Part shown: in pieces, positions 1-64,000 of the stretch | Layout: each line of letters starts with the position of its first letter | Numbering within the stretch: the first letter of the stretch is position 1 | NCBI GenBank assembly: GCA_028293825.1 | Contig: JAQGNY010000054.1 | Span: 124,001-188,000 of the forward strand | DNA from: Verrucomicrobiaceae bacterium | GTDB lineage: Bacteria > Pseudomonadota > Gammaproteobacteria > Pseudomonadales > CAMLJR01 | Direction: 5' to 3' | DNA length: 64,000 bases | Position numbers and translations under genes: made by a program | The notes under the pieces: generated by a model | The model's input: only the letters and a program-made list of their open reading frames with translations | What the model was told of the DNA's origin: nothing | The model's database searches: none

Positions 1-388
1 TGGTGGTCGGCAATTCAACGGAAATCGCCTTGCCGTCGTAAAACACCGCTTCGCAAACGTCGGTCATGCCGTCTTGGATGTAGTTGATGACGTCGCCGAG
101 GTTTTCAGCTTCAACTTCATACGGATTGAACTCGTCATCGACGAACACGTGCAGCGGATCCGCGAAGTACGAATACGTAACATTCTTGCGCTCAAGTGTT
201 ACCGGATCGAGTTTGTCATCGGCCTTGTAAACCGTCTCGGACATGGTGCCGCTGAGCAGGTTTTTCATCTTGGCTTTTACGACGGCGGAGTTGCGACCGG
301 ATTTGTTGTATTCAGCCTTGATGATGACCCAGGGCTGGCCATTCAGGTTGATGACATTGCCGGCTTTCAGTTCTTGAGCTGTTTTCAT
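1..388 (-). CDS. efp: Elongation factor P (3' part cut by window edge)
   Basis: EF-P rescues ribosomes stalled on polyproline stretches. The first 129 codons are present, starting at the ATG read from 388; the gene continues beyond the left edge. The KOW-like N-terminal domain begins [13 protein letters not shown], and the loop that enters the peptidyl-transferase centre reads [10 protein letters not shown], placing an arginine at residue 32. This is the Arg32 subclass, modified by EarP-catalysed rhamnosylation rather than by lysylation. The next gene upstream on the same strand is earP, 52 bp away, which fits this. Identification is near certain; only the C-terminal OB domain cannot be seen in full. 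Confidence 0.97.
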
Positions 389-440
389 GACGGAGTACCA
401 GAGGACAAATTACTGGAAGGGTTGCTACAAAACGCGCGCA

Positions 441-1577
441 CTATACATGATTTGCGCAAAATTGCGCCAGCGCTGCCGCGAGATTCGTCGAGCCGCGCAA
501 CTGGGCCTCCCAAGCATCGGCACCACGGCGTAACACCGACAATAACGGCTGCAGATTTTGCCAGGCAGCGCGCATATCGCCGCGTCCATTCCATGCCTGC
601 CAGAGCGCAGCCAGCGCCGCAGCGGCATCGCTTGGAAGTAGTTCTTTATACAGCTCAAAAAAGGCGGCGAGCTTGATCCAATGCGCGTCATCTTGCTGCG
701 GGTATATTTGCCACAACAGCGGACGCGCCGCCCATTGCGCCCGCACGAACGAATCCTCGCCGCGCACGCAATTGATATCGCAGCTCCACAGCAATTGATC
801 GTAAATATCCTGACGCAAAAACGGCAGCGCCTGCACCGTGAGCGCGCCGCGCCGCGCCGACTCGCCCACGGCTAATAAAGGCCCGCCGAAGAATTCCGCT
901 ACTTGTTTTAGCAATTGCCCTTCCGGAACCAAGCACAAAATCGGCGCTGGGCTCGCGACCAGCGCTTCAAACCATGCGGACAACGGCGCCGACGGATACG
1001 CGAACAACGAAATGACTGTGCTGTGCTCCAAAACCTGCACGCCCAGATCGGTAAAAAATTGTGTTCGCGCTGCAGGTTCAGATTGAAATGCCAACCGGCG
1101 CGCGACTAAATCGCACTCGCGCAGCAGACCGCCGGTATTTTCGGTGAATCCCGGAAAGAAAAAATATTTGGGAATGGCGCTGCCGGTTTGCGGCGATGCC
1201 AAGCCATGGCAATCCGCGACCCATGGCTCCGCACTCAAGTATTCGAGATTAATCCACAGCGGCGATTGCGGGCGCTGCGCCATGGCCACTAAATAATGTT
1301 CCGGCAAATTGCAGGCGAATGCTTCGATGACGACATCGGCCATGTCCGCATCGACAAATGGCGCACGCCATTCACAAACAATTACGCCGGCGACATTCTG
1401 CACCGATGCGTTTAACGAAATTTCCGGCCACAAACGGTGTAGCGCGCGCAGATCGTCGATCCAAAGACGCACTTCAAAATCATATTCAGTCGCCAACTGC
1501 CGCGCTAAACGCCAGCACACGCCGGCGTCGCCGAAATTATCGATGACGGTGCAGAAAATATCCCAGCGCTGCCGCAT
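441..1577 (-). CDS. earP: EF-P arginine rhamnosyltransferase EarP
   Basis: EarP transfers L-rhamnose from dTDP-beta-L-rhamnose to Arg32 of EF-P in the cytoplasm, activating it. From the chosen start (MRQRWDIF) the protein is 378 aa, the usual family size. The motif DNFGDAGVCWR puts aspartates at residues 13 and 17, matching the catalytic aspartates known in this GT104 family, and the C-terminal donor-site motif RGEDSFVRAQ is intact. An in-frame extension to 1661 exists but lacks similarity to the family, so the inner ATG is preferred. It lies directly upstream of efp on the same strand, probably cotranscribed. Its donor is the same sugar nucleotide expected for the RhlB-like enzyme at 29.3 kb. 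Confidence 0.95.
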   Translation of the reverse strand: MRQRWDIFCTVIDNFGDAGVCWRLARQLATEYDFEVRLWIDDLRALHRLWPEISLNASVQNVAGVIVCEWRAPFVDADMADVVIEAFACNLPEHYLVAMAQRPQSPLWINLEYLSAEPWVADCHGLASPQTGSAIPKYFFFPGFTENTGGLLRECDLVARRLAFQSEPAARTQFFTDLGVQVLEHSTVISLFAYPSAPLSAWFEALVASPAPILCLVPEGQLLKQVAEFFGGPLLAVGESARRGALTVQALPFLRQDIYDQLLWSCDINCVRGEDSFVRAQWAARPLLWQIYPQQDDAHWIKLAAFFELYKELLPSDAAAALAALWQAWNGRGDMRAAWQNLQPLLSVLRRGADAWEAQLRGSTNLAAALAQFCANHV

Positions 1578-1795
1578 GTTCAGTCTCGTTAAAATCAATC
1601 GGCGATTATTCAACGATTTCGCAACTAAGCCGAGCAAATAATTATCGGGGAAATAATTCACGCGCCATAATTTGAACGTTTAAGGGCGCGCGAAATTGTC
1701 AGCGCCCAATCACTACGATATATTCCGCGCTGCCATCGTAAGTTAAACCATGCCGCACCGATGTCATTTATTCCCAACCAATTAGGAAGTCGATT

Positions 1796-2191
1796 ATGAA
1801 AATACCGATGCTGCGTCGCACTAGCTGGTCACTCATTTTTGCATTGCTCACGCTGTGGTTGCCGATAGCGCCGGTGCATGCCGCACTAATCAGCACGGAA
1901 CAAATCACCGCATCCGGCCAGTCCATACAAAACCGCGATCGCGTGCGTTTATTTCTGCAACGCGAAGACGTGCGCAACATGATGAAACAACAGGGCGTGG
2001 ACGCCAATGTGGCACTGACGCGCGTCGACGCGATGACCGATAGCGAAGTGCAAACCGTTGCCGATCACATCGATAAATTACCCGCTGGCGGCGAGATTCT
2101 CGGTATTCTGCTGACGGTATTTATCATCCTACTCATCACCGATATTCTCGGCCTGACCAAGGTATTTCCATTCACACGCCCGGTGCGCTGA
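1796..2191 (+). CDS. PA2779-like small membrane protein
   Basis: A 131-residue protein with an N-terminal signal peptide (hydrophobic stretch about residues 10-29 ending in VHA), a soluble central part, and a C-terminal membrane segment (about 100-122, rich in I, L and V). Length, the closing GG-EILGILL type stretch and the following gene match the PA2779 family, which is found paired with PA2778-type peptidases; its function is not known. The stop codon abuts the GTG start of the next gene, so the pair is translationally linked. The family call rests on recognition of the pair rather than on a motif with known chemistry. Confidence 0.75.
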   Translation: MKIPMLRRTSWSLIFALLTLWLPIAPVHAALISTEQITASGQSIQNRDRVRLFLQREDVRNMMKQQGVDANVALTRVDAMTDSEVQTVADHIDKLPAGGEILGILLTVFIILLITDILGLTKVFPFTRPVR

Positions 2192-3178
2192 GTGCTGATT
2201 CAACATGCGGCTAACATCGCCATAAATGCCCGCCGCTTGGCGGGCATTTTTATTTGTGCGCTCGCGCTGTTAATTCAAGGCTGTGCCACGCCACCGCAAA
2301 CTGCCGCATTGCGTATCGAAAATAATACGGATTTGCCACAATATTTTGAAATCGAAACGGTGCCGTATTTTGCGCAAGAAGCGCATCAATGCGGTCCGGC
2401 TGCGCTCGCGATGGCGCTGGGTGGGAATGGCGTTAACGTCGCGCCGGAGCAACTGGAGCCGCAAATTTATTTGCCGGGCAAGCAAGGCAGTTTACAGATC
2501 GAGATGCTGGCAGCGACTCGGCGCAACGGTTTAATGGCTTATGAATTGCCGCCACAATTGCGCGAATTGCTGATTGAGGTCGCGGCTGGAAAACCGGTTA
2601 TCGTGCTGCAAAATCTTTCCTTTAACTGGTATCCCGTCTGGCATTACGCGGTTGTAATTGGTTACGACCTCGACCGCGCTGAAATTATTTTGCGCTCCGG
2701 CCCCGAACGCCGACAATTATTAGCGATGGCAACATTCGAGCGCACTTGGGCGCGGGGAAATTATTGGGCTCTGCTGCCCTTGCCTGCCGGAGTAATGCCA
2801 CAAAATGCCAATGAAAATCGCTACCTAACGGCAACAGTTGCGCTGGAACAAACGCATCAATTAACCGCCGCCAATACCGCTTACACCGCAGCGATACAAC
2901 GTTGGCCGGATAATTTGGCTGCATTGATCGGACTCGGCAATATTGCTTATACGCGCGACAATTTTGCCGATGCGGAAAAATTATTTCTCACTGCAAGCCA
3001 ACAACATCCCGATGCAGCCGTAGCCTTTAATAATCTTGCCGATGTGTTGGCGCGACAAAAAAAATATAGCGCCGCGCTTAAAGCAGCGCAGCAAGCCGTT
3101 AAATTAGGTGGCGTGAATAGCGATGTGTTCGCACAAACACTGCAAGAAATAGAAGAAAAAATTAAAAGCGCTCATTGA
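2192..3178 (+). CDS. PA2778-like C39-family peptidase lipoprotein with TPR repeats
   Basis: A 328-residue predicted lipoprotein: signal peptide ending in the lipobox LIQGC (Cys about residue 30), a papain-like C39 domain (about 50-200) and tetratricopeptide repeats (about 205-320). Candidate catalytic residues are the Cys of HQCGPAALA and the His of WHYAVVIGYD. Such proteins cleave or bind peptides at the cell envelope; the substrate is unknown. The GTG at 2192 is the first start after the upstream stop. A perfect terminator-type hairpin (2226-2247) sits inside the signal-peptide coding part, which either regulates the gene or indicates a later start such as the TTG near 2238. Confidence 0.8.
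   Translation: MLIQHAANIAINARRLAGIFICALALLIQGCATPPQTAALRIENNTDLPQYFEIETVPYFAQEAHQCGPAALAMALGGNGVNVAPEQLEPQIYLPGKQGSLQIEMLAATRRNGLMAYELPPQLRELLIEVAAGKPVIVLQNLSFNWYPVWHYAVVIGYDLDRAEIILRSGPERRQLLAMATFERTWARGNYWALLPLPAGVMPQNANENRYLTATVALEQTHQLTAANTAYTAAIQRWPDNLAALIGLGNIAYTRDNFADAEKLFLTASQQHPDAAVAFNNLADVLARQKKYSAALKAAQQAVKLGGVNSDVFAQTLQEIEEKIKSAH
2226..2254 (+). terminator. Intrinsic-terminator-like hairpin inside a signal-peptide region
   Basis: Nine perfect base pairs (2226-2234 with 2239-2247, arms ATGCCCGCC and GGCGGGCAT), a GCTT loop, then TTTTTATTTG-like U-rich sequence. It has every feature of a Rho-independent terminator, yet lies 35 bp inside the reading frame of the peptidase gene. It may end most transcripts after the PA2779-like gene. 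Confidence 0.65.
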
Positions 3179-3230
3179 TTAAATGACGAGGCAAACAGCC
3201 GCCATTTAATTTCCTCGAAGTCTTTCCCAA

Positions 3231-3509
3231 CTACATTCTCTGCTGTTCGAGCGTGCGCAGCTCGTACGAATATTGGCGGCAGTTTTTCCACAACCAATCT
3301 TCCAATTGCTCGGCGCTGTCGTGTGCGCCCTCGCCGCGAGAACGCGAACTCTTGCGCTTATTCGATGGGCTGGCGGTTCGTTTAGATTGCTGTAAATCGA
3401 GTTGACGCAGTTTTGCTTTTTCGCAGGCGCGCCATTCAGCCGCGTGCGCTTCGCTAATAAAACTCAGAGACAAACCTGCAATAAGAAAAATATGGCGATA
3501 GTGCGGCAT
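3231..3509 (-). CDS. Small secreted hypothetical protein
   Basis: A 92-residue protein not recognised as any named family. It has a clear signal peptide (residues 1 to about 23, ending AHA), then a charged mature part with a Lys/Arg/Ser-rich stretch (about 40-60) and a C-terminal part with two cysteines overall (ACEKAK and KNCRQY), which could form one disulfide in the periplasm. It is transcribed against the C39 gene, whose stop is about 50 bp away, and stands alone. Confidence 0.6.
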   Translation of the reverse strand: MPHYRHIFLIAGLSLSFISEAHAAEWRACEKAKLRQLDLQQSKRTASPSNKRKSSRSRGEGAHDSAEQLEDWLWKNCRQYSYELRTLEQQRM

Positions 3510-3612
3510 AACTTGGCATCCTTGTCAGCGGGGTTAAACATCCTGTTCAGCGCGCACTATATCCAAAATTATTCGAACAATTCGAGGTCCGCTTAACAAT
3601 TTTGAAGAGCGA

Positions 3613-3936
3613 TTAAGCGCTCGGCGGGTTGTGCATTATTTCTGGTGCGTGTACCACCTGTGACGGATTTAACGCTTGTAGATCGCGCAGCCATTCGGCG
3701 CCTTCGAAATTTTTATTTAAAGCCCACGCCGTGGCAACCTCGGATACAAACAATGTATCGGTCGGAAAGATGAAATTTTCCAAATACCGCATCAACACAT
3801 CGGCCGAATTGTGTGAAATCAAGAGGCGGCAATTGGGAGTTATGCCAGCCCCTTGATGCTCATCGAGATGATTAAAAAGCTGCGTATATTCTTCACGCGG
3901 ATGCTGTAAATCAAACACTACACAGAAAATCGTCAT
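3613..3936 (-). CDS. Hypothetical cytoplasmic protein of about 107 residues
   Basis: No signal peptide or membrane segment. The sequence MTIFCVVFDLQ followed by a helix and strand pattern suggests a small ferredoxin-like fold, as in the SinR/Cas2-like group of small proteins, but no diagnostic residues are present and no cas genes lie nearby. Codon use looks like its neighbours. It is a single gene, divergent from the sensor kinase at 4233. Confidence 0.55.
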   Translation of the reverse strand: MTIFCVVFDLQHPREEYTQLFNHLDEHQGAGITPNCRLLISHNSADVLMRYLENFIFPTDTLFVSEVATAWALNKNFEGAEWLRDLQALNPSQVVHAPEIMHNPPSA

Positions 3937-4232
3937 GATGTATTCCTCGTTGAGCTCAGGAAATAAAATGAATCGCGCTGCTCCATAAAATTATTTTTTT
4001 CCGACCCAATATCCGACAATTAAACACAGCGCAACTGCGGCTTTTCATCAAATACCTACACGTCATAAAAATCAAGCGATGGAAGAAACGCTGCGCGGAT
4101 GCAGTCGTTGCCGTGCAAAAGCGGAGGCCCGCTTTTGCATAAAAATTCACTCAGCTGGCAGCACGAAAATGATAATTGGCAACTGCTAAAAATTAGAACC
4201 ATACTCAATGCCTCGTCATAGAGGGATCTAGC
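3937..4232. other. Divergent intergenic region with a strong hairpin
   Basis: About 300 bp between the small hypothetical gene and the hybrid kinase. It holds no convincing gene (a 64-codon frame on the minus strand has no family signal). It contains a perfect 11-bp hairpin at 4114-4139, described separately. Confidence 0.6.
4114..4139. terminator. Possible bidirectional terminator hairpin
   Basis: Perfect 11-bp stem (TGCAAAAGCGG and CCGCTTTTGCA) with an AGGC loop. The core GCGG/CCGC flanked by AAAA and TTTT resembles a symmetric terminator. It lies between two divergent genes, where a terminator is not expected, so it may end a short unannotated transcript. Confidence 0.4.
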
Positions 4233-6761
4233 ATGGCGCGCTCCACCGAAACTATTACCACGACCAATGCCACTATAAGGAAGCTGCGTTTTTATTGCGT
4301 CCTATTCGGTACGATTGCAACCGCGCTTTGGATTGGTTGGACCGTAACGCGGCTATGGGAAAATAAGCAGCTTCAATTTCAGGAGCGCGCAGCGGTTCTG
4401 CTGAATGGCGTCGCGTCGCAGCTCACCGCCAGCATGGCGATGACGCGTAGTTTTCAGGCGTTTTTTGATTCGTCGGATTATGTCGAAGGCGAAGAATTCG
4501 CAACCTTTGCAAACGCCGAACTAAAAAACTTCCCCTATATAAGCAGTGCCTTTTATGCGCCACGCGTTGAATTAGTTGCACGTCCGAGCTTCGAGCAAAT
4601 TCTTGCGCGGCAAACCGCCGTCACATCAATTACCGAACTCGATGCCAAAGGCATCTCTATCGCAAGTCCAGCGCGCGAATTTTATTTCCCAATTATTTAC
4701 CTGAAAGCGGTACGCCCCACCAATCCGGTTCATGCCGGCCTGGATTTATACCCCGCCTGGCGCGCAATCATGGAAGAGGCGTTCGATAGCAATGAAGTGC
4801 GTGCAGTGCCGGCATCATTCATCGCCAACGGCAGCGAGCAATGCGCTTTAATCGTCCCCATTTATGACCACAGCAGCCGCCGTGTTGTCGTTGGCATCGT
4901 CGCCACATTACTCGACAAATACGAGCTGATCGATCGTATGGTGTTCGGCACTAATCTCGGATTGCAGATTGTTTTCAGCGAGCGTTCGATTTTGCATTTT
5001 GGCGCCCCGCTCGCCGATATCGATAAAACAGCGCGCGGCTGGTTCGGTGCGCGTATCGCGCAACTGAGCCGGCCGGTCATGAGCGGCAATCAATCGATTC
5101 GGATGCTGGTGAAGCAGCCATTGCAGTGGCAACTAGATGATGTCATTACATTATTAATACCGCTGCTGGGCGGCCTCGCCATTAGTGCCGCTATTTATTG
5201 GGCTTTGCGCGGCACCTTGCTCGCCAATATCGCAGCGGCTGGAAGTAAAGCAAAAAGCGAATTTCTCGCGGTGATGAGTCACGAAATTCGCACACCGTTA
5301 AACGGCGTGCTCGGCATGACAGAGATGTTAGAAAAGACGCCACTGACGAATGAGCAGCGCAGCTATATCAAAACCATCCGCTCGGCCGGCAACTCGCTAC
5401 TGGAGGTCATCAATGACATTCTGGATATTTCAAAAATCGAAGCGCGGCGCATGCGGCTCGAAGATATCGAATTCGATTTGGGCCAACTGCTTGCCGACAT
5501 CGCGGATATTTATCGAATCTCGTTTTTCAATCGCGGCATTTTGTTCGATGTATCCATGGCGCCGAGCGTGCCGGAAATCGTGCGCGGCGATCCTTCGCGG
5601 CTGCGCCAAATCCTGAATAATTTATTATCCAACGCGCTGAAATTTACCGCGCGTGGCGCAGTGTCATTGCGTGTCGATAATCTGGAGCGCGTAAATGATC
5701 GCAGCCGGCTGCGCTTCGAGGTAGCCGATACCGGCATCGGTATCGCCCAGGATCATCAGCATAATGTGTTCGACGTATTTACCGATGTCACCGACTGGAC
5801 GCGACGACGCTACGGCGGCACTGGGCTCGGATTGAGCATCTGCAAACAATTGATCGACATGATGGGCGGCGACATTGGCGTCGACAGCGTGCCCGACAAG
5901 GGCAGTCATTTTTGGTTTGAATTAAAACTTCCGAGCCGAATTAATATGGCTCTCGCGCCACGCGCATCAAACTGGCGGGCACTGGTCGTCGCCACTGCCG
6001 ATAGCGCATTGACGATTGATGTCGAGCAAATTCGCGCTCTGAAAATTGAGCCGGTTACCGCGCGCAATACGCACAAGGCGATGGCTTGGCTGGAATCGCA
6101 CGCGGCGGTGCCACCGGAGCTGATCGTGTTGGATCTGCCCGAAAACGACAGCGCCAGCGCGGCCTTTTGCGCGCAGTTGCTCGCGGATCTTCGCTTTCAG
6201 CGAATTCCCCTGATCATTTATACGTTGAGCTCTTCCAGCGCCGCATTGCAGCAAGCTCACTACGCCGGCGCCAAACCCTGCAATGCGGCGCAGTTGTTAC
6301 GAATTATTGAGCGCGAGCCGCAAACCGCTGCGCAACCAAACGGCACGGTGGTCGATATGGCGCAGCCGTTAAATATCCTCGCTGCTGAGGACAATCTGGT
6401 GAATATCGCGGTATTGAAATCGATGCTCAAACAGCTGGGACACCGCGCCACCTTTTGCGAAAACGGCGAAGTGGCTCTGACCGCTTTTTGCAAGGCAACG
6501 CGCCGCTTTGATTTGATTTTGATGGACTGTGAAATGCCGGTGCTGGATGGCTTTAATACGACGCGCGCGATTCGGGCCTTCGAGCATCGTCAGGGATTGT
6601 TGCCGACGCCGATTATTGCGCTCACAGCGCATGCCTTTCCCGAGCAGCAGGAGCATTGTCTCGAAGCGGGCATGGACCGTTATCTGAGTAAGCCTGTCAG
6701 TTTGACGACGCTAACGATGACGTTGCGGCAATATCAGCGCCCCGCGGTGCAGAGCGCTTAA
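4233..6761 (+). CDS. CHASE-domain hybrid sensor histidine kinase
   Basis: An 842-residue inner-membrane hybrid kinase. Order seen: TM segment (about 20-40), extracytoplasmic CHASE-like sensor (about 60-270), second TM (about 305-325), HisKA with phosphoacceptor His350 in SHEIRTPLNG, HATPase with N, G1 (DTGIGI) and G2 (GGTGLGLSI) boxes, an internal degenerate receiver, and a C-terminal receiver with Asp765 in LMDCEMPVLDG and the switch Lys in LSKPVS. The internal receiver-like part (about 570-700) lacks the N-terminal acidic pair, so it is probably not phosphorylated. No cognate response regulator or Hpt gene is adjacent; output presumably passes to a partner elsewhere. The ligand is unknown. 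Confidence 0.9.
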   Translation: MARSTETITTTNATIRKLRFYCVLFGTIATALWIGWTVTRLWENKQLQFQERAAVLLNGVASQLTASMAMTRSFQAFFDSSDYVEGEEFATFANAELKNFPYISSAFYAPRVELVARPSFEQILARQTAVTSITELDAKGISIASPAREFYFPIIYLKAVRPTNPVHAGLDLYPAWRAIMEEAFDSNEVRAVPASFIANGSEQCALIVPIYDHSSRRVVVGIVATLLDKYELIDRMVFGTNLGLQIVFSERSILHFGAPLADIDKTARGWFGARIAQLSRPVMSGNQSIRMLVKQPLQWQLDDVITLLIPLLGGLAISAAIYWALRGTLLANIAAAGSKAKSEFLAVMSHEIRTPLNGVLGMTEMLEKTPLTNEQRSYIKTIRSAGNSLLEVINDILDISKIEARRMRLEDIEFDLGQLLADIADIYRISFFNRGILFDVSMAPSVPEIVRGDPSRLRQILNNLLSNALKFTARGAVSLRVDNLERVNDRSRLRFEVADTGIGIAQDHQHNVFDVFTDVTDWTRRRYGGTGLGLSICKQLIDMMGGDIGVDSVPDKGSHFWFELKLPSRINMALAPRASNWRALVVATADSALTIDVEQIRALKIEPVTARNTHKAMAWLESHAAVPPELIVLDLPENDSASAAFCAQLLADLRFQRIPLIIYTLSSSSAALQQAHYAGAKPCNAAQLLRIIEREPQTAAQPNGTVVDMAQPLNILAAEDNLVNIAVLKSMLKQLGHRATFCENGEVALTAFCKATRRFDLILMDCEMPVLDGFNTTRAIRAFEHRQGLLPTPIIALTAHAFPEQQEHCLEAGMDRYLSKPVSLTTLTMTLRQYQRPAVQSA

Positions 6762-6827
6762 CTGGATGAGAGTAATTACAGAAGCGTAGCTATCGCAGCA
6801 ATCGTAATCGCCGCTCAGCTCTGTGGA

Positions 6828-7160
6828 CTAGTTGGATGCTGTAGCCGGCACTACAGCTGCCTTGACGAGCGGCTGCAGTTCGCCGTTTTCATGCATCTCG
6901 CACACGATGTCGCAACCGCCGACCAGCTCACCATTCACCCACAACTGCGGAAAGGTTGGCCAGTTGCCAAATTTCGGCAGATTCGCGCGGATATCGGGAT
7001 TCGACAAAATATCCACATACGCAAAGCGTTCGCCGCACGCCATCAGCGCCTGCACGGTACGTGCGGAGAAGCCGCACTGCGGGGCATTGGGCGAGCCTTT
7101 CATATAGAGGATGATCGGGTTCGAACTGACTTGCTCTTTGATTACTTCGAAAACGTCCAT
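6828..7160 (-). CDS. grxD: Monothiol glutaredoxin, Grx4/GrxD type
   Basis: A 110-residue CGFS-type glutaredoxin that binds a glutathione-ligated [2Fe-2S] cluster as a dimer and acts in iron-sulfur cluster trafficking. The active site PQCGFS, the GSH-binding WPTFPQLW stretch (TFPQ with the cis-Pro) and GGCDI are all present. The start at 7160 (MDVFEVIKEQV) is chosen because it matches the family N-terminus; an upstream in-frame extension to 7283 does not. An AGGT element lies just before the ATG. It is divergent from argD. Confidence 0.95.
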   Translation of the reverse strand: MDVFEVIKEQVSSNPIILYMKGSPNAPQCGFSARTVQALMACGERFAYVDILSNPDIRANLPKFGNWPTFPQLWVNGELVGGCDIVCEMHENGELQPLVKAAVVPATASN

Positions 7161-7334
7161 ACACATACCTATTTTGCTGAGGACCGAGCGGTCTGCGGAT
7201 AACTTGGCTTTAATTGCACACAGGCTGAATTGTACACAGAAAGAAAAGCAAATCCGAGCGCGACACTCAACTTTAGTCGGCATCGCCCGCGATTGCTGCG
7301 CCGGCGATTAATCTATAGTATTACTCGTTTCGTT

Positions 7335-7357
7335 AGGCAGCTATTGGCTGCCTTTTT
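7335..7357 (+). terminator. Terminator-like hairpin in the argD leader
   Basis: Stem AGGCAGC (7335-7341) with GCTGCCT (7347-7353), loop TATTG, followed by a T-run. It lies 38 bp before the argD start in the region divergent from grxD, so it would either attenuate argD transcription or end a short upstream RNA. Confidence 0.5.
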
Positions 7358-7395
7358 GCGTTTTTGCCTCGGCTCTTTTTGAGAATCACACAGTT

Positions 7396-8580
7396 ATGAC
7401 GCAGCTCGCGCTGATGAACACTTACGGACGCCTGCCGGTAACCTTCACCCATGGTGAAGGCATTTGGTTGTTCGACAGCGAAGGCAATCGCTATCTCGAT
7501 GCCATCAGCGGGATTGCCGTCAATGCGCTCGGCCATGGCCACCCGGCCTTGGTAAGAGCGATTCAAGAACAGGCCGCGCAGTTAATTCACACTTCCAATC
7601 TATATGGCGTGCAGCGCCAAACCGAGCTGGCCGAAACGCTGTGCCGCGTATCCGGCATGGAAAAGGTGTTTTTCTCCAACTCGGGCGCCGAAGCAAATGA
7701 AGCCGCGATCAAATTGGCGCGCTTATTCGGCCACAAAAAGAATATCGATCGCCCGACCATTATCGTCATGGAGCAATCCTTCCACGGCCGCACGATGGCG
7801 ACGTTGACCGCATCCGGCAATCGCAAAATTCAGGCGGGCTTTGAACCGTTAGTAGCCGGTTTTACGCGCGCGCCATACGGCGATCTCGAAGCATTGCAGA
7901 CCATTGGTCGCAACAATCCCGACGTGGTCGCGATATTAATGGAGCCGGTACAAGGCGAAGGCGGCATCAATATCGCGCCGCCCGGCTTCCTCAAACAATT
8001 GCGCGAGCTCTGCGATCAACGCGGCTGGCTGTTGATGCTCGACGAAGTGCAAACCGGCAATGGCCGCACCGGTACTTATTTCGCGTATCAACATTCCGGC
8101 ATTCGCCCCGATATCGTCACCACCGCCAAAGGCTTGGGCGGCGGTGTGCCGATCGGCGCGTGTCTAGCTCAAGGCGTTGCCGCCGAGCTGTTTCAGCCCG
8201 GTAATCACGGCTCCACTTTTGGCGGTAATCCGCTCGCCTGCGCTGCCGGTTTAGCGGTGGTCGATACCATCGAGCACGATCAACTCAGCGCGCACGCGGC
8301 CGCCGAAGGCACTTATTTGCTTGAACAATTTCGCCAGCGTTTAGCCGGCGTGCCGGGTGTCGTCGCATTGCGCGGCATCGGCTTCATGCTCGGTATCGAG
8401 CTGAACAAACCGTGCGCCGACCTGGTAAAACAAGCGCTTGCCCAAGGCTTGCTGATCAACGTCACCGCCGACAAAGTCATCCGCCTGCTGCCGGCACTGA
8501 TCTGGAAGCGCGAACACAGCGACGAACTAGTTAATAGATTATGTCCTTTGATCGAACAGTTCTGTCGCAGCGGAACATAA
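7396..8580 (+). CDS. argD: Acetylornithine aminotransferase
   Basis: A 394-residue fold-type I PLP aminotransferase converting N-acetylglutamate semialdehyde to N-acetylornithine in arginine synthesis (often also acting as succinyldiaminopimelate transaminase). Visible features: [15 protein letters not shown], the PLP-ring Asp in [12 protein letters not shown], the PLP lysine in TTAKGLGGG, and [10 protein letters not shown]. The length and N-terminus ([15 protein letters not shown]) match ArgD. It is followed 55 bp later by argF, forming an arginine gene pair. A terminator-like hairpin in the leader suggests possible attenuation. Confidence 0.95.
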
Positions 8581-8635
8581 ACTAAAAACCAACTCTGGGG
8601 AGGGTTGCGCCGCCGAGCCCGGCCGCACCGCCAAC

Positions 8636-9541
8636 ATGGCTGTAAGACACTTTTTGACTTTGCTGGACCTCACGCCAGCCGAACTGCACCACGTGTTGCA
8701 ACGCGCTGCCGAATTCAAACAAGAACATCGCCAGCGCCTCTATACCGACCGTTTCAAAAATTATGTGCTAGGCATGATTTTCGAGAAGTCGTCTACGCGC
8801 ACACGCGTCTCTTTCGAGGCCGGCATGGCGCAGATGGGCGGTCACGCCATGTTTCTTGCACCCAAAGACACGCAGCTCGGCCGCGGTGAACCGATCGAAG
8901 ACAGCGCACGTGTGATGTCATCGATGATCGACATCATCATGGTGCGCACCTTCGGACACAGCCGCATCGAGCGCTTTGCCGCATTCTCGTCGGTGCCGGT
9001 AATCAACGCGCTGACTGACGACTTCCATCCCTGCCAAGTGCTGGCCGACATGCAGACCTTTATCGAGCATCGCGGCAGCATTCAAGGCAAACAGGTGGCA
9101 TGGATTGGCGATGGCAATAACATGTGCCAGACCTACATCCAAGCGGCGCGACAATTCGATTTCGAGCTGCGCATCGCCTGCCCGCAAGGGTTTGAACCGC
9201 GCGAAGACCTAGTCAACGCTAATCGCGACCGCGTCAGCATCGTGCGCGATCCGAAAGAAGCCGCACGCGGCGCCCATCTCCTCGCCACCGATGTATGGGC
9301 CTCGATGGGGCACGAGCACGAAATCAGCGAGCGTCGGCGCGCGTTCGGCGGCTATCAACTCAACCGCGAATTGCTCAGCATTGCCGCCAGCGATGCGCTC
9401 TTTATGCATTGCTTGCCGGCACACCGCGAAGAAGAAATTAGCGCCGAGCTGATGGAAGACCCGCACAGCGTCATTTGGGATGAAGCCGAAAACCGTCTGC
9501 ACTCGCAAAAAGCGCTGATCGAGTTTTTACTCACCCATTGA
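8636..9541 (+). CDS. argF: Ornithine carbamoyltransferase
   Basis: A 301-residue enzyme forming citrulline from ornithine and carbamoyl phosphate in the cytoplasm. Diagnostic motifs are intact: carbamoyl-phosphate site [21 protein letters not shown], and the ornithine-site HCLPAHR. The start is set by the family N-terminus [13 protein letters not shown] strong GGGGAGGG lies about 30 nt upstream but is too far away to be its Shine-Dalgarno, so translation initiation may depend on coupling or a leaderless-like context. It follows argD. Confidence 0.96.
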
Positions 9542-9661
9542 GTGTCGCGCCGTAAAAATAATGGCGGTGCGTACAGATAATTTTTCCGCCAATTACGTTA
9601 CTCAATTGCCCACTCCCGGCCTGCGCCGGGCTCTGGGGTTAGTGCCCACCGACCCTCAGAA

Positions 9662-9681
9662 TTACCCACAACTTATCCACA
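9662..9681 (+). promoter_or_regulatory. Two DnaA-box-like sites upstream of nrdA
   Basis: A perfect DnaA box TTATCCACA at 9673-9681, directly preceded by TTACCCACA at 9662-9670 (one mismatch), in the same orientation with an 11-bp start-to-start spacing, i.e. one helical turn. DnaA control of nrdAB is established in Escherichia coli, so regulation linking dNTP supply to replication initiation is a reasonable inference here. Confidence 0.75.
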
Positions 9682-9723
9682 GCTCGCACCCAATTTATCC
9701 TGCTTGCACTCACCCTCGAACCG

Positions 9724-9770
9724 CATTATCTTGTAGTCCGATTTTCCTAAACCCCTATATGTTGGGGTTT
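9724..9770 (+). promoter_or_regulatory. Pair of NrdR-box-like sites upstream of nrdA
   Basis: The downstream site (about 9752-9767) is an inverted repeat with the core CTATATGTTG (9755-9764), flanked by CCC and GGG, and fits the NrdR consensus core CwAtATaTwG. A weaker copy, CATTATCTTG, lies at 9724-9733. The cores are exactly 31 bp apart, three helical turns, as is usual for tandem NrdR boxes. They would repress nrdAB when nucleotide-loaded NrdR binds. Confidence 0.75.
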
Positions 9771-9813
9771 ACCGGGCAATAACTAAACAAACAGCGAGTT
9801 CCAGGGAGAGCCC

Positions 9814-12708
9814 ATGCAGCCAGACGTCACGCCTTCTATTACTACATCTCAGACCACCACCCAGCCCTCCCCCAGCGTCACTTCGTCGGCCGCGTTACAA
9901 GCGACCGCGCCCGGGCAAATTCGGGTGATTAAGCGCAATGGCACCGTAGTCATTTATGACGACAGCAAAATCGCCGTCGCCATCACCAAAGCGTTTCTGG
10001 CTGTCGAGGGCGGCACCGCCGCTGCCTCCACCCGTATTCATGAAACCGTGGCCAAACTCACGGTGATGGTTAGCACCACGTTCAAACGTCGCATGCCTTC
10101 CGGCGGCACGATTCACATCGAAGACATTCAAGATCAGGTCGAATTGTCATTGATGCGCAGCGGCGAACAGAAAGTCGCGCGCTCGTACGTGATCTATCGC
10201 GAAGAACATGCGCGCCAACGCGCTGCCAAGGCTGCGACGCAACCAGCCAAAGCGCACCCGACGCTGCATGTCACGCTGCAAAACGGCCAACGCGAATTCC
10301 TCGATCTGGGCCGGCTCGAAACTATCGTTGCCGAAGCCTGTTCCGGCCTGGAAGGTGTCGACGCCCAATTGGTGCTCGGCGAAGCGCTGAAAAGCCTGTA
10401 TGACGGCGTGCCGATCGGCGAGCTAAACACTTCGCTGGTGATTACCGCACGCGTTTTGGTTGAGCAGGAGCCGAACTACTCGTTCGTCACCGCGCGCCTG
10501 TTAATGGACAAGTTGCGCGAAGAGGCACTGACCTTCCTCGACGTCGCGCCGTCGGCCACCCAAGCCGAAATGACCGAGTTCTATCCACTCGCGCTTAACG
10601 CTTATATCGCCAAAGGTATCGAGCTGGAATTGCTCGATCGCCGTCTGCAAGATTTCGACCTGGCCCGCCTCGGCGCGGCGTTGAAGCCTGAACGCGATCA
10701 CCTGTTCGGCTACCTCGGCCTGCAAACGCTGTACGACCGCTACTTTATTCACAGCAACGAAATTCGCTTCGAGCTGCCGCAGGTGTTTTTCATGCGTGTG
10801 GCGATGGGTCTATCGATCAACGAAGACGACAAGAACGCGCGTGCGATCGAGTTCTACAGCCTGCTGTCCAGCTTCGATTACATGAGCTCGACGCCGACGC
10901 TATTCAACTCCGGCACGCTGCGCCCGCAATTGTCGTCCTGCTATCTGACCACCGTGCCCGACGATCTCGACGGCATTTTCGCTGCGATCCACGATAACGC
11001 CATGCTGTCGAAATGGGCCGGCGGCCTCGGCAATGACTGGACGCCGGTGCGCGCGCTCGGCTCCTATATCAAAGGCACCAACGGTAAATCGCAGGGCGTC
11101 GTGCCGTTCCTGAAAGTAGTCAACGACACCGCCGTCGCCGTTAACCAAGGCGGCAAACGCAAAGGCGCGGTCTGCGCGTACCTCGAAACCTGGCACCTCG
11201 ATATCGAGGAATTCCTTGAGCTGCGCAAAAACACCGGCGACGACCGCCGCCGCACGCACGATATGAACACCGCCAACTGGGTGCCCGACCTGTTCATGAA
11301 ACGCGTGTTTCTGGACGGCGACTGGATGCTGTTTTCACCGGCCGATACGCCCGATCTGCACGACCTGTTCGGCACCGCCTTCGAAGAGCGCTACAACCAT
11401 TACGAACAGCTCGCCGCCGCCGGCAAAATGCGCCTGTACAAGAAAGTTCGCGCGCAGGATCTGTGGCGCAAAATGCTGTCGATGCTGTTCGAAACCGGCC
11501 ATCCGTGGATCACGTTCAAAGACCCATGCAACCTGCGCAGCCCGCAGCAGCACATCGGCGTCGTGCATTCGTCGAATCTCTGTACCGAGATCACGCTAAA
11601 CACGAACAAAGACGAAATCGCCGTCTGCAACCTCGGCTCGGTCAACTTGAACCAGCACATTGTCGATGGCGCGCTGAGCCACACGAAGCTGGAAAAAACT
11701 ATCCGCACCGCCGTGCGCATGCTCGATAACGTTATCGACATCAATTACTACTCGGTGCCGCAGGCGAAGAATTCGAACCTGCAACACCGTCCGGTCGGGC
11801 TCGGCATCATGGGCTTCCAGGATGCGTTGTACACATTGCGCACCCCGTACGCATCGGACGCCGCCGTCGAATTCGCCGATCGCTCGATGGAAGCGGTCAG
11901 CTATTTCGCCATCAAAGCCAGCGCCGAGCTGGCGCGCGAGCGCGGCAGCTACCAAACCTTCAGCGGTTCGCTGTGGAGCCAGGGCATTCTGCCGATCGAT
12001 TCGGTCGATATTCTGGTCAATCAGCGCGGCGCCGAGTTCATCGACGTCGATCGTTCGCAAACGCTGGACTGGAACACGATGCGCGAATTTGCCCAAGCCG
12101 GCATGCGCAACAGCAACGTGATGGCGATTGCACCAACCGCGACGATTGCGAACATCACCGATGCGTCGCAGTCGATCGAGCCGACTTATCAAAACCTGTA
12201 CGTGAAATCGAATTTGTCCGGCGAATTTACCGTGGTGAATCCGTACCTCGTGCACGATTTGAAAAAGCGCGGCCTGTGGGACGCGGTGATGGTCAACGAC
12301 CTGAAATATTTCGACGGTAGCGTGCAGCAGATCGATCGCATTCCGGCGGACTTGAAAGCGCTGTATGCGACCGCATTTGAAGTAGAGCCGCGCTGGTTGG
12401 TCGATGCCGCCAGTCGCCGCCAGAAGTGGATCGATCAGGCGCAGTCGTTAAACCTTTATATCGCCGGTGCCTCGGGCAAAAAGCTCGATGTCACTTATCG
12501 CATGGCTTGGTATCGCGGCCTGAAAACCACGTATTACCTGCGCGCGTTGTCGGCGACCAGCACCGAAAAATCGACCGTCACCACCGGCAACTTGAATGCC
12601 GTATCGAACGCGTCGGCAAGCACCGCGGCGAGTGCGGCATTTACGCAAGCGGCGGAAGTGCCGAATGCGTGCTCGATCGATAATCCGGACTGCGAGGCTT
12701 GTCAGTAA
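9814..12708 (+). CDS. nrdA: Class Ia ribonucleoside-diphosphate reductase, alpha subunit
   Basis: A 964-residue catalytic subunit that reduces ribonucleoside diphosphates to dNDPs. Order: Ser/Thr-rich start, first ATP-cone (about 30-135), second ATP-cone (about 145-240), then the ten-stranded barrel domain. Catalytic parts seen include the SSCYLT cysteine, NLCTEI, and the NSNVMAIAPTATIANI phosphate-binding stretch. The C-terminal tail ends CEACQ, the redox cysteine pair. Two ATP-cones are known from Pseudomonas NrdA and mediate allosteric activity control. The start at 9814 has AGGGAG upstream. nrdB follows after 91 bp. Upstream sites for DnaA and NrdR suggest cell-cycle and nucleotide-sensing control. 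Confidence 0.97.
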   Translation: MQPDVTPSITTSQTTTQPSPSVTSSAALQATAPGQIRVIKRNGTVVIYDDSKIAVAITKAFLAVEGGTAAASTRIHETVAKLTVMVSTTFKRRMPSGGTIHIEDIQDQVELSLMRSGEQKVARSYVIYREEHARQRAAKAATQPAKAHPTLHVTLQNGQREFLDLGRLETIVAEACSGLEGVDAQLVLGEALKSLYDGVPIGELNTSLVITARVLVEQEPNYSFVTARLLMDKLREEALTFLDVAPSATQAEMTEFYPLALNAYIAKGIELELLDRRLQDFDLARLGAALKPERDHLFGYLGLQTLYDRYFIHSNEIRFELPQVFFMRVAMGLSINEDDKNARAIEFYSLLSSFDYMSSTPTLFNSGTLRPQLSSCYLTTVPDDLDGIFAAIHDNAMLSKWAGGLGNDWTPVRALGSYIKGTNGKSQGVVPFLKVVNDTAVAVNQGGKRKGAVCAYLETWHLDIEEFLELRKNTGDDRRRTHDMNTANWVPDLFMKRVFLDGDWMLFSPADTPDLHDLFGTAFEERYNHYEQLAAAGKMRLYKKVRAQDLWRKMLSMLFETGHPWITFKDPCNLRSPQQHIGVVHSSNLCTEITLNTNKDEIAVCNLGSVNLNQHIVDGALSHTKLEKTIRTAVRMLDNVIDINYYSVPQAKNSNLQHRPVGLGIMGFQDALYTLRTPYASDAAVEFADRSMEAVSYFAIKASAELARERGSYQTFSGSLWSQGILPIDSVDILVNQRGAEFIDVDRSQTLDWNTMREFAQAGMRNSNVMAIAPTATIANITDASQSIEPTYQNLYVKSNLSGEFTVVNPYLVHDLKKRGLWDAVMVNDLKYFDGSVQQIDRIPADLKALYATAFEVEPRWLVDAASRRQKWIDQAQSLNLYIAGASGKKLDVTYRMAWYRGLKTTYYLRALSATSTEKSTVTTGNLNAVSNASASTAASAAFTQAAEVPNACSIDNPDCEACQ

Positions 12709-12715
12709 TCGCAAC

Positions 12716-12744
12716 GCGAGCGCGGCCTTTGACGCGGCGCTCGC
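12716..12744 (+). other. Hairpin in the nrdA-nrdB spacer
   Basis: Perfect 8-bp inverted repeat (GCGAGCGC with GCGCTCGC, 13-nt loop) just after the nrdA stop. There is no T-run immediately downstream, so it is more likely an mRNA-processing or stability element, or a partial transcription brake, than a full terminator. Confidence 0.45.
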
Positions 12745-12799
12745 AACAACAAATTTTACGCATGCACGTAAATAAAAAATCGAAAGTGGGGTGAGAACA

Positions 12800-14098
12800 A
12801 TGCTGAATTGGGAAGAGTACAACGCGGAAGAACCGATTCCCGCCGCCGTAAAAACCAACGCGTACGCTGAAACGCAAGCAGCCGCGCCGCAACAGATCGC
12901 CGAACCGGCGCCGGTTTACGCCGACAATGCCGCGCGTGAAAAAGCCGCCGAAGAAAAACTGGTTGCGCAAACCGTGCCGGCGGAGCCGATCGTTGCCGAT
13001 GCAGATATCGCCGCGCGTGCGCACGCTGCTGTCGAAAGCCTCGACATCGCCGCCGGTCTTGAAGATTTGGAAATGGGCGCAGCGCGCCTGCAGGTCGATG
13101 ACAAACGCATGATCAATTGCCGCGTCGACCTCAATCAATTAGTGCCGTTCAAATACGATTGGGCATGGCAGAAATACCTCGATGGCTGCGCCAACCATTG
13201 GATGCCACAAGAGGTAAACATGACTGCCGACGTCGCCACCTGGCGCTCTCAGGACGGCCTCACCGAAGACGAACGCCGCATCGTGATGCGCTCGCTCGGT
13301 TATTTTTCGACGGCAGATAGTCTCGTTGCAAATAATTTAGTACTCGCCATTTACCGCCACATCACCAATCCCGAGTGCCGGCAATATTTATTGCGTCAGG
13401 CATTCGAAGAAGCGATTCACACGCACGCGTATCAATACTGCGTCGAATCGCTCGGCATGGATGAGGGCGAAGTTTTCAACATGTATCGCGAAGTGCCGTC
13501 GGTCGCGAAAAAGGCGGCGTGGAGTTTGCGTCACACACATTCGCTGAACGATCCGAATTTCAAAACCGGCACCTTCGAAAACGATCAGGAATTGCTGCGC
13601 AATTTAATTGGCTTCTACGGCGTCACCGAAGGCATTTTCTTCTACTGCGGTTTCACGCAGATTTTGTCGATGGGTCGTCGCAACAAAATGACCGGCGTCG
13701 CCGAGCAATTCCAATATATTTTGCGCGACGAATCGATGCATTTGAATTTCGGCATCGATGTCATCAACCAAATCAAATTAGAAAATCCGCATTTGTGGTC
13801 GGAAGCGTTTCAACGCGAAGCGGTGCAGATGATTATCGAAGGCACCGAACTCGAAGTGCAGTACGCACGCGACTCAATGCCGCGCGGCGTGCTCGGTATG
13901 AATGCGGCGATGATGGAAGATTATTTGCACTTCATCGCCAACCGTCGTCTCACCCAGTTGGGCTTGCCGGAACAATTCCCCGGCGCGCAAAACCCCTTCC
14001 CATGGATGAGTGAAATTATGGATTTGCGCAAAGAGAAAAACTTCTTCGAAACACGTGTAACGGAATACCAAACCGGCGGCGCGTTAAGCTGGGAATGA
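12800..14098 (+). CDS. nrdB: Class Ia ribonucleoside-diphosphate reductase, beta subunit
   Basis: A 432-residue radical subunit carrying the diiron-tyrosyl cofactor that initiates catalysis in NrdA. The ferritin-like core is clear: iron ligands in [11 protein letters not shown] and [10 protein letters not shown], and the family C-terminus [15 protein letters not shown]. An Ala/Glu-rich stretch of about 75 residues precedes the core and is longer than in the E. coli protein. The ATG at 12800 (MLNWEEYN) is preferred over the GTG nine bases earlier because GGTGAG is correctly spaced before it. It lies downstream of nrdA in the same operon. Confidence 0.96.
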
Positions 14099-14226
14099 AA
14101 AGCAGTATTAAAAATAGAAAAGGCATGAAGCACGACTGTTTGAATCTAGCCTCCATGCAGCCGTGTTTCTTTAATAGTCTTTGTAACGCAAATAGTTTTT
14201 ATAGCGCGTGGGGTGGGGATAGCTGA

Positions 14227-14445
14227 ATGGATAGCGGTAATAGCGACAAGACAACGCCAGTTGATCCGGAAACTATTTTGTTCACGCTCGATCAACTCGG
14301 CCAAACGGTCGATGTCATGAATAAAGTCATTACGCGTTTGCGCGGTTATGTGATGCAAAATATGGCGGCGCAACGCCAGAGTGAATTCGACTTCGACAAT
14401 CCCAATATTCAAGCCGGAAAAATCGGACCTTCAGGACTGCATTGA
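14227..14445 (+). CDS. Small hypothetical protein of 72 residues
   Basis: Not recognised. A short acidic, probably helical protein (central segment DPETILFTLDQLGQTVDVM, then a basic helix around residues 35-50). No signal peptide. It ends 2 bp before the ATG of the DUF2442 gene, so the two form a tiny operon and the product may work with it. GGGGTGGGG lies upstream of its ATG. Confidence 0.55.
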   Translation: MDSGNSDKTTPVDPETILFTLDQLGQTVDVMNKVITRLRGYVMQNMAAQRQSEFDFDNPNIQAGKIGPSGLH

Positions 14446-14447
14446 TC

Positions 14448-14678
14448 ATGAGCAAAGGATTGCAAATTACGCGAATTTCCAGCCTCGGCATTTGGCTAAA
14501 AGCCCACGACAAAAAATTCTTCATGTCGTATGGCGATTACCCTTCCTTCAAAGATAAACCGGTGACAGCCATTCTGAATGTGCGCGAAACGTCGCCCGGA
14601 AAATTTTACTGGCCCGATATCGAATTGAAAATCGGCATGGACGCGATACAAACAACGCAACGCTCTCCATATCTATAA
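14448..14678 (+). CDS. DUF2442-like protein
   Basis: A 76-residue protein matching the DUF2442 pattern: a short beta-strand N-terminus, FMSYGDYPSFKDK (the family's FP-WFKDA-like stretch), and a C-terminal FYWPDIELKIGMDAI segment. Members are small, of unknown function, and often sit in two-gene cassettes with toxin-like or DUF4160 partners; the partner here is an unrecognised 72-residue protein. A TTG at 14442 is an alternative start that would overlap the previous stop and is better spaced from an AGGA. Confidence 0.75.
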   Translation: MSKGLQITRISSLGIWLKAHDKKFFMSYGDYPSFKDKPVTAILNVRETSPGKFYWPDIELKIGMDAIQTTQRSPYL

Positions 14679-14836
14679 AGCTCCAAAATTCGTTTTACCG
14701 CTCTTTATCTAGCAGCATGAGGCTTTGTGCTTTCAGCACGCCGCGACCTTTTCGCATCAAACTATTATTTAATTAGTCGTAGGTTAATCAATTACGCGCA
14801 ATCTAATTAATGGCAAGACGACATTCGCCATCCGCG

Positions 14837-16603
14837 TTAAGTTTCGTTGTTGTCGATATCTTTCTCGCCAAGCCACTGTGTAATCGTCTGCGCCAGCACC
14901 TGCAATGAAACCGGTTTGCTCAGATAGGCATTCATGCCGGCCGCAATAGCGCGCTGTTCATCGCTCGCCATTGCGTGTGCCGTTAATGCAATAATCGGAA
15001 CGGTCTTATTAATTCCGCCGTCACTGCGCAAATGCTGCGCGGTTTCATAGCCATCCAGCACCGGCATTTGGCAATCTAAAAAAATTAAATCGTAGCTATT
15101 GTGGGCCAAGGCTGTCAGCGCGTGCTGGCCGTCGTCAACGATGTCGGGGCTAATTCCCAGCGATTGCAACTGATGACGAATGACCTGCTGATTGACGCGA
15201 TTGTCTTCCGCCACCAGCACGCGAATACCGGAAAACCGCACTGGCAACGCCTTATGTTCGGGCAGTGCTTGCGGCTCGGCCTGCGGTAATGTGACCACCA
15301 GCGTGAAACGCGTGCCTGTATTTATTTTGCTGACGAATTGCAATGTGCCATGCATCTGCTCGGCCAGTCGTTTACTGATACTCAGGCCTAAACAGGTGCC
15401 GGAAAAGCGTCGTGTGGTCGAGGTATCGCCCTGCACAAACGGTTGAAATATTTTGTCGCGCAGCGCATCGGCAATACCGACGCCGCTGTCGCTAACAGTA
15501 ATCGTCAGTTGCGCAATGCGATGGGCATTTTCAAGACTGACATCGACACCAACACTGCCGTGCTCGGTAAATTTAATGGCGTTGGACAATAAATTGTCGA
15601 CGATTTGTCCGATCCGCAATGCATCGCCGAGCAGCCAGTTATGCGCGGGCATCGCCTCGTTCAACACCAACGCCAAACCTTTCACTTCCGCACTTAAGCG
15701 ATGGCGCTCGACCACATCGTGTAATAACGTGCGCACTGAAAAGGGTTGCGTCAACAACATCAATTTACCGACTTCGATTTTCGAAAAATCGAGCAGATCG
15801 TCGATCAATTGCGTCAGCGTGTAGGCCGACGATGTAATTAATTTTAATAATTGTTGCTGCTCATTGCCCATCGCCGTGTGTCGCAATAATTCCGCGGGTG
15901 CGGCAATGCCATTCAACGGCGTGCGAATCTCGTGACTGATATTGGCAAGGAATTGATCCTTGGCACGATTGGCCGCCTCCGCACGCTCGCGCGCTTCGGT
16001 CAAATGATGGCGCATCGCCACCGCACTCCAATAATCGCGATGCAATGAAGTCGCAATGCGCACCACGTACAACATAAATGCGATCAGCAACAACGCGAGT
16101 AACATCCATAAATCTTCGCGATGCGCGAGCGTACTGATTAACGGCAGCCCGAGATGAATAACCAGCATCGTCAACGCCAGCGCGCGATGCGGCGCATAGG
16201 ACACAACACAGCCGAATGCGAGCGCGACCGAGCCCAACAAAACCAACATCACGGCGGTATCGAGCGGACCGACCCACAGCATCACGCTGGCCTGCAGCGC
16301 CCACAGTAAATTGGCGAACACCATCGGCACCGCAATCAATGTCAGCCAATCGCGGCGATTGATATCGGCGCGGGCCTGCACGATGCGCACGCCAAACCAG
16401 CGAAAAATTGCCGTCAATACCGATAAGATAAAAATGGCGCGGCAAAAAATCGGAAAACGCTGACTGAAGCCCGGCGCCAACACTATCGCCAATGTCGCCA
16501 GCGGATGCGTTTGAATACCGACGCGCGCATGTTGTGCGGAAAATCGAAATGCTTCGTGAATATCGTGCGTGGAGATACCGCTATTCGCCTGTTGTTCTGG
16601 CAC
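14837..16603 (-). CDS. Membrane hybrid sensor histidine kinase
   Basis: About 588 residues. The N-terminal half has five to seven hydrophobic segments (about 40-200) forming an integral membrane sensor of unrecognised type. Then follow HisKA with the phosphoacceptor in NISHEIRTPLNGI, HATPase with DSGVGIAD and a slightly altered G2 box (SGTCLGLSISK, where GTGLG is usual), and a C-terminal receiver with Asp in LIFLDCQMPVLDG and the switch Lys in LSKPVS. The GTG at 16603 is chosen because GGGAG lies 6 nt upstream; a TTG at 16636 has no such site. It is a lone gene; the signal and output are unknown. Confidence 0.88.
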   Translation of the reverse strand: MPEQQANSGISTHDIHEAFRFSAQHARVGIQTHPLATLAIVLAPGFSQRFPIFCRAIFILSVLTAIFRWFGVRIVQARADINRRDWLTLIAVPMVFANLLWALQASVMLWVGPLDTAVMLVLLGSVALAFGCVVSYAPHRALALTMLVIHLGLPLISTLAHREDLWMLLALLLIAFMLYVVRIATSLHRDYWSAVAMRHHLTEARERAEAANRAKDQFLANISHEIRTPLNGIAAPAELLRHTAMGNEQQQLLKLITSSAYTLTQLIDDLLDFSKIEVGKLMLLTQPFSVRTLLHDVVERHRLSAEVKGLALVLNEAMPAHNWLLGDALRIGQIVDNLLSNAIKFTEHGSVGVDVSLENAHRIAQLTITVSDSGVGIADALRDKIFQPFVQGDTSTTRRFSGTCLGLSISKRLAEQMHGTLQFVSKINTGTRFTLVVTLPQAEPQALPEHKALPVRFSGIRVLVAEDNRVNQQVIRHQLQSLGISPDIVDDGQHALTALAHNSYDLIFLDCQMPVLDGYETAQHLRSDGGINKTVPIIALTAHAMASDEQRAIAAGMNAYLSKPVSLQVLAQTITQWLGEKDIDNNET

Positions 16604-16872
16604 CAAAAACTCCCTGTCTCTCGCAAGAGAAATCAATTCGACGGATTAAACTCGACAGCGTGCGCATTAAACATTTGCTGTAACGGGCTGCCGGTAGAAC
16701 GTAATTTCCAGTGAATCGATTTGAATCCATTTCCCGAAAACGTGTGCGCGTCATAATAACGCATTGATCGTCAGTTTCGCGCCGAACACTTACGCAGAAT
16801 ATTTCTCAGGAAAACGGCGCGACGAAAAAAAATCATTTCCGCCACGCTATTTTTATCAAGTAAAAATTTAGT

Positions 16873-17502
16873 TTAATTTTTTAGATGGAACGTGACCGCA
16901 ATACGATGCCATGCGGCAGTGGGCACATCGTAGACGCGGCTCGGCAATAAGCGCCATGAATGCAACGCTTCGCGCACCGCCGCTTCGTCGAGACGCGCAA
17001 ATCCACTGCTGCGCTCAACACGCGCCGACTCAATGCGACCGTCCGCCAATACATACAGTAATACTTCGACGGTGCCCTCTTCTCCCAAACGCCGCGATGC
17101 CGGCGGATAGGCCGGTTGCGTCAGCGGAAACCGCGCGTCAACTCTCGGTGCAATAACAACGGGAGCAGCAATTACCGTAGTTTGCTCGCCGGTTTTTTCT
17201 GCCTTGCCGGTGAGTGTTGTCGGCTGCGATGGTTTTTCGATAATCAGCGGATCAATCATTGGCGATTCAGATGTCCTCGATTGCCATTGCTCAAACGGTA
17301 CCGGAGCTATTTTTGTTGGCTGCGCCGGCGGCGCTTCGATAATCACGCCTATTTTTCCAGGGTCGTATTTTATTAATGAAAGGCGACTATCCAAACCGCC
17401 GCTCAACGCCACAATTACTGCCGCGTGTAGCAATACAATGAATAACAAAGCGAGCGGACGTTGTGGTTTAGCTGCGGAACGCGAGTAACCAAGATATGAC
17501 AT
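16873..17502 (-). CDS. TonB-like energy transducer
   Basis: A 209-residue protein with an N-terminal cytoplasmic basic stretch, one TM segment (about 17-35), a Pro-rich periplasmic spacer (about 55-105) and a C-terminal TonB domain (about 115-209) with PAYPPASRRLGEEGTVEV and the closing VTFHLKN strand. TonB couples proton motive force through ExbBD to outer-membrane receptors. No exbB, exbD or receptor is adjacent, so it is an orphan that may be dedicated to a receptor elsewhere. AAGGAG lies upstream of the ATG. Confidence 0.88.
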   Translation of the reverse strand: MSYLGYSRSAAKPQRPLALLFIVLLHAAVIVALSGGLDSRLSLIKYDPGKIGVIIEAPPAQPTKIAPVPFEQWQSRTSESPMIDPLIIEKPSQPTTLTGKAEKTGEQTTVIAAPVVIAPRVDARFPLTQPAYPPASRRLGEEGTVEVLLYVLADGRIESARVERSSGFARLDEAAVREALHSWRLLPSRVYDVPTAAWHRIAVTFHLKN

Positions 17503-17955
17503 GGTGCTTCTCCTTAATTATTTTTGTATGCAGGAGCTCACTTTTTTTGGCGCGCAGAATTCTACCGCGCGCAAATTAAGATGCGAGCGTCGTGCCCATT
17601 ACGTTGGAAGAGTATTTATTTGATCGGCGAATATTACGTTTTATTAATCTTTTCGCCTTGAGTTAATTGATATCAGATTTACCGAAGAAAGCGAGCGGAT
17701 TCCGTCCCTTTTATTCTTGCTTCAAGATTTTCTTCGCATAACTTTTCGCGGCGTTAGATCGCTAAATAAGTTACGCGCGATGCAAAGTAAAAATCTGCAT
17801 GCACCGCAGCATAGATATCGTTACAGTGCGAACGATTCGAGCGAGCTTGTTTGGCATGGATGTCGGATTTCATCTAAACAAGAATTATTTTTTAATGCCG
17901 CCGCCGCTTGCGCACGCAATTGGCGCGTGACCGCACATTAATAAAATGACACCGG
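17503..17955. other. Divergent spacer between tonB-like and dihaem cytochrome genes
   Basis: About 450 bp with no supportable gene; a 74-codon frame has no family signal. It contains an inverted repeat with GCGCGC arms at about 17550-17571 upstream of the TonB-like gene. No Fur-box-like sequence was recognised by eye. Confidence 0.5.
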
Positions 17956-20040
17956 ATGGAAAAAGATATGCGTAGATTATTTCGTGGATTAATCAATTGG
18001 CTGACAAAGAAGGGACATTTCTCACTAGCCTTGCGCCTGTCGTTGCTAATCGGTGTTCTGCTGATAATTCCGTGGATGCTGCTGATCACGGTCACCGAAA
18101 ACTTTTATGAGTTTCGCGACAAAGATATTAGCCGCGGTGCCGCCATTCTCACCCAAGACAAATTCGGCGATCACTTCGCTTCAATAAAATACTTGGATCA
18201 AAACTGGCGCGCGCAAGACAGCCTATGGTTTTACACGGTAACGCAAGGCTCCGATTTGCTGCCGTACGATCTGTTTATGGAAGTCGAACAAATCGGCTCC
18301 GCGAAATTGTTTCGCGACAACGACAATATAAATAGCTACGGCTATTTGCCGCAGCACTCCACCTCACGCAACCCCGACGGCTTACCGGTTGGCTTCGTTA
18401 AAGATGTTTTTCACAAACATGAATATCTGGGCTTTAGCTGCGCGGCGTGTCATAGCGGGCAAGTTAATTACAACGGCGTCGGCATTCGCATCGACGGCGG
18501 CCCGGCCAATGCCGATCTCGATACTTTCGTGCGCGCCCTCGCCGCCGCGCTGAAAGCAACACAGGACACGCCGGATGTGCGCGCCCGCTTCGTCACTCGC
18601 GTGCTGGCGCGCGGCAATTACGACACGGAGCAGCAAGTGCTCAACGCGTTGAAGGCCACTACGCAACAATTAAAAATTTACAACACCATCAATGCTACCG
18701 AGACACCGTATGGTTTCGCGCGGCTCGACGCATTCGGGCGCATTTATAACCGCGTGCTCGAACACGTACTGACGGCGGCGCAACTCAAACGCCAACTTAA
18801 AGGCATCATTGCCGACGCGAGCATCGAGACCGCGTTTAAAAATATCGACGGCCCGCTCAGCGGCATGCAGCGCGACCATATTTACGCGATGCTGTCGGAC
18901 GATCAGCTCAACCAGCTGAAGCGGCGCATCACCAACGAGCCGAACGCGCCGGTGAGCTATCCGTTGCTGTGGGATATTCCGCAACACGACTTCGTGCAAT
19001 GGAACGGTTTGGCGCCGAACGCAGGACTGGGCTCGGTCGGACGCAATGCCGGCGAAGTGATTGGCGTATTCGGCACGCTCGACTGGAAACAAAAACCGGG
19101 CTTTTCGATTTCTTCATTAATTACCGGCCAAGGTTTTAAAACCCACGTCAGTTTCGAGTCGTCGATCAACGTCCACAACTTGCGCCGTATCGAAGAACAC
19201 TTGGGCCGATTGCAATCCCCACAATGGCCCGAAGATGTATTGCCGAAAATCGATACAGCGAAAAAATTACGCGGCGAAAAATTATTCGTCGAATATTGCT
19301 CGGCCTGTCATTCGAAAATCGACCGCGCCGATCCACAGCGCCGCGTGGTCGCGCAGATGTCGAGCCTCGAACGCGTCGGCACCGATCCGGCAATGGCGGA
19401 AAACAGCGTGCGTTACGGCGGCTGGAGTGGAATTTTGCGCAACGAATACGCTGCCCTCGATGTCGGCAATATGCTGCTCGATGAACGCGCGCCGGCCGTC
19501 GGCCTGCTCACCAAAGCGACTTTCGGTGCGGTCGCCACGCCGTATCCTTTCGACAATCCGATCAAGCGCGGCGTGTATTGGGGTTACGATTTGGTTTATG
19601 CGTTTTTCACCAACGACATCAAACCCTCATTAAAAGGTGGCAATTACACCCCCGACAGCACCGTCGAACCGCTCGCGTCATTTCGCTCGTACAAAGCACG
19701 TCCGCTCAATGGCATTTGGGCCACCGCGCCGTTCTTGCACAACGGTTCTGTGCCCAGCCTCTACGATTTACTACTGCCAAAAAAACGCGCCGGTGATCCC
19801 GCCGATGGCGAATATCGTCCCGATACATTTGTTGTCGGCGCGCGTGAATTCGACCCCATCCGCGTGGGATTAAAAAGCAGCGGTTACGACGGCTTCACGT
19901 ACGACACATCGAAACCAGGCAATAGCAATGCCGGACACGAATACACCTCCGGCGGCACCGCGCAACCGAGTGGCGCAATGTTGCCGGCATTAACCAAAGA
20001 ACAACGCCTCGACCTAATTGAGTATTTGAAATCACTGTAA
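17956..20040 (+). CDS. Large membrane-anchored dihaem c-type cytochrome (CCP/MauG superfamily)
   Basis: A 694-residue protein with an N-terminal TM anchor (about 22-47) and two haem-c sites: CAACH at 162-166 and CSACH at 448-452. The stretch LPVGFVKD followed by LGFSCAACHSG and IDGGPANAD is typical of proteins annotated as di-haem cytochrome c peroxidase. Relatives with tested function include the rubber oxygenase RoxA and the Pseudomonas oleate dioxygenases OdsA/OdsB, so oxygenation of a lipid is possible, but substrate cannot be assigned. It lies 25 bp upstream of a P450 gene, probably cotranscribed. The ATG at 17968 is an alternative start. Confidence 0.8.
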   Translation: MEKDMRRLFRGLINWLTKKGHFSLALRLSLLIGVLLIIPWMLLITVTENFYEFRDKDISRGAAILTQDKFGDHFASIKYLDQNWRAQDSLWFYTVTQGSDLLPYDLFMEVEQIGSAKLFRDNDNINSYGYLPQHSTSRNPDGLPVGFVKDVFHKHEYLGFSCAACHSGQVNYNGVGIRIDGGPANADLDTFVRALAAALKATQDTPDVRARFVTRVLARGNYDTEQQVLNALKATTQQLKIYNTINATETPYGFARLDAFGRIYNRVLEHVLTAAQLKRQLKGIIADASIETAFKNIDGPLSGMQRDHIYAMLSDDQLNQLKRRITNEPNAPVSYPLLWDIPQHDFVQWNGLAPNAGLGSVGRNAGEVIGVFGTLDWKQKPGFSISSLITGQGFKTHVSFESSINVHNLRRIEEHLGRLQSPQWPEDVLPKIDTAKKLRGEKLFVEYCSACHSKIDRADPQRRVVAQMSSLERVGTDPAMAENSVRYGGWSGILRNEYAALDVGNMLLDERAPAVGLLTKATFGAVATPYPFDNPIKRGVYWGYDLVYAFFTNDIKPSLKGGNYTPDSTVEPLASFRSYKARPLNGIWATAPFLHNGSVPSLYDLLLPKKRAGDPADGEYRPDTFVVGAREFDPIRVGLKSSGYDGFTYDTSKPGNSNAGHEYTSGGTAQPSGAMLPALTKEQRLDLIEYLKSL

Positions 20041-20065
20041 TGACATAACCTTCAGGGGAAACACC

Positions 20066-21403
20066 ATGGCTGCTCCCGCAACCGATTACCTCGCGCAGTA
20101 TGACGCCGCTACCGACGGCGAGAAATTTCCGCTGGTGTATCGATGGATGGTCGAGGAGCCGCTGCCTTTTTTTAAAACGTTGCGAGAGCAACGCCCCATT
20201 CTCGTCACGCCCGAATGCACTTTGGTGACGCGCTTCGACGATGTATGCGAAGTACTGTTACTACCGACCATTTTCACCGTCGCGCTGTATAAACCGAAAA
20301 TGGCCGATGGCATCTATTTAATGGCGCACGACGATGATGCGCTGCACACGCGCGAAAAATCGTTGATGCAGGCGCTATTGAATCGCGATGAATTGCCATC
20401 CGTGCGCGCGATGGTCGCGGACATCGGCAAAAAAATTCTCGATCAATCCGGCACTAGCATCGAAGTCGTCAACGATTTTTGCCGCACGGTACCGGCGACG
20501 CTGGTGCAGGATTATTTCGGTCTGAATGGCATCGATAAAAAAGAATTAATCGAGTGGTCGTACTGGAGTCAGTACGACACATTTCACAACCAGCCGTTCG
20601 ATCCAATTTCCGCCGAGCAAAAGCGCAATATCGAAGAGCGCCACGATCAAACCGGAAAGCTGTTAAATAAATTCATCACCGAATTAATCGTACGGCGCTC
20701 ATTGGCACTCGGCTTGGAAAACGCCAACGTTGTGCGCAGACTGTGGCTGAAATTGCGTATCGGTTTGCGCCTGTTAATGGGTAAGCCGCACGATGCGACG
20801 CTGCGCGATGACATCGTAACGCGCATGTTGCGCACGTCGTTTCCCGATGCAATGGATTTCGATATCAAACGTCTTGGCGTAAACGCCGGTGGCTTATTGA
20901 TTGGCGCCATCGAAACCACATCGCAAGCGGTGGCGCAGGCGCTGCAATATTTATTGCAGCATCCCGAATTATTGGAGCAGGCTAAAATCGCTGCCGCGCG
21001 CGAAGATACACACGCCTTCGATGGCATCGTGTGGGAAGCGTTGCGCTTCGTGCCGATCGCCAGCTATTTATTTCGCAAGACCTCTAGCGCTTACATCGCA
21101 GCCAATGGCACCGATTACGCCACTACGATTCCAAGCGGCAGCTATGTTCTCGCCCTTACGCAGTCGGCCATGTTCGATGCGCGTGCATTTGCAAATCCCG
21201 AAGAATTTATTCCGGACCGCAACTGGTATCACTACTTTCATTTCGGTTTCGGCAGTCACGAATGCCTGGGAAAATACATCGGTATGGTGATGATCCCGGA
21301 AATGATACGGCAGGTATTGCTGCGCCCCGGTATTCAAGGGCTGGGCACTATCGATTATAAAGACGGGCCGTTTCCGGAAAATTATCAGCTGACTTGGCAT
21401 TAA
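20066..21403 (+). CDS. Cytochrome P450
   Basis: A 445-residue soluble P450. The haem-thiolate loop FGFGSHECLG places the ligand at about Cys400, the K-helix ExxR is EALR, and the I-helix has GAIETT with the oxygen-activating Thr. It would need a ferredoxin and reductase, neither of which is adjacent. It follows the dihaem cytochrome by 25 bp and has AGGGGA upstream of the ATG. Its 3' end overlaps the 3' end of the opposing acyltransferase gene by 56 bp. Substrate unknown; the lipid-gene setting suggests a fatty acid or terpenoid. Confidence 0.92.
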   Translation: MAAPATDYLAQYDAATDGEKFPLVYRWMVEEPLPFFKTLREQRPILVTPECTLVTRFDDVCEVLLLPTIFTVALYKPKMADGIYLMAHDDDALHTREKSLMQALLNRDELPSVRAMVADIGKKILDQSGTSIEVVNDFCRTVPATLVQDYFGLNGIDKKELIEWSYWSQYDTFHNQPFDPISAEQKRNIEERHDQTGKLLNKFITELIVRRSLALGLENANVVRRLWLKLRIGLRLLMGKPHDATLRDDIVTRMLRTSFPDAMDFDIKRLGVNAGGLLIGAIETTSQAVAQALQYLLQHPELLEQAKIAAAREDTHAFDGIVWEALRFVPIASYLFRKTSSAYIAANGTDYATTIPSGSYVLALTQSAMFDARAFANPEEFIPDRNWYHYFHFGFGSHECLGKYIGMVMIPEMIRQVLLRPGIQGLGTIDYKDGPFPENYQLTWH

Positions 21404-22745
21404 CGCTATCTGTCGCCGCCAATAAATACGCGACGGCCGAATCGGCGATGGCCTGCAGATAACGTCTGTTTATAGAAGGCGACATGCCGACAAAATTCCA
21501 CGACAGCTGACCGGCATAGGTCAGCGCAAAACTGGTCACCGCACCGGTCGCCGATAAAGACGCTGCGTAGCTCAAACCATTCAGCGAAATATGATCGTAA
21601 TCGCCGACAATACCGACCCCGCCCATATTGCTTAAACCGATGCACGCCGGAAATGTACCGCAGAGCCACTGCGTAATTTCTTTTATGCCGAAAATCCTGC
21701 CGCCAACTTCAATAATTTTTGTCAGGTATTTACTCGCAATTGGCATGAACGTAATCGGCGCCGCGCGATCGATGCTGACATGTAGTTCGCGGGCAATCTC
21801 ACTCGCCAGTCGCCAGAAATCCTTATCGGCTGTCATGCGGTGGTTGCTTGCCTGAGTCGCCACATACAAACCCAAATCATTTTGGATGGGAGGCTCCAAC
21901 ACTTTTCTAATGTCGACCGGCGACAACAACTGCAGTGTTATTGGTTTTTTCTGATGCAGACGCGCAGCATCCGCATCGCTCAAAAGATGCTGCTTCACAG
22001 CCAACAATAAGGCCGCACCCAACGCACCTTGCACTGAACATGCGTGAGCCCTACAACTGGCCAAGATGTCTTGCACGCGACCACCACCGATTTTTTTCAA
22101 ACAGACGATGGGCGTGCGTTGCGATAAATCAGCTTCGCGTTGAACATATTTAACAGGAGCGCCGTTCTTTAATAACGACTGCACCATACGCATACCGGTG
22201 GCAGCGTGTCGCCACCAGCCCACAATATTCGGCAGACCAGCATCAATGGGTGCAGGCAACTCCCAACGAGCCGCCTCCGGCCCGCCACCGCTGAGCAGGC
22301 GCATAAAATCGGCACTTAATAAACAACCACTTTCACCATCGCCAATAGAATGGTGCATCACCATTAACAGGGTTGATATGCGCATGCGATGTCGAATGCG
22401 ATTGAATCGAATTAATGGACCAGACGCCGTATCCATTGGCTTACACAATTCATTTTCAATATGAGCCTGTAAACTGGAGATATCGTCATCGCAGCTTTTG
22501 AACGGAATTTTCGTCGACGGATCGATTACAAATTCAAGATCTTTTAACGCAGAAGGGGGAATATGCACGCGCAGTAGCGGATGCTCGCATTGCAGCCAAT
22601 CGATTGCTGCACGGCAGTCATCATCCGAAAAATCGCCCGATATATTAAGTATGAAAACAAAATTAAACGGACTCACTCGATCACAGAGGTACAAAAGTTT
22701 TTCACTTGGATCGAGCAACCTTCTCGCAACAACACCAGCATCCAT
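21348..22745 (-). CDS. PapA/condensation-like acyltransferase
   Basis: A 465-residue member of the CoA-dependent acyltransferase/condensation superfamily (PapA5, WS/DGAT and NRPS C-domain relatives). The catalytic motif HHSIGDG (His131-His132, Asp136-Gly137) is intact and the second half has the SNMG segment typical of PapA-type proteins. Such enzymes esterify hydroxyls with acyl groups from CoA or carrier proteins. The ATG at 22745 has GGAAG upstream. It faces the P450 gene and is divergent from the rhlA operon across an AT-rich spacer, so it may share regulation with the glycolipid genes and acylate their product. That role is inference. Confidence 0.8.
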   Translation of the reverse strand: MDAGVVARRLLDPSEKLLYLCDRVSPFNFVFILNISGDFSDDDCRAAIDWLQCEHPLLRVHIPPSALKDLEFVIDPSTKIPFKSCDDDISSLQAHIENELCKPMDTASGPLIRFNRIRHRMRISTLLMVMHHSIGDGESGCLLSADFMRLLSGGGPEAARWELPAPIDAGLPNIVGWWRHAATGMRMVQSLLKNGAPVKYVQREADLSQRTPIVCLKKIGGGRVQDILASCRAHACSVQGALGAALLLAVKQHLLSDADAARLHQKKPITLQLLSPVDIRKVLEPPIQNDLGLYVATQASNHRMTADKDFWRLASEIARELHVSIDRAAPITFMPIASKYLTKIIEVGGRIFGIKEITQWLCGTFPACIGLSNMGGVGIVGDYDHISLNGLSYAASLSATGAVTSFALTYAGQLSWNFVGMSPSINRRYLQAIADSAVAYLLAATDSVNAKSADNFPETARLYNR

Positions 22746-23193
22746 GATTCTTCCCAAAAAATAATTTCAAAAATTTTTTAAAAATTAAAAATATAAAATC
22801 TATATAAGACAACTACATTTTTAAAAAAAAATTTAACTAAAAATCAATAAATTAAATCCATAAAAACTATTAATAAATAGGCAATTATTTAGGACGCAAA
22901 ACAAATAATAAAAATAAATTTTTAAAAATTTATGCTTTGTTAACCAACATTAAAAACTTTACTTAAAATAAAAAAATTGAGTCGTAATTAAACAGATAAA
23001 TAAATTTAAAAGCCGCGTTTGTTGGCAATATGAGTGCTGCATCCCATTAAAACTTAGTGTCGGAATTTTTTACGTGAACCAGTTCTCCGACGTAGACCGC
23101 TACAATCATGACAATGACGCAACGGACGCATTGTTATTTATTGCTGGTCAACCCAGCAAAGAAACACATTTATCAAGCAGGATGTTGATTATC
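22746..23193. other. Very AT-rich divergent spacer
   Basis: About 450 bp. The part from 22765 to about 23015 is made almost wholly of A and T, with many A- and T-tracts, in contrast to flanking DNA that is GC-rich. It separates the acyltransferase gene from the rhlA operon and probably holds promoters for both sides. Such composition is typical of DNA bound by H-NS/MvaT-type silencers or of recently acquired segments. Confidence 0.6.
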
Positions 23194-23340
23194 ATGAAAA
23201 CCGTAGTACACCACCTCGGCCGCCTAGCAGAACATCCAAACATTTACTCCATCGATATTTCTTCGCGGATAGCGATGGCGGCTAACGCCCGCGTTAAATT
23301 TCACGCTGCGAACCCTAAGACGGCACCAGCTTCCGGCTAA
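23194..23340 (+). CDS. Possible 48-residue small protein
   Basis: Reads MKTVVHHLGRLAEHPNIYS and continues to a TAA at 23340, 147 bp before rhlA, in the same direction. AGGA lies 11 nt upstream of the ATG, a rather long spacing. The mature part is Ala/Asn/Pro-rich and has no cysteine. It resembles no family I know. A longer frame from a GTG at 23074 has no Shine-Dalgarno. It could be a leader peptide, a small regulator of the operon, or not a gene at all. Confidence 0.3.
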   Translation: MKTVVHHLGRLAEHPNIYSIDISSRIAMAANARVKFHAANPKTAPASG

Positions 23341-23487
23341 GCCCAGAAAAATAACTCTACGTTATTACGATTAGCGCAATTAAAAGATGCGGGGGCGAGC
23401 TGTCGCCCACCGAACGAAGCGCAACAATTTACTGCCTGCCAAGACACCGCTGATATTCGACCTTAAATGTACTGGGAGGCTATTCCT

Positions 23488-24348
23488 ATGGGCTTAAAAA
23501 AGCTGAACGTGCCGTTGCCAAACGGGCTCACCGTTTATGTTGAGCATCAAATCACTAACCCTGAGCTTGAAACGATTATTTTAATTAACGGCGCACTTTC
23601 AACGACGACGTCGTTTAATCACACCGTGAAATTCCTGAAGGGTCGCTTTAACACGCTATGTTTCGATTTGCCGTATTCGGGCCAATCGAAACCGCTTAAC
23701 TCGCAGAATGTCATCATCACCAAAGATGATGAAGTTGAAATACTTTGTTACCTGATCAATTTTTTTAACCCTGACTATTTGATTTCAATTTCTTGGGGCG
23801 GTGTGGCTGCGTTGCTGGCACTGGCGCAGAAACGCAGCAGCGTAAAACGCGCGATCATTGGCTCATTTTCACCTTTCCTCAACCCCGCGATGCTTGATTA
23901 CATTTCGGCGGCGCGTGATTTTATTATCGCTGGCGACAACAGCAAAGCTGCGCGACTGCTCAACGATACTGTCGGTAAATTTCTGCCGCGCATGGTGCGC
24001 CTGTACAACTATCGCTACCTGTCGCGACTACCCGAACAAGAGATGCAGCAGGTCTCATTTCATATCGAACAAATTTTGGCGCTGCAACCGGGCCGCTACT
24101 TACAAAAGCTGCAGCACATCGAGACAGAAGTGATGTTTATTAATGGCGAATTGGACGAATACACCTCAGCTGCCGACGTTAAATTTGTCGCGCCTTATTT
24201 GAAACACGCCAGCTTCGCAACCGTGGCTGGCGCGGGTCATTTTCTCGATCTCGAAGGTCGCGCTGCGCAAATAGCGACACGGAAATTAATTTTCGATTAT
24301 TTCGATCCAGCCGCCAATGAAGGCTTTGAAACCGTACAGGCGATGTAA
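23488..24348 (+). CDS. rhlA: RhlA-like 3-(3-hydroxyalkanoyloxy)alkanoate synthase
   Basis: A 286-residue alpha/beta hydrolase-fold enzyme closely resembling P. aeruginosa RhlA, which joins two beta-hydroxyacyl units to form HAA, the lipid part of rhamnolipids. Shared stretches include ITKDDEVEIL, the nucleophile region SISWGG, LLND/ETVGK and AGAGHFLDLE. The proposed triad falls at Ser102, Asp223 and His251, the same numbers as described for RhlA. The ATG at 23488 is chosen because GGGAGG lies 8 nt before it; an in-frame ATG at 23467 precedes that site. It is the first gene of a six-gene run ending in an RhlB-like glycosyltransferase. Confidence 0.92.
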   Translation: MGLKKLNVPLPNGLTVYVEHQITNPELETIILINGALSTTTSFNHTVKFLKGRFNTLCFDLPYSGQSKPLNSQNVIITKDDEVEILCYLINFFNPDYLISISWGGVAALLALAQKRSSVKRAIIGSFSPFLNPAMLDYISAARDFIIAGDNSKAARLLNDTVGKFLPRMVRLYNYRYLSRLPEQEMQQVSFHIEQILALQPGRYLQKLQHIETEVMFINGELDEYTSAADVKFVAPYLKHASFATVAGAGHFLDLEGRAAQIATRKLIFDYFDPAANEGFETVQAM

Positions 24349-24383
24349 TCGCGTTAATTTTATTTTTCACGAGAAATCACACC

Positions 24384-24953
24384 ATGAATATTCTGCAAAG
24401 TGGCGCCATGCTGGCGCCCTGGCTGCTATGGCTTTTGTACTGGCTGGCTACCGCCAACGACACCAAAAAAACGCTTATACGCGAAGGATCGCTATCGCGC
24501 TCACTGCAAAACTTTATTGTCGGCGCCGGTGTGTTGTTAATTTTATTGCCCGATTTTTCGCGGCAGGCTTTTATCGTCGATACACAAGTATTCGGTGCGC
24601 AGCAACAAGCCGGACTTGCCGTCACCATCGCCGGCCTGCTCGTGTCGGTATGGGCGCGCGTACATCTGGGTCGCAACTGGAGCGCGGCAGTAACACTGAA
24701 AGAAAATCACGAGCTGATTCGCAGCGGACCCTACGCTTGGGTTCGGCACCCCATTTACACCGGCTGCCTCCTTGCACTGTTTGGCAATGCATTAATTAAC
24801 GGCGAGCCGCGCGGTTACATCGGCGTTGCGATTGTTTTTTTCGCGCTCGTTTATAAAGTTCGACTGGAGGAGCGCGGCCTGTCGCAATACTTCGGTGAAT
24901 CGCATGTCAGTTATTGCCGAGACGTCAGCGCGCTGATCCCCGGCGTTTACTGA
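24384..24953 (+). CDS. ICMT/PEMT-like membrane methyltransferase
   Basis: A 189-residue polytopic membrane protein (four to five hydrophobic segments) of the isoprenylcysteine carboxyl methyltransferase family. The SAM-binding part is clear: LIRSGPYAWVRHPIYTG, then EERGLSQYFG and a C-terminal LIPGVY. Characterised relatives methylate a carboxylate or phospholipid head group. Its position between rhlA and the exporter genes is not known to me from Pseudomonas or Burkholderia rhl loci and suggests it may methyl-esterify the free carboxyl of the lipid or glycolipid. It follows rhlA by 35 bp and precedes the MFS gene by 10 bp. Confidence 0.82.
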   Translation: MNILQSGAMLAPWLLWLLYWLATANDTKKTLIREGSLSRSLQNFIVGAGVLLILLPDFSRQAFIVDTQVFGAQQQAGLAVTIAGLLVSVWARVHLGRNWSAAVTLKENHELIRSGPYAWVRHPIYTGCLLALFGNALINGEPRGYIGVAIVFFALVYKVRLEERGLSQYFGESHVSYCRDVSALIPGVY

Positions 24954-24963
24954 GGCAATCGGC

Positions 24964-26517
24964 ATGTCATCCCGGCGCACATTTCGCTTCATCACTCAAC
25001 TGCCGTTAGATGGAACACCGCTGGTGATTCTGACACTGGCGTTGGCCACCGCGACCTTCATCGAAGTGCTCGACACCACCGTCGCCAATGTGGCGGTGCC
25101 GGCAATTTCGGGCGCGATGGGCGTATCGACCGGTCAGGGCACATGGGTAATCAGTTCCTACACGATGGCCGCCGCGATCGCGGTGCCACTGACCGGCTGG
25201 CTAGCCGGACGGATCGGCGAAGCGCGCCTATTTCTCACCTCGGTATTGCTGTTCACGCTGGCGTCGACCGCATGCGCATTGTCGACCAGCATGACTTCGT
25301 TGGTTATCTGCCGCGCGTTGCAAGGCTTTTTGTCCGGCCCGATGGTGCCGCTCTCGCAGACATTAATGTTGCGCGCCTTTCCGGCAGAGCGGCGCGCCCA
25401 AGCGATCGCGCTGTGGGGAGTGACCGTGTTGCTGGCGCCGATTTTCGGGCCGGTGATCGGCGGCTGGCTGGTCGACGACCACTCCTGGCATTGGATTTTT
25501 CTGATCAACCTGCCGATTGGCCTGATCGCATTCGCCACCTGTTTCTCGCTGCTGCCGCCCGATGCCGGACCGCGCACGACCACACCGATCGACGGCATCG
25601 GCATCGGTCTTTTGGTGATTGGCGTGGGTTCGCTGCAAGCGGCGCTCGACCTTGGCCGCGAGCACGGCTGGTTTGATTCGATGTTGATCACGGGCCTGAT
25701 CGTGACTGCGGCAATAACACTCGGAGCGCTGTTGATCTGGGAGGCCGGCGAGCGCTATCCAGTGGTCGACCTGAGCGTATTCCGCGACCGTAATTACTCG
25801 TTTTCGTTGGCGATTATTTCGGTCGGCATGATGGGCTTTGCGCTGGTCGGCGTGATCTTCCCGCTGTGGCTGCAGACCGTGATGGGCTACAGCGCGTTCA
25901 ACGCCGGTCTGGCGATGGCACCGTTCGGCGTGCTGGCGCTTGGCGCGGCGGCGCTAGTTAGCAAGTTCGGCGAGAACGTCGATCCGCGCGCAATAGCCTC
26001 ACTCGGATTTATCGTGTTCTGTGGTTCGTTGCTGTGGGATGCGCACTTTTCACTCAGCATGACATTCTGGCAGGTCGCCACCCCCGGCTTCATTCTCGGC
26101 ATTGGACTGCCATGTTTCTTCATCCCGATGGTCGCGGTAATGCTGTCGCATATCCCGGACGACAAACTCGCCTCAGCCACCAGTTTGTCCAACTTTTTAC
26201 GCACGCTCGCGTTCGCCTTCGGCACTGCCATTAGCGTCACGCTGTGGGACAGTCGCGGCAATTATCACTACGGCACGCTGGCCCAGGACGTCACCCCGAT
26301 ATCGGCTGGCACCAAGGTCTACCTCGGAAGCCTGAAAGGCATCGGCATCGCCGATGGTTTCAGGCTGCACACCATCGAACAAGCCACCCAACAACAGTCG
26401 TACATGCTCGCCACTAACGACATGTTTTTCATGACCAGCATGCTCTGTCTGGCGCTGGCCGGCTGTGTGTGGCTTACGCGTCCGAAGCGCGGCATCAGCT
26501 TACAAATCGGTCATTGA
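24964..26517 (+). CDS. EmrB/QacA-type MFS exporter (DHA2 family)
   Basis: A 517-residue 14-TM transporter of the DHA2 drug:proton antiporter family. Motif D1 is seen as LDTTVANVAVP in TM1, motif A as GWLAGRIGEARLF, and motif C as LAPIFGPVIGGWL. It would pair with the downstream outer-membrane factor and HlyD-type adaptor to form a tripartite EmrAB-TolC-like pump through both membranes. In Burkholderia the rhl operons carry the same trio, where export of rhamnolipid is the accepted role; the same role is inferred here. Confidence 0.92.
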   Translation: MSSRRTFRFITQLPLDGTPLVILTLALATATFIEVLDTTVANVAVPAISGAMGVSTGQGTWVISSYTMAAAIAVPLTGWLAGRIGEARLFLTSVLLFTLASTACALSTSMTSLVICRALQGFLSGPMVPLSQTLMLRAFPAERRAQAIALWGVTVLLAPIFGPVIGGWLVDDHSWHWIFLINLPIGLIAFATCFSLLPPDAGPRTTTPIDGIGIGLLVIGVGSLQAALDLGREHGWFDSMLITGLIVTAAITLGALLIWEAGERYPVVDLSVFRDRNYSFSLAIISVGMMGFALVGVIFPLWLQTVMGYSAFNAGLAMAPFGVLALGAAALVSKFGENVDPRAIASLGFIVFCGSLLWDAHFSLSMTFWQVATPGFILGIGLPCFFIPMVAVMLSHIPDDKLASATSLSNFLRTLAFAFGTAISVTLWDSRGNYHYGTLAQDVTPISAGTKVYLGSLKGIGIADGFRLHTIEQATQQQSYMLATNDMFFMTSMLCLALAGCVWLTRPKRGISLQIGH

Positions 26518-26565
26518 TCGCGGCATCGCGACCGGACCAAACGCAACCCATAAACAGGAATCGCA

Positions 26566-28101
26566 GTGCAGTCGATGCAAACATTGCCGTATAGAAAATT
26601 AATTAATGCGCTTCTTGTTTACTGTTTACCGACGGTAATGATCGGCTGCGCCAATGATTCCGGCATTAGAGCCAATGTGACGGCCATCGAGCCCACGTCC
26701 AGCGATTTGTCCCAGCTGCATTTGGATGGAAACGGCAACTGGCCAGACTCGAACTGGATCGCGCAGTTTCACGATCCGCAATTGGAACGACTGGTCAGCG
26801 AGGCGCTGGCGCAGAATCCCGATATGCAAATCGCGCAGGCACGAGTGTTGGCGGCGCAGGCCAAGGCGGAAGAATACGGATCGGCGCGCGGCTTTTCCGG
26901 TCAGGCCAATGCGCAGATATCGCGCGCGCGCCTGCCGGTCGCGATCGAACCGTTCAACGCCAATGTGGCCGGCAATAATCTGCCGGTCGATGTCAGCATC
27001 AATCCGTGGGCGACGCCGACCGGACTGCTCGCAGGCGTCAATTACGAGTTCGATCTGTGGGGCAAAAAAGAGGCGCTACAACAGGCGCTTAAATCCGAGC
27101 AAATGGCGACTGCACTGGATAGCGAACAAGCGCGACTGACGCTGACTACGACGCTGGTGAAACTGTATTTTCAATACGATTACTACGTGGCGATGAGCGA
27201 TTTGCTAAAGGAGCAGATTCGCACGTACGGCAGCATCGAAGAATTGGCGGACGCCCGCGTCAATCAGGGGCTCGATGGCGATTACGACCGCAGCGACACG
27301 CAACTGAAACGCAGCGCACTGCTCACGCAACAATTAACGAACGAACAGAACGTCACGCTGACCCAACTGCAACTGGGTTTATTGGCCGGCGCCGGTCCTG
27401 ATCGCGGCTTCAAATTACAACGGCCGGCATTAGCAGCGACGTCCGACGCGGTGTTGCCAGCGCAACTGCCGGCCAATTTACTCGGCCGGCGCCCCGACAT
27501 CATCGCCGCACGATTGCGCATCGAAGCGTTGCAGGCCAAAGCCGAATCCACTCGCGCATCGTTCTACCCCGATATCAACCTGAGCGCGCTGACTGGATTA
27601 ATGACAACCGACGTCGCTTCGCTGTTGTCTAGCGACGCAATTTTTGCCTCCTTTGGCCCGGCCATCTCGTTGCCAATTTTCGATCGCGGCCGGATTCGTG
27701 CGCGCCTGAAAGCCGATTACGCCAACGCCGACATGGCTATTAGCCAATACAACAAAACAGTCAATCAAGCCTTCGGCGATATCGTGCAGCAACTGACCTC
27801 CATCAGCTCGACCGACTCGATCATCGAACAGCAAACGCGGGCCGTGGCCGCTGCAGCGCGCATTGTCGAGATCGCCAAAACCCGGCATGAGCGCGGCATC
27901 GGCCCGAACAAAGCCATCATGCTGGCCAAACTGTCAATGGCCGCCGAAACACAGAAGCTCCTGACCTTGCGGGCGCAGCGCCGAACACTGCAAGTCGAGC
28001 TGGTCCGCGCGCTCGGCGGCGGTTTCAGCGCCGGCCAATACGCCAACGTCAGCAAACCGTCTTCATCAGCTCAATCCAATGTGGCGAGACCTACACCATG
28101 A
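26566..28101 (+). CDS. NodT-type outer-membrane efflux lipoprotein
   Basis: A 511-residue TolC-superfamily outer-membrane factor. The N-terminal signal peptide ends in a lipobox (VMIGC), followed by two repeats of the OEP domain with long amphipathic helices, including LGRRPDIIAARLRIEALQAK-like and SFYPDINLSAL stretches typical of NodT/OprM proteins. The GTG at 26566 is chosen because AGGA is correctly spaced before it; the ATG at 26575 is too far. The stop overlaps the start of the adaptor gene by 4 bp. It is the outer-membrane channel of the predicted glycolipid exporter. Confidence 0.92.
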   Translation: MQSMQTLPYRKLINALLVYCLPTVMIGCANDSGIRANVTAIEPTSSDLSQLHLDGNGNWPDSNWIAQFHDPQLERLVSEALAQNPDMQIAQARVLAAQAKAEEYGSARGFSGQANAQISRARLPVAIEPFNANVAGNNLPVDVSINPWATPTGLLAGVNYEFDLWGKKEALQQALKSEQMATALDSEQARLTLTTTLVKLYFQYDYYVAMSDLLKEQIRTYGSIEELADARVNQGLDGDYDRSDTQLKRSALLTQQLTNEQNVTLTQLQLGLLAGAGPDRGFKLQRPALAATSDAVLPAQLPANLLGRRPDIIAARLRIEALQAKAESTRASFYPDINLSALTGLMTTDVASLLSSDAIFASFGPAISLPIFDRGRIRARLKADYANADMAISQYNKTVNQAFGDIVQQLTSISSTDSIIEQQTRAVAAAARIVEIAKTRHERGIGPNKAIMLAKLSMAAETQKLLTLRAQRRTLQVELVRALGGGFSAGQYANVSKPSSSAQSNVARPTP

Positions 28102-29276
28102 CGATCGACAACTCGCCAGAGTTTGCGCTGCAAGCCGCTCAAGTCATTAAACGCGAACGGCGCAAATGGCAGATGGGTGTGTTTTTGGGCGTGGTGCTGT
28201 TGATCGCCATCGGCGCTGGCGGTTATTTACTGTTTATCGGGCAGTACAGCGAGAGCACCGATGACGCTTATGTCGCCGGCAACATCATGCAAATCAGCGC
28301 ACAAATCCCCGGCACCGTTACCGAGGTATTGGTCGATGACACACAGCAGGTTCACGCCGGCCAAACGTTGGTACGACTCGACAGTAAAGAGACGCGCGCG
28401 GCACTGGCGCAGGCCGAAGCGCTGCTTTCGCAAACCATCAAACAGGCACGCAATCTCAGCGACGTCAGCCGCGCGTATAGCGAGCTGATCGCAGCGCGCG
28501 AGGCCGAACTGAATTTTGCGGAAAGCAGCTTGCGCGCGCGCAGTAACGCCAAGGTAGAAGTCGTATCGCGCGAAGAGCTTTCGCAGGCGCGGCAGCACAA
28601 CGCGGTCGCCCAAGCCAATCTGGCGGCGGCGCACGCGCAGGCCGATGCCGCCAAAGCACTGGCCAGCAAAGCGGATCCGACCACCAACCCAATGGTGATT
28701 CAGGCAGCGGAGCAGGTGCGGCTGGCTTACACCAACTATGCCCGCGCGCAGATCATCTCCCCCATCGACGGCACCGTTGGCCAGCGCTCGGTGCAAATCG
28801 GCCAACAGGTAGCGCCGGGCTTGCCGCTGATGTCGGTTATCGCGATGCAGCAGTTGTGGGCGGAAGCCAATTTGAAAGAAGAGCAAATTCGCCACGTTCG
28901 CATCGGCCAGCCGGTCACCGTGAGTACGGAGGTGTATGGCAGCGCGGTCAAGTATCGCGGCCACATCCAAGGACTTTCGGCCGGCACCGGCAGCGCGTTT
29001 TCGATGTTGCCGGCGCAGAATGCCACCGGCAACTGGATCAAAGTCGTGCAGCGCATTCCCGTGGTGATTGCGCTCGACGCGACGGATTTGAAAGCGCATC
29101 CGCTGCGACTCGGTCTGTCTCTGCACATCACTATCGATACGCACGAACGCAGCGGCAGCATGATCAACCTCGCCAACACGCAATCGCTGCTGCCGTTGCG
29201 CTCCCAACAACAGATCGATACTGACGCCAGCGCGCGGGTCACAGCGATCATCAACGCGGCGCTTTCCGATGAATGA
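28098..29276 (+). CDS. EmrA/HlyD-type periplasmic adaptor
   Basis: A 392-residue membrane-fusion protein: short cytoplasmic N-terminus, one TM segment (about 25-47), STDDAYVAGNIMQISAQI (the typical start of the EmrA barrel), lipoyl half-motifs flanking a long alpha-helical hairpin rich in Ala, Glu and Gln (about 90-200), and a beta-barrel domain. It bridges the MFS pump and outer-membrane factor. It overlaps both neighbours (4 bp upstream, 8 bp downstream), showing tight translational coupling within the operon. Confidence 0.93.
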   Translation: MTIDNSPEFALQAAQVIKRERRKWQMGVFLGVVLLIAIGAGGYLLFIGQYSESTDDAYVAGNIMQISAQIPGTVTEVLVDDTQQVHAGQTLVRLDSKETRAALAQAEALLSQTIKQARNLSDVSRAYSELIAAREAELNFAESSLRARSNAKVEVVSREELSQARQHNAVAQANLAAAHAQADAAKALASKADPTTNPMVIQAAEQVRLAYTNYARAQIISPIDGTVGQRSVQIGQQVAPGLPLMSVIAMQQLWAEANLKEEQIRHVRIGQPVTVSTEVYGSAVKYRGHIQGLSAGTGSAFSMLPAQNATGNWIKVVQRIPVVIALDATDLKAHPLRLGLSLHITIDTHERSGSMINLANTQSLLPLRSQQQIDTDASARVTAIINAALSDE

Positions 29277-30633
29277 TTTTACCAATCCCAGCAACTGCCC
29301 CGGCGCTGCCAACAAGAAGAGCATGCGCTTTCTGCTGCATGCGGTCGGCAGTCACGGCGACATCATTCCGATTATCGAGCTGGCTAAAGCGCTGCGCGAG
29401 CGCGGACACGATCCGCTGTTTCTGGTGCACGTCATTTTCGAACAACTGGTGCGTGACGCCGGTATTGCCGTCATAACCTATGGCGCACTCAAAGATCAGG
29501 AGATTCTTCGCGACGCCGATATCGTGCACGAATGGCGCGCGCACCGCGTGCTGGCCCAGGTCATCGCCGACACCACGCCCGTCGCTTATCGCGCGTTGAC
29601 CGAAGCCGTTTCCGCAGGCCCACGCCCCACTGCGGTGATCGGCAACACCGTCGCCTTCGCCTGTCATCTGCTGCGCGAAACGCACGCCATTCCATGCGTG
29701 ACCATTCATTACGCGCCATCAGTGCTGCGCTCAAACGAGGCGCCCGCGCGCCTATCGCGCTACAAAATTTCGCTGCCATCCGCAGTATTTCCGATTGCAT
29801 GGCGCGCACTCGATCGTTGGTTCGTCGATCCGCTGTACGCCGCTCCGCTAAATCGGCAGCGTGCAATAATCGGGCTGGCGCCGATCAAGCGAGTGATTCA
29901 CGACTGGATTCATCAGGCCGATTTGGTTCTAGGCATGTTTCCCGAACTGTTTACCGAAACGCCATCGGATTGGCCGGCAGGAATTCAACTGACTGGGTTT
30001 CCGCTCCAACAGTTGCAGCCATTGGAGCAGCTAACCGCTGCGGCGGAGATTTTTTTAACGGCAGGCGAGGCGCCGATCGGATTTACCGCCGGCACACACA
30101 CGGCAACGGCGCGCGAGTTCTTTGACGTATCGTTGGCAGCGTGTCGGCAACTGGGCCGACGCGGTATCTTTCTTACCCGCTTTGCCGATCAAATACCGCC
30201 TCTATTACCGGCGGAAATTGCGCACTTCGCCTATGTACCGTTTCCGTCGCTGCTGCCGCGCTTAGCGGCATTCGTTCATCACGGTGGCATCGGCAGCACC
30301 AGTCAGGCTTTACTGGCCGGCGTGCCGCAATTGATTCGCCCCACGTCTTTCGATCAATTCGATAATAGCAGTCGCACCTGTGCACTCGGTGTCGCGAAAG
30401 AGGTGTTGGCCCATAAATACGTGCCGAATACCGTGGCGACGACACTCAATGCGCTAACGCAGAGCGCAACAATTCGCAGCAATTGCATCAACCTTTCGCA
30501 GCGGCTAATGCAAAGCGATGGCGTGTATAACGCATGCGAAGCAATTCTAAACGCGCCCTTTTGCCACGATGATTCGCAACACCAATTTAATTTATTCGAG
30601 TTGCCGAAATCGCAACTGGTCTATCGCGATTAA
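29269..30633 (+). CDS. rhlB: RhlB-like glycosyltransferase (GT1)
   Basis: A 454-residue GT-B fold glycosyltransferase of the UGT/RhlB group. The N-terminal acceptor domain opens RFLLHAVGSHGDIIP, like RhlB, and the C-terminal donor domain has VHHGGIGSTSQALLAGVPQL with the DQFDN motif. In P. aeruginosa RhlB transfers rhamnose from dTDP-L-rhamnose to HAA to give mono-rhamnolipid. Its placement at the end of the rhlA operon supports that role, though another sugar donor cannot be excluded. No rhlC homologue is in the window, so a mono-glycosylated product is expected unless rhlC lies elsewhere. Confidence 0.85.
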   Translation: MNDFTNPSNCPGAANKKSMRFLLHAVGSHGDIIPIIELAKALRERGHDPLFLVHVIFEQLVRDAGIAVITYGALKDQEILRDADIVHEWRAHRVLAQVIADTTPVAYRALTEAVSAGPRPTAVIGNTVAFACHLLRETHAIPCVTIHYAPSVLRSNEAPARLSRYKISLPSAVFPIAWRALDRWFVDPLYAAPLNRQRAIIGLAPIKRVIHDWIHQADLVLGMFPELFTETPSDWPAGIQLTGFPLQQLQPLEQLTAAAEIFLTAGEAPIGFTAGTHTATAREFFDVSLAACRQLGRRGIFLTRFADQIPPLLPAEIAHFAYVPFPSLLPRLAAFVHHGGIGSTSQALLAGVPQLIRPTSFDQFDNSSRTCALGVAKEVLAHKYVPNTVATTLNALTQSATIRSNCINLSQRLMQSDGVYNACEAILNAPFCHDDSQHQFNLFELPKSQLVYRD

Positions 30634-30661
30634 CAGTGAATGGCGTGTCGAGGCGATTCAT

Positions 30662-30687
30662 TTTAAATCGCGAAGATTCGCTTTAAA
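30662..30687. other. Inverted repeat after rhlB
   Basis: Arms TTTAAA-TC-GCGAA and TTCGC-TTTAAA with a two-base bulge, 29 bp after the rhlB stop. There is no T-run, so it is at best a weak terminator or an mRNA 3'-end structure for the operon. Confidence 0.35.
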
Positions 30688-30732
30688 TTTCGAAGAAGAT
30701 CCATTTCAAAACTATGAAGCGGAAGTTCTATT

Positions 30733-30912
30733 TCAATTTATAAAAGAATTTCGCAGCGGCGCCGGCTTTAAATGACTGAGCAGATGATTGGCGGCGATGT
30801 AACTCAACCTGTCATTGGGTGTGAGATAACAAATGCGCGCGGCATTGCCATAAAGACTGACGATTATTCCTGCTGAACCGTCGCTGGTGATAACACGTTG
30901 GCCGATATTCAT
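30733..30912 (-). CDS. Small hypothetical protein of 59 residues
   Basis: Starts MNIGQRVITSDGSAGIIVSL, a short all-beta-looking protein that resembles KOW/SH3-like small folds, with no signal peptide. GGAG lies 10 nt upstream of the ATG; a GTG six codons earlier is an alternative. Not recognised as a named family. It faces the rhl operon and stands alone. Confidence 0.5.
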   Translation of the reverse strand: MNIGQRVITSDGSAGIIVSLYGNAARICYLTPNDRLSYIAANHLLSHLKPAPLRNSFIN

Positions 30913-31229
30913 AATTGCATCGCTCCGCACAAAATGAGGAAGCTGCTACAAAACCGAAACCGATTTCGCGGCAGTGCACGCTCCCTCTACCTATTTTTTT
31001 ATTCGCTTAAATTTATTCGCTTAAAAATAGACACTCACGAATCGAGCCGAAATAAAAATAAGCTAAATTATTAGTGAGTTAGTTCGAGGGGAGGAAGATG
31101 AGATCGAGGCGCTCGTAAAACGCCTCGACATTGCGCTGTAATTTAGCGCAGGAAATAAAACGGAGTTTGCAATTAAATTTGTCGCTTATTTTTTACTTCA
31201 ATCAGGAACATTATTTATTCAGCGCGTCA
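30913..31229. other. Intergenic region with tandem repeat, mini-ORF and hairpin
   Basis: No ordinary gene. It holds a perfect 14-bp tandem duplication (TTTATTCGCTTAAA at 30998-31011 and 31012-31025), a six-codon frame ATG..TAA at 31098-31118 (MRSRRS) preceded by the strong ribosome-binding sequence GGGGAGGAAG, and an 8-bp perfect inverted repeat (TCGAGGCG at 31104-31111, CGCCTCGA at 31121-31128) overlapping that frame. Confidence 0.5.
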
Positions 31230-31586
31230 TTATTTATCCAAGGCAAACAGGCCGATCAGAAAACTCAACACCGAAACAAAAATGCTGGCGAAAAAAGCTG
31301 TCCAAAATCCCGACACCATAAATCCGCTGACCAGCGACGACACCAGTAAAATCATCAACGCATTGATCACCAGCAGAAATATGCCGAGCGTCAGCACCGT
31401 CAGCGGCAGCGTCAAAATAACTAATAACGGGCGCACGATGGCATTGGCGAAGCCGAGCAATAGCGCGGAAATAATCAGCGCCGATACATTCGCGAATTTA
31501 AGCCCGCTGAAAACATAACTAGCCGCCCATAACGACAGCGACGTAATTGCCCAGTGCGAAAGAAAATAAAACATGTTTAAAGACAT
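31230..31586 (-). CDS. Phage-holin-family (holin_4_2) membrane protein
   Basis: A 118-residue protein with four hydrophobic segments spanning nearly its whole length. The pattern ANAIVRPLLVILTLPLTVLT is diagnostic of the PF04020 group, annotated as phage holin 4 superfamily but widespread in bacterial chromosomes without phages; its cellular role is unknown. No phage genes surround it. Start at 31586 gives MSLNMFYFL. Confidence 0.88.
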   Translation of the reverse strand: MSLNMFYFLSHWAITSLSLWAASYVFSGLKFANVSALIISALLLGFANAIVRPLLVILTLPLTVLTLGIFLLVINALMILLVSSLVSGFMVSGFWTAFFASIFVSVLSFLIGLFALDK

Positions 31587-31663
31587 CGTGCAGCCTCGTT
31601 AAGCGGAAGTGGACGCATCATAACAGCGCGATTTACGTCTGACTCTCACGCCATTAATACCAA

Positions 31664-32062
31664 TCAATCAGGCAGCGGCGCGGCAAAAACGTGCACCCAA
31701 TAATGATGAAAGGACAAACGGTCATCGGCGATGAAGGCATAGCCGAAACCGGCGCCGGTAAATTCCGGCTTTAAAATATTCGCCCGATGCGCCGCGCTGG
31801 TCAGCCACCATTCGAATACCGCATCGACATTATCTTTGCCGGCGGAAATATTTTCGCCGGCCCAGCGATAGTTGTAACCGGCATCAAGCAAACGCTCGCC
31901 CACGCCGCGCAACTGCCGATCGACGTGATCGAAGTAACCGCCGCTGGCCATGGCCTCGGCATGCGCCTGCGCCACCTGCTGCAAAATCGGGTCATGCTGC
32001 ACGGTGGCAATGCCACGTTGCTGGCGCGCGATATTGGTCAAATAAAGAATACGTGAATGCAT
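31664..32062 (-). CDS. CAP (SCP/PR1) domain protein
   Basis: A 132-residue protein consisting of a single CAP domain. Signature parts are HAEAMASGGYFDH, YRWAGENIS (the conserved GENI), and WLTSAAHRANIL. The conserved His and Glu of the CAP cavity are present. Unusually for this family no signal peptide is visible: the protein begins directly in the domain at MHSRILYLTN. Either it is cytoplasmic or a secretion signal uses another start not seen. Function of bacterial CAP proteins is largely unknown. Confidence 0.85.
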   Translation of the reverse strand: MHSRILYLTNIARQQRGIATVQHDPILQQVAQAHAEAMASGGYFDHVDRQLRGVGERLLDAGYNYRWAGENISAGKDNVDAVFEWWLTSAAHRANILKPEFTGAGFGYAFIADDRLSFHHYWVHVFAAPLPD

Positions 32063-32208
32063 AAGCCTTCGAACAAATGTGAAGTGTGTCGCGCGGCGTT
32101 CTGACTACACTCTGTGAATACCAGCGCCGCGATGTTGCTACCACAGCGCTTTCCAGAATTTTTACCCGAAGCTTTTAACTTAACACTTAAGACAAGGAGG
32201 GTTAGCGG

Positions 32209-33564
32209 ATGGCTATCCCAGCTGCATTGGATTCGCTTCTGCGCGAGCACAATATTCAATACGACCTGCAGGATCACTTGCCGAATACCGCGTTGCCGCA
32301 AGATGCAGTGCGCGCAGTGCTGCTGGCGGACGGCGAACAACGTTTCCACGTGTTATTTCCCGCCCACAGCTTGCTCGATTTAAATGCTGTGCGCCAGCAG
32401 ACCGGTTTGGCGCAATTGCGTGCGATGGCAGTCGCCGAAGTGAATGCACTGTGTGAAAGCCGCAACTTCCAACAGGTGCCGGCGCTGCCCTGTGCGCTCG
32501 GCGTGGCGACGTTGGTCGATCGTAAATTGTTGGCGAATAACGGTATCGCGCTGGTATCCGGCAACGATGGTTTAGTGCGCCTGCGCACCGAGCAATTTCA
32601 ACAGAGCCTGGATCAGGCCGTGCTCGGCAATTTCTCCATCGATATTACCGAGCTGCAGCACGGCAAGCTCGATGCGGTCGACGATGTCGAAGCCATTACC
32701 CATGCGGTCGCCAACTTCACCCAACTGCGATTGAAACAACGCCTGCAGGAAACACTGGAAATTCCACCGCTGCCCGACACCGCGCAACGCATTCTGAAAC
32801 TGCGCGTCGATCCGAATGCCGATGTGCGCAATTTGACGACACTGGTCGAAACCGATCCGCCGCTGGCCGCGCAGGTCGTCAGCTGGGCCAGCTCGCCGTA
32901 TTACGCCTACACAGGCAAAATTAAATCGGTGCACGACGCCATCGTGCGCGTGCTTGGTTTCGATGTGGTGCTGAACTTGGCGCTCGGCATGTCGCTCGGC
33001 AAAAGCCTGAGCCTGCCGAAGGATTCGCCGGCGGGATTTACCACGTATTGGCAACAAGCTGTTTATTGCGCGACGGCGGTCGAATCGCTGGTCGGCTGCA
33101 TTGCCGTCAAACATCGCCCGATCATCGGCATCGCCTATTTATCCGGCCTGCTGCACAACTTCGGGCATCTGGTCATGGCGGAAATCTTCCCACCCTATTT
33201 CTCCAGTTATTGCCGTTTGCAGGAAGTGAATCCGCAACTCAATTACACGACCATCGAACGCCATTTACTCGGCATCACCCGCGATCAAATGGCTGGCTGG
33301 CTTATGAGGATGTGGTCGATGCCCGATGAAGTTTGCACCGGCGTGCGCTTTCAAAATGAAGCGGAGTACGCCGGCGAAAACAGCGCCTACGCCAATTTGA
33401 TTTTTATCGCGATGCGCTTATTGCGTCGTCACGGCATCGGTAACGCGCCGCTGGAATCAATTCCACAAGAGATGTTCGAACGCTTGCAACTCGATCCCGA
33501 CAAAGCAGTGAATGCAATTCAGAACGTAGTCGATGCAAGTCAGGAAATTATCGGGCAGATGTAA
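32209..33564 (+). CDS. HDOD protein with YbaK-like N-terminal domain
   Basis: A 451-residue cytoplasmic protein. Residues 1 to about 140 look like a YbaK/ProX aminoacyl-tRNA-deacylase-type fold (LDSLLREHNIQYDL start, later VATLVDRKLL). Residues about 170-370 form an HDOD domain (IPPLPDTAQRILKLR, then a LHNFGHLVMAE segment where HD-GYP proteins have their metal ligands). HDOD proteins act as regulators in signalling and are usually catalytically silent. AGGAGGG lies just before the ATG. A bidirectional terminator follows the gene. Confidence 0.85.
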   Translation: MAIPAALDSLLREHNIQYDLQDHLPNTALPQDAVRAVLLADGEQRFHVLFPAHSLLDLNAVRQQTGLAQLRAMAVAEVNALCESRNFQQVPALPCALGVATLVDRKLLANNGIALVSGNDGLVRLRTEQFQQSLDQAVLGNFSIDITELQHGKLDAVDDVEAITHAVANFTQLRLKQRLQETLEIPPLPDTAQRILKLRVDPNADVRNLTTLVETDPPLAAQVVSWASSPYYAYTGKIKSVHDAIVRVLGFDVVLNLALGMSLGKSLSLPKDSPAGFTTYWQQAVYCATAVESLVGCIAVKHRPIIGIAYLSGLLHNFGHLVMAEIFPPYFSSYCRLQEVNPQLNYTTIERHLLGITRDQMAGWLMRMWSMPDEVCTGVRFQNEAEYAGENSAYANLIFIAMRLLRRHGIGNAPLESIPQEMFERLQLDPDKAVNAIQNVVDASQEIIGQM

Positions 33565-33643
33565 ATGCTTGCCTGTTGATACGTTTTTTTAAAAAAGAAC
33601 TTCAACAACAAGTAATTCAAAAGAGAGAGTGAAAAGAGAGATT

Positions 33644-33680
33644 AAAAAAACGCGCGCAAATCGATTTTGCGCGCAGCTTT
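33644..33680. terminator. Bidirectional intrinsic terminator
   Basis: Stem GCGCGCAAA (33652-33660) with TTTGCGCGC (33666-33674), loop TCGAT, preceded by A7 and followed by T5. It lies between the convergent HDOD and DUF4345 genes and can serve both. Confidence 0.82.
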
Positions 33681-33701
33681 TTATACCTCGTTAGAAATTG
33701 G

Positions 33702-34091
33702 TTAACGCGCTACATCGTTCGGCGTGCGCAGATAAAATACCAGCGTCAGCACAAAGAAAATAACTTCCATCGCCAGCACACCCAGCAGCGTTTGAGTGGC
33801 GCCGCCATCCACCAAAAACCCATACACGCGACCGAGCGGCACGCAGGTCATAATCAGCAGCACCGCCAGCAAGCCCAATTTAATGCGCGCGGTATTGGCA
33901 CAATACAACAGGAAAATGCCGAGCCCGGCTTGAAAGCCACCGTAGTTGGCGCGAATGTCCGCGAGCGCCGGCGCGGTCAGTGCACCGAACTCCATCGGCG
34001 CGGTCATTTGCAGCGGGATAAAGATGTAAGCGAGCCCGGTGGCGAGCGCCATCAGAGCGAACAAAACCAAATAATATTTTGCGACTTTCAT
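33702..34091 (-). CDS. DUF4345-like membrane protein
   Basis: A 129-residue protein with four TM segments, the pattern of the DUF4345 family (YGGFQAGLGIFLL after TM2). Function unknown. The ATG at 34091 (MKVAKYYL) is preferred because GGAGAG lies before it; an extension to 34154 adds a non-membrane stretch without support. Confidence 0.78.
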   Translation of the reverse strand: MKVAKYYLVLFALMALATGLAYIFIPLQMTAPMEFGALTAPALADIRANYGGFQAGLGIFLLYCANTARIKLGLLAVLLIMTCVPLGRVYGFLVDGGATQTLLGVLAMEVIFFVLTLVFYLRTPNDVAR

Positions 34092-34232
34092 GCAGAACTC
34101 TCCATTAGGGTGACGGTGGCGCGCGTCATTAAACTGCATCGTCGCGACCGACACCAGCCTGTATGATGCGCGCCGCGCGCTTGGTCAAACCCACGTCAAA
34201 TGCACGCGTCGTTATTTTTTCGGAGTGAACAT

Positions 34233-35051
34233 ATGTCGATTTTGCGCTGTCCCGTTTGCTCCACCGATTTGTCGCGGACCGAACGCAGTTATGCCTGCAG
34301 CAATAATCACAGCTTCGATATTGCGCGCCAGGGCTACGTGAATTTATTGCTCAGTTCGCAGCGCGCCAGCCGCAGCCCCGGCGACAGTGCGGAAATGATT
34401 GCCGATCGCCGTGCCTTTCTCGAAGCCGGTTTTTACGATCCGCTGCGCGCGCGCATCATCGCGTGCTTAAACGAATTGCAAACCGCGCTGGAGCGCCCAC
34501 AGCGCATTCTCGATCTCGGCTGCGGCGAAGGTTATTACACCGCGGCTTTTGCCGATCCGGCGCGCGCTGTGTACGCACTCGATATCTCCAAACCGGCGCT
34601 GGCGATTGCGGCGCGCCGCAACACGGCGATCACCTGGTGCGTCGGCACCAGTAAAGCGTTGCCGTTTCACGACGCCAGTCTCGATGTAGTGTTGAATATT
34701 TTCTGCCGCCCGCACGCTCGCGAAACCCAGCGCGTGCTGCAACCTAACGGCCGCTTATTGCTGGTCGGACCGGGGCCGGGGCATTTGAATGCGCTGCGCG
34801 AGGTGCTGTACGAGCAGGTCAACGACGACGAAAGTCACACACTTGCGCAATTGCAGGCGGAAGGTTTTACGCTCACGCACAGTGAGCCGCTATCGATAAC
34901 GCTCGAGCTGAGCGGTGCTGCGATCGGCCATCTCGCGCGGATGACGCCGCATTACTGGCGCGCACCTGCTGCGGGGCGCGCAAAGCTGGATGAGCTGCTA
35001 ATGTTACCGGTGCAAGCTGAATTCGTGCTGCATGAACTGAGTATCGCGTAG
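34233..35051 (+). CDS. rlmA: 23S rRNA (guanine-N1)-methyltransferase RlmA-like
   Basis: A 272-residue SAM-dependent methyltransferase. The N-terminal zinc finger has CPVC and CSNNH ligands, followed by the family stretch FDIARQGYVNLLL; the Rossmann motif is ILDLGCGEGYYT. RlmA methylates G745 of 23S rRNA in Gram-negative bacteria. The ATG at 34233 is chosen because GGAG precedes it and it leaves the zinc finger at the terminus. Single gene. Confidence 0.92.
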   Translation: MSILRCPVCSTDLSRTERSYACSNNHSFDIARQGYVNLLLSSQRASRSPGDSAEMIADRRAFLEAGFYDPLRARIIACLNELQTALERPQRILDLGCGEGYYTAAFADPARAVYALDISKPALAIAARRNTAITWCVGTSKALPFHDASLDVVLNIFCRPHARETQRVLQPNGRLLLVGPGPGHLNALREVLYEQVNDDESHTLAQLQAEGFTLTHSEPLSITLELSGAAIGHLARMTPHYWRAPAAGRAKLDELLMLPVQAEFVLHELSIA

Positions 35052-35176
35052 CCTTACGCTGCGCCCTGCCGATGCACACCAAGATTCGCCGACGGCTGAG
35101 TGGTCTGCACGATGCAACTCCCGACCACGGGACTCACAGGGACTGAACTCACGGGCGACCAGCACATAATAACTAG

Positions 35177-35189
35177 CGGGAAATTCCCG
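35177..35189. promoter_or_regulatory. Palindrome upstream of the GGDEF/EAL gene
   Basis: CGGGAA-A-TTCCCG, a perfect odd palindrome 26 bp before the start codon. It could be an operator; no known regulator is assigned. Confidence 0.35.
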
Positions 35190-35215
35190 TAATCCTGTGT
35201 TAGTAACGGTGAGCC

Positions 35216-38200
35216 ATGAACGATTTAACGCAGACGCGTCGCGATAACAATGAGGCCGGCCTCGATGCCGCGCTCATGGCATTGCGATCCGATCCCGCGC
35301 TGTGGCAGCTGTCTTTCGAGCTGGCCGCTGAGCGCATTCTCGATTTTGCCCTCAGCCACGGCGGCGCCGAGCGCGCGGAACTGTGGCGCCTCGACCCCGA
35401 GCAAGCCGCGCTGCAGTGCCTGAAGATGCGTCCACAGGGTGCGATAGCCGCGGCATTGAGCAACCGCAACGATTACTTTGCCGCCTTAGCGCGCGGCGTT
35501 GGCTTTACCGAAAGTGCCGGCGGCCCCAACGACCTTAAATGGCATCAACCGATATTTGTCGAAGGTGTTTTGTGGGGTGTGCTGCTGCTGAAGCGGCCCA
35601 CATCGACGCCGTGGACGGCGGCCGCACACTTCATCGCCAGCACCTTGGGCGACCTGCTGGCGCAAGCGCTGATTTTCGCGCGTGCCACTCACGCCGAGCA
35701 GCGTTTTCAGGTGCTCGCGCAGAACGCACCGGTCGGCATCTGGCAGCTCGATCAAGACGAAAATGTGGTTTATCGCAATCAGTACATCATCGATCTGCTC
35801 GGCGCCGACTATAAAAAATGGAACCGCGCAGTCTGGTCCGAACTGATTCAACCCGACAACGATCACGACATGGACGACGACGTTGCGGCGGTAAAAAATC
35901 AGGGCGAGCTGCGCTCCAGTTATCGCATCAAACGGCCGGACGGCACCGAGCGACATGTGCTGTGGCATGTGGTGGCGGAGCAGCGCGCGCCGTATCTGGG
36001 CGAAAGTATGGGGCGCGTCGGTATTGCGGTCGATATCACCGAACTGTGGGAAGCGCAGGAGCGCCTGCGCGAGTTGACCATTCGCCAGCGCGCGATTCTC
36101 GACAACGCCGCCCACGGTATTATCGCCACCAATAAAGAAGGCTATATCACGCTGTTCAACCCGGCGGCGGAACGCATGCTCGGTTACAGCGCGGCTGAGG
36201 TCATGGGCAAAGAGCCGCGCATGTTCTGCAGCCAGGCCGATAACGAGCGCATTTGGGAAATTCTGCGCAACCTCAACCTGCCGATCAGCCTGAAAGGTTT
36301 CATCGAATACTCGGAGCGCATGGGCACGCACGAGGACGAATGGACTTACGTGCGCAAAGACGGCTCACACTTTCCGGTAATGATGTCGGCGACCGTATTG
36401 CGCAATGCACGCGGTGAAGCGTTCGGCTTCATGGGACTGATTACCGACCTCAGCGAACGCAAACGCATGGTCAATATCGAACTGCGCGAACAGGCGCTGA
36501 TCAGCCATATCAATCGCGGCACCAGCGCTACCATCGGCGCGCAATTTTTCAATCAACTGGTCGACGAGCTGAAGCGCGCCACCGGCGCCGACTACGGCAA
36601 TATTTTCGAGCTGATTCCCGATCACCCGGAACTGCGCGGCCGACTGCTCACCGACCCGGAAATAGACGCACTGCGCAAAACGTTCGACTTTGCCGGCGCG
36701 CCGCTGGAGCCAGTCGTGCGCGATGGTCACTACCTGCGCCTGACCGATCTGCGCGCCCGGTACGGCGATCACCCCGATGTCCGGGCGATGAATATCAACG
36801 AGTTGATCGCGGTGCCGTTGTTCTCCAGTACCGGCAAGGTGCTGGGCACATTAATGGTCGCGCACAAAGATTCGCTACCGGAGCCCGACCTCGCTCAACA
36901 TCTGCTGGAAATCTTCGCCGTACGCGCTAGCTCGGAACTGGAACGCCTGCACACCGAGCGCGCGCTAGAGACGCGTGAAGCCGCCCAGCGCTGGCTGTAT
37001 GCGGCCTCCGAATGCATTCACGCCCAGCGCGATGTCGCCGGCGTCGCCCGCGAAGCGGTGGTCGCGGCCAGCCGCCATGCTTCGAAACCGCTCTTCGTGA
37101 CAATGTCGCTGAGCAAATCCGATGGCTACCACGTGCTGGATTACGAAGGTCCGCCCGAGAATGCACCGCAGCGCGATAAGGTTTATGCAAGCCGTCCCGA
37201 CCTGATGCGCAAAGTGTTGCAGACGCCGCACTCCATCCTATTGCTGCCGGACTATCTCAAGGAGCAATCCGACCCGAACTTCATCGCCGAAGCGGAAACG
37301 CGCAATATGCGCGCGGCCGTGCTGATCGCGTTGGCCGATCGCGGCCAGGATGTCGGCGTGATCACGCTCAGCTACGACGACCCTAACGCGCTGGCGCAAC
37401 TCGATCTCGACAATCTGGCCATGTTCGGCCGCGCGGTAACACTGGCGCTGGGGCGCGCGTTGCACCGGCAGGAGCTGGAATACCAGGCCGATCACGACGG
37501 CCTCACCGGCCTGTTCAATCGCACCGTGCTGCACCGCGACTTCCAGCGCTGGCACGACGGTGGCGGCGCTACCACTGCGTTGCTGCTGCTCGATCTCGAC
37601 CGCTTCAAAGAGGTTAACGACACGCTCGGCCATCATGTCGGCGATGCGCTGCTGCGCCAGATCGGCGAGCGCTTGCGCACCGGCATCAATTACAGCGACG
37701 CAACGCTGACGCGACTGGGCGGCGACGAATTCGCGATTTTGCTAAGCGATCCGGCACTCACGGCAGCGCAAGCCGGTTTGCACGCCGAGAACATTCTCAA
37801 AGAATTGCGCCGGCCGTTTCAGGTCAACAACGTCAATCTGGAAATTGGCGCCAGCATTGGCGTCGCGCTGTACCCGGATCACGGTGAAGACAGTCACGCG
37901 CTGCTGCGCTCGGCCGATGTCGCGATGTACGAAGCCAAACGCGGCGGCGGCATCGCGTTTTACAACCGCAATCTCGATTTCAACTCGCCCGAGCGCCTCG
38001 CGCTGATCGCCGATCTGAGCACCGGCATCCGCGAGCGCGAGCTGATTTTGTTTTATCAGCCCAAAGTCGATTTATACACGCGTCAAGTGGTCGGTTTCGA
38101 AGGCCTATTGCGCTGGCAGCACAAACGTCTTGGCCTGTTGGCTCCCGACCGCTTTCTGCCGCTGGCGGAAATGAGCGACGCGATTCACGACCTCGCGCGC

Positions 38201-38809
38201 ATGGTGCTGGAGGAAGCCTGCGAACAGATGCAGAAGTGGTTGCAACGGGGCTGGACCGGCACGCTGGCGATCAACTTGTCGGCGCGCAATCTAATCGACG
38301 ATCGCATCGTCCGCCATATCGCCGAGCTGACGCATCACTACGAAATCCCAGCCGGCCGCCTGGAGCTGGAAATCACCGAGACCGCGCTGATTCACGATCC
38401 CGAGCACGCGCTGCATTTGCTCGAACGGATCGCCGCGCTCGGCGTGCAGTTGTCGATCGACGACTTCGGCACCGGCTATTCGTCGCTGGCGTATCTGCGC
38501 CAAATGCCGATCTCGACGCTCAAAATCGACCGCACCTTTATCCGCGACATGCTTACCAACAATCAGGATCAACTGATCGTGCGCTCGACCATTCAGCTCG
38601 CGCACGGCCTTGGCCTGCAGGTCATTGCCGAAGGCGTTGAAAACGCCGAAGTGCTGGCGCGGCTGTGCGAAATGGGTTGCGATCAGGCGCAGGGCTACTA
38701 CTTCACGCGACCGCTGCCGGTGGTCGAGCTGGAACATTGGCTGCTGCAAAAGTACGAATGGCGGCAGCCAGTAACAGCGCCCAAAGCGCACGAAAGAGAC
38801 ATGCATTGA
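35216..38809 (+). CDS. PAS/GAF sensor with GGDEF and EAL domains
   Basis: A 1197-residue soluble c-di-GMP protein. Order by eye: GAF-like (about 20-160), PAS with PAC (about 165-280), PAS (about 285-415), GAF (about 425-570), GAF (about 590-745), GGDEF (about 755-915) and EAL (about 930-1180). The cyclase motif RLGGDEFAIL is intact, while the expected upstream RxxD inhibitory site is absent. The EAL motif reads EGLLRW instead of EALLRW; ELEITET, DDFGTGYSSL, KIDRTFI and AEGVEN are kept. Both activities are therefore plausible. No TM segment was seen. It stands alone downstream of rlmA. Confidence 0.92.
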   Translation: MNDLTQTRRDNNEAGLDAALMALRSDPALWQLSFELAAERILDFALSHGGAERAELWRLDPEQAALQCLKMRPQGAIAAALSNRNDYFAALARGVGFTESAGGPNDLKWHQPIFVEGVLWGVLLLKRPTSTPWTAAAHFIASTLGDLLAQALIFARATHAEQRFQVLAQNAPVGIWQLDQDENVVYRNQYIIDLLGADYKKWNRAVWSELIQPDNDHDMDDDVAAVKNQGELRSSYRIKRPDGTERHVLWHVVAEQRAPYLGESMGRVGIAVDITELWEAQERLRELTIRQRAILDNAAHGIIATNKEGYITLFNPAAERMLGYSAAEVMGKEPRMFCSQADNERIWEILRNLNLPISLKGFIEYSERMGTHEDEWTYVRKDGSHFPVMMSATVLRNARGEAFGFMGLITDLSERKRMVNIELREQALISHINRGTSATIGAQFFNQLVDELKRATGADYGNIFELIPDHPELRGRLLTDPEIDALRKTFDFAGAPLEPVVRDGHYLRLTDLRARYGDHPDVRAMNINELIAVPLFSSTGKVLGTLMVAHKDSLPEPDLAQHLLEIFAVRASSELERLHTERALETREAAQRWLYAASECIHAQRDVAGVAREAVVAASRHASKPLFVTMSLSKSDGYHVLDYEGPPENAPQRDKVYASRPDLMRKVLQTPHSILLLPDYLKEQSDPNFIAEAETRNMRAAVLIALADRGQDVGVITLSYDDPNALAQLDLDNLAMFGRAVTLALGRALHRQELEYQADHDGLTGLFNRTVLHRDFQRWHDGGGATTALLLLDLDRFKEVNDTLGHHVGDALLRQIGERLRTGINYSDATLTRLGGDEFAILLSDPALTAAQAGLHAENILKELRRPFQVNNVNLEIGASIGVALYPDHGEDSHALLRSADVAMYEAKRGGGIAFYNRNLDFNSPERLALIADLSTGIRERELILFYQPKVDLYTRQVVGFEGLLRWQHKRLGLLAPDRFLPLAEMSDAIHDLARMVLEEACEQMQKWLQRGWTGTLAINLSARNLIDDRIVRHIAELTHHYEIPAGRLELEITETALIHDPEHALHLLERIAALGVQLSIDDFGTGYSSLAYLRQMPISTLKIDRTFIRDMLTNNQDQLIVRSTIQLAHGLGLQVIAEGVENAEVLARLCEMGCDQAQGYYFTRPLPVVELEHWLLQKYEWRQPVTAPKAHERDMH

Positions 38810-38838
38810 GCCGGTAGCGGCGCGTCGCTATCGGCTCA
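38807..38838. terminator. Long hairpin at the end of the GGDEF/EAL gene
   Basis: A 13-bp stem with one G-U pair (TGAGCCGGTAGCG with CGCTATCGGCTCA), loop GCGCGT, starting at the stop codon. There is no T-run directly after, so it is a probable transcript-end structure rather than a classic terminator. The facing gene is convergent. Confidence 0.45.
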
Positions 38839-38942
38839 GCAGGGCAATAGCTTCTTTGCTTTCAGAGGCACGTCAGGAACGACCGCCAGCGCCCGCGAGT
38901 CGGCATTCCAACCTTTTTCGCCGAGTCTCCCTCTCAAAATAC

Positions 38943-39500
38943 TTACAGAAAAATCCCCAGATTCGGCATTCCTAAAACGGCTTGATCGACCAGCACATCG
39001 CGCCGCGCCAGCTTGAAGCTATGGCCGTCGCGGCGAATCCGGTCGCGCCGCTCGGCGCACAGCAACTGATACGTTTCCTGATCGAAGCGATTGCGCGCCA
39101 CCAGCAGATAACTCACCACCTCGAACTCATCGGCGGTTTCGGTTTCGCCCACCGCGACGTTGGTGACGAAGCGGCGCACGCGCGAGGGCGGGTCTTCCGA
39201 CCACGCACTTTTGCCGTCGACCAGTCGGCTGACGCGGCCGAGAATCGATTCGTAGTCGTCTTCCATATGACAGACGGTGTCGGAGATTTCGCGCCCAAAC
39301 GTGGCGCGGTCGCGGGTCTGCCGCACCGGCACGCGGTAGCTCAGGTCGGTGGCGAGCAGACCGGTCCAGTCGCGCAGGCGCAGCGTGTCGAGCAAGTACG
39401 CCTCGTGATTCAAAAACTGCTGCACCTCGAAAAAGACAGTCGGCGATGCTGGCTTCAGAGCAGCCGGCTGGTGGCGGATATCAACGGCAGTGGCGGTCAT
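38943..39500 (-). CDS. Ring-hydroxylating dioxygenase beta subunit
   Basis: A 185-residue small subunit (NTF2-like/SnoaL fold) of a Rieske non-haem iron dioxygenase. Typical stretches: VQQFLNHEAYLLD, LSYRVPVRQTR, SRLVDGKSAWSEDPPSRVRR, and the C-terminal VLGMPNLGIFL. Start at 39500 (MTATAVD) is chosen because GAGGTG lies before it. It is the last gene of a leftward operon with the alpha subunit 36 bp upstream. Confidence 0.92.
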   Translation of the reverse strand: MTATAVDIRHQPAALKPASPTVFFEVQQFLNHEAYLLDTLRLRDWTGLLATDLSYRVPVRQTRDRATFGREISDTVCHMEDDYESILGRVSRLVDGKSAWSEDPPSRVRRFVTNVAVGETETADEFEVVSYLLVARNRFDQETYQLLCAERRDRIRRDGHSFKLARRDVLVDQAVLGMPNLGIFL

Positions 39501-39536
39501 GGTGTTCACCTCAATCAATGCGAAAAATAGTCGGGA

Positions 39537-40922
39537 TCAGTTGGTCATCAGCGCGAAATACTGTTCCCACCACAGCCATTGCGCGTCGTCCTTGGAAAAG
39601 CCGTTGTAGACCTTGGCTTTGTCGGGCCAGTCGTCGGGCCGGTTTTCGCCGAGAATGGCCTGATACTTCAGCGTCTCCTGCCGGCCCATAAAGCCGCGCG
39701 CCGATTCGGTCATATGCGGCCAAGTGTCGGAGTCGTCCTGCTCGATCATGCCGGAGGTGCCACCGGCCTGTGACGCGGCGGCGCGCATCAGCTTTTTCAC
39801 GTCGTCCGGCGTGTCTTTCTCGGCGAAGAACCAGGTCAGCCACTGAAACTTCTCGACACCTTTCGGCACAATGGTGTGTAGCAGCAGACCCGAGCCCATG
39901 GTGCCGTCGCGCAGCGGCGCATAGATAAACAGGATGTTGACGTTGGGAAACAAATTGCCGACCTGCGGCGGGGCCACCGACATGACGTGCAGCTGCTCCG
40001 GCGTCATGTTGCGTTTCATTTCCGGCAGCATGCTCGGCATGATCCCGGGAGGAGGCAGCTTCTCGAAACGCTCGTCGACGCTGAGGTTTTCCATCGACTC
40101 GCCGAGCATCAGCGTGAAGGTGGTGTTGACCGGAATGCAGCGCAGCGTGTTGCCGTTCTCGCCGACATTGATGCCGTACATGCCGGGCGCGAACTCGGCC
40201 ACTTCGTCGCCGCCGGAGCCGCCCATGATGCCGCGCTCCAGCAACGAGCGGTGCAGCGTCAGCGTGTGAAAGCCGTCGCAGGCGGATTGCTCGCCGGCGG
40301 TTTTCCAGTTGGCGTCGATGGTCAGGCGCTGCGGCGGCCCGAGTACTTCCAGCCCGTTATCGGTGCGCTTGAACAGCATGTCGTAATAAAACTTCATGTC
40401 GCCGAGCGATTCTTCCAGCGACGGCGCATCGACATCCCAGTTGGCGAAAATCAGCCCGCCGTACAACGCTACTCGCGCCTTCTTCAGGCCGAGCTGCTCC
40501 TTCGATTTGAGGTCGCCGTGCATTCTTTCGCGCTCGACCGGCGCACCGATAAAGCTGCCGTCGGCGCGAAATGCCCAGCCGTGATAAATGCAGCGATGCA
40601 CCTGCGCGTTGCCGGATTCGGCGGTGCAGACGTGCATGCCGCGGTGCGGGCAGACGTTCAGCGACACGTAAATCTGGCCGTCGCTGGCGCGCGTGACGAT
40701 CACCGCGTCCTCGCCCATATGGCGCACGACGTAGTCGCCGCTGTTGGGGATTTCGGTGTCATGGCCGAGCAGCAGCCAGGTTTTGCCAAACACTTTTTCC
40801 ATTTCGATCTGGTACAGCTCGGCGTCGTTCATCACGCTCAGCGACACTTCGCGATTGGGCCGATCAACCAAATCTTCGATGCGGGTGCCGTCGGACAGGA
40901 CGCGTTTGGTTCTGGTCAACAT
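39537..40922 (-). CDS. Rieske ring-hydroxylating dioxygenase alpha subunit
   Basis: A 461-residue catalytic subunit inserting both atoms of O2 into an aromatic ring. The Rieske [2Fe-2S] ligands are in CPHRGMH and CIYHGW; the mononuclear iron site has CDGFHTLTLH (two His) with the carboxylate in the C-terminal EQDDSDTW region. The bridging Asp of CDGFH is present. The ATG at 40922 has AGAGAGGA upstream. No ferredoxin or reductase gene adjoins it, so electrons must come from components encoded elsewhere. The substrate cannot be told; the neighbours suggest a CoA-linked or polycyclic/aromatic pathway. Confidence 0.93.
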   Translation of the reverse strand: MLTRTKRVLSDGTRIEDLVDRPNREVSLSVMNDAELYQIEMEKVFGKTWLLLGHDTEIPNSGDYVVRHMGEDAVIVTRASDGQIYVSLNVCPHRGMHVCTAESGNAQVHRCIYHGWAFRADGSFIGAPVERERMHGDLKSKEQLGLKKARVALYGGLIFANWDVDAPSLEESLGDMKFYYDMLFKRTDNGLEVLGPPQRLTIDANWKTAGEQSACDGFHTLTLHRSLLERGIMGGSGGDEVAEFAPGMYGINVGENGNTLRCIPVNTTFTLMLGESMENLSVDERFEKLPPPGIMPSMLPEMKRNMTPEQLHVMSVAPPQVGNLFPNVNILFIYAPLRDGTMGSGLLLHTIVPKGVEKFQWLTWFFAEKDTPDDVKKLMRAAASQAGGTSGMIEQDDSDTWPHMTESARGFMGRQETLKYQAILGENRPDDWPDKAKVYNGFSKDDAQWLWWEQYFALMTN

Positions 40923-40947
40923 GGTGAATTCCTCTCTCTTAAACTTA

Positions 40948-42174
40948 TTAGATGAAGTCCGGATGGGCGATATTCGGCTCGACGCCGAGCAGGCCCTTGC
41001 CGTAAATCTCGTAGCCGACGTACGGCAGATTGGCGGTGTGGCGCAGCGCGAACACGACATCGCGGTAGAAACGCTCAAGCGGATTGGCCTCGGCGAACGC
41101 GCTCGACCCGGCCAGAAACATCAGCTGATCGACCGCCTGCGCGATCAGGTCGATGGTCATCGAGCCCTCGCCCTTGCTCTGCATGCGCTGCAGCGGGCTC
41201 ATCGGTGTGCGCGTCAGACCGACCTCATCGACGGCGCGACAGGTTTTCAGCATCAGCGCTTCGGCGGCCTGCAATTTAGCGGCGGCCTGACCGAACTGGG
41301 CCTGCGCCACCACGGCTTCGGACTGCACTTTGTAATGCGTGTAAACGATCGGGCGTTTCTTTGACGCCTCGGCCACGCGCTCCAGAATCGCCAGCGCCGC
41401 GCCAGCAACCGCACCGTGCGCGGTGGCGCGCAGAAACGGCATGAACGGCCAGAAATCGGACGGTTCGCCGACGTGCTTTTTGCCGGCTTCGTGGTGACCG
41501 ATACCGAGCTTGGCAACGTGGTAGAACTGCGCGGCGGGAATGAATACATCATTGGCGACGATGGTTTCCGAGCCGCTGGCTTTCATGCCCAACATGAACC
41601 AGGTGTCGTCGATGCTGTACTGGCTCGAACGCAGATAGGCGAAGCCGCCCGGCTCGACGCTGCCGTCCGGTTTGCGAATGTTCACCCCGAGCTGCGCCCA
41701 GCTGGCATGACGGCTGCCCGACGCATACGGCCAGCGCCCGTTGATGATGTAGCCGCCGTCGACCTCATCGGCGGTGCCGGGCGGATTGGCAATGCCGCAG
41801 ATGACCGGATGCTCGTCGCTGCTGCCGAAGATCGCTTCCTGTAACGCATCGGGGCCGAGACTCGCCACCCACGTCGTGCCGTGCAACACGGTATACACCC
41901 ACCCCGCCGATGGATTGCCCTTGCCCAGCTCGGCGCCGACCTGCGCCATCGCCGTCGCCGACGTGCCGAGTCCGCCCCAGCGGCGCGGCGCGGCCATTTC
42001 CCAAAAGCCGGCATCGGTCATCGCGTTGAAAACTTCATCCGGCAAGCGCCGGTCACGGTCGGCTTGAGCCGCCGTTTTCAGCAACAGCGGCTGCAACTCG
42101 CGGGCGCGGCCGATCAGCTCGCGATCGGCGGCGGTGTTATAGCCTGCGGTGGAAAAATCAGTTTTTATGTTCAT
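40948..42174 (-). CDS. Acyl-CoA-dehydrogenase-fold flavoprotein, probably a monooxygenase
   Basis: A 408-residue protein with the acyl-CoA dehydrogenase fold. N-terminal FWEMAAPRRWGGLG, the flavin-binding middle part with INGRWPYASGSRHASW, and the C-terminal helical domain are seen. The sequence resembles group D flavin monooxygenases (for example HsaA/HpaB-like proteins), which hydroxylate phenols with a separate flavin reductase, more than true dehydrogenases. It is the first gene of the leftward operon with the dioxygenase. The start is uncertain: 42174 (MNIK) or 42186. No reductase gene is adjacent. Confidence 0.82.
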   Translation of the reverse strand: MNIKTDFSTAGYNTAADRELIGRARELQPLLLKTAAQADRDRRLPDEVFNAMTDAGFWEMAAPRRWGGLGTSATAMAQVGAELGKGNPSAGWVYTVLHGTTWVASLGPDALQEAIFGSSDEHPVICGIANPPGTADEVDGGYIINGRWPYASGSRHASWAQLGVNIRKPDGSVEPGGFAYLRSSQYSIDDTWFMLGMKASGSETIVANDVFIPAAQFYHVAKLGIGHHEAGKKHVGEPSDFWPFMPFLRATAHGAVAGAALAILERVAEASKKRPIVYTHYKVQSEAVVAQAQFGQAAAKLQAAEALMLKTCRAVDEVGLTRTPMSPLQRMQSKGEGSMTIDLIAQAVDQLMFLAGSSAFAEANPLERFYRDVVFALRHTANLPYVGYEIYGKGLLGVEPNIAHPDFI

Positions 42175-42294
42175 CGCATATCCCATTCATCAATCGAGCA
42201 ACCTGTGCTTCGCTGAAACGGATAAGACACTTTCTGCCAATTCCGTCTCTCACAACTCACCAGTGCAGATTAATGGCGCCGCCCCTTTTACGTA

Positions 42295-42308
42295 TTGATC
42301 TGGATCAA
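42295..42308. promoter_or_regulatory. Perfect FNR/Anr-type palindrome
   Basis: TTGATCTGGATCAA matches the FNR/Anr consensus TTGAT-N4-ATCAA without mismatch. It lies midway between the divergent flavoprotein gene (start 42174) and the MaoC gene (start 42408), 121 and 100 bp away, and could control either or both by oxygen. Confidence 0.8.
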
Positions 42309-42407
42309 CACTTGGTTGCGATTTGGCGGTGAAAAGACATCGATACGTACGGCGGAAAACAAACCGATTCCGGTAAGCTAACCGCCTTTATTTTTCGGAG
42401 CGATACC

Positions 42408-43283
42408 ATGGCTATCGATTACCCGGCGCTGCTGGAACGCCAGATCCCGCCACAAACCTGGGATTGGAACGACCGCGATTTCATCGTTTATGCGTTGAGT
42501 CTGGGTCTGGGCGGCGATCCGCTCGACACGCGCACGCTGCCGTTCGTGTACGAAGATCCGCTGCAAGATGGCGCGCTGTTAAAAGTTGTGCCGACGCAAC
42601 CGACCGTGCTGGCTTGGGTTGCCGAGCCAACCTTCACCAACCTCGGCGTCGATCCCATCACCGCATTGCACGGCGAACAAAAAATCGAAATCCATCGGCC
42701 GATGCCGTATCCGGTGACAGTCTCGGTACAAGGTCGGGTTTTGGATGTGTACGACAAAGGCGTCGGGCGCGGCGCCGTCGTCATCACCGAACACGTCATC
42801 AGCGATGCCGCCGACGGCGTGCCGATCGCGACGCTCACAACGACCTGCTTTGGGCGCAGCGAAGGCGGCTGCGGTGGGTCGGCAGAGCCAGCTCCGGCAC
42901 CTCACGCGATTCCTTCCCGCGCTTCCGATCACATCGTTCGTATCGACACGCGCACGGATTTGGCGCTGTTGTACCGACTGACCGGCGACCGCAATCCGAT
43001 CCATGCCGATCCGGCCATTGCCCGCGCTGGCGGCTTCGACCGTCCGATCCTGCACGGCCTGTGCAGCTTTGGCATCACCTGCCGCGCGGTGCTGGCGACC
43101 TATGCCGATTTCGACCCGAGTCGCATCGCCAGCCACCAAGCGCGCTTTTCCTCGCCGGTGTTTCCGGGCGAAACCCTGACCGTCGACTTGTGGCGCGATG
43201 GCAATATCGTTTCGTTCGAGACGCGCGTCGCGGAACGCAATGTCACTGTGATCAAAAACGGAAAGTGTGTGCTGCGCGCCTAG
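42408..43283 (+). CDS. MaoC-like (R)-specific enoyl-CoA hydratase
   Basis: A 291-residue double-hotdog hydratase of the MaoC/hydratase-2 type. The catalytic motif is YRLTGDRNPIHADP, giving the Asp/His pair, followed by PILHGLCSFG. Full length and two-domain form match the MFE-2 hydratase domain class that acts on long or branched (including steroid side chain) enoyl-CoAs. It faces away from the dioxygenase operon across the FNR-type site and is followed by an SDR, so it is likely part of the same catabolic unit. Confidence 0.9.
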   Translation: MAIDYPALLERQIPPQTWDWNDRDFIVYALSLGLGGDPLDTRTLPFVYEDPLQDGALLKVVPTQPTVLAWVAEPTFTNLGVDPITALHGEQKIEIHRPMPYPVTVSVQGRVLDVYDKGVGRGAVVITEHVISDAADGVPIATLTTTCFGRSEGGCGGSAEPAPAPHAIPSRASDHIVRIDTRTDLALLYRLTGDRNPIHADPAIARAGGFDRPILHGLCSFGITCRAVLATYADFDPSRIASHQARFSSPVFPGETLTVDLWRDGNIVSFETRVAERNVTVIKNGKCVLRA

Positions 43284-43445
43284 CGAACCGCCGTTTAAGT
43301 TAAGGCGCTGAGCGGCTCCTTAACTTGCCCATTACTACAACGATCGGTAACGCCAGCGTAATGAATAACCGAAAAAACCGGTGTAGCATGCCCGGCACAC
43401 TGAACTCCCCCATTCATTCGATAAATCTATAACAGGAGCACGACG

Positions 43446-44213
43446 ATGCGCTTGGCAGGCAAAGTAGCGGTAATTACCGGAGCGGCGGCAGGTATGGGAC
43501 TGGCACTGGCGACTCGCTTCGCGGCCGAAGGCGCCAGCGTCGTCGCCGGCGATTGGCATAGCGAACGCTTGGATCAAGCGTTGTCGACCATCAAAGCCAG
43601 CGGCGGCAAAATCGTCGGCGCGCAGGGCAACATCGCCGACCGCGCCACCGCCGAGCACTTGATCGATCTGGCTGTCAGCGAATTCGGCCGTATCGATATC
43701 CTCGTCAACAATGCCGGCGTGATGGATTACATGCAGGGCGTGGCCGAACTGGAAGACGACATCTGGCGCAAAATCTTCGCGATCAACGTCGATGGCCCGA
43801 TGTTCACCAGCCGCCGCGCAGTGCAGGAGATGCTGAAACAGGGCGGTGGCGGTTCGATCATCAATATCGCTTCGATCGCCGGTGTCAGCGGCGCCTCGGC
43901 CGGTTGTGCCTATACCGTCGCCAAACACGGCGTCGTCGGCCTGACCCGCCAGACCGCCTGGCGCTATGCCAAAGACGGCATTCGCTGCAACGCAATCTGC
44001 CCGGGCGCGGTCAAAACCAATATCCAGGAAACGATGCCGGAAGATCGCGTCGATCAGGTCGGCTTTGCCCGCGCCTGGGAATTCAATGCGCTGACGCCGG
44101 CGTTTCTGGAGCCGAGCGATGTTGCCTCGCTGGGTTTGTTTTTGGCATCCGATGAAGGCCGCTCGATCAGCGCCGCGATTATTCCGGTCGATGCCGGCTG
44201 GAAAGCCTGCTAA
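43446..44213 (+). CDS. Short-chain dehydrogenase/reductase
   Basis: A 255-residue classical SDR. Cofactor motif TGAAAGMG near the N-terminus, NNAGV, catalytic Ser in IASIAGVSG and the YTVAK Tyr-Lys pair are all present. An NAD(H)-type site is likely, since Asp follows strand 2 (VVAGDWH). Often such enzymes oxidise a hydroxyacyl-CoA or cis-diol. It follows the MaoC gene after 162 bp and is followed by a bidirectional terminator. Confidence 0.92.
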   Translation: MRLAGKVAVITGAAAGMGLALATRFAAEGASVVAGDWHSERLDQALSTIKASGGKIVGAQGNIADRATAEHLIDLAVSEFGRIDILVNNAGVMDYMQGVAELEDDIWRKIFAINVDGPMFTSRRAVQEMLKQGGGGSIINIASIAGVSGASAGCAYTVAKHGVVGLTRQTAWRYAKDGIRCNAICPGAVKTNIQETMPEDRVDQVGFARAWEFNALTPAFLEPSDVASLGLFLASDEGRSISAAIIPVDAGWKAC

Positions 44214-44235
44214 CTCGAACACGTAGTGATCGAAA

Positions 44236-44266
44236 CGAAAAAGGCCTGCATTGCAGGCCTTTTTAC
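44236..44266. terminator. Bidirectional intrinsic terminator
   Basis: Stem GGCCTGC/GCAGGCC, loop ATT, flanked by A5 and T5. It separates the convergent SDR and cytochrome c genes. Confidence 0.85.
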
Positions 44267-44278
44267 TTTGTCGCAATG

Positions 44279-44770
44279 CTATTTCGGCGGCATGGGAAAC
44301 TGCACGAACGGGCCTTGCGGCGTCTGCCCGGGCGGCACAAAATCCGGCGCCGGCTTACCGGTCGCGCCCAACGCACGGACAAAACGAAATATATCGCGCA
44401 GATCGCGCTCGTTCAGATCATGCAGCGCAAACCATGGCATCGGTGGACGCATCTGTGCGCTATGCGCCAGCGTCACCCATTGCTCCTCCGAAATCGTCTG
44501 CATATACAGACGCAGGTTGGTCGCGTAGGTCGTGCCCCACGGGCCGCGCCAGCCCATATCGCTGCCGGCCAGCCACTGGTTGACCGGCACCTGCCCGCCA
44601 ACCATGGTGTAGCCGGCGGTGTGGCAATCGTTACAGCCGGTGATCGACACCAGGTATTTACCGCGCGCCAGCGTTGCCGCATTTGGCTTGGTATCGGCGA
44701 AAGAATGGAGAGCGCTGCCGGCGACAAGTGCAAAAGCAATTATCGGCAGCACACGAGTGCGTTTTTTCAT
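44279..44770 (-). CDS. Periplasmic monohaem cytochrome c
   Basis: A 163-residue protein with a signal peptide (about 1-25, ending SFA) and one haem-c site CNDCHTAG. Later MPWFALHDLNERD and a closing Pro/Met-rich stretch fit the class I cytochrome c fold. The axial Met cannot be fixed. It could pass electrons to a partner of the neighbouring oxidative genes, but no electron-transfer partner is adjacent; it is convergent with the SDR. Confidence 0.85.
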   Translation of the reverse strand: MKKRTRVLPIIAFALVAGSALHSFADTKPNAATLARGKYLVSITGCNDCHTAGYTMVGGQVPVNQWLAGSDMGWRGPWGTTYATNLRLYMQTISEEQWVTLAHSAQMRPPMPWFALHDLNERDLRDIFRFVRALGATGKPAPDFVPPGQTPQGPFVQFPMPPK

Positions 44771-44907
44771 CGTGAGTCCCTGACTATTGTTATTGGATTT
44801 TTAGGGATGGCGCCGGGCAAAACACGCTCGGCAGCAATCGGCGCGCGATTCTAACGCAGGTCAAACAATCCAGAAAAGTCGGGCACCTTATTCACTTGCC
44901 GTCTTCG

Positions 44908-45306
44908 TCAGACGCCGCTGCGCCGGGTCGCGCAGCTTCCTGCCAGCGCCGCCAGTGCGGTGACCACGATGCCCCACAAGATATCGGCGCCAACGATGGT
45001 GCCGCTCCAGCCATGCAGCGTCGCCAGATTGGTCAGGTCGTAAGTCATGTAGGTGAAAAATCCGAACAAACCGCCGCGCAGCGCCGCCTGCCAGCGCACA
45101 CCGCGCGCGGGCATCACCGCGAATAGCTGAATGCCGATTACAAACAGAAAATAAAACAGGGCCGCAACCGGCAGCAGTGGTTTTGCCAATAGCAATGGCC
45201 CCAATTCGCGCTTATACAAATCGGCGGCGATGACCCCGAGCCACAGACCATCGAGTGCACACAGCACCAGCGCCGTGGCGATAAATCCCGCTAGATATCG
45301 AAGCAT
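44908..45306 (-). CDS. DUF2177 membrane protein
   Basis: A 132-residue protein with four TM segments. The motif GLFGFFTYMTYDLTNLAT is the DUF2177 signature. Function unknown. Single gene. The codon use and composition resemble its neighbours. Confidence 0.87.
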   Translation of the reverse strand: MLRYLAGFIATALVLCALDGLWLGVIAADLYKRELGPLLLAKPLLPVAALFYFLFVIGIQLFAVMPARGVRWQAALRGGLFGFFTYMTYDLTNLATLHGWSGTIVGADILWGIVVTALAALAGSCATRRSGV

Positions 45307-45475
45307 TTTTCAAGATTCCATTTCGTATTGAAATTTAGAGGTTGTGTTAAGTACATAAAGTGCCGCTAAAATCGCCATTGCTGTGTTTACGCCGAGCGGC
45401 GCCGGACGGATTGAACCCGTAACGCGCGTGCGCGCGATACCGCTCCTCACAAACCTTTATTTGCGTTGTTGTCGT

Positions 45476-45997
45476 ATGCCGAAAAAATTATTGAAACGCT
45501 TTGCCCCGAGCGCCGACATGGTAAAAAACCATCCCTCGCTGCGCTGGTTCGCGCATTGGATGCACGACAATAATTTGTGGCACCTGAATCGTTACTCCGC
45601 GTCGCTGGCGGTTTTCATCGGTTTATTCGCTGCGTTGATTCCGCTGCCATCGCAAATGCCGATTGCGCTAGTGCTCGCCATTTGGTGGCGCGCGCACGTG
45701 CCGATCAGCGTTGCGCTGGTATGGTTAACCAATCCGCTGACATCGCCACCGATTTTTTACGGCACCTACAAATTCGGCAATTTTCTATTGCAGCGCGAAG
45801 CGCACGCACTGAACTTCGAGGCATCGCTGGCGTGGCTCGGCAGTGAACTCGGGCGTATTTGGGCGCCGCTATTAGTCGGATCGCTGACGGCGGGAATTGT
45901 AGCGGGGCTTATCGGCGCCGGCGCCGTTCGACTCGCTTGGCGCGTACAAGTAGGCATGCGCTGGAGCGCCCGCAAAAAAGCGCGTGCGAATAAATAA
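45476..45997 (+). CDS. DUF2062 membrane protein
   Basis: A 173-residue protein with three TM segments and the DUF2062 pattern: SLAVFIGLFAALIPLPSQMP, then VALVWLTNPLTSPPIFY. Function unknown in Gram-negatives. The ATG at 45476 gives the typical N-terminus MPKKLLKRFAP; an in-frame extension to 45383 is not supported. It precedes an acyltransferase gene by 76 bp. Confidence 0.88.
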   Translation: MPKKLLKRFAPSADMVKNHPSLRWFAHWMHDNNLWHLNRYSASLAVFIGLFAALIPLPSQMPIALVLAIWWRAHVPISVALVWLTNPLTSPPIFYGTYKFGNFLLQREAHALNFEASLAWLGSELGRIWAPLLVGSLTAGIVAGLIGAGAVRLAWRVQVGMRWSARKKARANK

Positions 45998-46073
45998 AGC
46001 AAAAAACAATAAAGCAAAGAAAAAACAGAGCGAAAAACGTCACCGATAATAATAATCCGCATAGGGGAAGTGT

Positions 46074-47207
46074 ATGCCCGGCACCATCATTATCGCCAAC
46101 GCAGTCGTCGAAACCTGGATCATCATTGCGGCAATCATCGCCGCACTCGTACTGTTTAAACGCAAAACGGAATACGGCGATCTGTTGTCGTTATCGGCCA
46201 CTCAAGAATTAAAAGGCGTCGCCATTCTCGCAGTGCTGTTTGGTCACATCGGTTATTTTCTTGTCGACGATTATCGATTTCTGTTTCCGCTTTCGATCGG
46301 TGCGGGCGTCGGCGTAAATATTTTTCTGTTTCTATCCGGCTACGGCCTGACCGTGGGCATGCTGAAAAAACCGTTATCGCCGCTGGCGTTTTATCGCAAG
46401 CGCGCAGTAAAAGTATTTATCCCGTTCTGGTTGGCGCTAATTGGCTTTTTTATTCTCGACGCGCTGGTATTGCATCGCACTTATCCGACCGAATATATCG
46501 TGCGCTCGCTGTTTGGATTTTTTCCGCGCGCCGATATGGCGGACGATGTTAATTCAGTGTTTTGGTATATCACCTGGATTTTGTTTTATTACTTACTGCT
46601 GCCACTGGTTTTTATGCGCCGCCATGCGTGGCTATCGGCGCTGATTTTATTAGCGGCCGGACAGGCATTGGTGTGGTGGAGTCCAAGCGCCATTGAGTTA
46701 GTTACGCGCCTGTACAAAGTGCACACGGTGGCATTTCCGCTCGGCATGCTGGCGGCATGGGGATTATTTGAAAATCGCGAAACGGCGAATCGATTTGCGC
46801 AGATGCTGCGCGCGCGCCGCGCGGCGCTTTCGGTCACGCAATATTACGGCGCGCTTATTCTGCTCGCTGCGGTGGTCGCCTACAGCGCTTACGATTCCGG
46901 CATTGGCCAGAGCACCACTAAAGAACAAATAATGAGCTTGGTGACGACGCTGGCGCTGGTGCTGCTGTTCGCGCTAAAGCGTGTCGAGCTGCGCGCGCTG
47001 ATGCTGATCGGAATATTTTCTTATGAAATTTATTTACTGCATTGGCCACTGCTGTCGCGTTACGACATGGTGTATCGCAAGTTGCCGGCAGCTCCAGCTA
47101 CGTTTGTGTACCTGGCTATATTTATCGGACTGGGTTGGATTATTCAGCGCGCTACGGGGCCGATACAGGATTTACTCGAACGTAAAAAAATGCAGCCCGC
47201 GCTTTAG
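46074..47207 (+). CDS. Acyltransferase-3 family membrane protein
   Basis: A 377-residue polytopic protein with about ten TM segments. The family start (ATQELKGVAILAVLFGHIGY, with the catalytic-type His) and the R/K-rich loop FYRKRAVKVFIPFWL are clear. Acyltransferase-3 enzymes O-acylate cell-surface sugars or lipids. No sugar gene adjoins; it follows DUF2062. AGGGGAAG lies upstream of the ATG. Its acceptor is unknown; a role in decorating the rhl glycolipid is possible but unsupported by distance. Confidence 0.85.
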   Translation: MPGTIIIANAVVETWIIIAAIIAALVLFKRKTEYGDLLSLSATQELKGVAILAVLFGHIGYFLVDDYRFLFPLSIGAGVGVNIFLFLSGYGLTVGMLKKPLSPLAFYRKRAVKVFIPFWLALIGFFILDALVLHRTYPTEYIVRSLFGFFPRADMADDVNSVFWYITWILFYYLLLPLVFMRRHAWLSALILLAAGQALVWWSPSAIELVTRLYKVHTVAFPLGMLAAWGLFENRETANRFAQMLRARRAALSVTQYYGALILLAAVVAYSAYDSGIGQSTTKEQIMSLVTTLALVLLFALKRVELRALMLIGIFSYEIYLLHWPLLSRYDMVYRKLPAAPATFVYLAIFIGLGWIIQRATGPIQDLLERKKMQPAL

Positions 47208-47232
47208 TATTTATGGGCAATCAGAAATTTAT

Positions 47233-48054
47233 TTAAGCCAATTCTGGGCGAGACGCAGCAACTTTCACTGCGTCCGGCTCCAAGTGTTCGAACAGCGCGA
47301 CGAATTGCTGCGTTAATTTGTGCGACGGCGCGAAATAAATCAACGGCTTCGCCACGTGATGCGATTCCTTCATCTTTACCGAGGCCGACAAATAATCGTC
47401 CAGCACCGGCAATTGTTCGCGCCTCAACTCTTCGATCAATTCGCGTGGCAAACGCGCCTGCGCATTGAATTGATTGATGACAATACCTTCAATTTCCAAA
47501 CCAGGATTGTGATCCTGTTTTAACTCGACGGTGTTATCAAGCAATTGATACAGCGCCTGCTTTGAAAAACTATCGCAGTCGTAGGGAATCAATACACGCT
47601 GCGCGGCGATCAGCGCGGTCTTGCTGTAGAAATTCAGATTCGGCGGCGTATCGATATAAACGCGGTCGTACTCGTCGGCCAACTCATCAAGCGCTTCGCG
47701 CAATTTATAAATTTTGTAACGGCTTTCCAGCTCATTCATGATTTCGCTGAGCAGCGGGCTGGCGGCGAGCAAATCCAAATTCGGAAATACCGTTTCCTGC
47801 ACAAACCCCAAAGCAGCTTTATTGCCCGCGAACCAACTGCCGGACGAGCGCCGCAACAAATGCGCGACGCTGTACTCGGAATCGCGATTTTCCGGCGCGT
47901 GTACATCGACGCCCAAATACAAACTCGCATTGCCCTGCACATCGAGATCGACCACCAGCGTACGATAGCCGCGACTGGCGCTAATCGCGGCCAGATTGCA
48001 GGTGATACTGGACTTGCCCACACCGCCTTTCTGATTGAAGATGACGCGCCGCAT
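47233..48054 (-). CDS. Orphan ParA-like ATPase
   Basis: A 273-residue deviant Walker-A ATPase. P-loop KGGVGKSS is at residues 9-16, and the Walker A' and B parts are VVDLDVQGNAS and YIDTPP. ParA-family proteins position DNA or protein cargo. No parB lies beside it, so it is not the chromosomal parAB pair; an orphan partitioning role for another cargo, or a MinD/ParC-like function, is possible. Upstream are two 17-bp tandem repeats. Confidence 0.88.
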   Translation of the reverse strand: MRRVIFNQKGGVGKSSITCNLAAISASRGYRTLVVDLDVQGNASLYLGVDVHAPENRDSEYSVAHLLRRSSGSWFAGNKAALGFVQETVFPNLDLLAASPLLSEIMNELESRYKIYKLREALDELADEYDRVYIDTPPNLNFYSKTALIAAQRVLIPYDCDSFSKQALYQLLDNTVELKQDHNPGLEIEGIVINQFNAQARLPRELIEELRREQLPVLDDYLSASVKMKESHHVAKPLIYFAPSHKLTQQFVALFEHLEPDAVKVAASRPELA

Positions 48055-48411
48055 TCAGAAATCCTCTTTGCCAAGTGTTGCGTGCTGCTGCCTGTTTTGG
48101 TGCGAGAGTGCTGTTGCAAAAGAACATCGTTGGATTCTAATGTGCCCGCATGAAAATATCATTGCGGCACCTTTAGTATTAGCCCGCGAGTAGTATTAAC
48201 CTGCGAGCATTATTTTAAGCATTTTGAATATTTGTTTTAGCGAGTTCGGATAACGTAGTGCTACTTTCGCGCAGCAAAGCGTGCGTGATTTCGATAACAC
48301 GGAAACTCTGACTGAATCCGAGCGCTCTGTATACCGCTATCGCAATCGAATAATTAAATTGCCCCTGCCGCAACAGCGCCGGCGCCTAATTTAGAAGAGT
48401 GAGAACTCACA
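48055..48411. other. Divergent spacer with two 17-bp tandem repeats
   Basis: About 357 bp between the ParA-like and YjgR-like genes, with no gene. It contains two adjacent imperfect 17-bp direct repeats at 48174-48190 and 48191-48207 (TAGTATTA-x-CC-x-GCGAG, 15 of 17 identical). Confidence 0.5.
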
Positions 48412-49881
48412 ATGGATACAAGTTTTATCATTGGCGCCAACACCAGCGCGCAAGCGGCGCTGTCGCTGCGTATGGCCAATCGCCACGGCCTGATTACCGG
48501 CGCCACCGGCACCGGCAAAACCATCACGCTGCAAACATTGGCCGAAGGATTTTCGCGCGCCGGCGTGCCGGTATTTATGGCTGATGTAAAAGGCGATTTA
48601 AGCGGCACTTCGCGCGCTGCCGTCGCTAATGAAAAAGTGCAACAGCGCTTGCAGCTATTAAATATCACCGACTATCAGGCGCATGCGTATCCGGTGCAGC
48701 TGTGGGATTTATACGGCAAGCGCGGCCTGCCGATTCGTGCCAGTGTTTCTAGCCTGGGGCCGCTTCTGCTCGCGAATTTGCTCGAATTAAACGACACCCA
48801 AACCGGTGTGCTTTACGCGGCATTTAAAATTGCCGACGCCAACGGTTTATTGTTGCTCGACATGAAAGATTTGCGCGCGATGCTCAGCTGGATTGCCGAT
48901 AACAACAAAACGCTACAGGGCGAATACGGCAACCTCAGCAGTACCAGCATCGCCGCTATTCAGCGTCAATTATTAGTGCTCGAAGAACAAGGCGCGCAAC
49001 AGTTTCTCGGTGAGCCGCAAATCGCGCTCGCCGATTTAATGCAAAGCGATTTTTCCGGCAACGGCGTAATCAGTATTTTCGACGCCACCACACTGATGAC
49101 GCGGCCGCATTTATACGCGATGTTTTTATTGTGGCTGCTGTCGGAGTTGTTCGAAGAGCTACCGGAAGTCGGTGATACCGACAAACCGAAACTGGTATTT
49201 TTCTTCGACGAAGCGCATTTACTATTTAACGATGCGCCGAAAGCATTGGTGGAAAAAATCGAACAGGTGGTGCGCTTGATTCGCTCGAAAGGCGTCGGCG
49301 TTTATTTCGTCACGCAGAATCCACTCGATGTGCCGGAAAATATTTTGGGTCAACTCGGCAATCGCGTACAACACGCATTGCGCGCGTTCAGCGCCAGCGA
49401 TCAACGCGCAGTGCGCGCAGCCGCACAAACATTTCGCGCCAATCCCAATTTAAATACCGAACAAGTCATTACCGAATTGGGCGTGGGCGAAGCGCTGGTA
49501 TCGGTACTCGATGAGAAAGGTCAGCCGACACCGGTCGAACGCGTATTTATTTATCCGCCGCAATCGCGTATCGGACCGCTGACTGATGCCGAACGCGCCG
49601 ATCAAATGGCGCGCTCGCCACTGCGCAGCCGTTACGAACAAAGTATTGATCGCGAGTCCGCCTACGAATCGCTGGCAGCACGCGCCAAAGCGGCGGCGAC
49701 ACAGGCTGAAGAAACTAAAGTAAATACACCGCAGAAGCCGGCCCGCGCTGAACCGAATCCAACGGCGGATTTAATCAGCGCCTTTGCAAAAAGCGCGGCG
49801 CGCAGTATCGGCTCGCAAGTGGGACGTGAAATTTTACGCGGCGTGATGGGATCGTTGCTGGGCGGCTCGCGCAGACGTTAG
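48412..49881 (+). CDS. yjgR: YjgR/HerA-like ATPase (DUF853)
   Basis: A 489-residue FtsK/HerA-clade P-loop ATPase. Walker A is [12 protein letters not shown], Walker [11 protein letters not shown], and [11 protein letters not shown] is the family-specific motif. The C-terminus ends with Gly/Arg-rich [11 protein letters not shown], usual for YjgR. Its role is unknown; a DNA-translocating helicase role is suggested for the HerA clade. It is monocistronic and followed by a terminator. Confidence 0.9.
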
Positions 49882-49951
49882 CGATTAGTGAGAGATTAAA
49901 TTTTTTTAGTTTTTGAAAAATAATTCGTAAAAAAATTGCTAACTAGTATCC

Positions 49952-49985
49952 AAAAAAAAGCGTGCAAACTGCACGCTTTTTTTTG
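49952..49985. terminator. Bidirectional intrinsic terminator
   Basis: Stem AAGCGTGCA/TGCACGCTT, loop AAC, flanked by runs of A and T. It ends both the YjgR-like gene and the convergent chemotaxis operon. Confidence 0.9.
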
Positions 49986-49995
49986 ATTTAAATAA

Positions 49996-51069
49996 TCAAA
50001 GCATTCGTTGCGATGAAATCACGCCGGCTATTTCTTCCAACGGTAATACTTTTTGCACCGCACCGCGTTTAAACGCTTCTTTCGGCATGCCGTACACCAC
50101 GCAGGTCGCTTCATCTTGCCCTACTGTGTAAGCCCCTGCCTGTTTCATTTCCAGTAAACCTGCAGCGCCATCGTCACCCATGCCGGTCATGATGATGCCG
50201 ATGGCATTTTTGCCGGCGCATTTCGCCACCGAACGAAATAACACATCGACTGAGGGGCGATGGCGATTGACGACTGGTCCGTCGATTACTTCGGCAACGT
50301 ATTGAGCACCGCTGCGCTTTAACAATAAATGTTTGCCGCCGGGCGCAATCAACGCTCGACCTGGAATAACACGATCGCCGTTCTGAGCCTCGCGTACTTC
50401 GATCTGACACAAACTATTTAAGCGCGCCGCAAATGCAGCGGTAAATTTTTCCGGCATATGCTGCACGATGACAATACCGGGGCAGACGCGCGGTAACGCC
50501 GTCAACACCAACTCCAACGCCTGCGTACCGCCGGTCGATGTACCGATAGCAATAACGCGATCGGTTGTCTCCGCCATCGCGTGATGCGTGCTGGCCGGCG
50601 CCAGAATCGCGTCGGCAGTTAATTTAGGTTTTACCGCAGCGCTGGCAGCAGGCGCCAAGCGTTTTGGATTTGCGAGCGCTGCCGCTTTTACTGCGCGAGT
50701 AATTTCTGCAATCGCATCGCCGAGAAATTGTTTTAAGCCGATTTTTGGTTTGGTGATGATATCGACCGCGCCGGCCGACATCGCCTGCATGGTGGTTTCC
50801 GCGCCCTTCTCCGTCAGCGTCGAACAGATCACCACCGGTGTCGGTCGCTCCGACATAATTTTGCGCAGAAAAGTAATGCCATCCATGCGCGGCATTTCCA
50901 CATCGAGCACGATAACGTCGGGCCATTCCTTCTGCATTTTTTCCAACGCAAAAATAGGATCGGCAGCGGCGCCGATAACATCTATCTGTGGATCGCTTTT
51001 TAATAATTCCGTTAATACCTGACGTACAACTGCCGAATCGTCGACTACCAATACTTTGATTTTGCTCAT
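49996..51069 (-). CDS. cheB: Chemotaxis protein-glutamate methylesterase CheB
   Basis: A 357-residue CheB. N-terminal receiver (Asp in [11 protein letters not shown], Lys in the ITKPKIG region) and C-terminal methylesterase with the triad seen as GTSTGGTQ (Ser), VQHMPE (His) and MTGMGDDGA (Asp). CheB removes methyl groups from receptors and deamidates glutamines. It is the last gene of the operon; its start overlaps the cheD stop by 4 bp. Confidence 0.96.
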
Positions 51070-51590
51070 GACGCCTCCGCACCCAGTACTGCATTATTTT
51101 TTTGAATTTGATGTTTACGCAGCCACACGTCGCCGGTGTGGATTTCGAACACTATTTGACGATGACCGTGACCGCCGAGATGCTCCGCAGTCACGGCAAA
51201 GCCGTGCCGATTAAGTAATTCACGACCGGCAATTACATTGTCGTCGGCGACATTAATGCCGCGCTTGGCCGGTAACGGCACATGCATAAACATATTGCCG
51301 CCACCGAATAATTTCACTTCGTATTCGCGCGCATTACCGCCCGCCACAGCAATTTCCCGCAGCAATAATTGCAAGGCTTCATCGGCATATTTGCCGTCCA
51401 ACTCTTCCGTCTGCGCGGACCGGCGTTTAGCCAGCATGTAATGACACATGCCACCAATTTTTTGCTGCGGATGCCACAGCGTTATCGCAACACACGATCC
51501 CAGCACTGTGCGAATTCGCGTCTGCTCATCGCCGAAATAAATTTCGCCGGGCTGCAAAAAAATATCGATAGCGGGCGCAATTTTGCGCAT
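51066..51590 (-). CDS. cheD: Chemoreceptor glutamine deamidase CheD
   Basis: A 174-residue CheD. The catalytic Cys is in [10 protein letters not shown] and the His in MCHYMLA; Thr/Ser follow. CheD deamidates receptor glutamines and works with CheC-like phosphatases in some species; no cheC is in the window. It overlaps cheB by 4 bp and follows cheR by 1 bp. Confidence 0.95.
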
Positions 51591-51591
51591 G

Positions 51592-52398
51592 TCACGGCTT
51601 CCGATAAATTGAGGGCGATATCATTTTCAATTCGGATGTGATGCCGTTTAATGTTTCCGAATGACTCACTATAAAATACCCGCCGGAACGCAACAGCGGC
51701 ACCATGCGCGCCAGCACTTGGCGCTTGGTATTGGTATCGAAATAAATCATTACATTGCGCAAAAAAATCACGTCGAATTCGCCGAGTGCCGGTAGCGCAG
51801 TATTCAAATTGATTTGCATGAATTTGACGTGACTGCGCAACGGCTTATCGATAATAAAATTCCCCGCCTGCGCACCGACACCTTTCAAGCAATATTTGCT
51901 TAAATGTTGCGGCGAAATATCTTTGGCCCGCAGCATTGGATACACACCCTGCGTCGCTTGCTCAAGCACGCGCGTGCTGATATCCGAGCCGAGAATGTCC
52001 CACACTCGATCGCCGAGCACATCCTGCATGACCATCGCGATGGTATAAATTTCTTCACCGCTGGAACTCGCGCCGCTCCACACTCGCACCGGGCGCGATA
52101 CTTTTGCCAGCGGCGGCAAAATGGTATTGCGCAGCAATTCGAAATGTTTGGGTTCGCGAAAGAAATACGTTTCGTTGGTGGTGAGCAGATCGACCGCAAT
52201 TTGCAACTCATGCGGTGCGCTGGGGTTTCGCAATAATTGAAAATAGGCGCCGTAACTTTCCAACTGATGGTACGTCAGCCGCTTGGCTAGACGGCCGGCA
52301 ACCAGCGCCATTTTTTCATTGGACAAACTGATACCGGCAATTTCGAAAATCATTCCCTGAAACTGGCGAAACTCCTGCTGACTAAGCACTGGCTGCAT
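51592..52398 (-). CDS. cheR: Chemotaxis protein methyltransferase CheR
   Basis: A 268-residue SAM-dependent methyltransferase of receptor glutamates. The N-terminal all-helical domain and the Rossmann domain with VWSGASSSGEEIYT are present, along with TNETYFFREP. No C-terminal TPR is seen. Its position between cheW and cheD is as in the P. aeruginosa Che2 cluster. Confidence 0.95.
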   Translation of the reverse strand: MQPVLSQQEFRQFQGMIFEIAGISLSNEKMALVAGRLAKRLTYHQLESYGAYFQLLRNPSAPHELQIAVDLLTTNETYFFREPKHFELLRNTILPPLAKVSRPVRVWSGASSSGEEIYTIAMVMQDVLGDRVWDILGSDISTRVLEQATQGVYPMLRAKDISPQHLSKYCLKGVGAQAGNFIIDKPLRSHVKFMQINLNTALPALGEFDVIFLRNVMIYFDTNTKRQVLARMVPLLRSGGYFIVSHSETLNGITSELKMISPSIYRKP

Positions 52399-52438
52399 AA
52401 CGAGACCATGATGGGCGCAATTTGCGCCGTTTTCGTTA

Positions 52439-52975
52439 TTATTGCGCCGCTGCGGTTGCTTCTTCTACGTCTTCGTCGATGCTTGCCAACAAGGTCATTT
52501 CGTCGATGGAAAGCACGCGATCGACATTTAAAATAATAATAAAACGGCCATCGATCTCAACCATACCGTCGATAAAATCAACGCGAATTTTTGCGCCAAA
52601 CGCCGGTGCCGGTTGAATCATATCGGCAGCGATATCCATCACTTCGCTAACGCTGTCGACAATAATTCCGACATCTTGCTTCTCGCCGTCATTATCGATT
52701 TCGATAATGACGATGCACGTGCGCCGTGCCACTTCCGCTTGCGCGCGACCGAAACGCGCGGCCAAGTCGATAACCGGCAACACCTGACCACGCAAATTTA
52801 AAACGCCGCGAATAAAATCGGGCATCAACGGCACGGCGGTCAGCTGGCCATATTCAATAATTTCTTTAATCACAAGGATGCTGATGGCGAATGGTTCGCC
52901 ACCGAGCAAAAATGTTAGGAACTGTTGCTTCTCCGGCTCAACGGGTGCTACCGCTGCGCGTTTAGAAATTGCCAT
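52439..52975 (-). CDS. cheW: Chemotaxis coupling protein CheW
   Basis: A 178-residue CheW that links receptors to CheA at the inner membrane. Core strands FLTFLLGGEPFAISILVIKE and GVLNLRGQVLPVIDLAARF are typical. The N-terminus has a short extra stretch (ISKRAAVAPVEPE) before the fold, and the C-terminus ends acidic then Ala-rich. It lies between the MCP and cheR. Confidence 0.95.
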   Translation of the reverse strand: MAISKRAAVAPVEPEKQQFLTFLLGGEPFAISILVIKEIIEYGQLTAVPLMPDFIRGVLNLRGQVLPVIDLAARFGRAQAEVARRTCIVIIEIDNDGEKQDVGIIVDSVSEVMDIAADMIQPAPAFGAKIRVDFIDGMVEIDGRFIIILNVDRVLSIDEMTLLASIDEDVEEATAAAQ

Positions 52976-53046
52976 GTTGATTCTCCACTGTCTTGCACCT
53001 TGCCGAAATTCTTGTGTTCACGTTGCGAGCGAATTTCAACAAGTGG

Positions 53047-54672
53047 CTAGAAGCGCACAAAATCTTTTTCATCGGGTGCAAGTTCCGCTGCCGCATTGGT
53101 TGCTTTAGCAGATGCTGCCGGTTTGGATACCACTGCTGCTTTTTCCACAACATCGGTTGCTTGCAATGCGCTGGCGGTAGTTTTGAAAAACTCCATCAGC
53201 GTTTGCAATTGCTCGGCTTGCGATGTCATTTCTTCCGACGTTGCCGCCAACTCTTCCGAAGCCGACGCATTTTGTTGCGTCAGTTGATTCAATTGATTCA
53301 TCGCGGTATTTACTTGCGCGACACCGGTGGATTGCTCTTCCGATGCGGCTGCGATTTCTTGTACCAGGTCGGACGTTTTATTAATTGCCGGCACAATTTG
53401 ATTCAGCAATTCACCGGCCTGTTCCGCCAGCGTTACGCTGTTGCCAGCCACTTCGCTGATTTCACGTGCAGCCACTTGCGAGCGCTCGGCCAGCTTGCGC
53501 ACTTCCGCAGCAACTACCGCAAAACCTTTACCGTGATCGCCGGCACGCGCCGCTTCGATCGCCGCGTTCAGCGCCAGCAAATTGGTTTGGTACGCGATGT
53601 CGTCGATGATGCCGATTTTCGCGGCAATCGCTTTCATTGCCTGCACGGTTTGTTTAACCGATTGACCGCCTTCGGTCGCTTCTTTCGCAGCCTTGGTCGC
53701 CATGCCATCGGTGACTTTTGCGTTCTCGGCGTTTTGGCTGATCGACGCGGTCATTTGCTCGATCGATGCGCTGGTTTCTTCCACGCTTGCCGCTTGTTCC
53801 GATGCTGCTTGCGATAACGATTGCGCCGTCGCGTTTACCTGATCCGATGCGCCCGACAAACTATCGGCCGATACGCGCACGTCGGTAATAATCTGCGCGA
53901 GCTTCGCCACCATGTCCGCCATTGCATTGAGCAATTGGCCGGTTTCATCTTTCGCGGTCGAAGCGATTTTTACCGTTAGATCGCCATTCGCCAAACGATT
54001 TGCCGCATCAACTGCAATACCGATCGGACGCGTTACGCTGCGGGTTACCCACGCTGCGATAATCAACGCCAACACCACGCTGAGCGCAGCCAGGCCGCCG
54101 ATTAAAATGCGTGTCGATTTGTATAGACTCAGAGCTTGCTTTCCGGACTCGTCCACCAAGTCACTTTGATAGCTGATTAAATCGTTGATCGCAGCAATGT
54201 AGGTATCTTGTTGCGGCGCAATTTCTTTAGTCAACAATGTGCTGGCATCGGCCAACTTATTCGCAGCAACCAATTTATTAAATTGTTCAAGGCTGGTCGC
54301 ATACGTGCCGCGTGCTTCGGTCACGCTGTTCATCATTAATCTTTCATCGTCGGACTCGAGCATTTTCTCAAGATCGGGCATGCCGGAATTAATGGCATCA
54401 TCCATCGTCTTCACTTTATCCAGCTGCGCCTTCACATCTTTCGAGTCGGTAAAAATAACCGCGTTGCGCATTGCAATTGCCTGCGCGTTAACGCCGTTTA
54501 TGATGGCGTTCGCCACTACCGTTTTCGGAAATTGCTCGGCGACGATGCCGTTAATTTCACCATTGAGTTTGCCGAGACGCAGCGCGGAAACCGCCAACGT
54601 CGCCAGCAAAATAATTAGCACAAGTGCGAAACCAAACCCCATGCGGGTGCCGATTTTCATATTTTTTAACAT
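53047..54672 (-). CDS. Transmembrane methyl-accepting chemotaxis protein
   Basis: A 541-residue classical receptor. TM1 (about 10-30), a periplasmic four-helix-bundle-like sensor (about 35-185), TM2 (about 188-210), HAMP (about 211-265), and the cytoplasmic signalling domain with [20 protein letters not shown] at the tip. The C-terminus ends DFVRF, which resembles the pentapeptide tether (xWxxF type) used by CheR/CheB. It sits between cheA and cheW and probably feeds this cluster. Ligand unknown. Confidence 0.94.
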
Positions 54673-54708
54673 TGCCTTTCCTCGTTGCCGAAATATCGGT
54701 CTAGTCGT

Positions 54709-56904
54709 TTATTCGTTAAGAAGTTGCAGCGGTTGCGGTTCGTTCGCCTGCACTTTCTCAATTAAGCTGCGGATATCAATAATCAATGCGACTTCGCCAG
54801 TGGCGAGAATCGTCGAGCCGCCAATACCGCGGATATGACTGAATATTTTTCCCATCGGCTTGATCACCGTTTGGAATTCGCCGTGCAGCGTGTCGACCAC
54901 GATGCCGACTTTTACGCCGGCGTAGCGCACCACGACAATATTTTCGCGGCCATCGAAGCGGCCATCGATTTCGGACTCTTTACCTATTTCGAAAAATTCG
55001 CGCAGGCGAATATAAGGCAGCACCTCACCGCGCAAATTAATGTAGTTGCGCAACTGTTCCTGATCGCGATCATTAGTATTTAATTCAATACATTCGACGA
55101 CCATATCGAGCGGAATTACAAAGGCCGAACGCCCCACCTGTACCAAAAAACCATCGATGATCGCGAGCGTCAGCGGCAGCCGAATACTCATCGTGCTACC
55201 GACGCCCATTTCGCTGGCGATGCTGATAGTGCCGCGCAATGCTTCGATGTTCTGCCGCACCACGTCCATGCCGACGCCGCGGCCGGATAAATTTGTTACT
55301 TGTTCGGCCGTGGAAAAACCCGCCGCGAAAATTAATTTGTAAATTTCCGGATCGGACAAATTGTGATTGGCCGGAACAATGCCTTTCTCGATGGCCTTGC
55401 TCAGAATTCTGTCTTTGTTCAAACCGCCGCCGTCATCGGATACTTCGATAACGATGCTGCCGGAATCGTGAAACGCGTTGAGCTCGATGGTGCCTTGCAG
55501 CGGTTTGCCGCGCTCCGCGCGCACTTCCGCTTTTTCGATGCCGTGGTCCATCGAATTGCGCACCAGGTGCATTAACGGATCGCCAATTTTTTCAACGACG
55601 GTTTTATCGAGTTCGGTTTCGGCGCCATTAATGATCAAGCCAATGTCTTTGCCGATCTCTTTGCTGACATCGCGCACCACACGTTGAAAGCGCGAGAAGG
55701 TTTCGCCGATCTGCACCATCCGAATCGATAACGCGGTATCGCGCACTTCTTCGATTAAATTGCCCATCAGCTCGCCGGCTTCGAGCATTTCGCTAATAGC
55801 GGAACGCTTAGCAATTAAATTAGCACCGGCACCGGCGATAACTAACTCGCCGATTAAACCGATCAGGTGATCGAGCTTGTCGGCATCGATACGAATTAAC
55901 CGCTGTTGCTTATTTTTCGCGTCTTTTACTTGCTGCTGTTTTTCGACGGCGGCTTCGACCACATCCGCCTGCACTGCGCCGTTACCGATCAAAATGCTGC
56001 CGAGCGGTAAAGAAATTTCTTCGGCTAATTCCGCTTGCGCGTTAAGGCCGACATTTAATTCCTGTTCGCTGAGCGTGCCGCACTTAATCAGAATATCGCC
56101 GAGCAGCATTTCCTCTTCGGGCAAATTACGAATCAATTCGATGTAATCGGCAATGCAGCTACGTGGCGACAGAATGGTAATGCGCGCATCTTCGCGCACA
56201 AATTCAAATACGCCTTCGATCGCGGCTTTATCGACATCGCTTTTGAAATTAATTTCGAAACCGAGATAACACGACTCGGCGTCGAACGCATCGAATGCCG
56301 GCAGCGCGTCGCTGATAGTCGACACCGCCACGATTTCGCCGAGCGTGCGCAGATAACGCATGAACGCGAGCGGGTCCATACCGTTGCGAAATACATCGGT
56401 ACCGAAACGCAGTGAAATATGCCAGTTGTCGGTATCGGCAACGATGCCGCTGCGCTCGATTTCCGGTGCAGCCACCACAGTTGGCGCAGCGACCGCCACC
56501 GCTTGCGGCGCGACCCCGAGATACACATTTAAACGGTCGATCAGGCCGCTACCTTTTTGTTCGAGCGCGGCATCCGGTGCATCGTTGCCATTGGCGACGT
56601 TATCGACCAGAGCGCTGATTTGATCGCAGCTTTCCAAAAATATATCGGCGAGATTGCTGTCGAGTGGCACGTTGCCGTCGCGCACTTTATCGAGCACGCT
56701 TTCGACGACGTGCGTGAATTTAACAACGTCATCTAAGCCGAATAATCCGGCCGAACCTTTGATCGTATGCGCAGCGCGAAAAATAGCGTTGATAGTGTCC
56801 GCGTCGGCCGCTTCGCTTTCGGTCTGCAACAAACGGCTTTCCATATCCTCGAGCAATTCGCGGCTTTCGACTAAAAATGTTTGCAGTGCTGCATCGAGAT
56901 TCAT
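54709..56904 (-). CDS. cheA: Chemotaxis histidine kinase CheA
   Basis: A 731-residue CheA. Hpt with phosphoacceptor His46 in AAHTIKGSAG, then a middle part (about 150-330) including a P2-like domain, P3 dimerisation, the HATPase (MHLVRNSMDHGIE, GGGLN and GRGVGMDV) and the C-terminal CheW-like regulatory domain (LRGEVLPYIRL). It phosphorylates CheY and CheB. The 11-bp gap from the STAS gene indicates cotranscription. Confidence 0.96.
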   Translation of the reverse strand: MNLDAALQTFLVESRELLEDMESRLLQTESEAADADTINAIFRAAHTIKGSAGLFGLDDVVKFTHVVESVLDKVRDGNVPLDSNLADIFLESCDQISALVDNVANGNDAPDAALEQKGSGLIDRLNVYLGVAPQAVAVAAPTVVAAPEIERSGIVADTDNWHISLRFGTDVFRNGMDPLAFMRYLRTLGEIVAVSTISDALPAFDAFDAESCYLGFEINFKSDVDKAAIEGVFEFVREDARITILSPRSCIADYIELIRNLPEEEMLLGDILIKCGTLSEQELNVGLNAQAELAEEISLPLGSILIGNGAVQADVVEAAVEKQQQVKDAKNKQQRLIRIDADKLDHLIGLIGELVIAGAGANLIAKRSAISEMLEAGELMGNLIEEVRDTALSIRMVQIGETFSRFQRVVRDVSKEIGKDIGLIINGAETELDKTVVEKIGDPLMHLVRNSMDHGIEKAEVRAERGKPLQGTIELNAFHDSGSIVIEVSDDGGGLNKDRILSKAIEKGIVPANHNLSDPEIYKLIFAAGFSTAEQVTNLSGRGVGMDVVRQNIEALRGTISIASEMGVGSTMSIRLPLTLAIIDGFLVQVGRSAFVIPLDMVVECIELNTNDRDQEQLRNYINLRGEVLPYIRLREFFEIGKESEIDGRFDGRENIVVVRYAGVKVGIVVDTLHGEFQTVIKPMGKIFSHIRGIGGSTILATGEVALIIDIRSLIEKVQANEPQPLQLLNE

Positions 56905-56915
56905 CGTCGCTATCC

Positions 56916-57227
56916 TCAGCCGGCCGCGTCGGTTTGCACGCCGAATTCGGCGCTTAAATTACACAGCTGCCAACCATCCAGCACCGCCTGACTTGGCGCT
57001 AAAAACTCGATTGATTTATTGCGCGCCACGCATTCGCGTTTGGCGAGCAATAACAATTGCATGCCGGCCGTATCGATTTCGCCGATTTGCGATAAATCAA
57101 TTTCCAGCGGAAGCTCCGCCTGCAATGCAGCGGCAAGTTTTTCTTTCAATTCGGCCGCCATATAAATGGTCAACTCACCTTCAAGGGTAAGTCGGGTTGC
57201 CGCTTCTTTCTTTTTCGATGAGCCCAT
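56916..57227 (-). CDS. STAS-domain (anti-anti-sigma-like) protein
   Basis: A 103-residue single STAS domain. The phosphoacceptor-type site is IDTAGMQLL with a Thr; the start has a Lys-rich stretch (SSKKKEA). STAS proteins in chemotaxis clusters form regulatory complexes, but no matching kinase or phosphatase gene is beside it. It sits between cheY and cheA, a place where Che2-like clusters often have such a gene. Confidence 0.9.
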   Translation of the reverse strand: MGSSKKKEAATRLTLEGELTIYMAAELKEKLAAALQAELPLEIDLSQIGEIDTAGMQLLLLAKRECVARNKSIEFLAPSQAVLDGWQLCNLSAEFGVQTDAAG

Positions 57228-57245
57228 TAATAAATTCCGCGCTAC

Positions 57246-57614
57246 TTACGGCAATATGAGTTTGGAGACTGCACTCAACATCTGTTCGGGCTTGAACGGT
57301 TTAACGACCCATGCTTTGGCACCCGCGGCCTGACCTTCTTGCTTTTTGCCTTCCTGGCTTTCTGTGGTCAGCATGATGATCGGAGTAAATTTGTAGTTCG
57401 GCAGTTTTTTCACTTCTTTCACCAGCGTGATGCCGTCCATGTTCGGCATATTCACATCGCTGATAATTAAATGAACTTTCACGCCGTTGAGTTTGGAGAG
57501 CGCATCGACACCATCGCACGCCTCGATCACATCGTACCCGCCGCCTTTTAACGCGATCGCAACGACCTGACGCAATGAAGCGGAATCGTCAACGATGAGA
57601 ATCGTTTTTGCCAT
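57246..57614 (-). CDS. cheY: CheY-like response regulator
   Basis: A 122-residue single receiver. Acidic pair in LIVDDSAS, phosphoacceptor Asp in ISDVNMPNMDG, Thr in IIMLTTES and Lys in VVKPFKPEQ. The ATG at 57614 (MAKTILIVDD) is chosen by family; an in-frame extension to 57629 is short. It is the output of the cluster or a phosphate sink. It is separated from the first MCP by 173 bp and from the STAS gene by 18 bp. Confidence 0.94.
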   Translation of the reverse strand: MAKTILIVDDSASLRQVVAIALKGGGYDVIEACDGVDALSKLNGVKVHLIISDVNMPNMDGITLVKEVKKLPNYKFTPIIMLTTESQEGKKQEGQAAGAKAWVVKPFKPEQMLSAVSKLILP

Positions 57615-57787
57615 AACAGAAAACTCCAAAAATCTTTAAAAACTTATGCACGATTGCAAATTTTTGCGACTCGTAGTGAGCCGCGCTGCCGCTATTCGAT
57701 ACCGCTAATTCTTTAACAATTTTTCTGTACCAATTGCCAATTACGATTTTCCAAAAATTAAAAATCTACCAATTGGAAAACTCAAAC

Positions 57788-58969
57788 TTAGAAAAATGTA
57801 ATTTCATCTTCTTGCGTCTGCGAACCGGCACCGCTGTGTACCGAGCGCTCTTCCGCCATTGCATAAGTGCGTTCGAGTTCGTGCAACAATTCGCGCGTAT
57901 CGAGCGGTAAAAATCCAGCACCCTGTTGAACACCCGCGCAGCTGCGATCGAGATATTCGGGCACCGAACCAATGTTGTCGCGCACGTGACTCAACACTTG
58001 GCTGACACGATCTTGAAATTGCAGCTGCACCATCGCCTGCGAAATTTCATCCTTAATACCGGCGCTTTGCGTGCGCAAAATTCCGCTCGATTCGATCAGT
58101 CCTTCCGTCACTTGACGGAAATCGCTCAGCACCGATTCAATCGCTTGCTCTGAGCGAGTAACCGATTGCGATTCGCTCGATGCGGTGTGATCGGCAGCGC
58201 GTACCGCCGTGCTGATCGCATTGCTGATAGTTTCTACTTTCGCACTGATGCGTGTGCCGGTTTCTTTCGACAAATTAGACAGTTTGCGTACTTCGTCGGC
58301 GACGACCGCAAAACCGCGACCGACCTCACCGGCACGCGCCGCTTCGATCGCTGCATTTAATGCGAGTAAATTAGTTTGGTCGGCAATGCCGCGCACGTCG
58401 GCCGCCATTTGTTTTAACTCGACAATAAAATCGAGCAGCCCGCTTACTTCGCCGAGCATTATTTGTTTGTTGTCCATCGCCGCTTTCAGCGATGCAACCA
58501 CTTCACTTAATTGCGCTTCGCAAGAAGCAAATACGGACACTGTTGAACCGCCGCCATCGAGTTCACCAGCGGCGTTATCGGATGCAGCGACTGCGGTTTC
58601 CAAATTTCTAACGATGCCGGCAAATTGGCCGGTAAGTTCGCATACAGCAGATTCCATTTGCGAGCGGCCGAGTTCGATCTGACGCTGCCACACCGGTACC
58701 AGCTCGCTGCTTAATTGATGCAGGCCGACCACGAATGGATCTGCGGTCGCTTGGAATTTTTGTTCGGTTTCGCGATGCGCTTGTGCAACGGCACTATTGA
58801 GCGATTCGTTCACCGAACCTTTCAACATAAATGCGCTGAAGCCTGCGGCTATAATAATTACGATTGCCAGCACGATTACCGGCCAGTCAAAACCAGCAAC
58901 GATAAATACACCAATCGCGGCGAGCAGCGCTGGCGTAAACACGTACAGACCTGTTGCTTTTGCTTGCAT
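57788..58969 (-). CDS. MCP-like receptor with a CheZ-type DxxxQ motif
   Basis: A 393-residue receptor. Two adjacent TM segments (about 10-26 and 30-49) with hardly any periplasmic part, then coiled coil and an MCP signalling tip ([17 protein letters not shown], 196-212). After the tip lies LQFQDRVSQ, with Asp320 and Gln324 in the DxxxQ spacing of the CheZ active site, and the C-terminus ends EDEITFF. It has no HAMP. It is the first gene of the chemotaxis operon; no cheZ exists here. A sensing role for an intracellular or membrane signal is inferred. Confidence 0.88.
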
Positions 58970-59324
58970 GGAAAAATCACCTCAAGAATTTCCGCGACAT
59001 TCCCTTGCACGGCCAAGCAGAGCTCGCGCTGCTGCTTATAACTTTTTAATTGCTTTTATAAAGCTCGACGACTCAAAACAAACCGCATAGACAGCAATTA
59101 GCCGCATCGCTGGTAGTGATGCTTTAATCTAGATCAAAACTGAGTTGTTTCAAGGCAGATAGAGAGCGAATAAAAATCAGCGCTGCGAAAGCGTTAACTA
59201 TTCGATGCAGGAAAGCGTGTTTTTAGCGGGTATTCAGCGGTTTAGCCTAACAGTGGCGCTATGGCGCACCACTGCTGGAAAAAAAATAATTTATAAAAAA
59301 AGTTTTTGCGGAAATTGTGCTACG
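58970..59324. other. Intergenic region upstream of the chemotaxis operon
   Basis: About 355 bp between purA and the first MCP gene, both transcribed leftwards. No gene is supported (an 83-codon frame overlapping the end of purA is not credible). It holds an FNR-like site at 59124-59137 and probably the promoter of the chemotaxis operon. Confidence 0.55.
59124..59137. promoter_or_regulatory. FNR/Anr-like palindrome with one mismatch
   Basis: TTAATCTAGATCAA against TTGAT-N4-ATCAA, one mismatch, 155 bp before the first MCP gene of the chemotaxis operon. Anr control of aerotaxis receptors is known in Pseudomonas, so oxygen regulation is a fair inference. Confidence 0.55.
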
Positions 59325-61834
<2,510 letters not shown>

Positions 61835-61839
61835 AAAGC

Positions 61840-62031
61840 TTATCCGCGCCTGATCCAATGCAAAAAAACAGCGCCCAAAACCATGCTACTGAGACCAAAA
61901 ATACGCAACGTACGGGGAGGCATTTGCGCTGCAAGCGTCATCGCCTGTTGCCAGCGCGTCGGGCTTAAGAACGGCAAAATGCCTTCAAATACCAGCACCA
62001 GGCAAAAGGCTGTCGCCAGATCGCGCGCCAA
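61840..62031 (-). CDS. DUF2065 small membrane protein
   Basis: A 63-residue protein with two TM segments and the DUF2065 pattern LVLVFEGILPFLSP. The TTG at 62031 is chosen because GGAG lies correctly before it and the resulting protein matches family length; the longer frame to 62094 adds an unrelated N-terminus. Genes of this family commonly sit between hflC and hisZ. Function unknown. It ends 5 bp before hisZ. Confidence 0.82.
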   Translation of the reverse strand: MARDLATAFCLVLVFEGILPFLSPTRWQQAMTLAAQMPPRTLRIFGLSSMVLGAVFLHWIRRG

Positions 62032-62094
62032 TGCACTCTCCTCACGCAATGATTTGCGCAGCGTACTTATTGATGTTTGAAAAATTCCGGCCAC

Positions 62095-62140
62095 AAAAAA
62101 CCCGGATCTGGTCGGTACCTAAGCGGGCGACCAGCCCGGG
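62095..62140 (-). terminator. Intrinsic terminator after hflC
   Basis: On the minus strand, a long stem (CCCGGGCTGGTCG with CGACCAGATCCGGG, one small internal mismatch) followed by T6. It lies 60 bp after the hflC stop and 64 bp before the DUF2065 start. Confidence 0.88.
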
Positions 62141-62199
62141 TGCGCGATCATACCACAGTCGACTTTTATTGCGGCTGTCGCCGGGCGGTCACGAAACGC

Positions 62200-63075
62200 T
62201 TAGCGCGTGCCGCGTTGACTGTTCAGGTATTTAAAGAAATCGCTTTTCGGATCGAGCAATAAAATATCGTTGCGACCGCCAAAGCTCTCTTGATATGCGG
62301 TGAGACTACGCGTGAACGCATAAAACTCCGGGTCTTGTTTATAGGCCTCCGCATAAATGGCTGACGCTTTCGCATCGCCTTCGCCGCGAATCGATTCAGC
62401 ATCGCGATACGCCGATGCTTCGAGAATAGTTTTCTCACGATCGGCCGAGGCCCGAATTTTTTCCGCCAGCTCTTTACCGGTTGAACGATGCTCGCGCGCT
62501 TCGCGTTCGCGTTCCGACTTCATCCGATCGAATACCGATTGACTGACCTGCTCCGGTAAATCGATACGCTTGATACGCACATCGACCACTTCGATACCGA
62601 ATTCAGTCTGTGCGATTTCGTTCAATTGCTTGGTCAAATCGGCCATCAACGATTCGCGCTCGCCAGAGACAACCTCATGCACAGTGCGTTCGCCAAACTG
62701 ATTGCGTAAACCGGTTTTGATCCGTTGCAGCAACAGTGTTTGCGCACGCGTTTCATCGCCGCTGGTAGCGGTATAAAACCGCGATGTGTCTTTCAAACGC
62801 CACTTCGCATAAAAATCGACATCGAGTGGCTTTTTCTCGATCGTTAAAAAACGTTCGGGCGGCGACTCCAATGTCAACAGACGACGATCGAATTTACGTA
62901 CCGTATGCACCCACGGAATTTTCGCGTGCAAGCCAATCGAAATATTCGGATTCACCACTTCGCCAAAACGCAGCAACACGCCGCGCTCGGTTTCGCTGAT
63001 GACATATAAACTGTTGGCGAGGCCGAGCGCGATCAATACGAATAGCGCCGCTAAGCTAATTAATTTATTTCCCAT
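62200..63075 (-). CDS. hflC: HflC, modulator of FtsH protease
   Basis: A 291-residue SPFH-domain membrane protein. One N-terminal TM (about 5-25) leads into VISETERGVLLRFGEV and the band-7 domain, then a long charged coiled coil (EREREAREHRSTG). With HflK it forms a cage around FtsH in the inner membrane. The ATG at 63075 (MGNKLISL) is preceded by the hflK stop at 1 bp distance. A terminator follows. Confidence 0.96.
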   Translation of the reverse strand: MGNKLISLAALFVLIALGLANSLYVISETERGVLLRFGEVVNPNISIGLHAKIPWVHTVRKFDRRLLTLESPPERFLTIEKKPLDVDFYAKWRLKDTSRFYTATSGDETRAQTLLLQRIKTGLRNQFGERTVHEVVSGERESLMADLTKQLNEIAQTEFGIEVVDVRIKRIDLPEQVSQSVFDRMKSEREREAREHRSTGKELAEKIRASADREKTILEASAYRDAESIRGEGDAKASAIYAEAYKQDPEFYAFTRSLTAYQESFGGRNDILLLDPKSDFFKYLNSQRGTR

Positions 63076-63076
63076 G

Positions 63077-64000
63077 TTAGCGACCCTCCCGTCCGCGCGA
63101 TGTATCGCGGCGCGTGCTCGGCAACGGTTCCATCTGCACTTCGACGCTGCCGGTACTGCTGGCACGATCGGCCGCATTTTGCTGTTCGATAATTTTATCG
63201 AGCGGTACGTACAACATATTATTTCCGCCCTGCACATCGACTAACACTTTGTTGCTCTTACTGAGCACGCTCTGAACCGCATCGATATACATGCGCTGCC
63301 GCGTTACTTCGGGCGCTTTACGGTATTCGGTTAGTTGTTTTTCGAAACGCGCTGCGTCGCCTTCGGCGCGCGACACCACTTGCTCGCGATAGGCATTAGC
63401 TTCTTCTATTTGACGCTGAGCGCGGCCGCGCGCTTCCGGAATAATTCCGTTGGCATAAGTTTCGGCTTCGTTCTTCAAACGCTCGCGATCTTCTTTCGCG
63501 CGCGGCACATCGTTAAATGCTTCCTGTACTTGCGAGGGCGCATGCGCATCCTCAATGTTCACTTTCGCAATTTGAATTCCGGTTTCATAAGCGTCGAGAT
63601 ATTGCTGCAACCGCAGTTGCACATCGACCGCGATTTGCTCGCGACCCTCGGTAATAATTTGATCCATAACCGCGCCGCCAACGACATGGCGCAATGCGCT
63701 TTCCGTAGCCTGCTCAAGACTGATTTCCGGCTGCTTAACTTTCAGCAAATAATTTTTCGGATCGGCGACACGGTATTGAACTGAAATCGCTACATCGACG
63801 ATATTTTCATCCTGCGTCAGCATGACCGAATGCTGCCCTACCGATTGCACTTTGGTAACGTTCACTTTCGCAACGCGATCGATCATTGGCCAATTCCAAT
63901 GCAGACCGGGATTTACTGTTTCCAGATATTTGCCGAGGCGCAATACAACCGCGCGCTCCTGCTGATCCAACTGATAAAAACCAAATGCGAAATACAACGC
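63077..64000 (-). CDS. hflK: HflK, modulator of FtsH protease (5' end cut by window edge)
   Basis: The C-terminal 306 residues are present; the N-terminus lies beyond the right edge. The SPFH domain begins at YQLDQQERAVVLRLGKY and continues through GLHWNWPMID, followed by the coiled-coil EAFNDVPRAKEDRERL and a Ser/Thr/Arg-rich tail. It partners HflC; the genes are 1 bp apart and doubtless cotranscribed. Confidence 0.95.
   Translation of the reverse strand, partial: ALYFAFGFYQLDQQERAVVLRLGKYLETVNPGLHWNWPMIDRVAKVNVTKVQSVGQHSVMLTQDENIVDVAISVQYRVADPKNYLLKVKQPEISLEQATESALRHVVGGAVMDQIITEGREQIAVDVQLRLQQYLDAYETGIQIAKVNIEDAHAPSQVQEAFNDVPRAKEDRERLKNEAETYANGIIPEARGRAQRQIEEANAYREQVVSRAEGDAARFEKQLTEYRKAPEVTRQRMYIDAVQSVLSKSNKVLVDVQGGNNMLYVPLDKIIEQQNAADRASSTGSVEVQMEPLPSTRRDTSRGREGR

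Follow-up and report, generated by a model that had tools for sequence, protein, structure and literature searches.

A double DnaA box in helical register with the promoter probably controls nrdAB in a gammaproteobacterial genome

The two DnaA boxes at positions 9662-9681 of the window, i.e., the whole 64-kb stretch of DNA analysed here, can with good confidence be read as the double DnaA box of the nrdAB promoter, from which DnaA would act on RNA polymerase in combination with repression by NrdR. For the individual parts of this reading, we are highly confident that DnaA would bind the pair, a regulation of nrdAB by DnaA appears very likely, and a net activation from the helix side facing RNA polymerase is slightly favoured. 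In a preliminary description, the sites had been presented as one perfect and one one-mismatch box in the same orientation, one helical turn apart and 133 bp before nrdA. The sequence bears this out, with a pitch of 11 bp and a 2-bp gap on the same strand, and 133 bp from position 9681 to the ATG at 9814. The pair consequently has the make-up of a double box as defined by two same-strand 9-mers near TTATCCACA that are 2-3 bp apart, carrying zero and one mismatches. Between the boxes and nrdA, we additionally found a likely promoter and NrdR boxes, which were absent from that description. The features of the region are as follows, where rung numbers give the distance in bp from the first base of a box to TATCTTG, and box centres assume that the first T of TATCTT is at -12:

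8636-9541, + strand: argF, upstream neighbour (the boxes sit between argF and nrdA)
9662-9670, + strand: DnaA box 1, TTACCCACA, one mismatch; rung 65, predicted centre about -73
9673-9681, + strand: DnaA box 2, TTATCCACA, perfect; rung 54, predicted centre about -62
9695-9703, + strand: putative degenerate third DnaA box, TTATCCTGC, three mismatches; rung 32, abutting the -35
9704-9709, + strand: predicted -35, TTGCAC, from the sequence; 17-bp spacer to the -10
9721-9736, + strand: NrdR-box-like palindrome CCGCATTATCTTGTAG over the -10
9727-9732, + strand: predicted -10, TATCTT, inside the conserved TATCTTG anchor, from sequence and conservation
9752-9767, + strand: NrdR box CCCCTATATGTTGGGG, starting 31 bp after the start of the upstream palindrome
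9814-12708, + strand: nrdA, 964 aa, class I ribonucleotide reductase alpha (NF005544, Pfam PF02867, two ATP-cone stretches)
12791-14098, + strand: nrdB, 435 aa, ribonucleotide reductase beta

In the wider neighbourhood, a gene for a Grx4-type monothiol glutaredoxin (6828-7283, - strand) lies a few genes upstream of nrdAB. Two genes encoding hybrid histidine kinases with receiver domains (4233-6761 and 14837-16636, on opposite strands), one of them with a CHASE sensor domain, flank the glutaredoxin, aminotransferase, argF and nrdAB genes.

A simple scan for the sigma-70 consensus called no promoter at the locus, and the promoter was instead assigned by conservation: TTGC precedes TATCTTG by exactly 23 bp in 54 of the 72 anchored sequences of the held-out set described below, which supports the assignment. 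A search of positions 9400-10000 against Rfam gave no match. The two NrdR palindromes are separated by 15 bp, within the 15-16 bp required of a pair of NrdR boxes, and an nrdR gene is present in the genome (G000:C21:90566-91006). Among the relatives, the NrdR pair likewise consists of a palindrome over the -10 and one 31-32 bp downstream; the anchoring rule as such gives preference to the upstream palindrome. The palindrome over the -10 corresponds to what has been named “box 0” in E. coli (PMC12176259) and “box 1” in P. aeruginosa (PMC4409342), and in 2025 E. coli NrdR was said to use a box 1 and a box 2 downstream of the -10 (PMC12176259). A counterpart of this E. coli box 2 is not convincing in the window, with scores of 3.5 at +31, 9.5 at +32 and 13.0 at +30 (13.5 for E. 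coli's own box 2), and box-2-like sites are only slightly above background across the relatives (8 of 216 anchored sequences at a score of at least 14 and 24 of 216 at a score of at least 12, against backgrounds of 0.8% and 5.1%). The E. coli result on box 1 and box 2 may not be valid for the group of the window.

Single boxes are not unusual, as the window holds 11 one-mismatch matches at an expected number of 8.46. The pair is. The 4.34-Mb assembly (G000, 56 contigs) contains 29 perfect copies of TTATCCACA, and when all were checked, only the one before nrdA had a partner with at most two mismatches at 11 or 12 bp; the runner-up, located upstream of dnaA, has a three-mismatch partner. When positions were drawn at random from the fetched DNA, a pool which includes the perfect boxes of the genome, a partner with at most one mismatch turned up in about 0.2% of draws. 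A reading of the boxes as just two of the window's one-mismatch matches was rejected on account of this rarity of the pair together with the held-out ladder test. The upstream region of dnaA (L255 2027-2179, G000:C27) itself features three perfect boxes, two forward and one reverse, and is perhaps near the origin.

The DnaA protein of the genome is 67% identical to that of E. coli, the stretch RDHTTVLHACRKI is identical in both, and Hda and NrdR are encoded as well; DnaA therefore very likely binds the pair and acts on the promoter. The preliminary description had named conservation of the sites in relatives as the check to be made, and this check turned out strongly positive with respect to both presence and promoter-relative position. 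A perfect box on the coding strand was found in 56 of 80 upstream regions of named related nrdA genes and not in the other 24 (stretches of at most 700 bp before the match start plus 90 bp after it, a few of them with much less upstream DNA). In an evenly drawn class-wide sample, 50 of 127 upstream regions had a perfect box on the same strand (77 had none), compared to four on the opposite strand and zero for the reversed word, and 200 permuted words scored 0.46 on average and 7 at most. Among unseen order-level genomes, the corresponding counts were 64 of 84 (20 without), three and zero.

How the box positions are filled differs between lineages. A perfect box is missing from the one same-genus genome, G001 (L090), which has one- and two-mismatch boxes only, i.e., TTCTCCAGA with two mismatches on rung 65, TTACCCACA on rung 54 and TTGTCCCCA on rung 43. 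Rung 65 is also occupied by TTACCCACA in Pseudomaricurvus (L051), Halomonas-type promoters carry TTATCCACT on rung 31, and DnaA boxes are present before Pseudomonas nrdA genes, among them a P. putida locus (L017) whose layout equals that of the window. In all four named Acinetobacter loci (L068, L070, L079, L086), no box with at most two mismatches was found on the ladder; these promoters keep TATCTTG and the NrdR box, and have a perfect box at least 128 bp before the anchor. At five loci from SAR86, Litoricola and related organisms (L056, L060, L073, L082, L087), a second perfect TTATCCACA is located upstream of nrdA at about 75-111 bp from the first. The NrdA encoded on one contig labelled as a Klebsiella pneumoniae MAG (L044) shares 70% identity with the window's type, and this contig is probably mislabelled or mis-binned.

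The position of the boxes relative to the -10 was assessed by anchoring the sequences at TATCTTG (at most one mismatch) followed by an NrdR-like palindrome at 24-27 bp, a rule that makes no use of DnaA boxes. In total, 145 of 234 sequences could be anchored, including 61 of the 127 in the class sample, so that the ladder counts are silent on the remainder. Within 80 bp of the anchor, perfect boxes start at distances of 41-44, 52-54, 64-65 and 74 bp and one-mismatch boxes also at 31 bp, while six perfect boxes are located further off, at 92-129 bp. Rungs were set at 31, 42, 53, 64, 75 and 86, each with a tolerance of 1 bp, which together cover 27% of positions 25 to 90. Among the named loci, relatives and window (83 anchored), all 54 perfect boxes and 66 of 69 two-mismatch boxes fell on a rung, as did 20 of 23 and 19 of 22, respectively, in the class sample (61 anchored). 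The best periods were 11.1 and 10.75 bp. Hits with at most two mismatches on the opposite strand or to the reversed word were rare and showed no enrichment on rungs. The control with permuted words is imperfect, since some words with at least 10 hits reached an on-rung fraction of 1.0, perhaps by overlapping the real box. Binomial p-values count relatives as independent and thereby overstate significance; subsets of low identity over 90 bp serve as a guard, and in these 26 of 31 boxes (sequences less than 45% identical) and 52 of 62 boxes (less than 50%) were on a rung.

As the rungs were first set after viewing the data, a prediction was written in advance and then tested on unseen genomes. 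For this held-out set, 86 upstream regions were fetched, and 84 were kept after two duplicates of earlier sequences had been dropped; it omits eight full-length matches of family f20 (two others are in) as well as partial, low-identity and E. coli-type matches. Anchoring succeeded for 72 of the 84, the other 12 being without a confident anchor or enough upstream DNA. Of 139 boxes with at most two mismatches, 132 fell on the pre-set rungs, compared to an expectation of 27% (perfect, 58/60; one mismatch, 23/23; two mismatches, 51/56), while none of the three boxes on the opposite strand did so. In 17 mutually dissimilar sequences (less than 50% identical), the count was 20 of 21. A double box is present in 62 of the 72 anchored sequences, with pair spacings peaking at 11 bp (74 pairs) and a second group at 22-23 bp (33 pairs), and 45 of the 60 perfect boxes are nearest to rung 53/54. 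Boxes with three mismatches are likewise enriched on the rungs in aggregate in the unseen genomes (56/81); the third box of the window, TTATCCTGC, is weak evidence when taken as a single site.

We tentatively regard it as quite possible that such a ladder of DnaA sites is common to many gammaproteobacterial nrdAB promoters, with 11-bp slots (centres near -39, -50, -61, -72 and -83) locked to the -10 and filled in a lineage-specific manner. DnaA would then be a factor that contacts RNA polymerase from one face of the helix, shifts of the strong pair by one turn in either direction could tune activation and repression, and the module would have been kept while the NrdA behind it differs between distant families. 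The same register could also be a matter of descent only, i.e., of an ancestral array of tandem boxes with an 11-bp pitch that was inherited and decayed differently in each lineage, so that the phase to the promoter is historical. One ancestral array would put all boxes on one ladder, with pairs mostly at 11 bp and others at 22-23 bp, and the window and its same-genus relative L090 indeed share rungs 65 and 54 with differing box strengths. However, in the low-identity and mutually dissimilar subsets the DNA separating the boxes from the -10 is divergent and the register is nevertheless kept within about 1 bp; neutral insertions and deletions should have blurred it. We consider descent alone a serious rival, albeit an unlikely one.

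In the reading that we prefer, DnaA would bind both 9-mers cooperatively, with one molecule per box on a common face of the helix, and from about -62 and -73 relative to the predicted start, near position 9739, would act on RNA polymerase at TTGCAC/TATCTT. Upstream distances near -61 and -72 are typical of activators touching RNA polymerase. The location of all rungs on approximately one face at such distances points to activation by contact, although this is what we infer from the geometry. Most likely, DnaA-ADP or low levels of DnaA-ATP on the strong pair would raise nrdAB transcription, whereas DnaA-ATP at high levels may extend to weaker boxes closer to the -35 and reduce this transcription, as was reported for E. 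coli. With dATP bound, NrdR would repress from its two palindromes, one over the -10 and one past it, so that replication status, sensed via DnaA, and the dNTP level, sensed via NrdR, could meet at one promoter.

Alternatively, the role of the boxes could be purely repressive, with DnaA-ATP at the pair recruiting further DnaA towards the -35 and excluding RNA polymerase. High DnaA-ATP was described to repress E. coli nrdAB (PMC8203912, PMC13220808), a degenerate box abuts the -35 in the window, and the box of Halomonas-type promoters is on rung 31. Nevertheless, the strong pair is located upstream of the -35 in the window and in most order relatives, as reflected by the perfect boxes nearest rung 53/54 in the held-out set, and an exclusively repressive function appears rather improbable. 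In the window, the predicted -35 begins 22 bp past the end of the strong pair, only the three-mismatch site abuts it, and the pair is therefore not of the E. coli kind with a strong box near or touching the -35. This difference from E. coli suggests that repression may be weaker or that the E. coli-type repression arm may not apply.

Perfect DnaA boxes can bind DnaA anywhere, and elements of the datA/DARS type combine a box cluster with IHF or Fis sites and stimulate ATP hydrolysis or nucleotide exchange. The pair could accordingly mainly titrate DnaA or recycle its nucleotide while nrdAB is left unregulated, a view to which the second perfect box further upstream at five loci would also lend itself. 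Titration requires neither a position locked to the nrdA promoter nor an orientation that is nearly always that of nrdA (64 same, 3 opposite), both of which are observed, and such a function is very unlikely. That the boxes are chance matches is extremely improbable, since the near-expected number of single one-mismatch boxes in the window is outweighed by the genome-wide rarity of the pair, by its conservation among relatives and by the ladder test on unseen genomes.

A regulation of nrdAB by the double box can be compared with several known systems. DnaA control of nrdAB in E. coli, which the preliminary description had taken as known, agrees with the literature (PMC8203912): DnaA-ADP or low DnaA-ATP on strong boxes was reported to activate and high DnaA-ATP to repress (PMC8203912, PMC13220808). 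DnaA control of reductase genes was also proposed in Bacillus subtilis and Caulobacter crescentus (PMC8203912). Upstream of nrdA in E. coli MG1655, TTATCCACA stands at rung 43 and TTATGCACT at rung 31. Both loci consequently share two boxes in gene direction on one strand, one helical turn apart, at helical-turn distances from the -10 and on a common ladder, followed by a promoter of TTGC and TATCTT and by two NrdR-like palindromes, one over the -10 and the other 31-32 bp further downstream. Rung 32 with the putative TTATCCTGC is the equivalent of the E. coli rung holding TTATGCACT. In contrast, the window's pair on rungs 65/54 is located about two turns further upstream than the E. coli pair on 43/31 and clear of the -35, its gap is 2 bp instead of 3 bp, its perfect box is the promoter-proximal one, and NrdR box 2 of E. 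coli has no clear counterpart.

The preliminary description had further suggested that DnaA controls nrdAB in another lineage. Conservation of the boxes in presence and position supports this, with DnaA binding and the sign of regulation being inferred. The notion of another lineage holds strongly, as the window's NrdA is only 29% identical to E. coli NrdA, belongs to a different NCBIfam family (best equivalogs NF005544 and NF006578, respectively) and has two ATP-cone stretches instead of one. Among 24 upstream regions of E. coli-type nrdA, comprising that of E. coli itself, 13 of order relatives and 10 of the class sample, four feature a perfect box on a ladder rung (43 in E. coli, 54 in L303 and L305, 31 in L297) and 20 do not; L271-L273 have perfect boxes at 109-165 bp, outside the tested range. 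The module hence occurs before both NrdA types and was, in the samples taken, commoner before that of the window.

The P. aeruginosa nrdA promoter (PMC4409342) was described to have an NrdR box over the -10 and a further one, as in the window, whose NrdA shares 74-76% identity in the best segment with named Pseudomonas NrdA proteins; the available text of that paper does not use the word DnaA, and DnaA boxes are not discussed in it. According to ChIP-seq in E. coli, DnaA prefers double boxes whose 9-mers are 2 or 3 bp apart, the one of nrdA being TTATCCACAaagTTATGCACT (PMC11317965); a double box in this sense should be bound by DnaA and should lose this binding with either 9-mer. Other double boxes of that study, e.g., at purH, polA, nrdD, datA, DARS2 and oriC, resemble the window's pair in their 2-3 bp gap and in usually combining one perfect with one weaker 9-mer, but belong to genes other than nrdAB, and a promoter-phased ladder is not mentioned in the available text (PMC11317965).

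Most of what is known about the control of ribonucleotide reductase by DnaA comes from E. coli, and in 2024 the way in which DnaA activates was still termed poorly understood (PMC11317965). Among the open papers listed in searches, titles and abstract openings revealed neither DnaA boxes before nrdA in other Gammaproteobacteria nor a promoter-phased ladder. A promoter-phased array represents a natural promoter series that varies in the rung of the strong pair, in which the sign and size of the DnaA effect can be read against distance. The sequence comparisons suggest that the window's organism couples the provision of DNA precursors to the onset of replication via a conserved pair, and that such a link between dNTP supply and replication initiation could be widespread in Gammaproteobacteria, before two distant NrdA families. 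With DnaA control of nrdAB already known from E. coli, the locus is a variant of a known arrangement; what appears to be new is the breadth of this arrangement, its presence before another NrdA family and its helical lock to the promoter, of which the class-wide lock may be the part that is new to specialists.

Follow-up and report, generated by a model that had tools for sequence, protein, structure and literature searches.

Gene content of the locus

The window, meaning the whole stretch of 64,000 nucleotides that was analysed, contains six plus-strand open reading frames arranged head to tail between positions 23488 and 30633, preceded by an AT-rich region and a divergent gene.

21348..22757, minus strand: PapA/condensation-type acyltransferase gene, divergent from rhlA (PF16911, 43 bits; HHSIGDG motif)
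22758..23487, no strand: AT-rich stretch upstream of rhlA, expected to contain the promoter of the operon (GC 38% at 22500-23499)
23488..24348, plus strand: rhlA, predicted HAA synthase of the Burkholderia type (8ik2 match, catalytic triad, tree)
24384..24953, plus strand: rhlM, ICMT-family membrane methyltransferase with predicted rhamnolipid-type carboxyl methylation (identity, H122/E162)
24964..26517, plus strand: emrB-type MFS exporter gene of the rhl kind (matches to rhl-operon EmrB and E. coli EmrB)
26566..28101, plus strand: nodT-type outer-membrane channel gene with a GTG start (TIGR01845, identity to rhl-operon NodT)
28098..29276, plus strand: emrA-type periplasmic adaptor gene (matches to rhl-operon EmrA and 8zar)
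29269..30633, plus strand: GT1-family (GT-B) glycosyltransferase gene, not an RhlB ortholog (trees, signature residues)

The genes are separated by 35 bp (rhlA/rhlM), 10 bp (rhlM/emrB) and 48 bp (emrB/nodT), and overlap by 4 bp (nodT/emrA) and 8 bp (emrA/glycosyltransferase); the six are presumably co-transcribed. The coordinates and the two overlaps given by the sequence-only reading agree with the list of open reading frames, and its view of the locus as an RhlA-based make-and-export operon akin to the Burkholderia rhl operons is upheld. A longer rhlA frame starting at 23467 is also in that list; the start at 23488 is better supported, being in agreement with M1 of RhlA relatives and having GGGAGG, a good ribosome-binding site, upstream.

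RhlA, RhlM and the exporter

The product of rhlA is an alpha/beta hydrolase whose residues 5-271 align without gaps to residues 5-271 of 8ik2, the solved structure of P. aeruginosa RhlA (E 1.6e-71, 244 bits). This gapless alignment bears out the claim that S102, D223 and H251 stand at the P. aeruginosa numbers, and all three are invariant in the alignment with relatives. The protein clusters in the RhlA tree with that of Burkholderiaceae (support 100/98; up to 59% identity), apart from the RhlA of Pseudomonas and Halomonas, which belong to its own order. The phylogenetic check set beforehand thus came out in favour of RhlA, placing the protein in a Burkholderiaceae group linked to glycolipid operons. 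PhaG is the usual confusion for RhlA (PMC7054101); that identity is ruled out here by the grouping with Burkholderia RhlA and the glycolipid-operon setting.

The methyltransferase encoded directly 3' of rhlA is 52-61% identical to proteins whose genes stand next to rhlA, on its 3' side, in Burkholderia, Paraburkholderia and Caballeronia, and at most 37% identical to the other gammaproteobacterial ICMT proteins found. It groups with rhl-linked RhlM (support 86/90, not starred), and H122 and E162, the SAM contacts of the characterised RhlM (PMC11069360), carry the same numbers. On this evidence it is RhlM, the known rhamnolipid carboxyl-methyltransferase, its activity being predicted. Deletion of rhlM in P. 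kirstenboschensis was found to abolish rhamnolipid methyl esters (PMC11069360), and in 2020 B. cenocepacia and B. ambifaria had already been noted to have a methyltransferase gene lying between rhlA and rhlB (PMC7054101). The gene had been taken for an insertion; as the known rhlM, standing right behind rhlA as it does in most of the Burkholderia/Paraburkholderia operons found (49 of the loci listed below; PMC11069360; PMC7054101), it is no distinguishing mark of this locus.

The exporter genes form a clear EmrB/NodT/EmrA set, as had been proposed. EmrB is up to 64% identical to rhl-operon EmrB (635 bits), its best solved match being E. coli EmrB (8zal, 418 bits), and EmrA is up to 59% identical to rhl-operon EmrA, with E. 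coli EmrA as its best solved match (8zar, 267 bits). NodT matches TIGR01845 with 313 bits and is up to 49% identical to rhl-operon NodT. In quick trees of EmrB and EmrA the window proteins have a long branch and adjoin the rhl exporters of Burkholderia. A generic drug pump is ruled out, as the rhl-operon EmrB and EmrA match better than E. coli EmrAB and the rhl order is kept.

The terminal glycosyltransferase

The last gene of the operon had been read as encoding an RhlB-like glycosyltransferase. The superfamily (GT1) and the fold stand: the structure model (pLDDT 74) has a GT-B fold, and the donor motif HHGGIG...DQFDN is intact, its DQFDN part being common to RhlB. Membership of the RhlB clade and the RhlB-specific residues do not. 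The protein is 31-36% identical to every RhlB compared, Burkholderia and Nevskia RhlB being about 53% identical to each other and the other window proteins 48-64% identical to their best operon counterparts; it lies no nearer to RhlB than to rhl-unlinked GT1 proteins (L101, L102 and Methylorubrum L119). It holds 82 of the 149 near-invariant RhlB residues, a count within the range of non-RhlB GT1 proteins (78-105), and 10 of the 38 signature residues specific to RhlB. The P. aeruginosa RhlB row in the comparison is less certain than the others; the identities and residue counts obtained with Burkholderia and Nevskia are independent of it.

Two trees place the glycosyltransferase outside the RhlB group, and a position inside is rejected by the AU test (p=0.012); its exact position is less certain because the branch is long. 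The supposed RhlB thus fails the phylogenetic check, and the arrangement in which rhlA and rhlB bracket the transporter falls with it, there being no rhlB ortholog. Taken together, these comparisons indicate that the terminal glycosyltransferase is not RhlB, which it resembles at the level of the GT1 superfamily only. Its closest solved structures comprise TDP-deoxysugar and UDP-glucose enzymes, including UGT51 and GtfB, and do not decide the sugar donor, since both donor types are among them. The gene is the sole one of its kind in the genome, with no second rhlB copy, and the relatives found in the same order (L101-L105) have unrelated genomic surroundings. On an Erwinia plasmid (L144:4968-6996), rhlA is directly followed by a divergent GT1-like gene whose product is 27-29% identical to RhlB.

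Comparison with known rhl operons

The comparison covered 84 listed rhl loci, comprising the best 80 from genomes, gathered with an alignment query (a scan with RhlA alone gave no matches), and four from plasmids; further arrangements may exist. rhlM occurs in 49 of the 84, in every case (49/49) with rhlB directly after it. Among the matches listed, 45 of these 49 show the order rhlA-rhlM-rhlB-emrB-rhlC-nodT-emrA; in three the contig ends within the operon, and the remaining one reads rhlA-rhlM-rhlB-rhlC. The window keeps the Burkholderia order, except that rhlB and rhlC are missing and a single glycosyltransferase gene follows emrA at the 3' end. The shared genes rhlA-rhlM-emrB-nodT-emrA therefore keep the usual order from which the operon had been said to depart. 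Where the missing genes would be expected, the window has no more than 10 bp between rhlM and emrB (rhlB) and 48 bp between emrB and nodT (rhlC). The absence of rhlC, already remarked from the sequence, holds for the operon and also genome-wide: a Burkholderia RhlC query found none in the whole genome (96% complete), and queries of this family do hit the loci of Burkholderia.

The rhlM operons of Burkholderia, Paraburkholderia and Caballeronia, for example that of P. kirstenboschensis F3 (PMC11069360), share the same five genes in the same order and orientation (best identities 48-64%). They possess rhlB and rhlC, whereas the window has neither and carries a non-RhlB GT1 gene after emrA, in a host outside the Burkholderiaceae. 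The clusters of B. thailandensis and B. glumae (PMC2804600; locus L004) also contain rhlA and the exporter trio, but have rhlB and rhlC and lack rhlM. Loci in Nevskia MAGs (L060, L063, L064) resemble the window in RhlA, EmrB/NodT/EmrA and the presence of GT1 genes, and differ in having a true RhlB, no rhlM and a divergent emrA-nodT pair. In one of them (L060:5235-10262), rhlA-rhlB-emrB is followed by a second RhlB-like GT1 gene (43% to RhlB) in the rhlC slot, a further natural case in which the second sugar step has been exchanged.

More distant parallels are found in Pantoea ananatis rhlAB (PMC4863597), where RhlA is likewise paired with a divergent glycosyltransferase, but no methyltransferase or exporter trio is reported and no glycosyltransferase like that of the window is shown. 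P. aeruginosa rhlAB plus rhlC has the RhlA chemistry in common with the window and differs in its two loci, the adjacent rhlRI regulator, the lack of rhlM and a true RhlB. The gene combination of the window is absent from the 84 listed loci and from the literature examined; the parts of the operon are known, and their combination is new within this range.

Host genome and probable horizontal transfer

The host genome (4.34 Mb, 96% complete) belongs to a family with one other genome in the set. RhlA-like proteins are encoded in 17 of 392 genomes of the host order, which is that of the Pseudomonadaceae and Halomonadaceae; the other carriers all fall in two families, f21 with RhlA that cluster with Pseudomonas and f37 with RhlA that cluster with Halomonas. 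None was found in the same-genus genome (89% complete). The operon was probably acquired by horizontal transfer, since its RhlA groups with Burkholderiaceae and away from the RhlA of the host's order, and transfer is the simplest reading of this tree and of the sparse distribution. Host and donor would both be proteobacteria, and lineages between them may be missing from the sampling; the RhlA branch is long (0.53), and no direct donor is therefore named. The only downstream gene with a clear counterpart in the same-genus genome is an HDOD gene (32209-33564), and because this single counterpart lies in another context, an empty site is not demonstrable there.

Proposed product and alternatives

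The reading favoured here, which we regard as probable, is that a Burkholderia-type operon for rhamnolipid methyl esters was acquired horizontally, lost rhlB and rhlC, and had their role taken over by one unrelated GT1 enzyme. RhlA would join two 3-hydroxyacyl units into HAA, the GT1 enzyme would transfer one sugar onto the free hydroxyl of HAA, and RhlM in the inner membrane would methylate the free carboxyl with SAM; EmrB, EmrA and NodT would then export the product. The expected compound is a mono-glycosylated HAA methyl ester bearing L-rhamnose or another sugar. We infer the substrate of the glycosyltransferase, the order of steps, the export and the sugar from the genes. Deletion mutants of P. 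kirstenboschensis led to a route RhlA-RhlB-RhlM (PMC11069360), and methylation is expected to follow glycosylation because methylated HAA was absent from the rhlB mutant of that strain (PMC11069360). With neither RhlC nor a second glycosyltransferase, the product is expected to carry one sugar. The sugar is not predictable and may be new, as both known rhamnose-adding genes are gone and an unrelated glycosyltransferase is present. The distinct glycolipid suggested at the outset is a reasonable expectation.

It is possible, with somewhat less than an even chance, that the sugar which the GT1 enzyme attaches to HAA is not L-rhamnose and that the operon makes and exports an undescribed class of glycosyl-HAA methyl esters. 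The added sugar could tentatively be glucose, for example, which would give a glucolipid methyl ester analogous to the ananatosides of Pantoea. In Pantoea, RhlA and a diverged homolog of RhlB together make a lipid with hexose (PMC4863597), and the presence of the UDP-glucose enzymes UGT51 and GtfB among the closest solved structures points the same way; these structural neighbours, however, also include TDP-deoxysugar enzymes, and the window glycosyltransferase is only 25% identical to the one adjoining Erwinia rhlA.

A serious but likewise tentative alternative makes the enzyme a functional rhamnosyltransferase replacing RhlB, with an ordinary mono-rhamnolipid methyl ester as product. Rhamnose is a possible sugar because the genome encodes rmlA, rmlB, rmlC and rmlD, each above curated cut-offs and together a complete dTDP-L-rhamnose pathway; the DQFDN motif shared with RhlB and the lack of any other sugar pathway gene adjoining the operon are also consistent with it. 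The RhlB-specific residues, however, are mostly missing, and the rml genes do not point to the rhl operon, since they are common and lie away from it, with rmlD, rmlA and rmlC in a surface-polysaccharide-like cluster.

The glycosyltransferase is unlikely to be a separate neighbour inactive on HAA, in an operon that makes and exports HAA or its methyl ester. Its place at the end of the operon is one that an unrelated gene could take, and RhlA-like genes lack a partner glycosyltransferase in 27 of the 84 listed loci, but the gene overlaps emrA, and RhlM appears to need a glycosylated substrate, as judged from the P. kirstenboschensis rhlB mutant.

The description of rhamnolipid methyl esters and of RhlM dates from 2024 and mostly concerns Burkholderia sensu lato; the RhlA-RhlM-exporter part is now found, without RhlB or RhlC, in a lineage far from these, within the order of the Pseudomonadaceae and Halomonadaceae. 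The operon offers a direct test of sugar dependence for both RhlM and the EmrAB-NodT exporter, as well as a new glycosyltransferase for designer biosurfactants. If a non-rhamnose sugar is indeed added, rhl operons would be modular, the exchange of one gene changing the sugar while the acyl, methyl and export parts are kept.

Regulation and neighbouring genes

A promoter scan of the region upstream of rhlA gave matches equal to those in shuffles, and a lux-box scan for the operon gave no match above chance. Two matches to LuxI-like autoinducer synthases occur elsewhere in the genome (C11:25018-25506 and C37:39746-39907), so the operon may be under quorum control.

Mycobacterial PapA enzymes acylate glycolipids. 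The PapA-type gene of the window lies tail to tail with a cytochrome P450 gene (20066-21403), which it overlaps by 56 bp; the cyanobacterial and Streptomyces relatives share about 25% identity with it. It is very doubtful that this acyltransferase, alone or together with the P450, modifies the glycolipid further by acylation or oxidation: the divergent position, the intact HHxxxDG-type motif and the mycobacterial precedent speak for it, but the gene is missing from all Burkholderia rhl loci listed and lies on the opposite strand, 730 bp from rhlA, and its plasmid relatives are weak (about 25-30%), the one with inspected surroundings not being rhl-linked. The P450 gene starts 25 bp after a plus-strand gene (17956-20040) whose large product is a c-type dihaem protein assigned to the CytoC_perox family and contains a haem segment like that of the rubber oxygenase RoxA. 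The P450, the dihaem protein and PapA were rejected as operon members, having no support in relatives. Further downstream, positions 38943-44213 contain genes for ring-hydroxylating dioxygenase subunits, an acyl-CoA dehydrogenase, a MaoC hydratase and SDR proteins, which likely form an aromatic degradation cluster.
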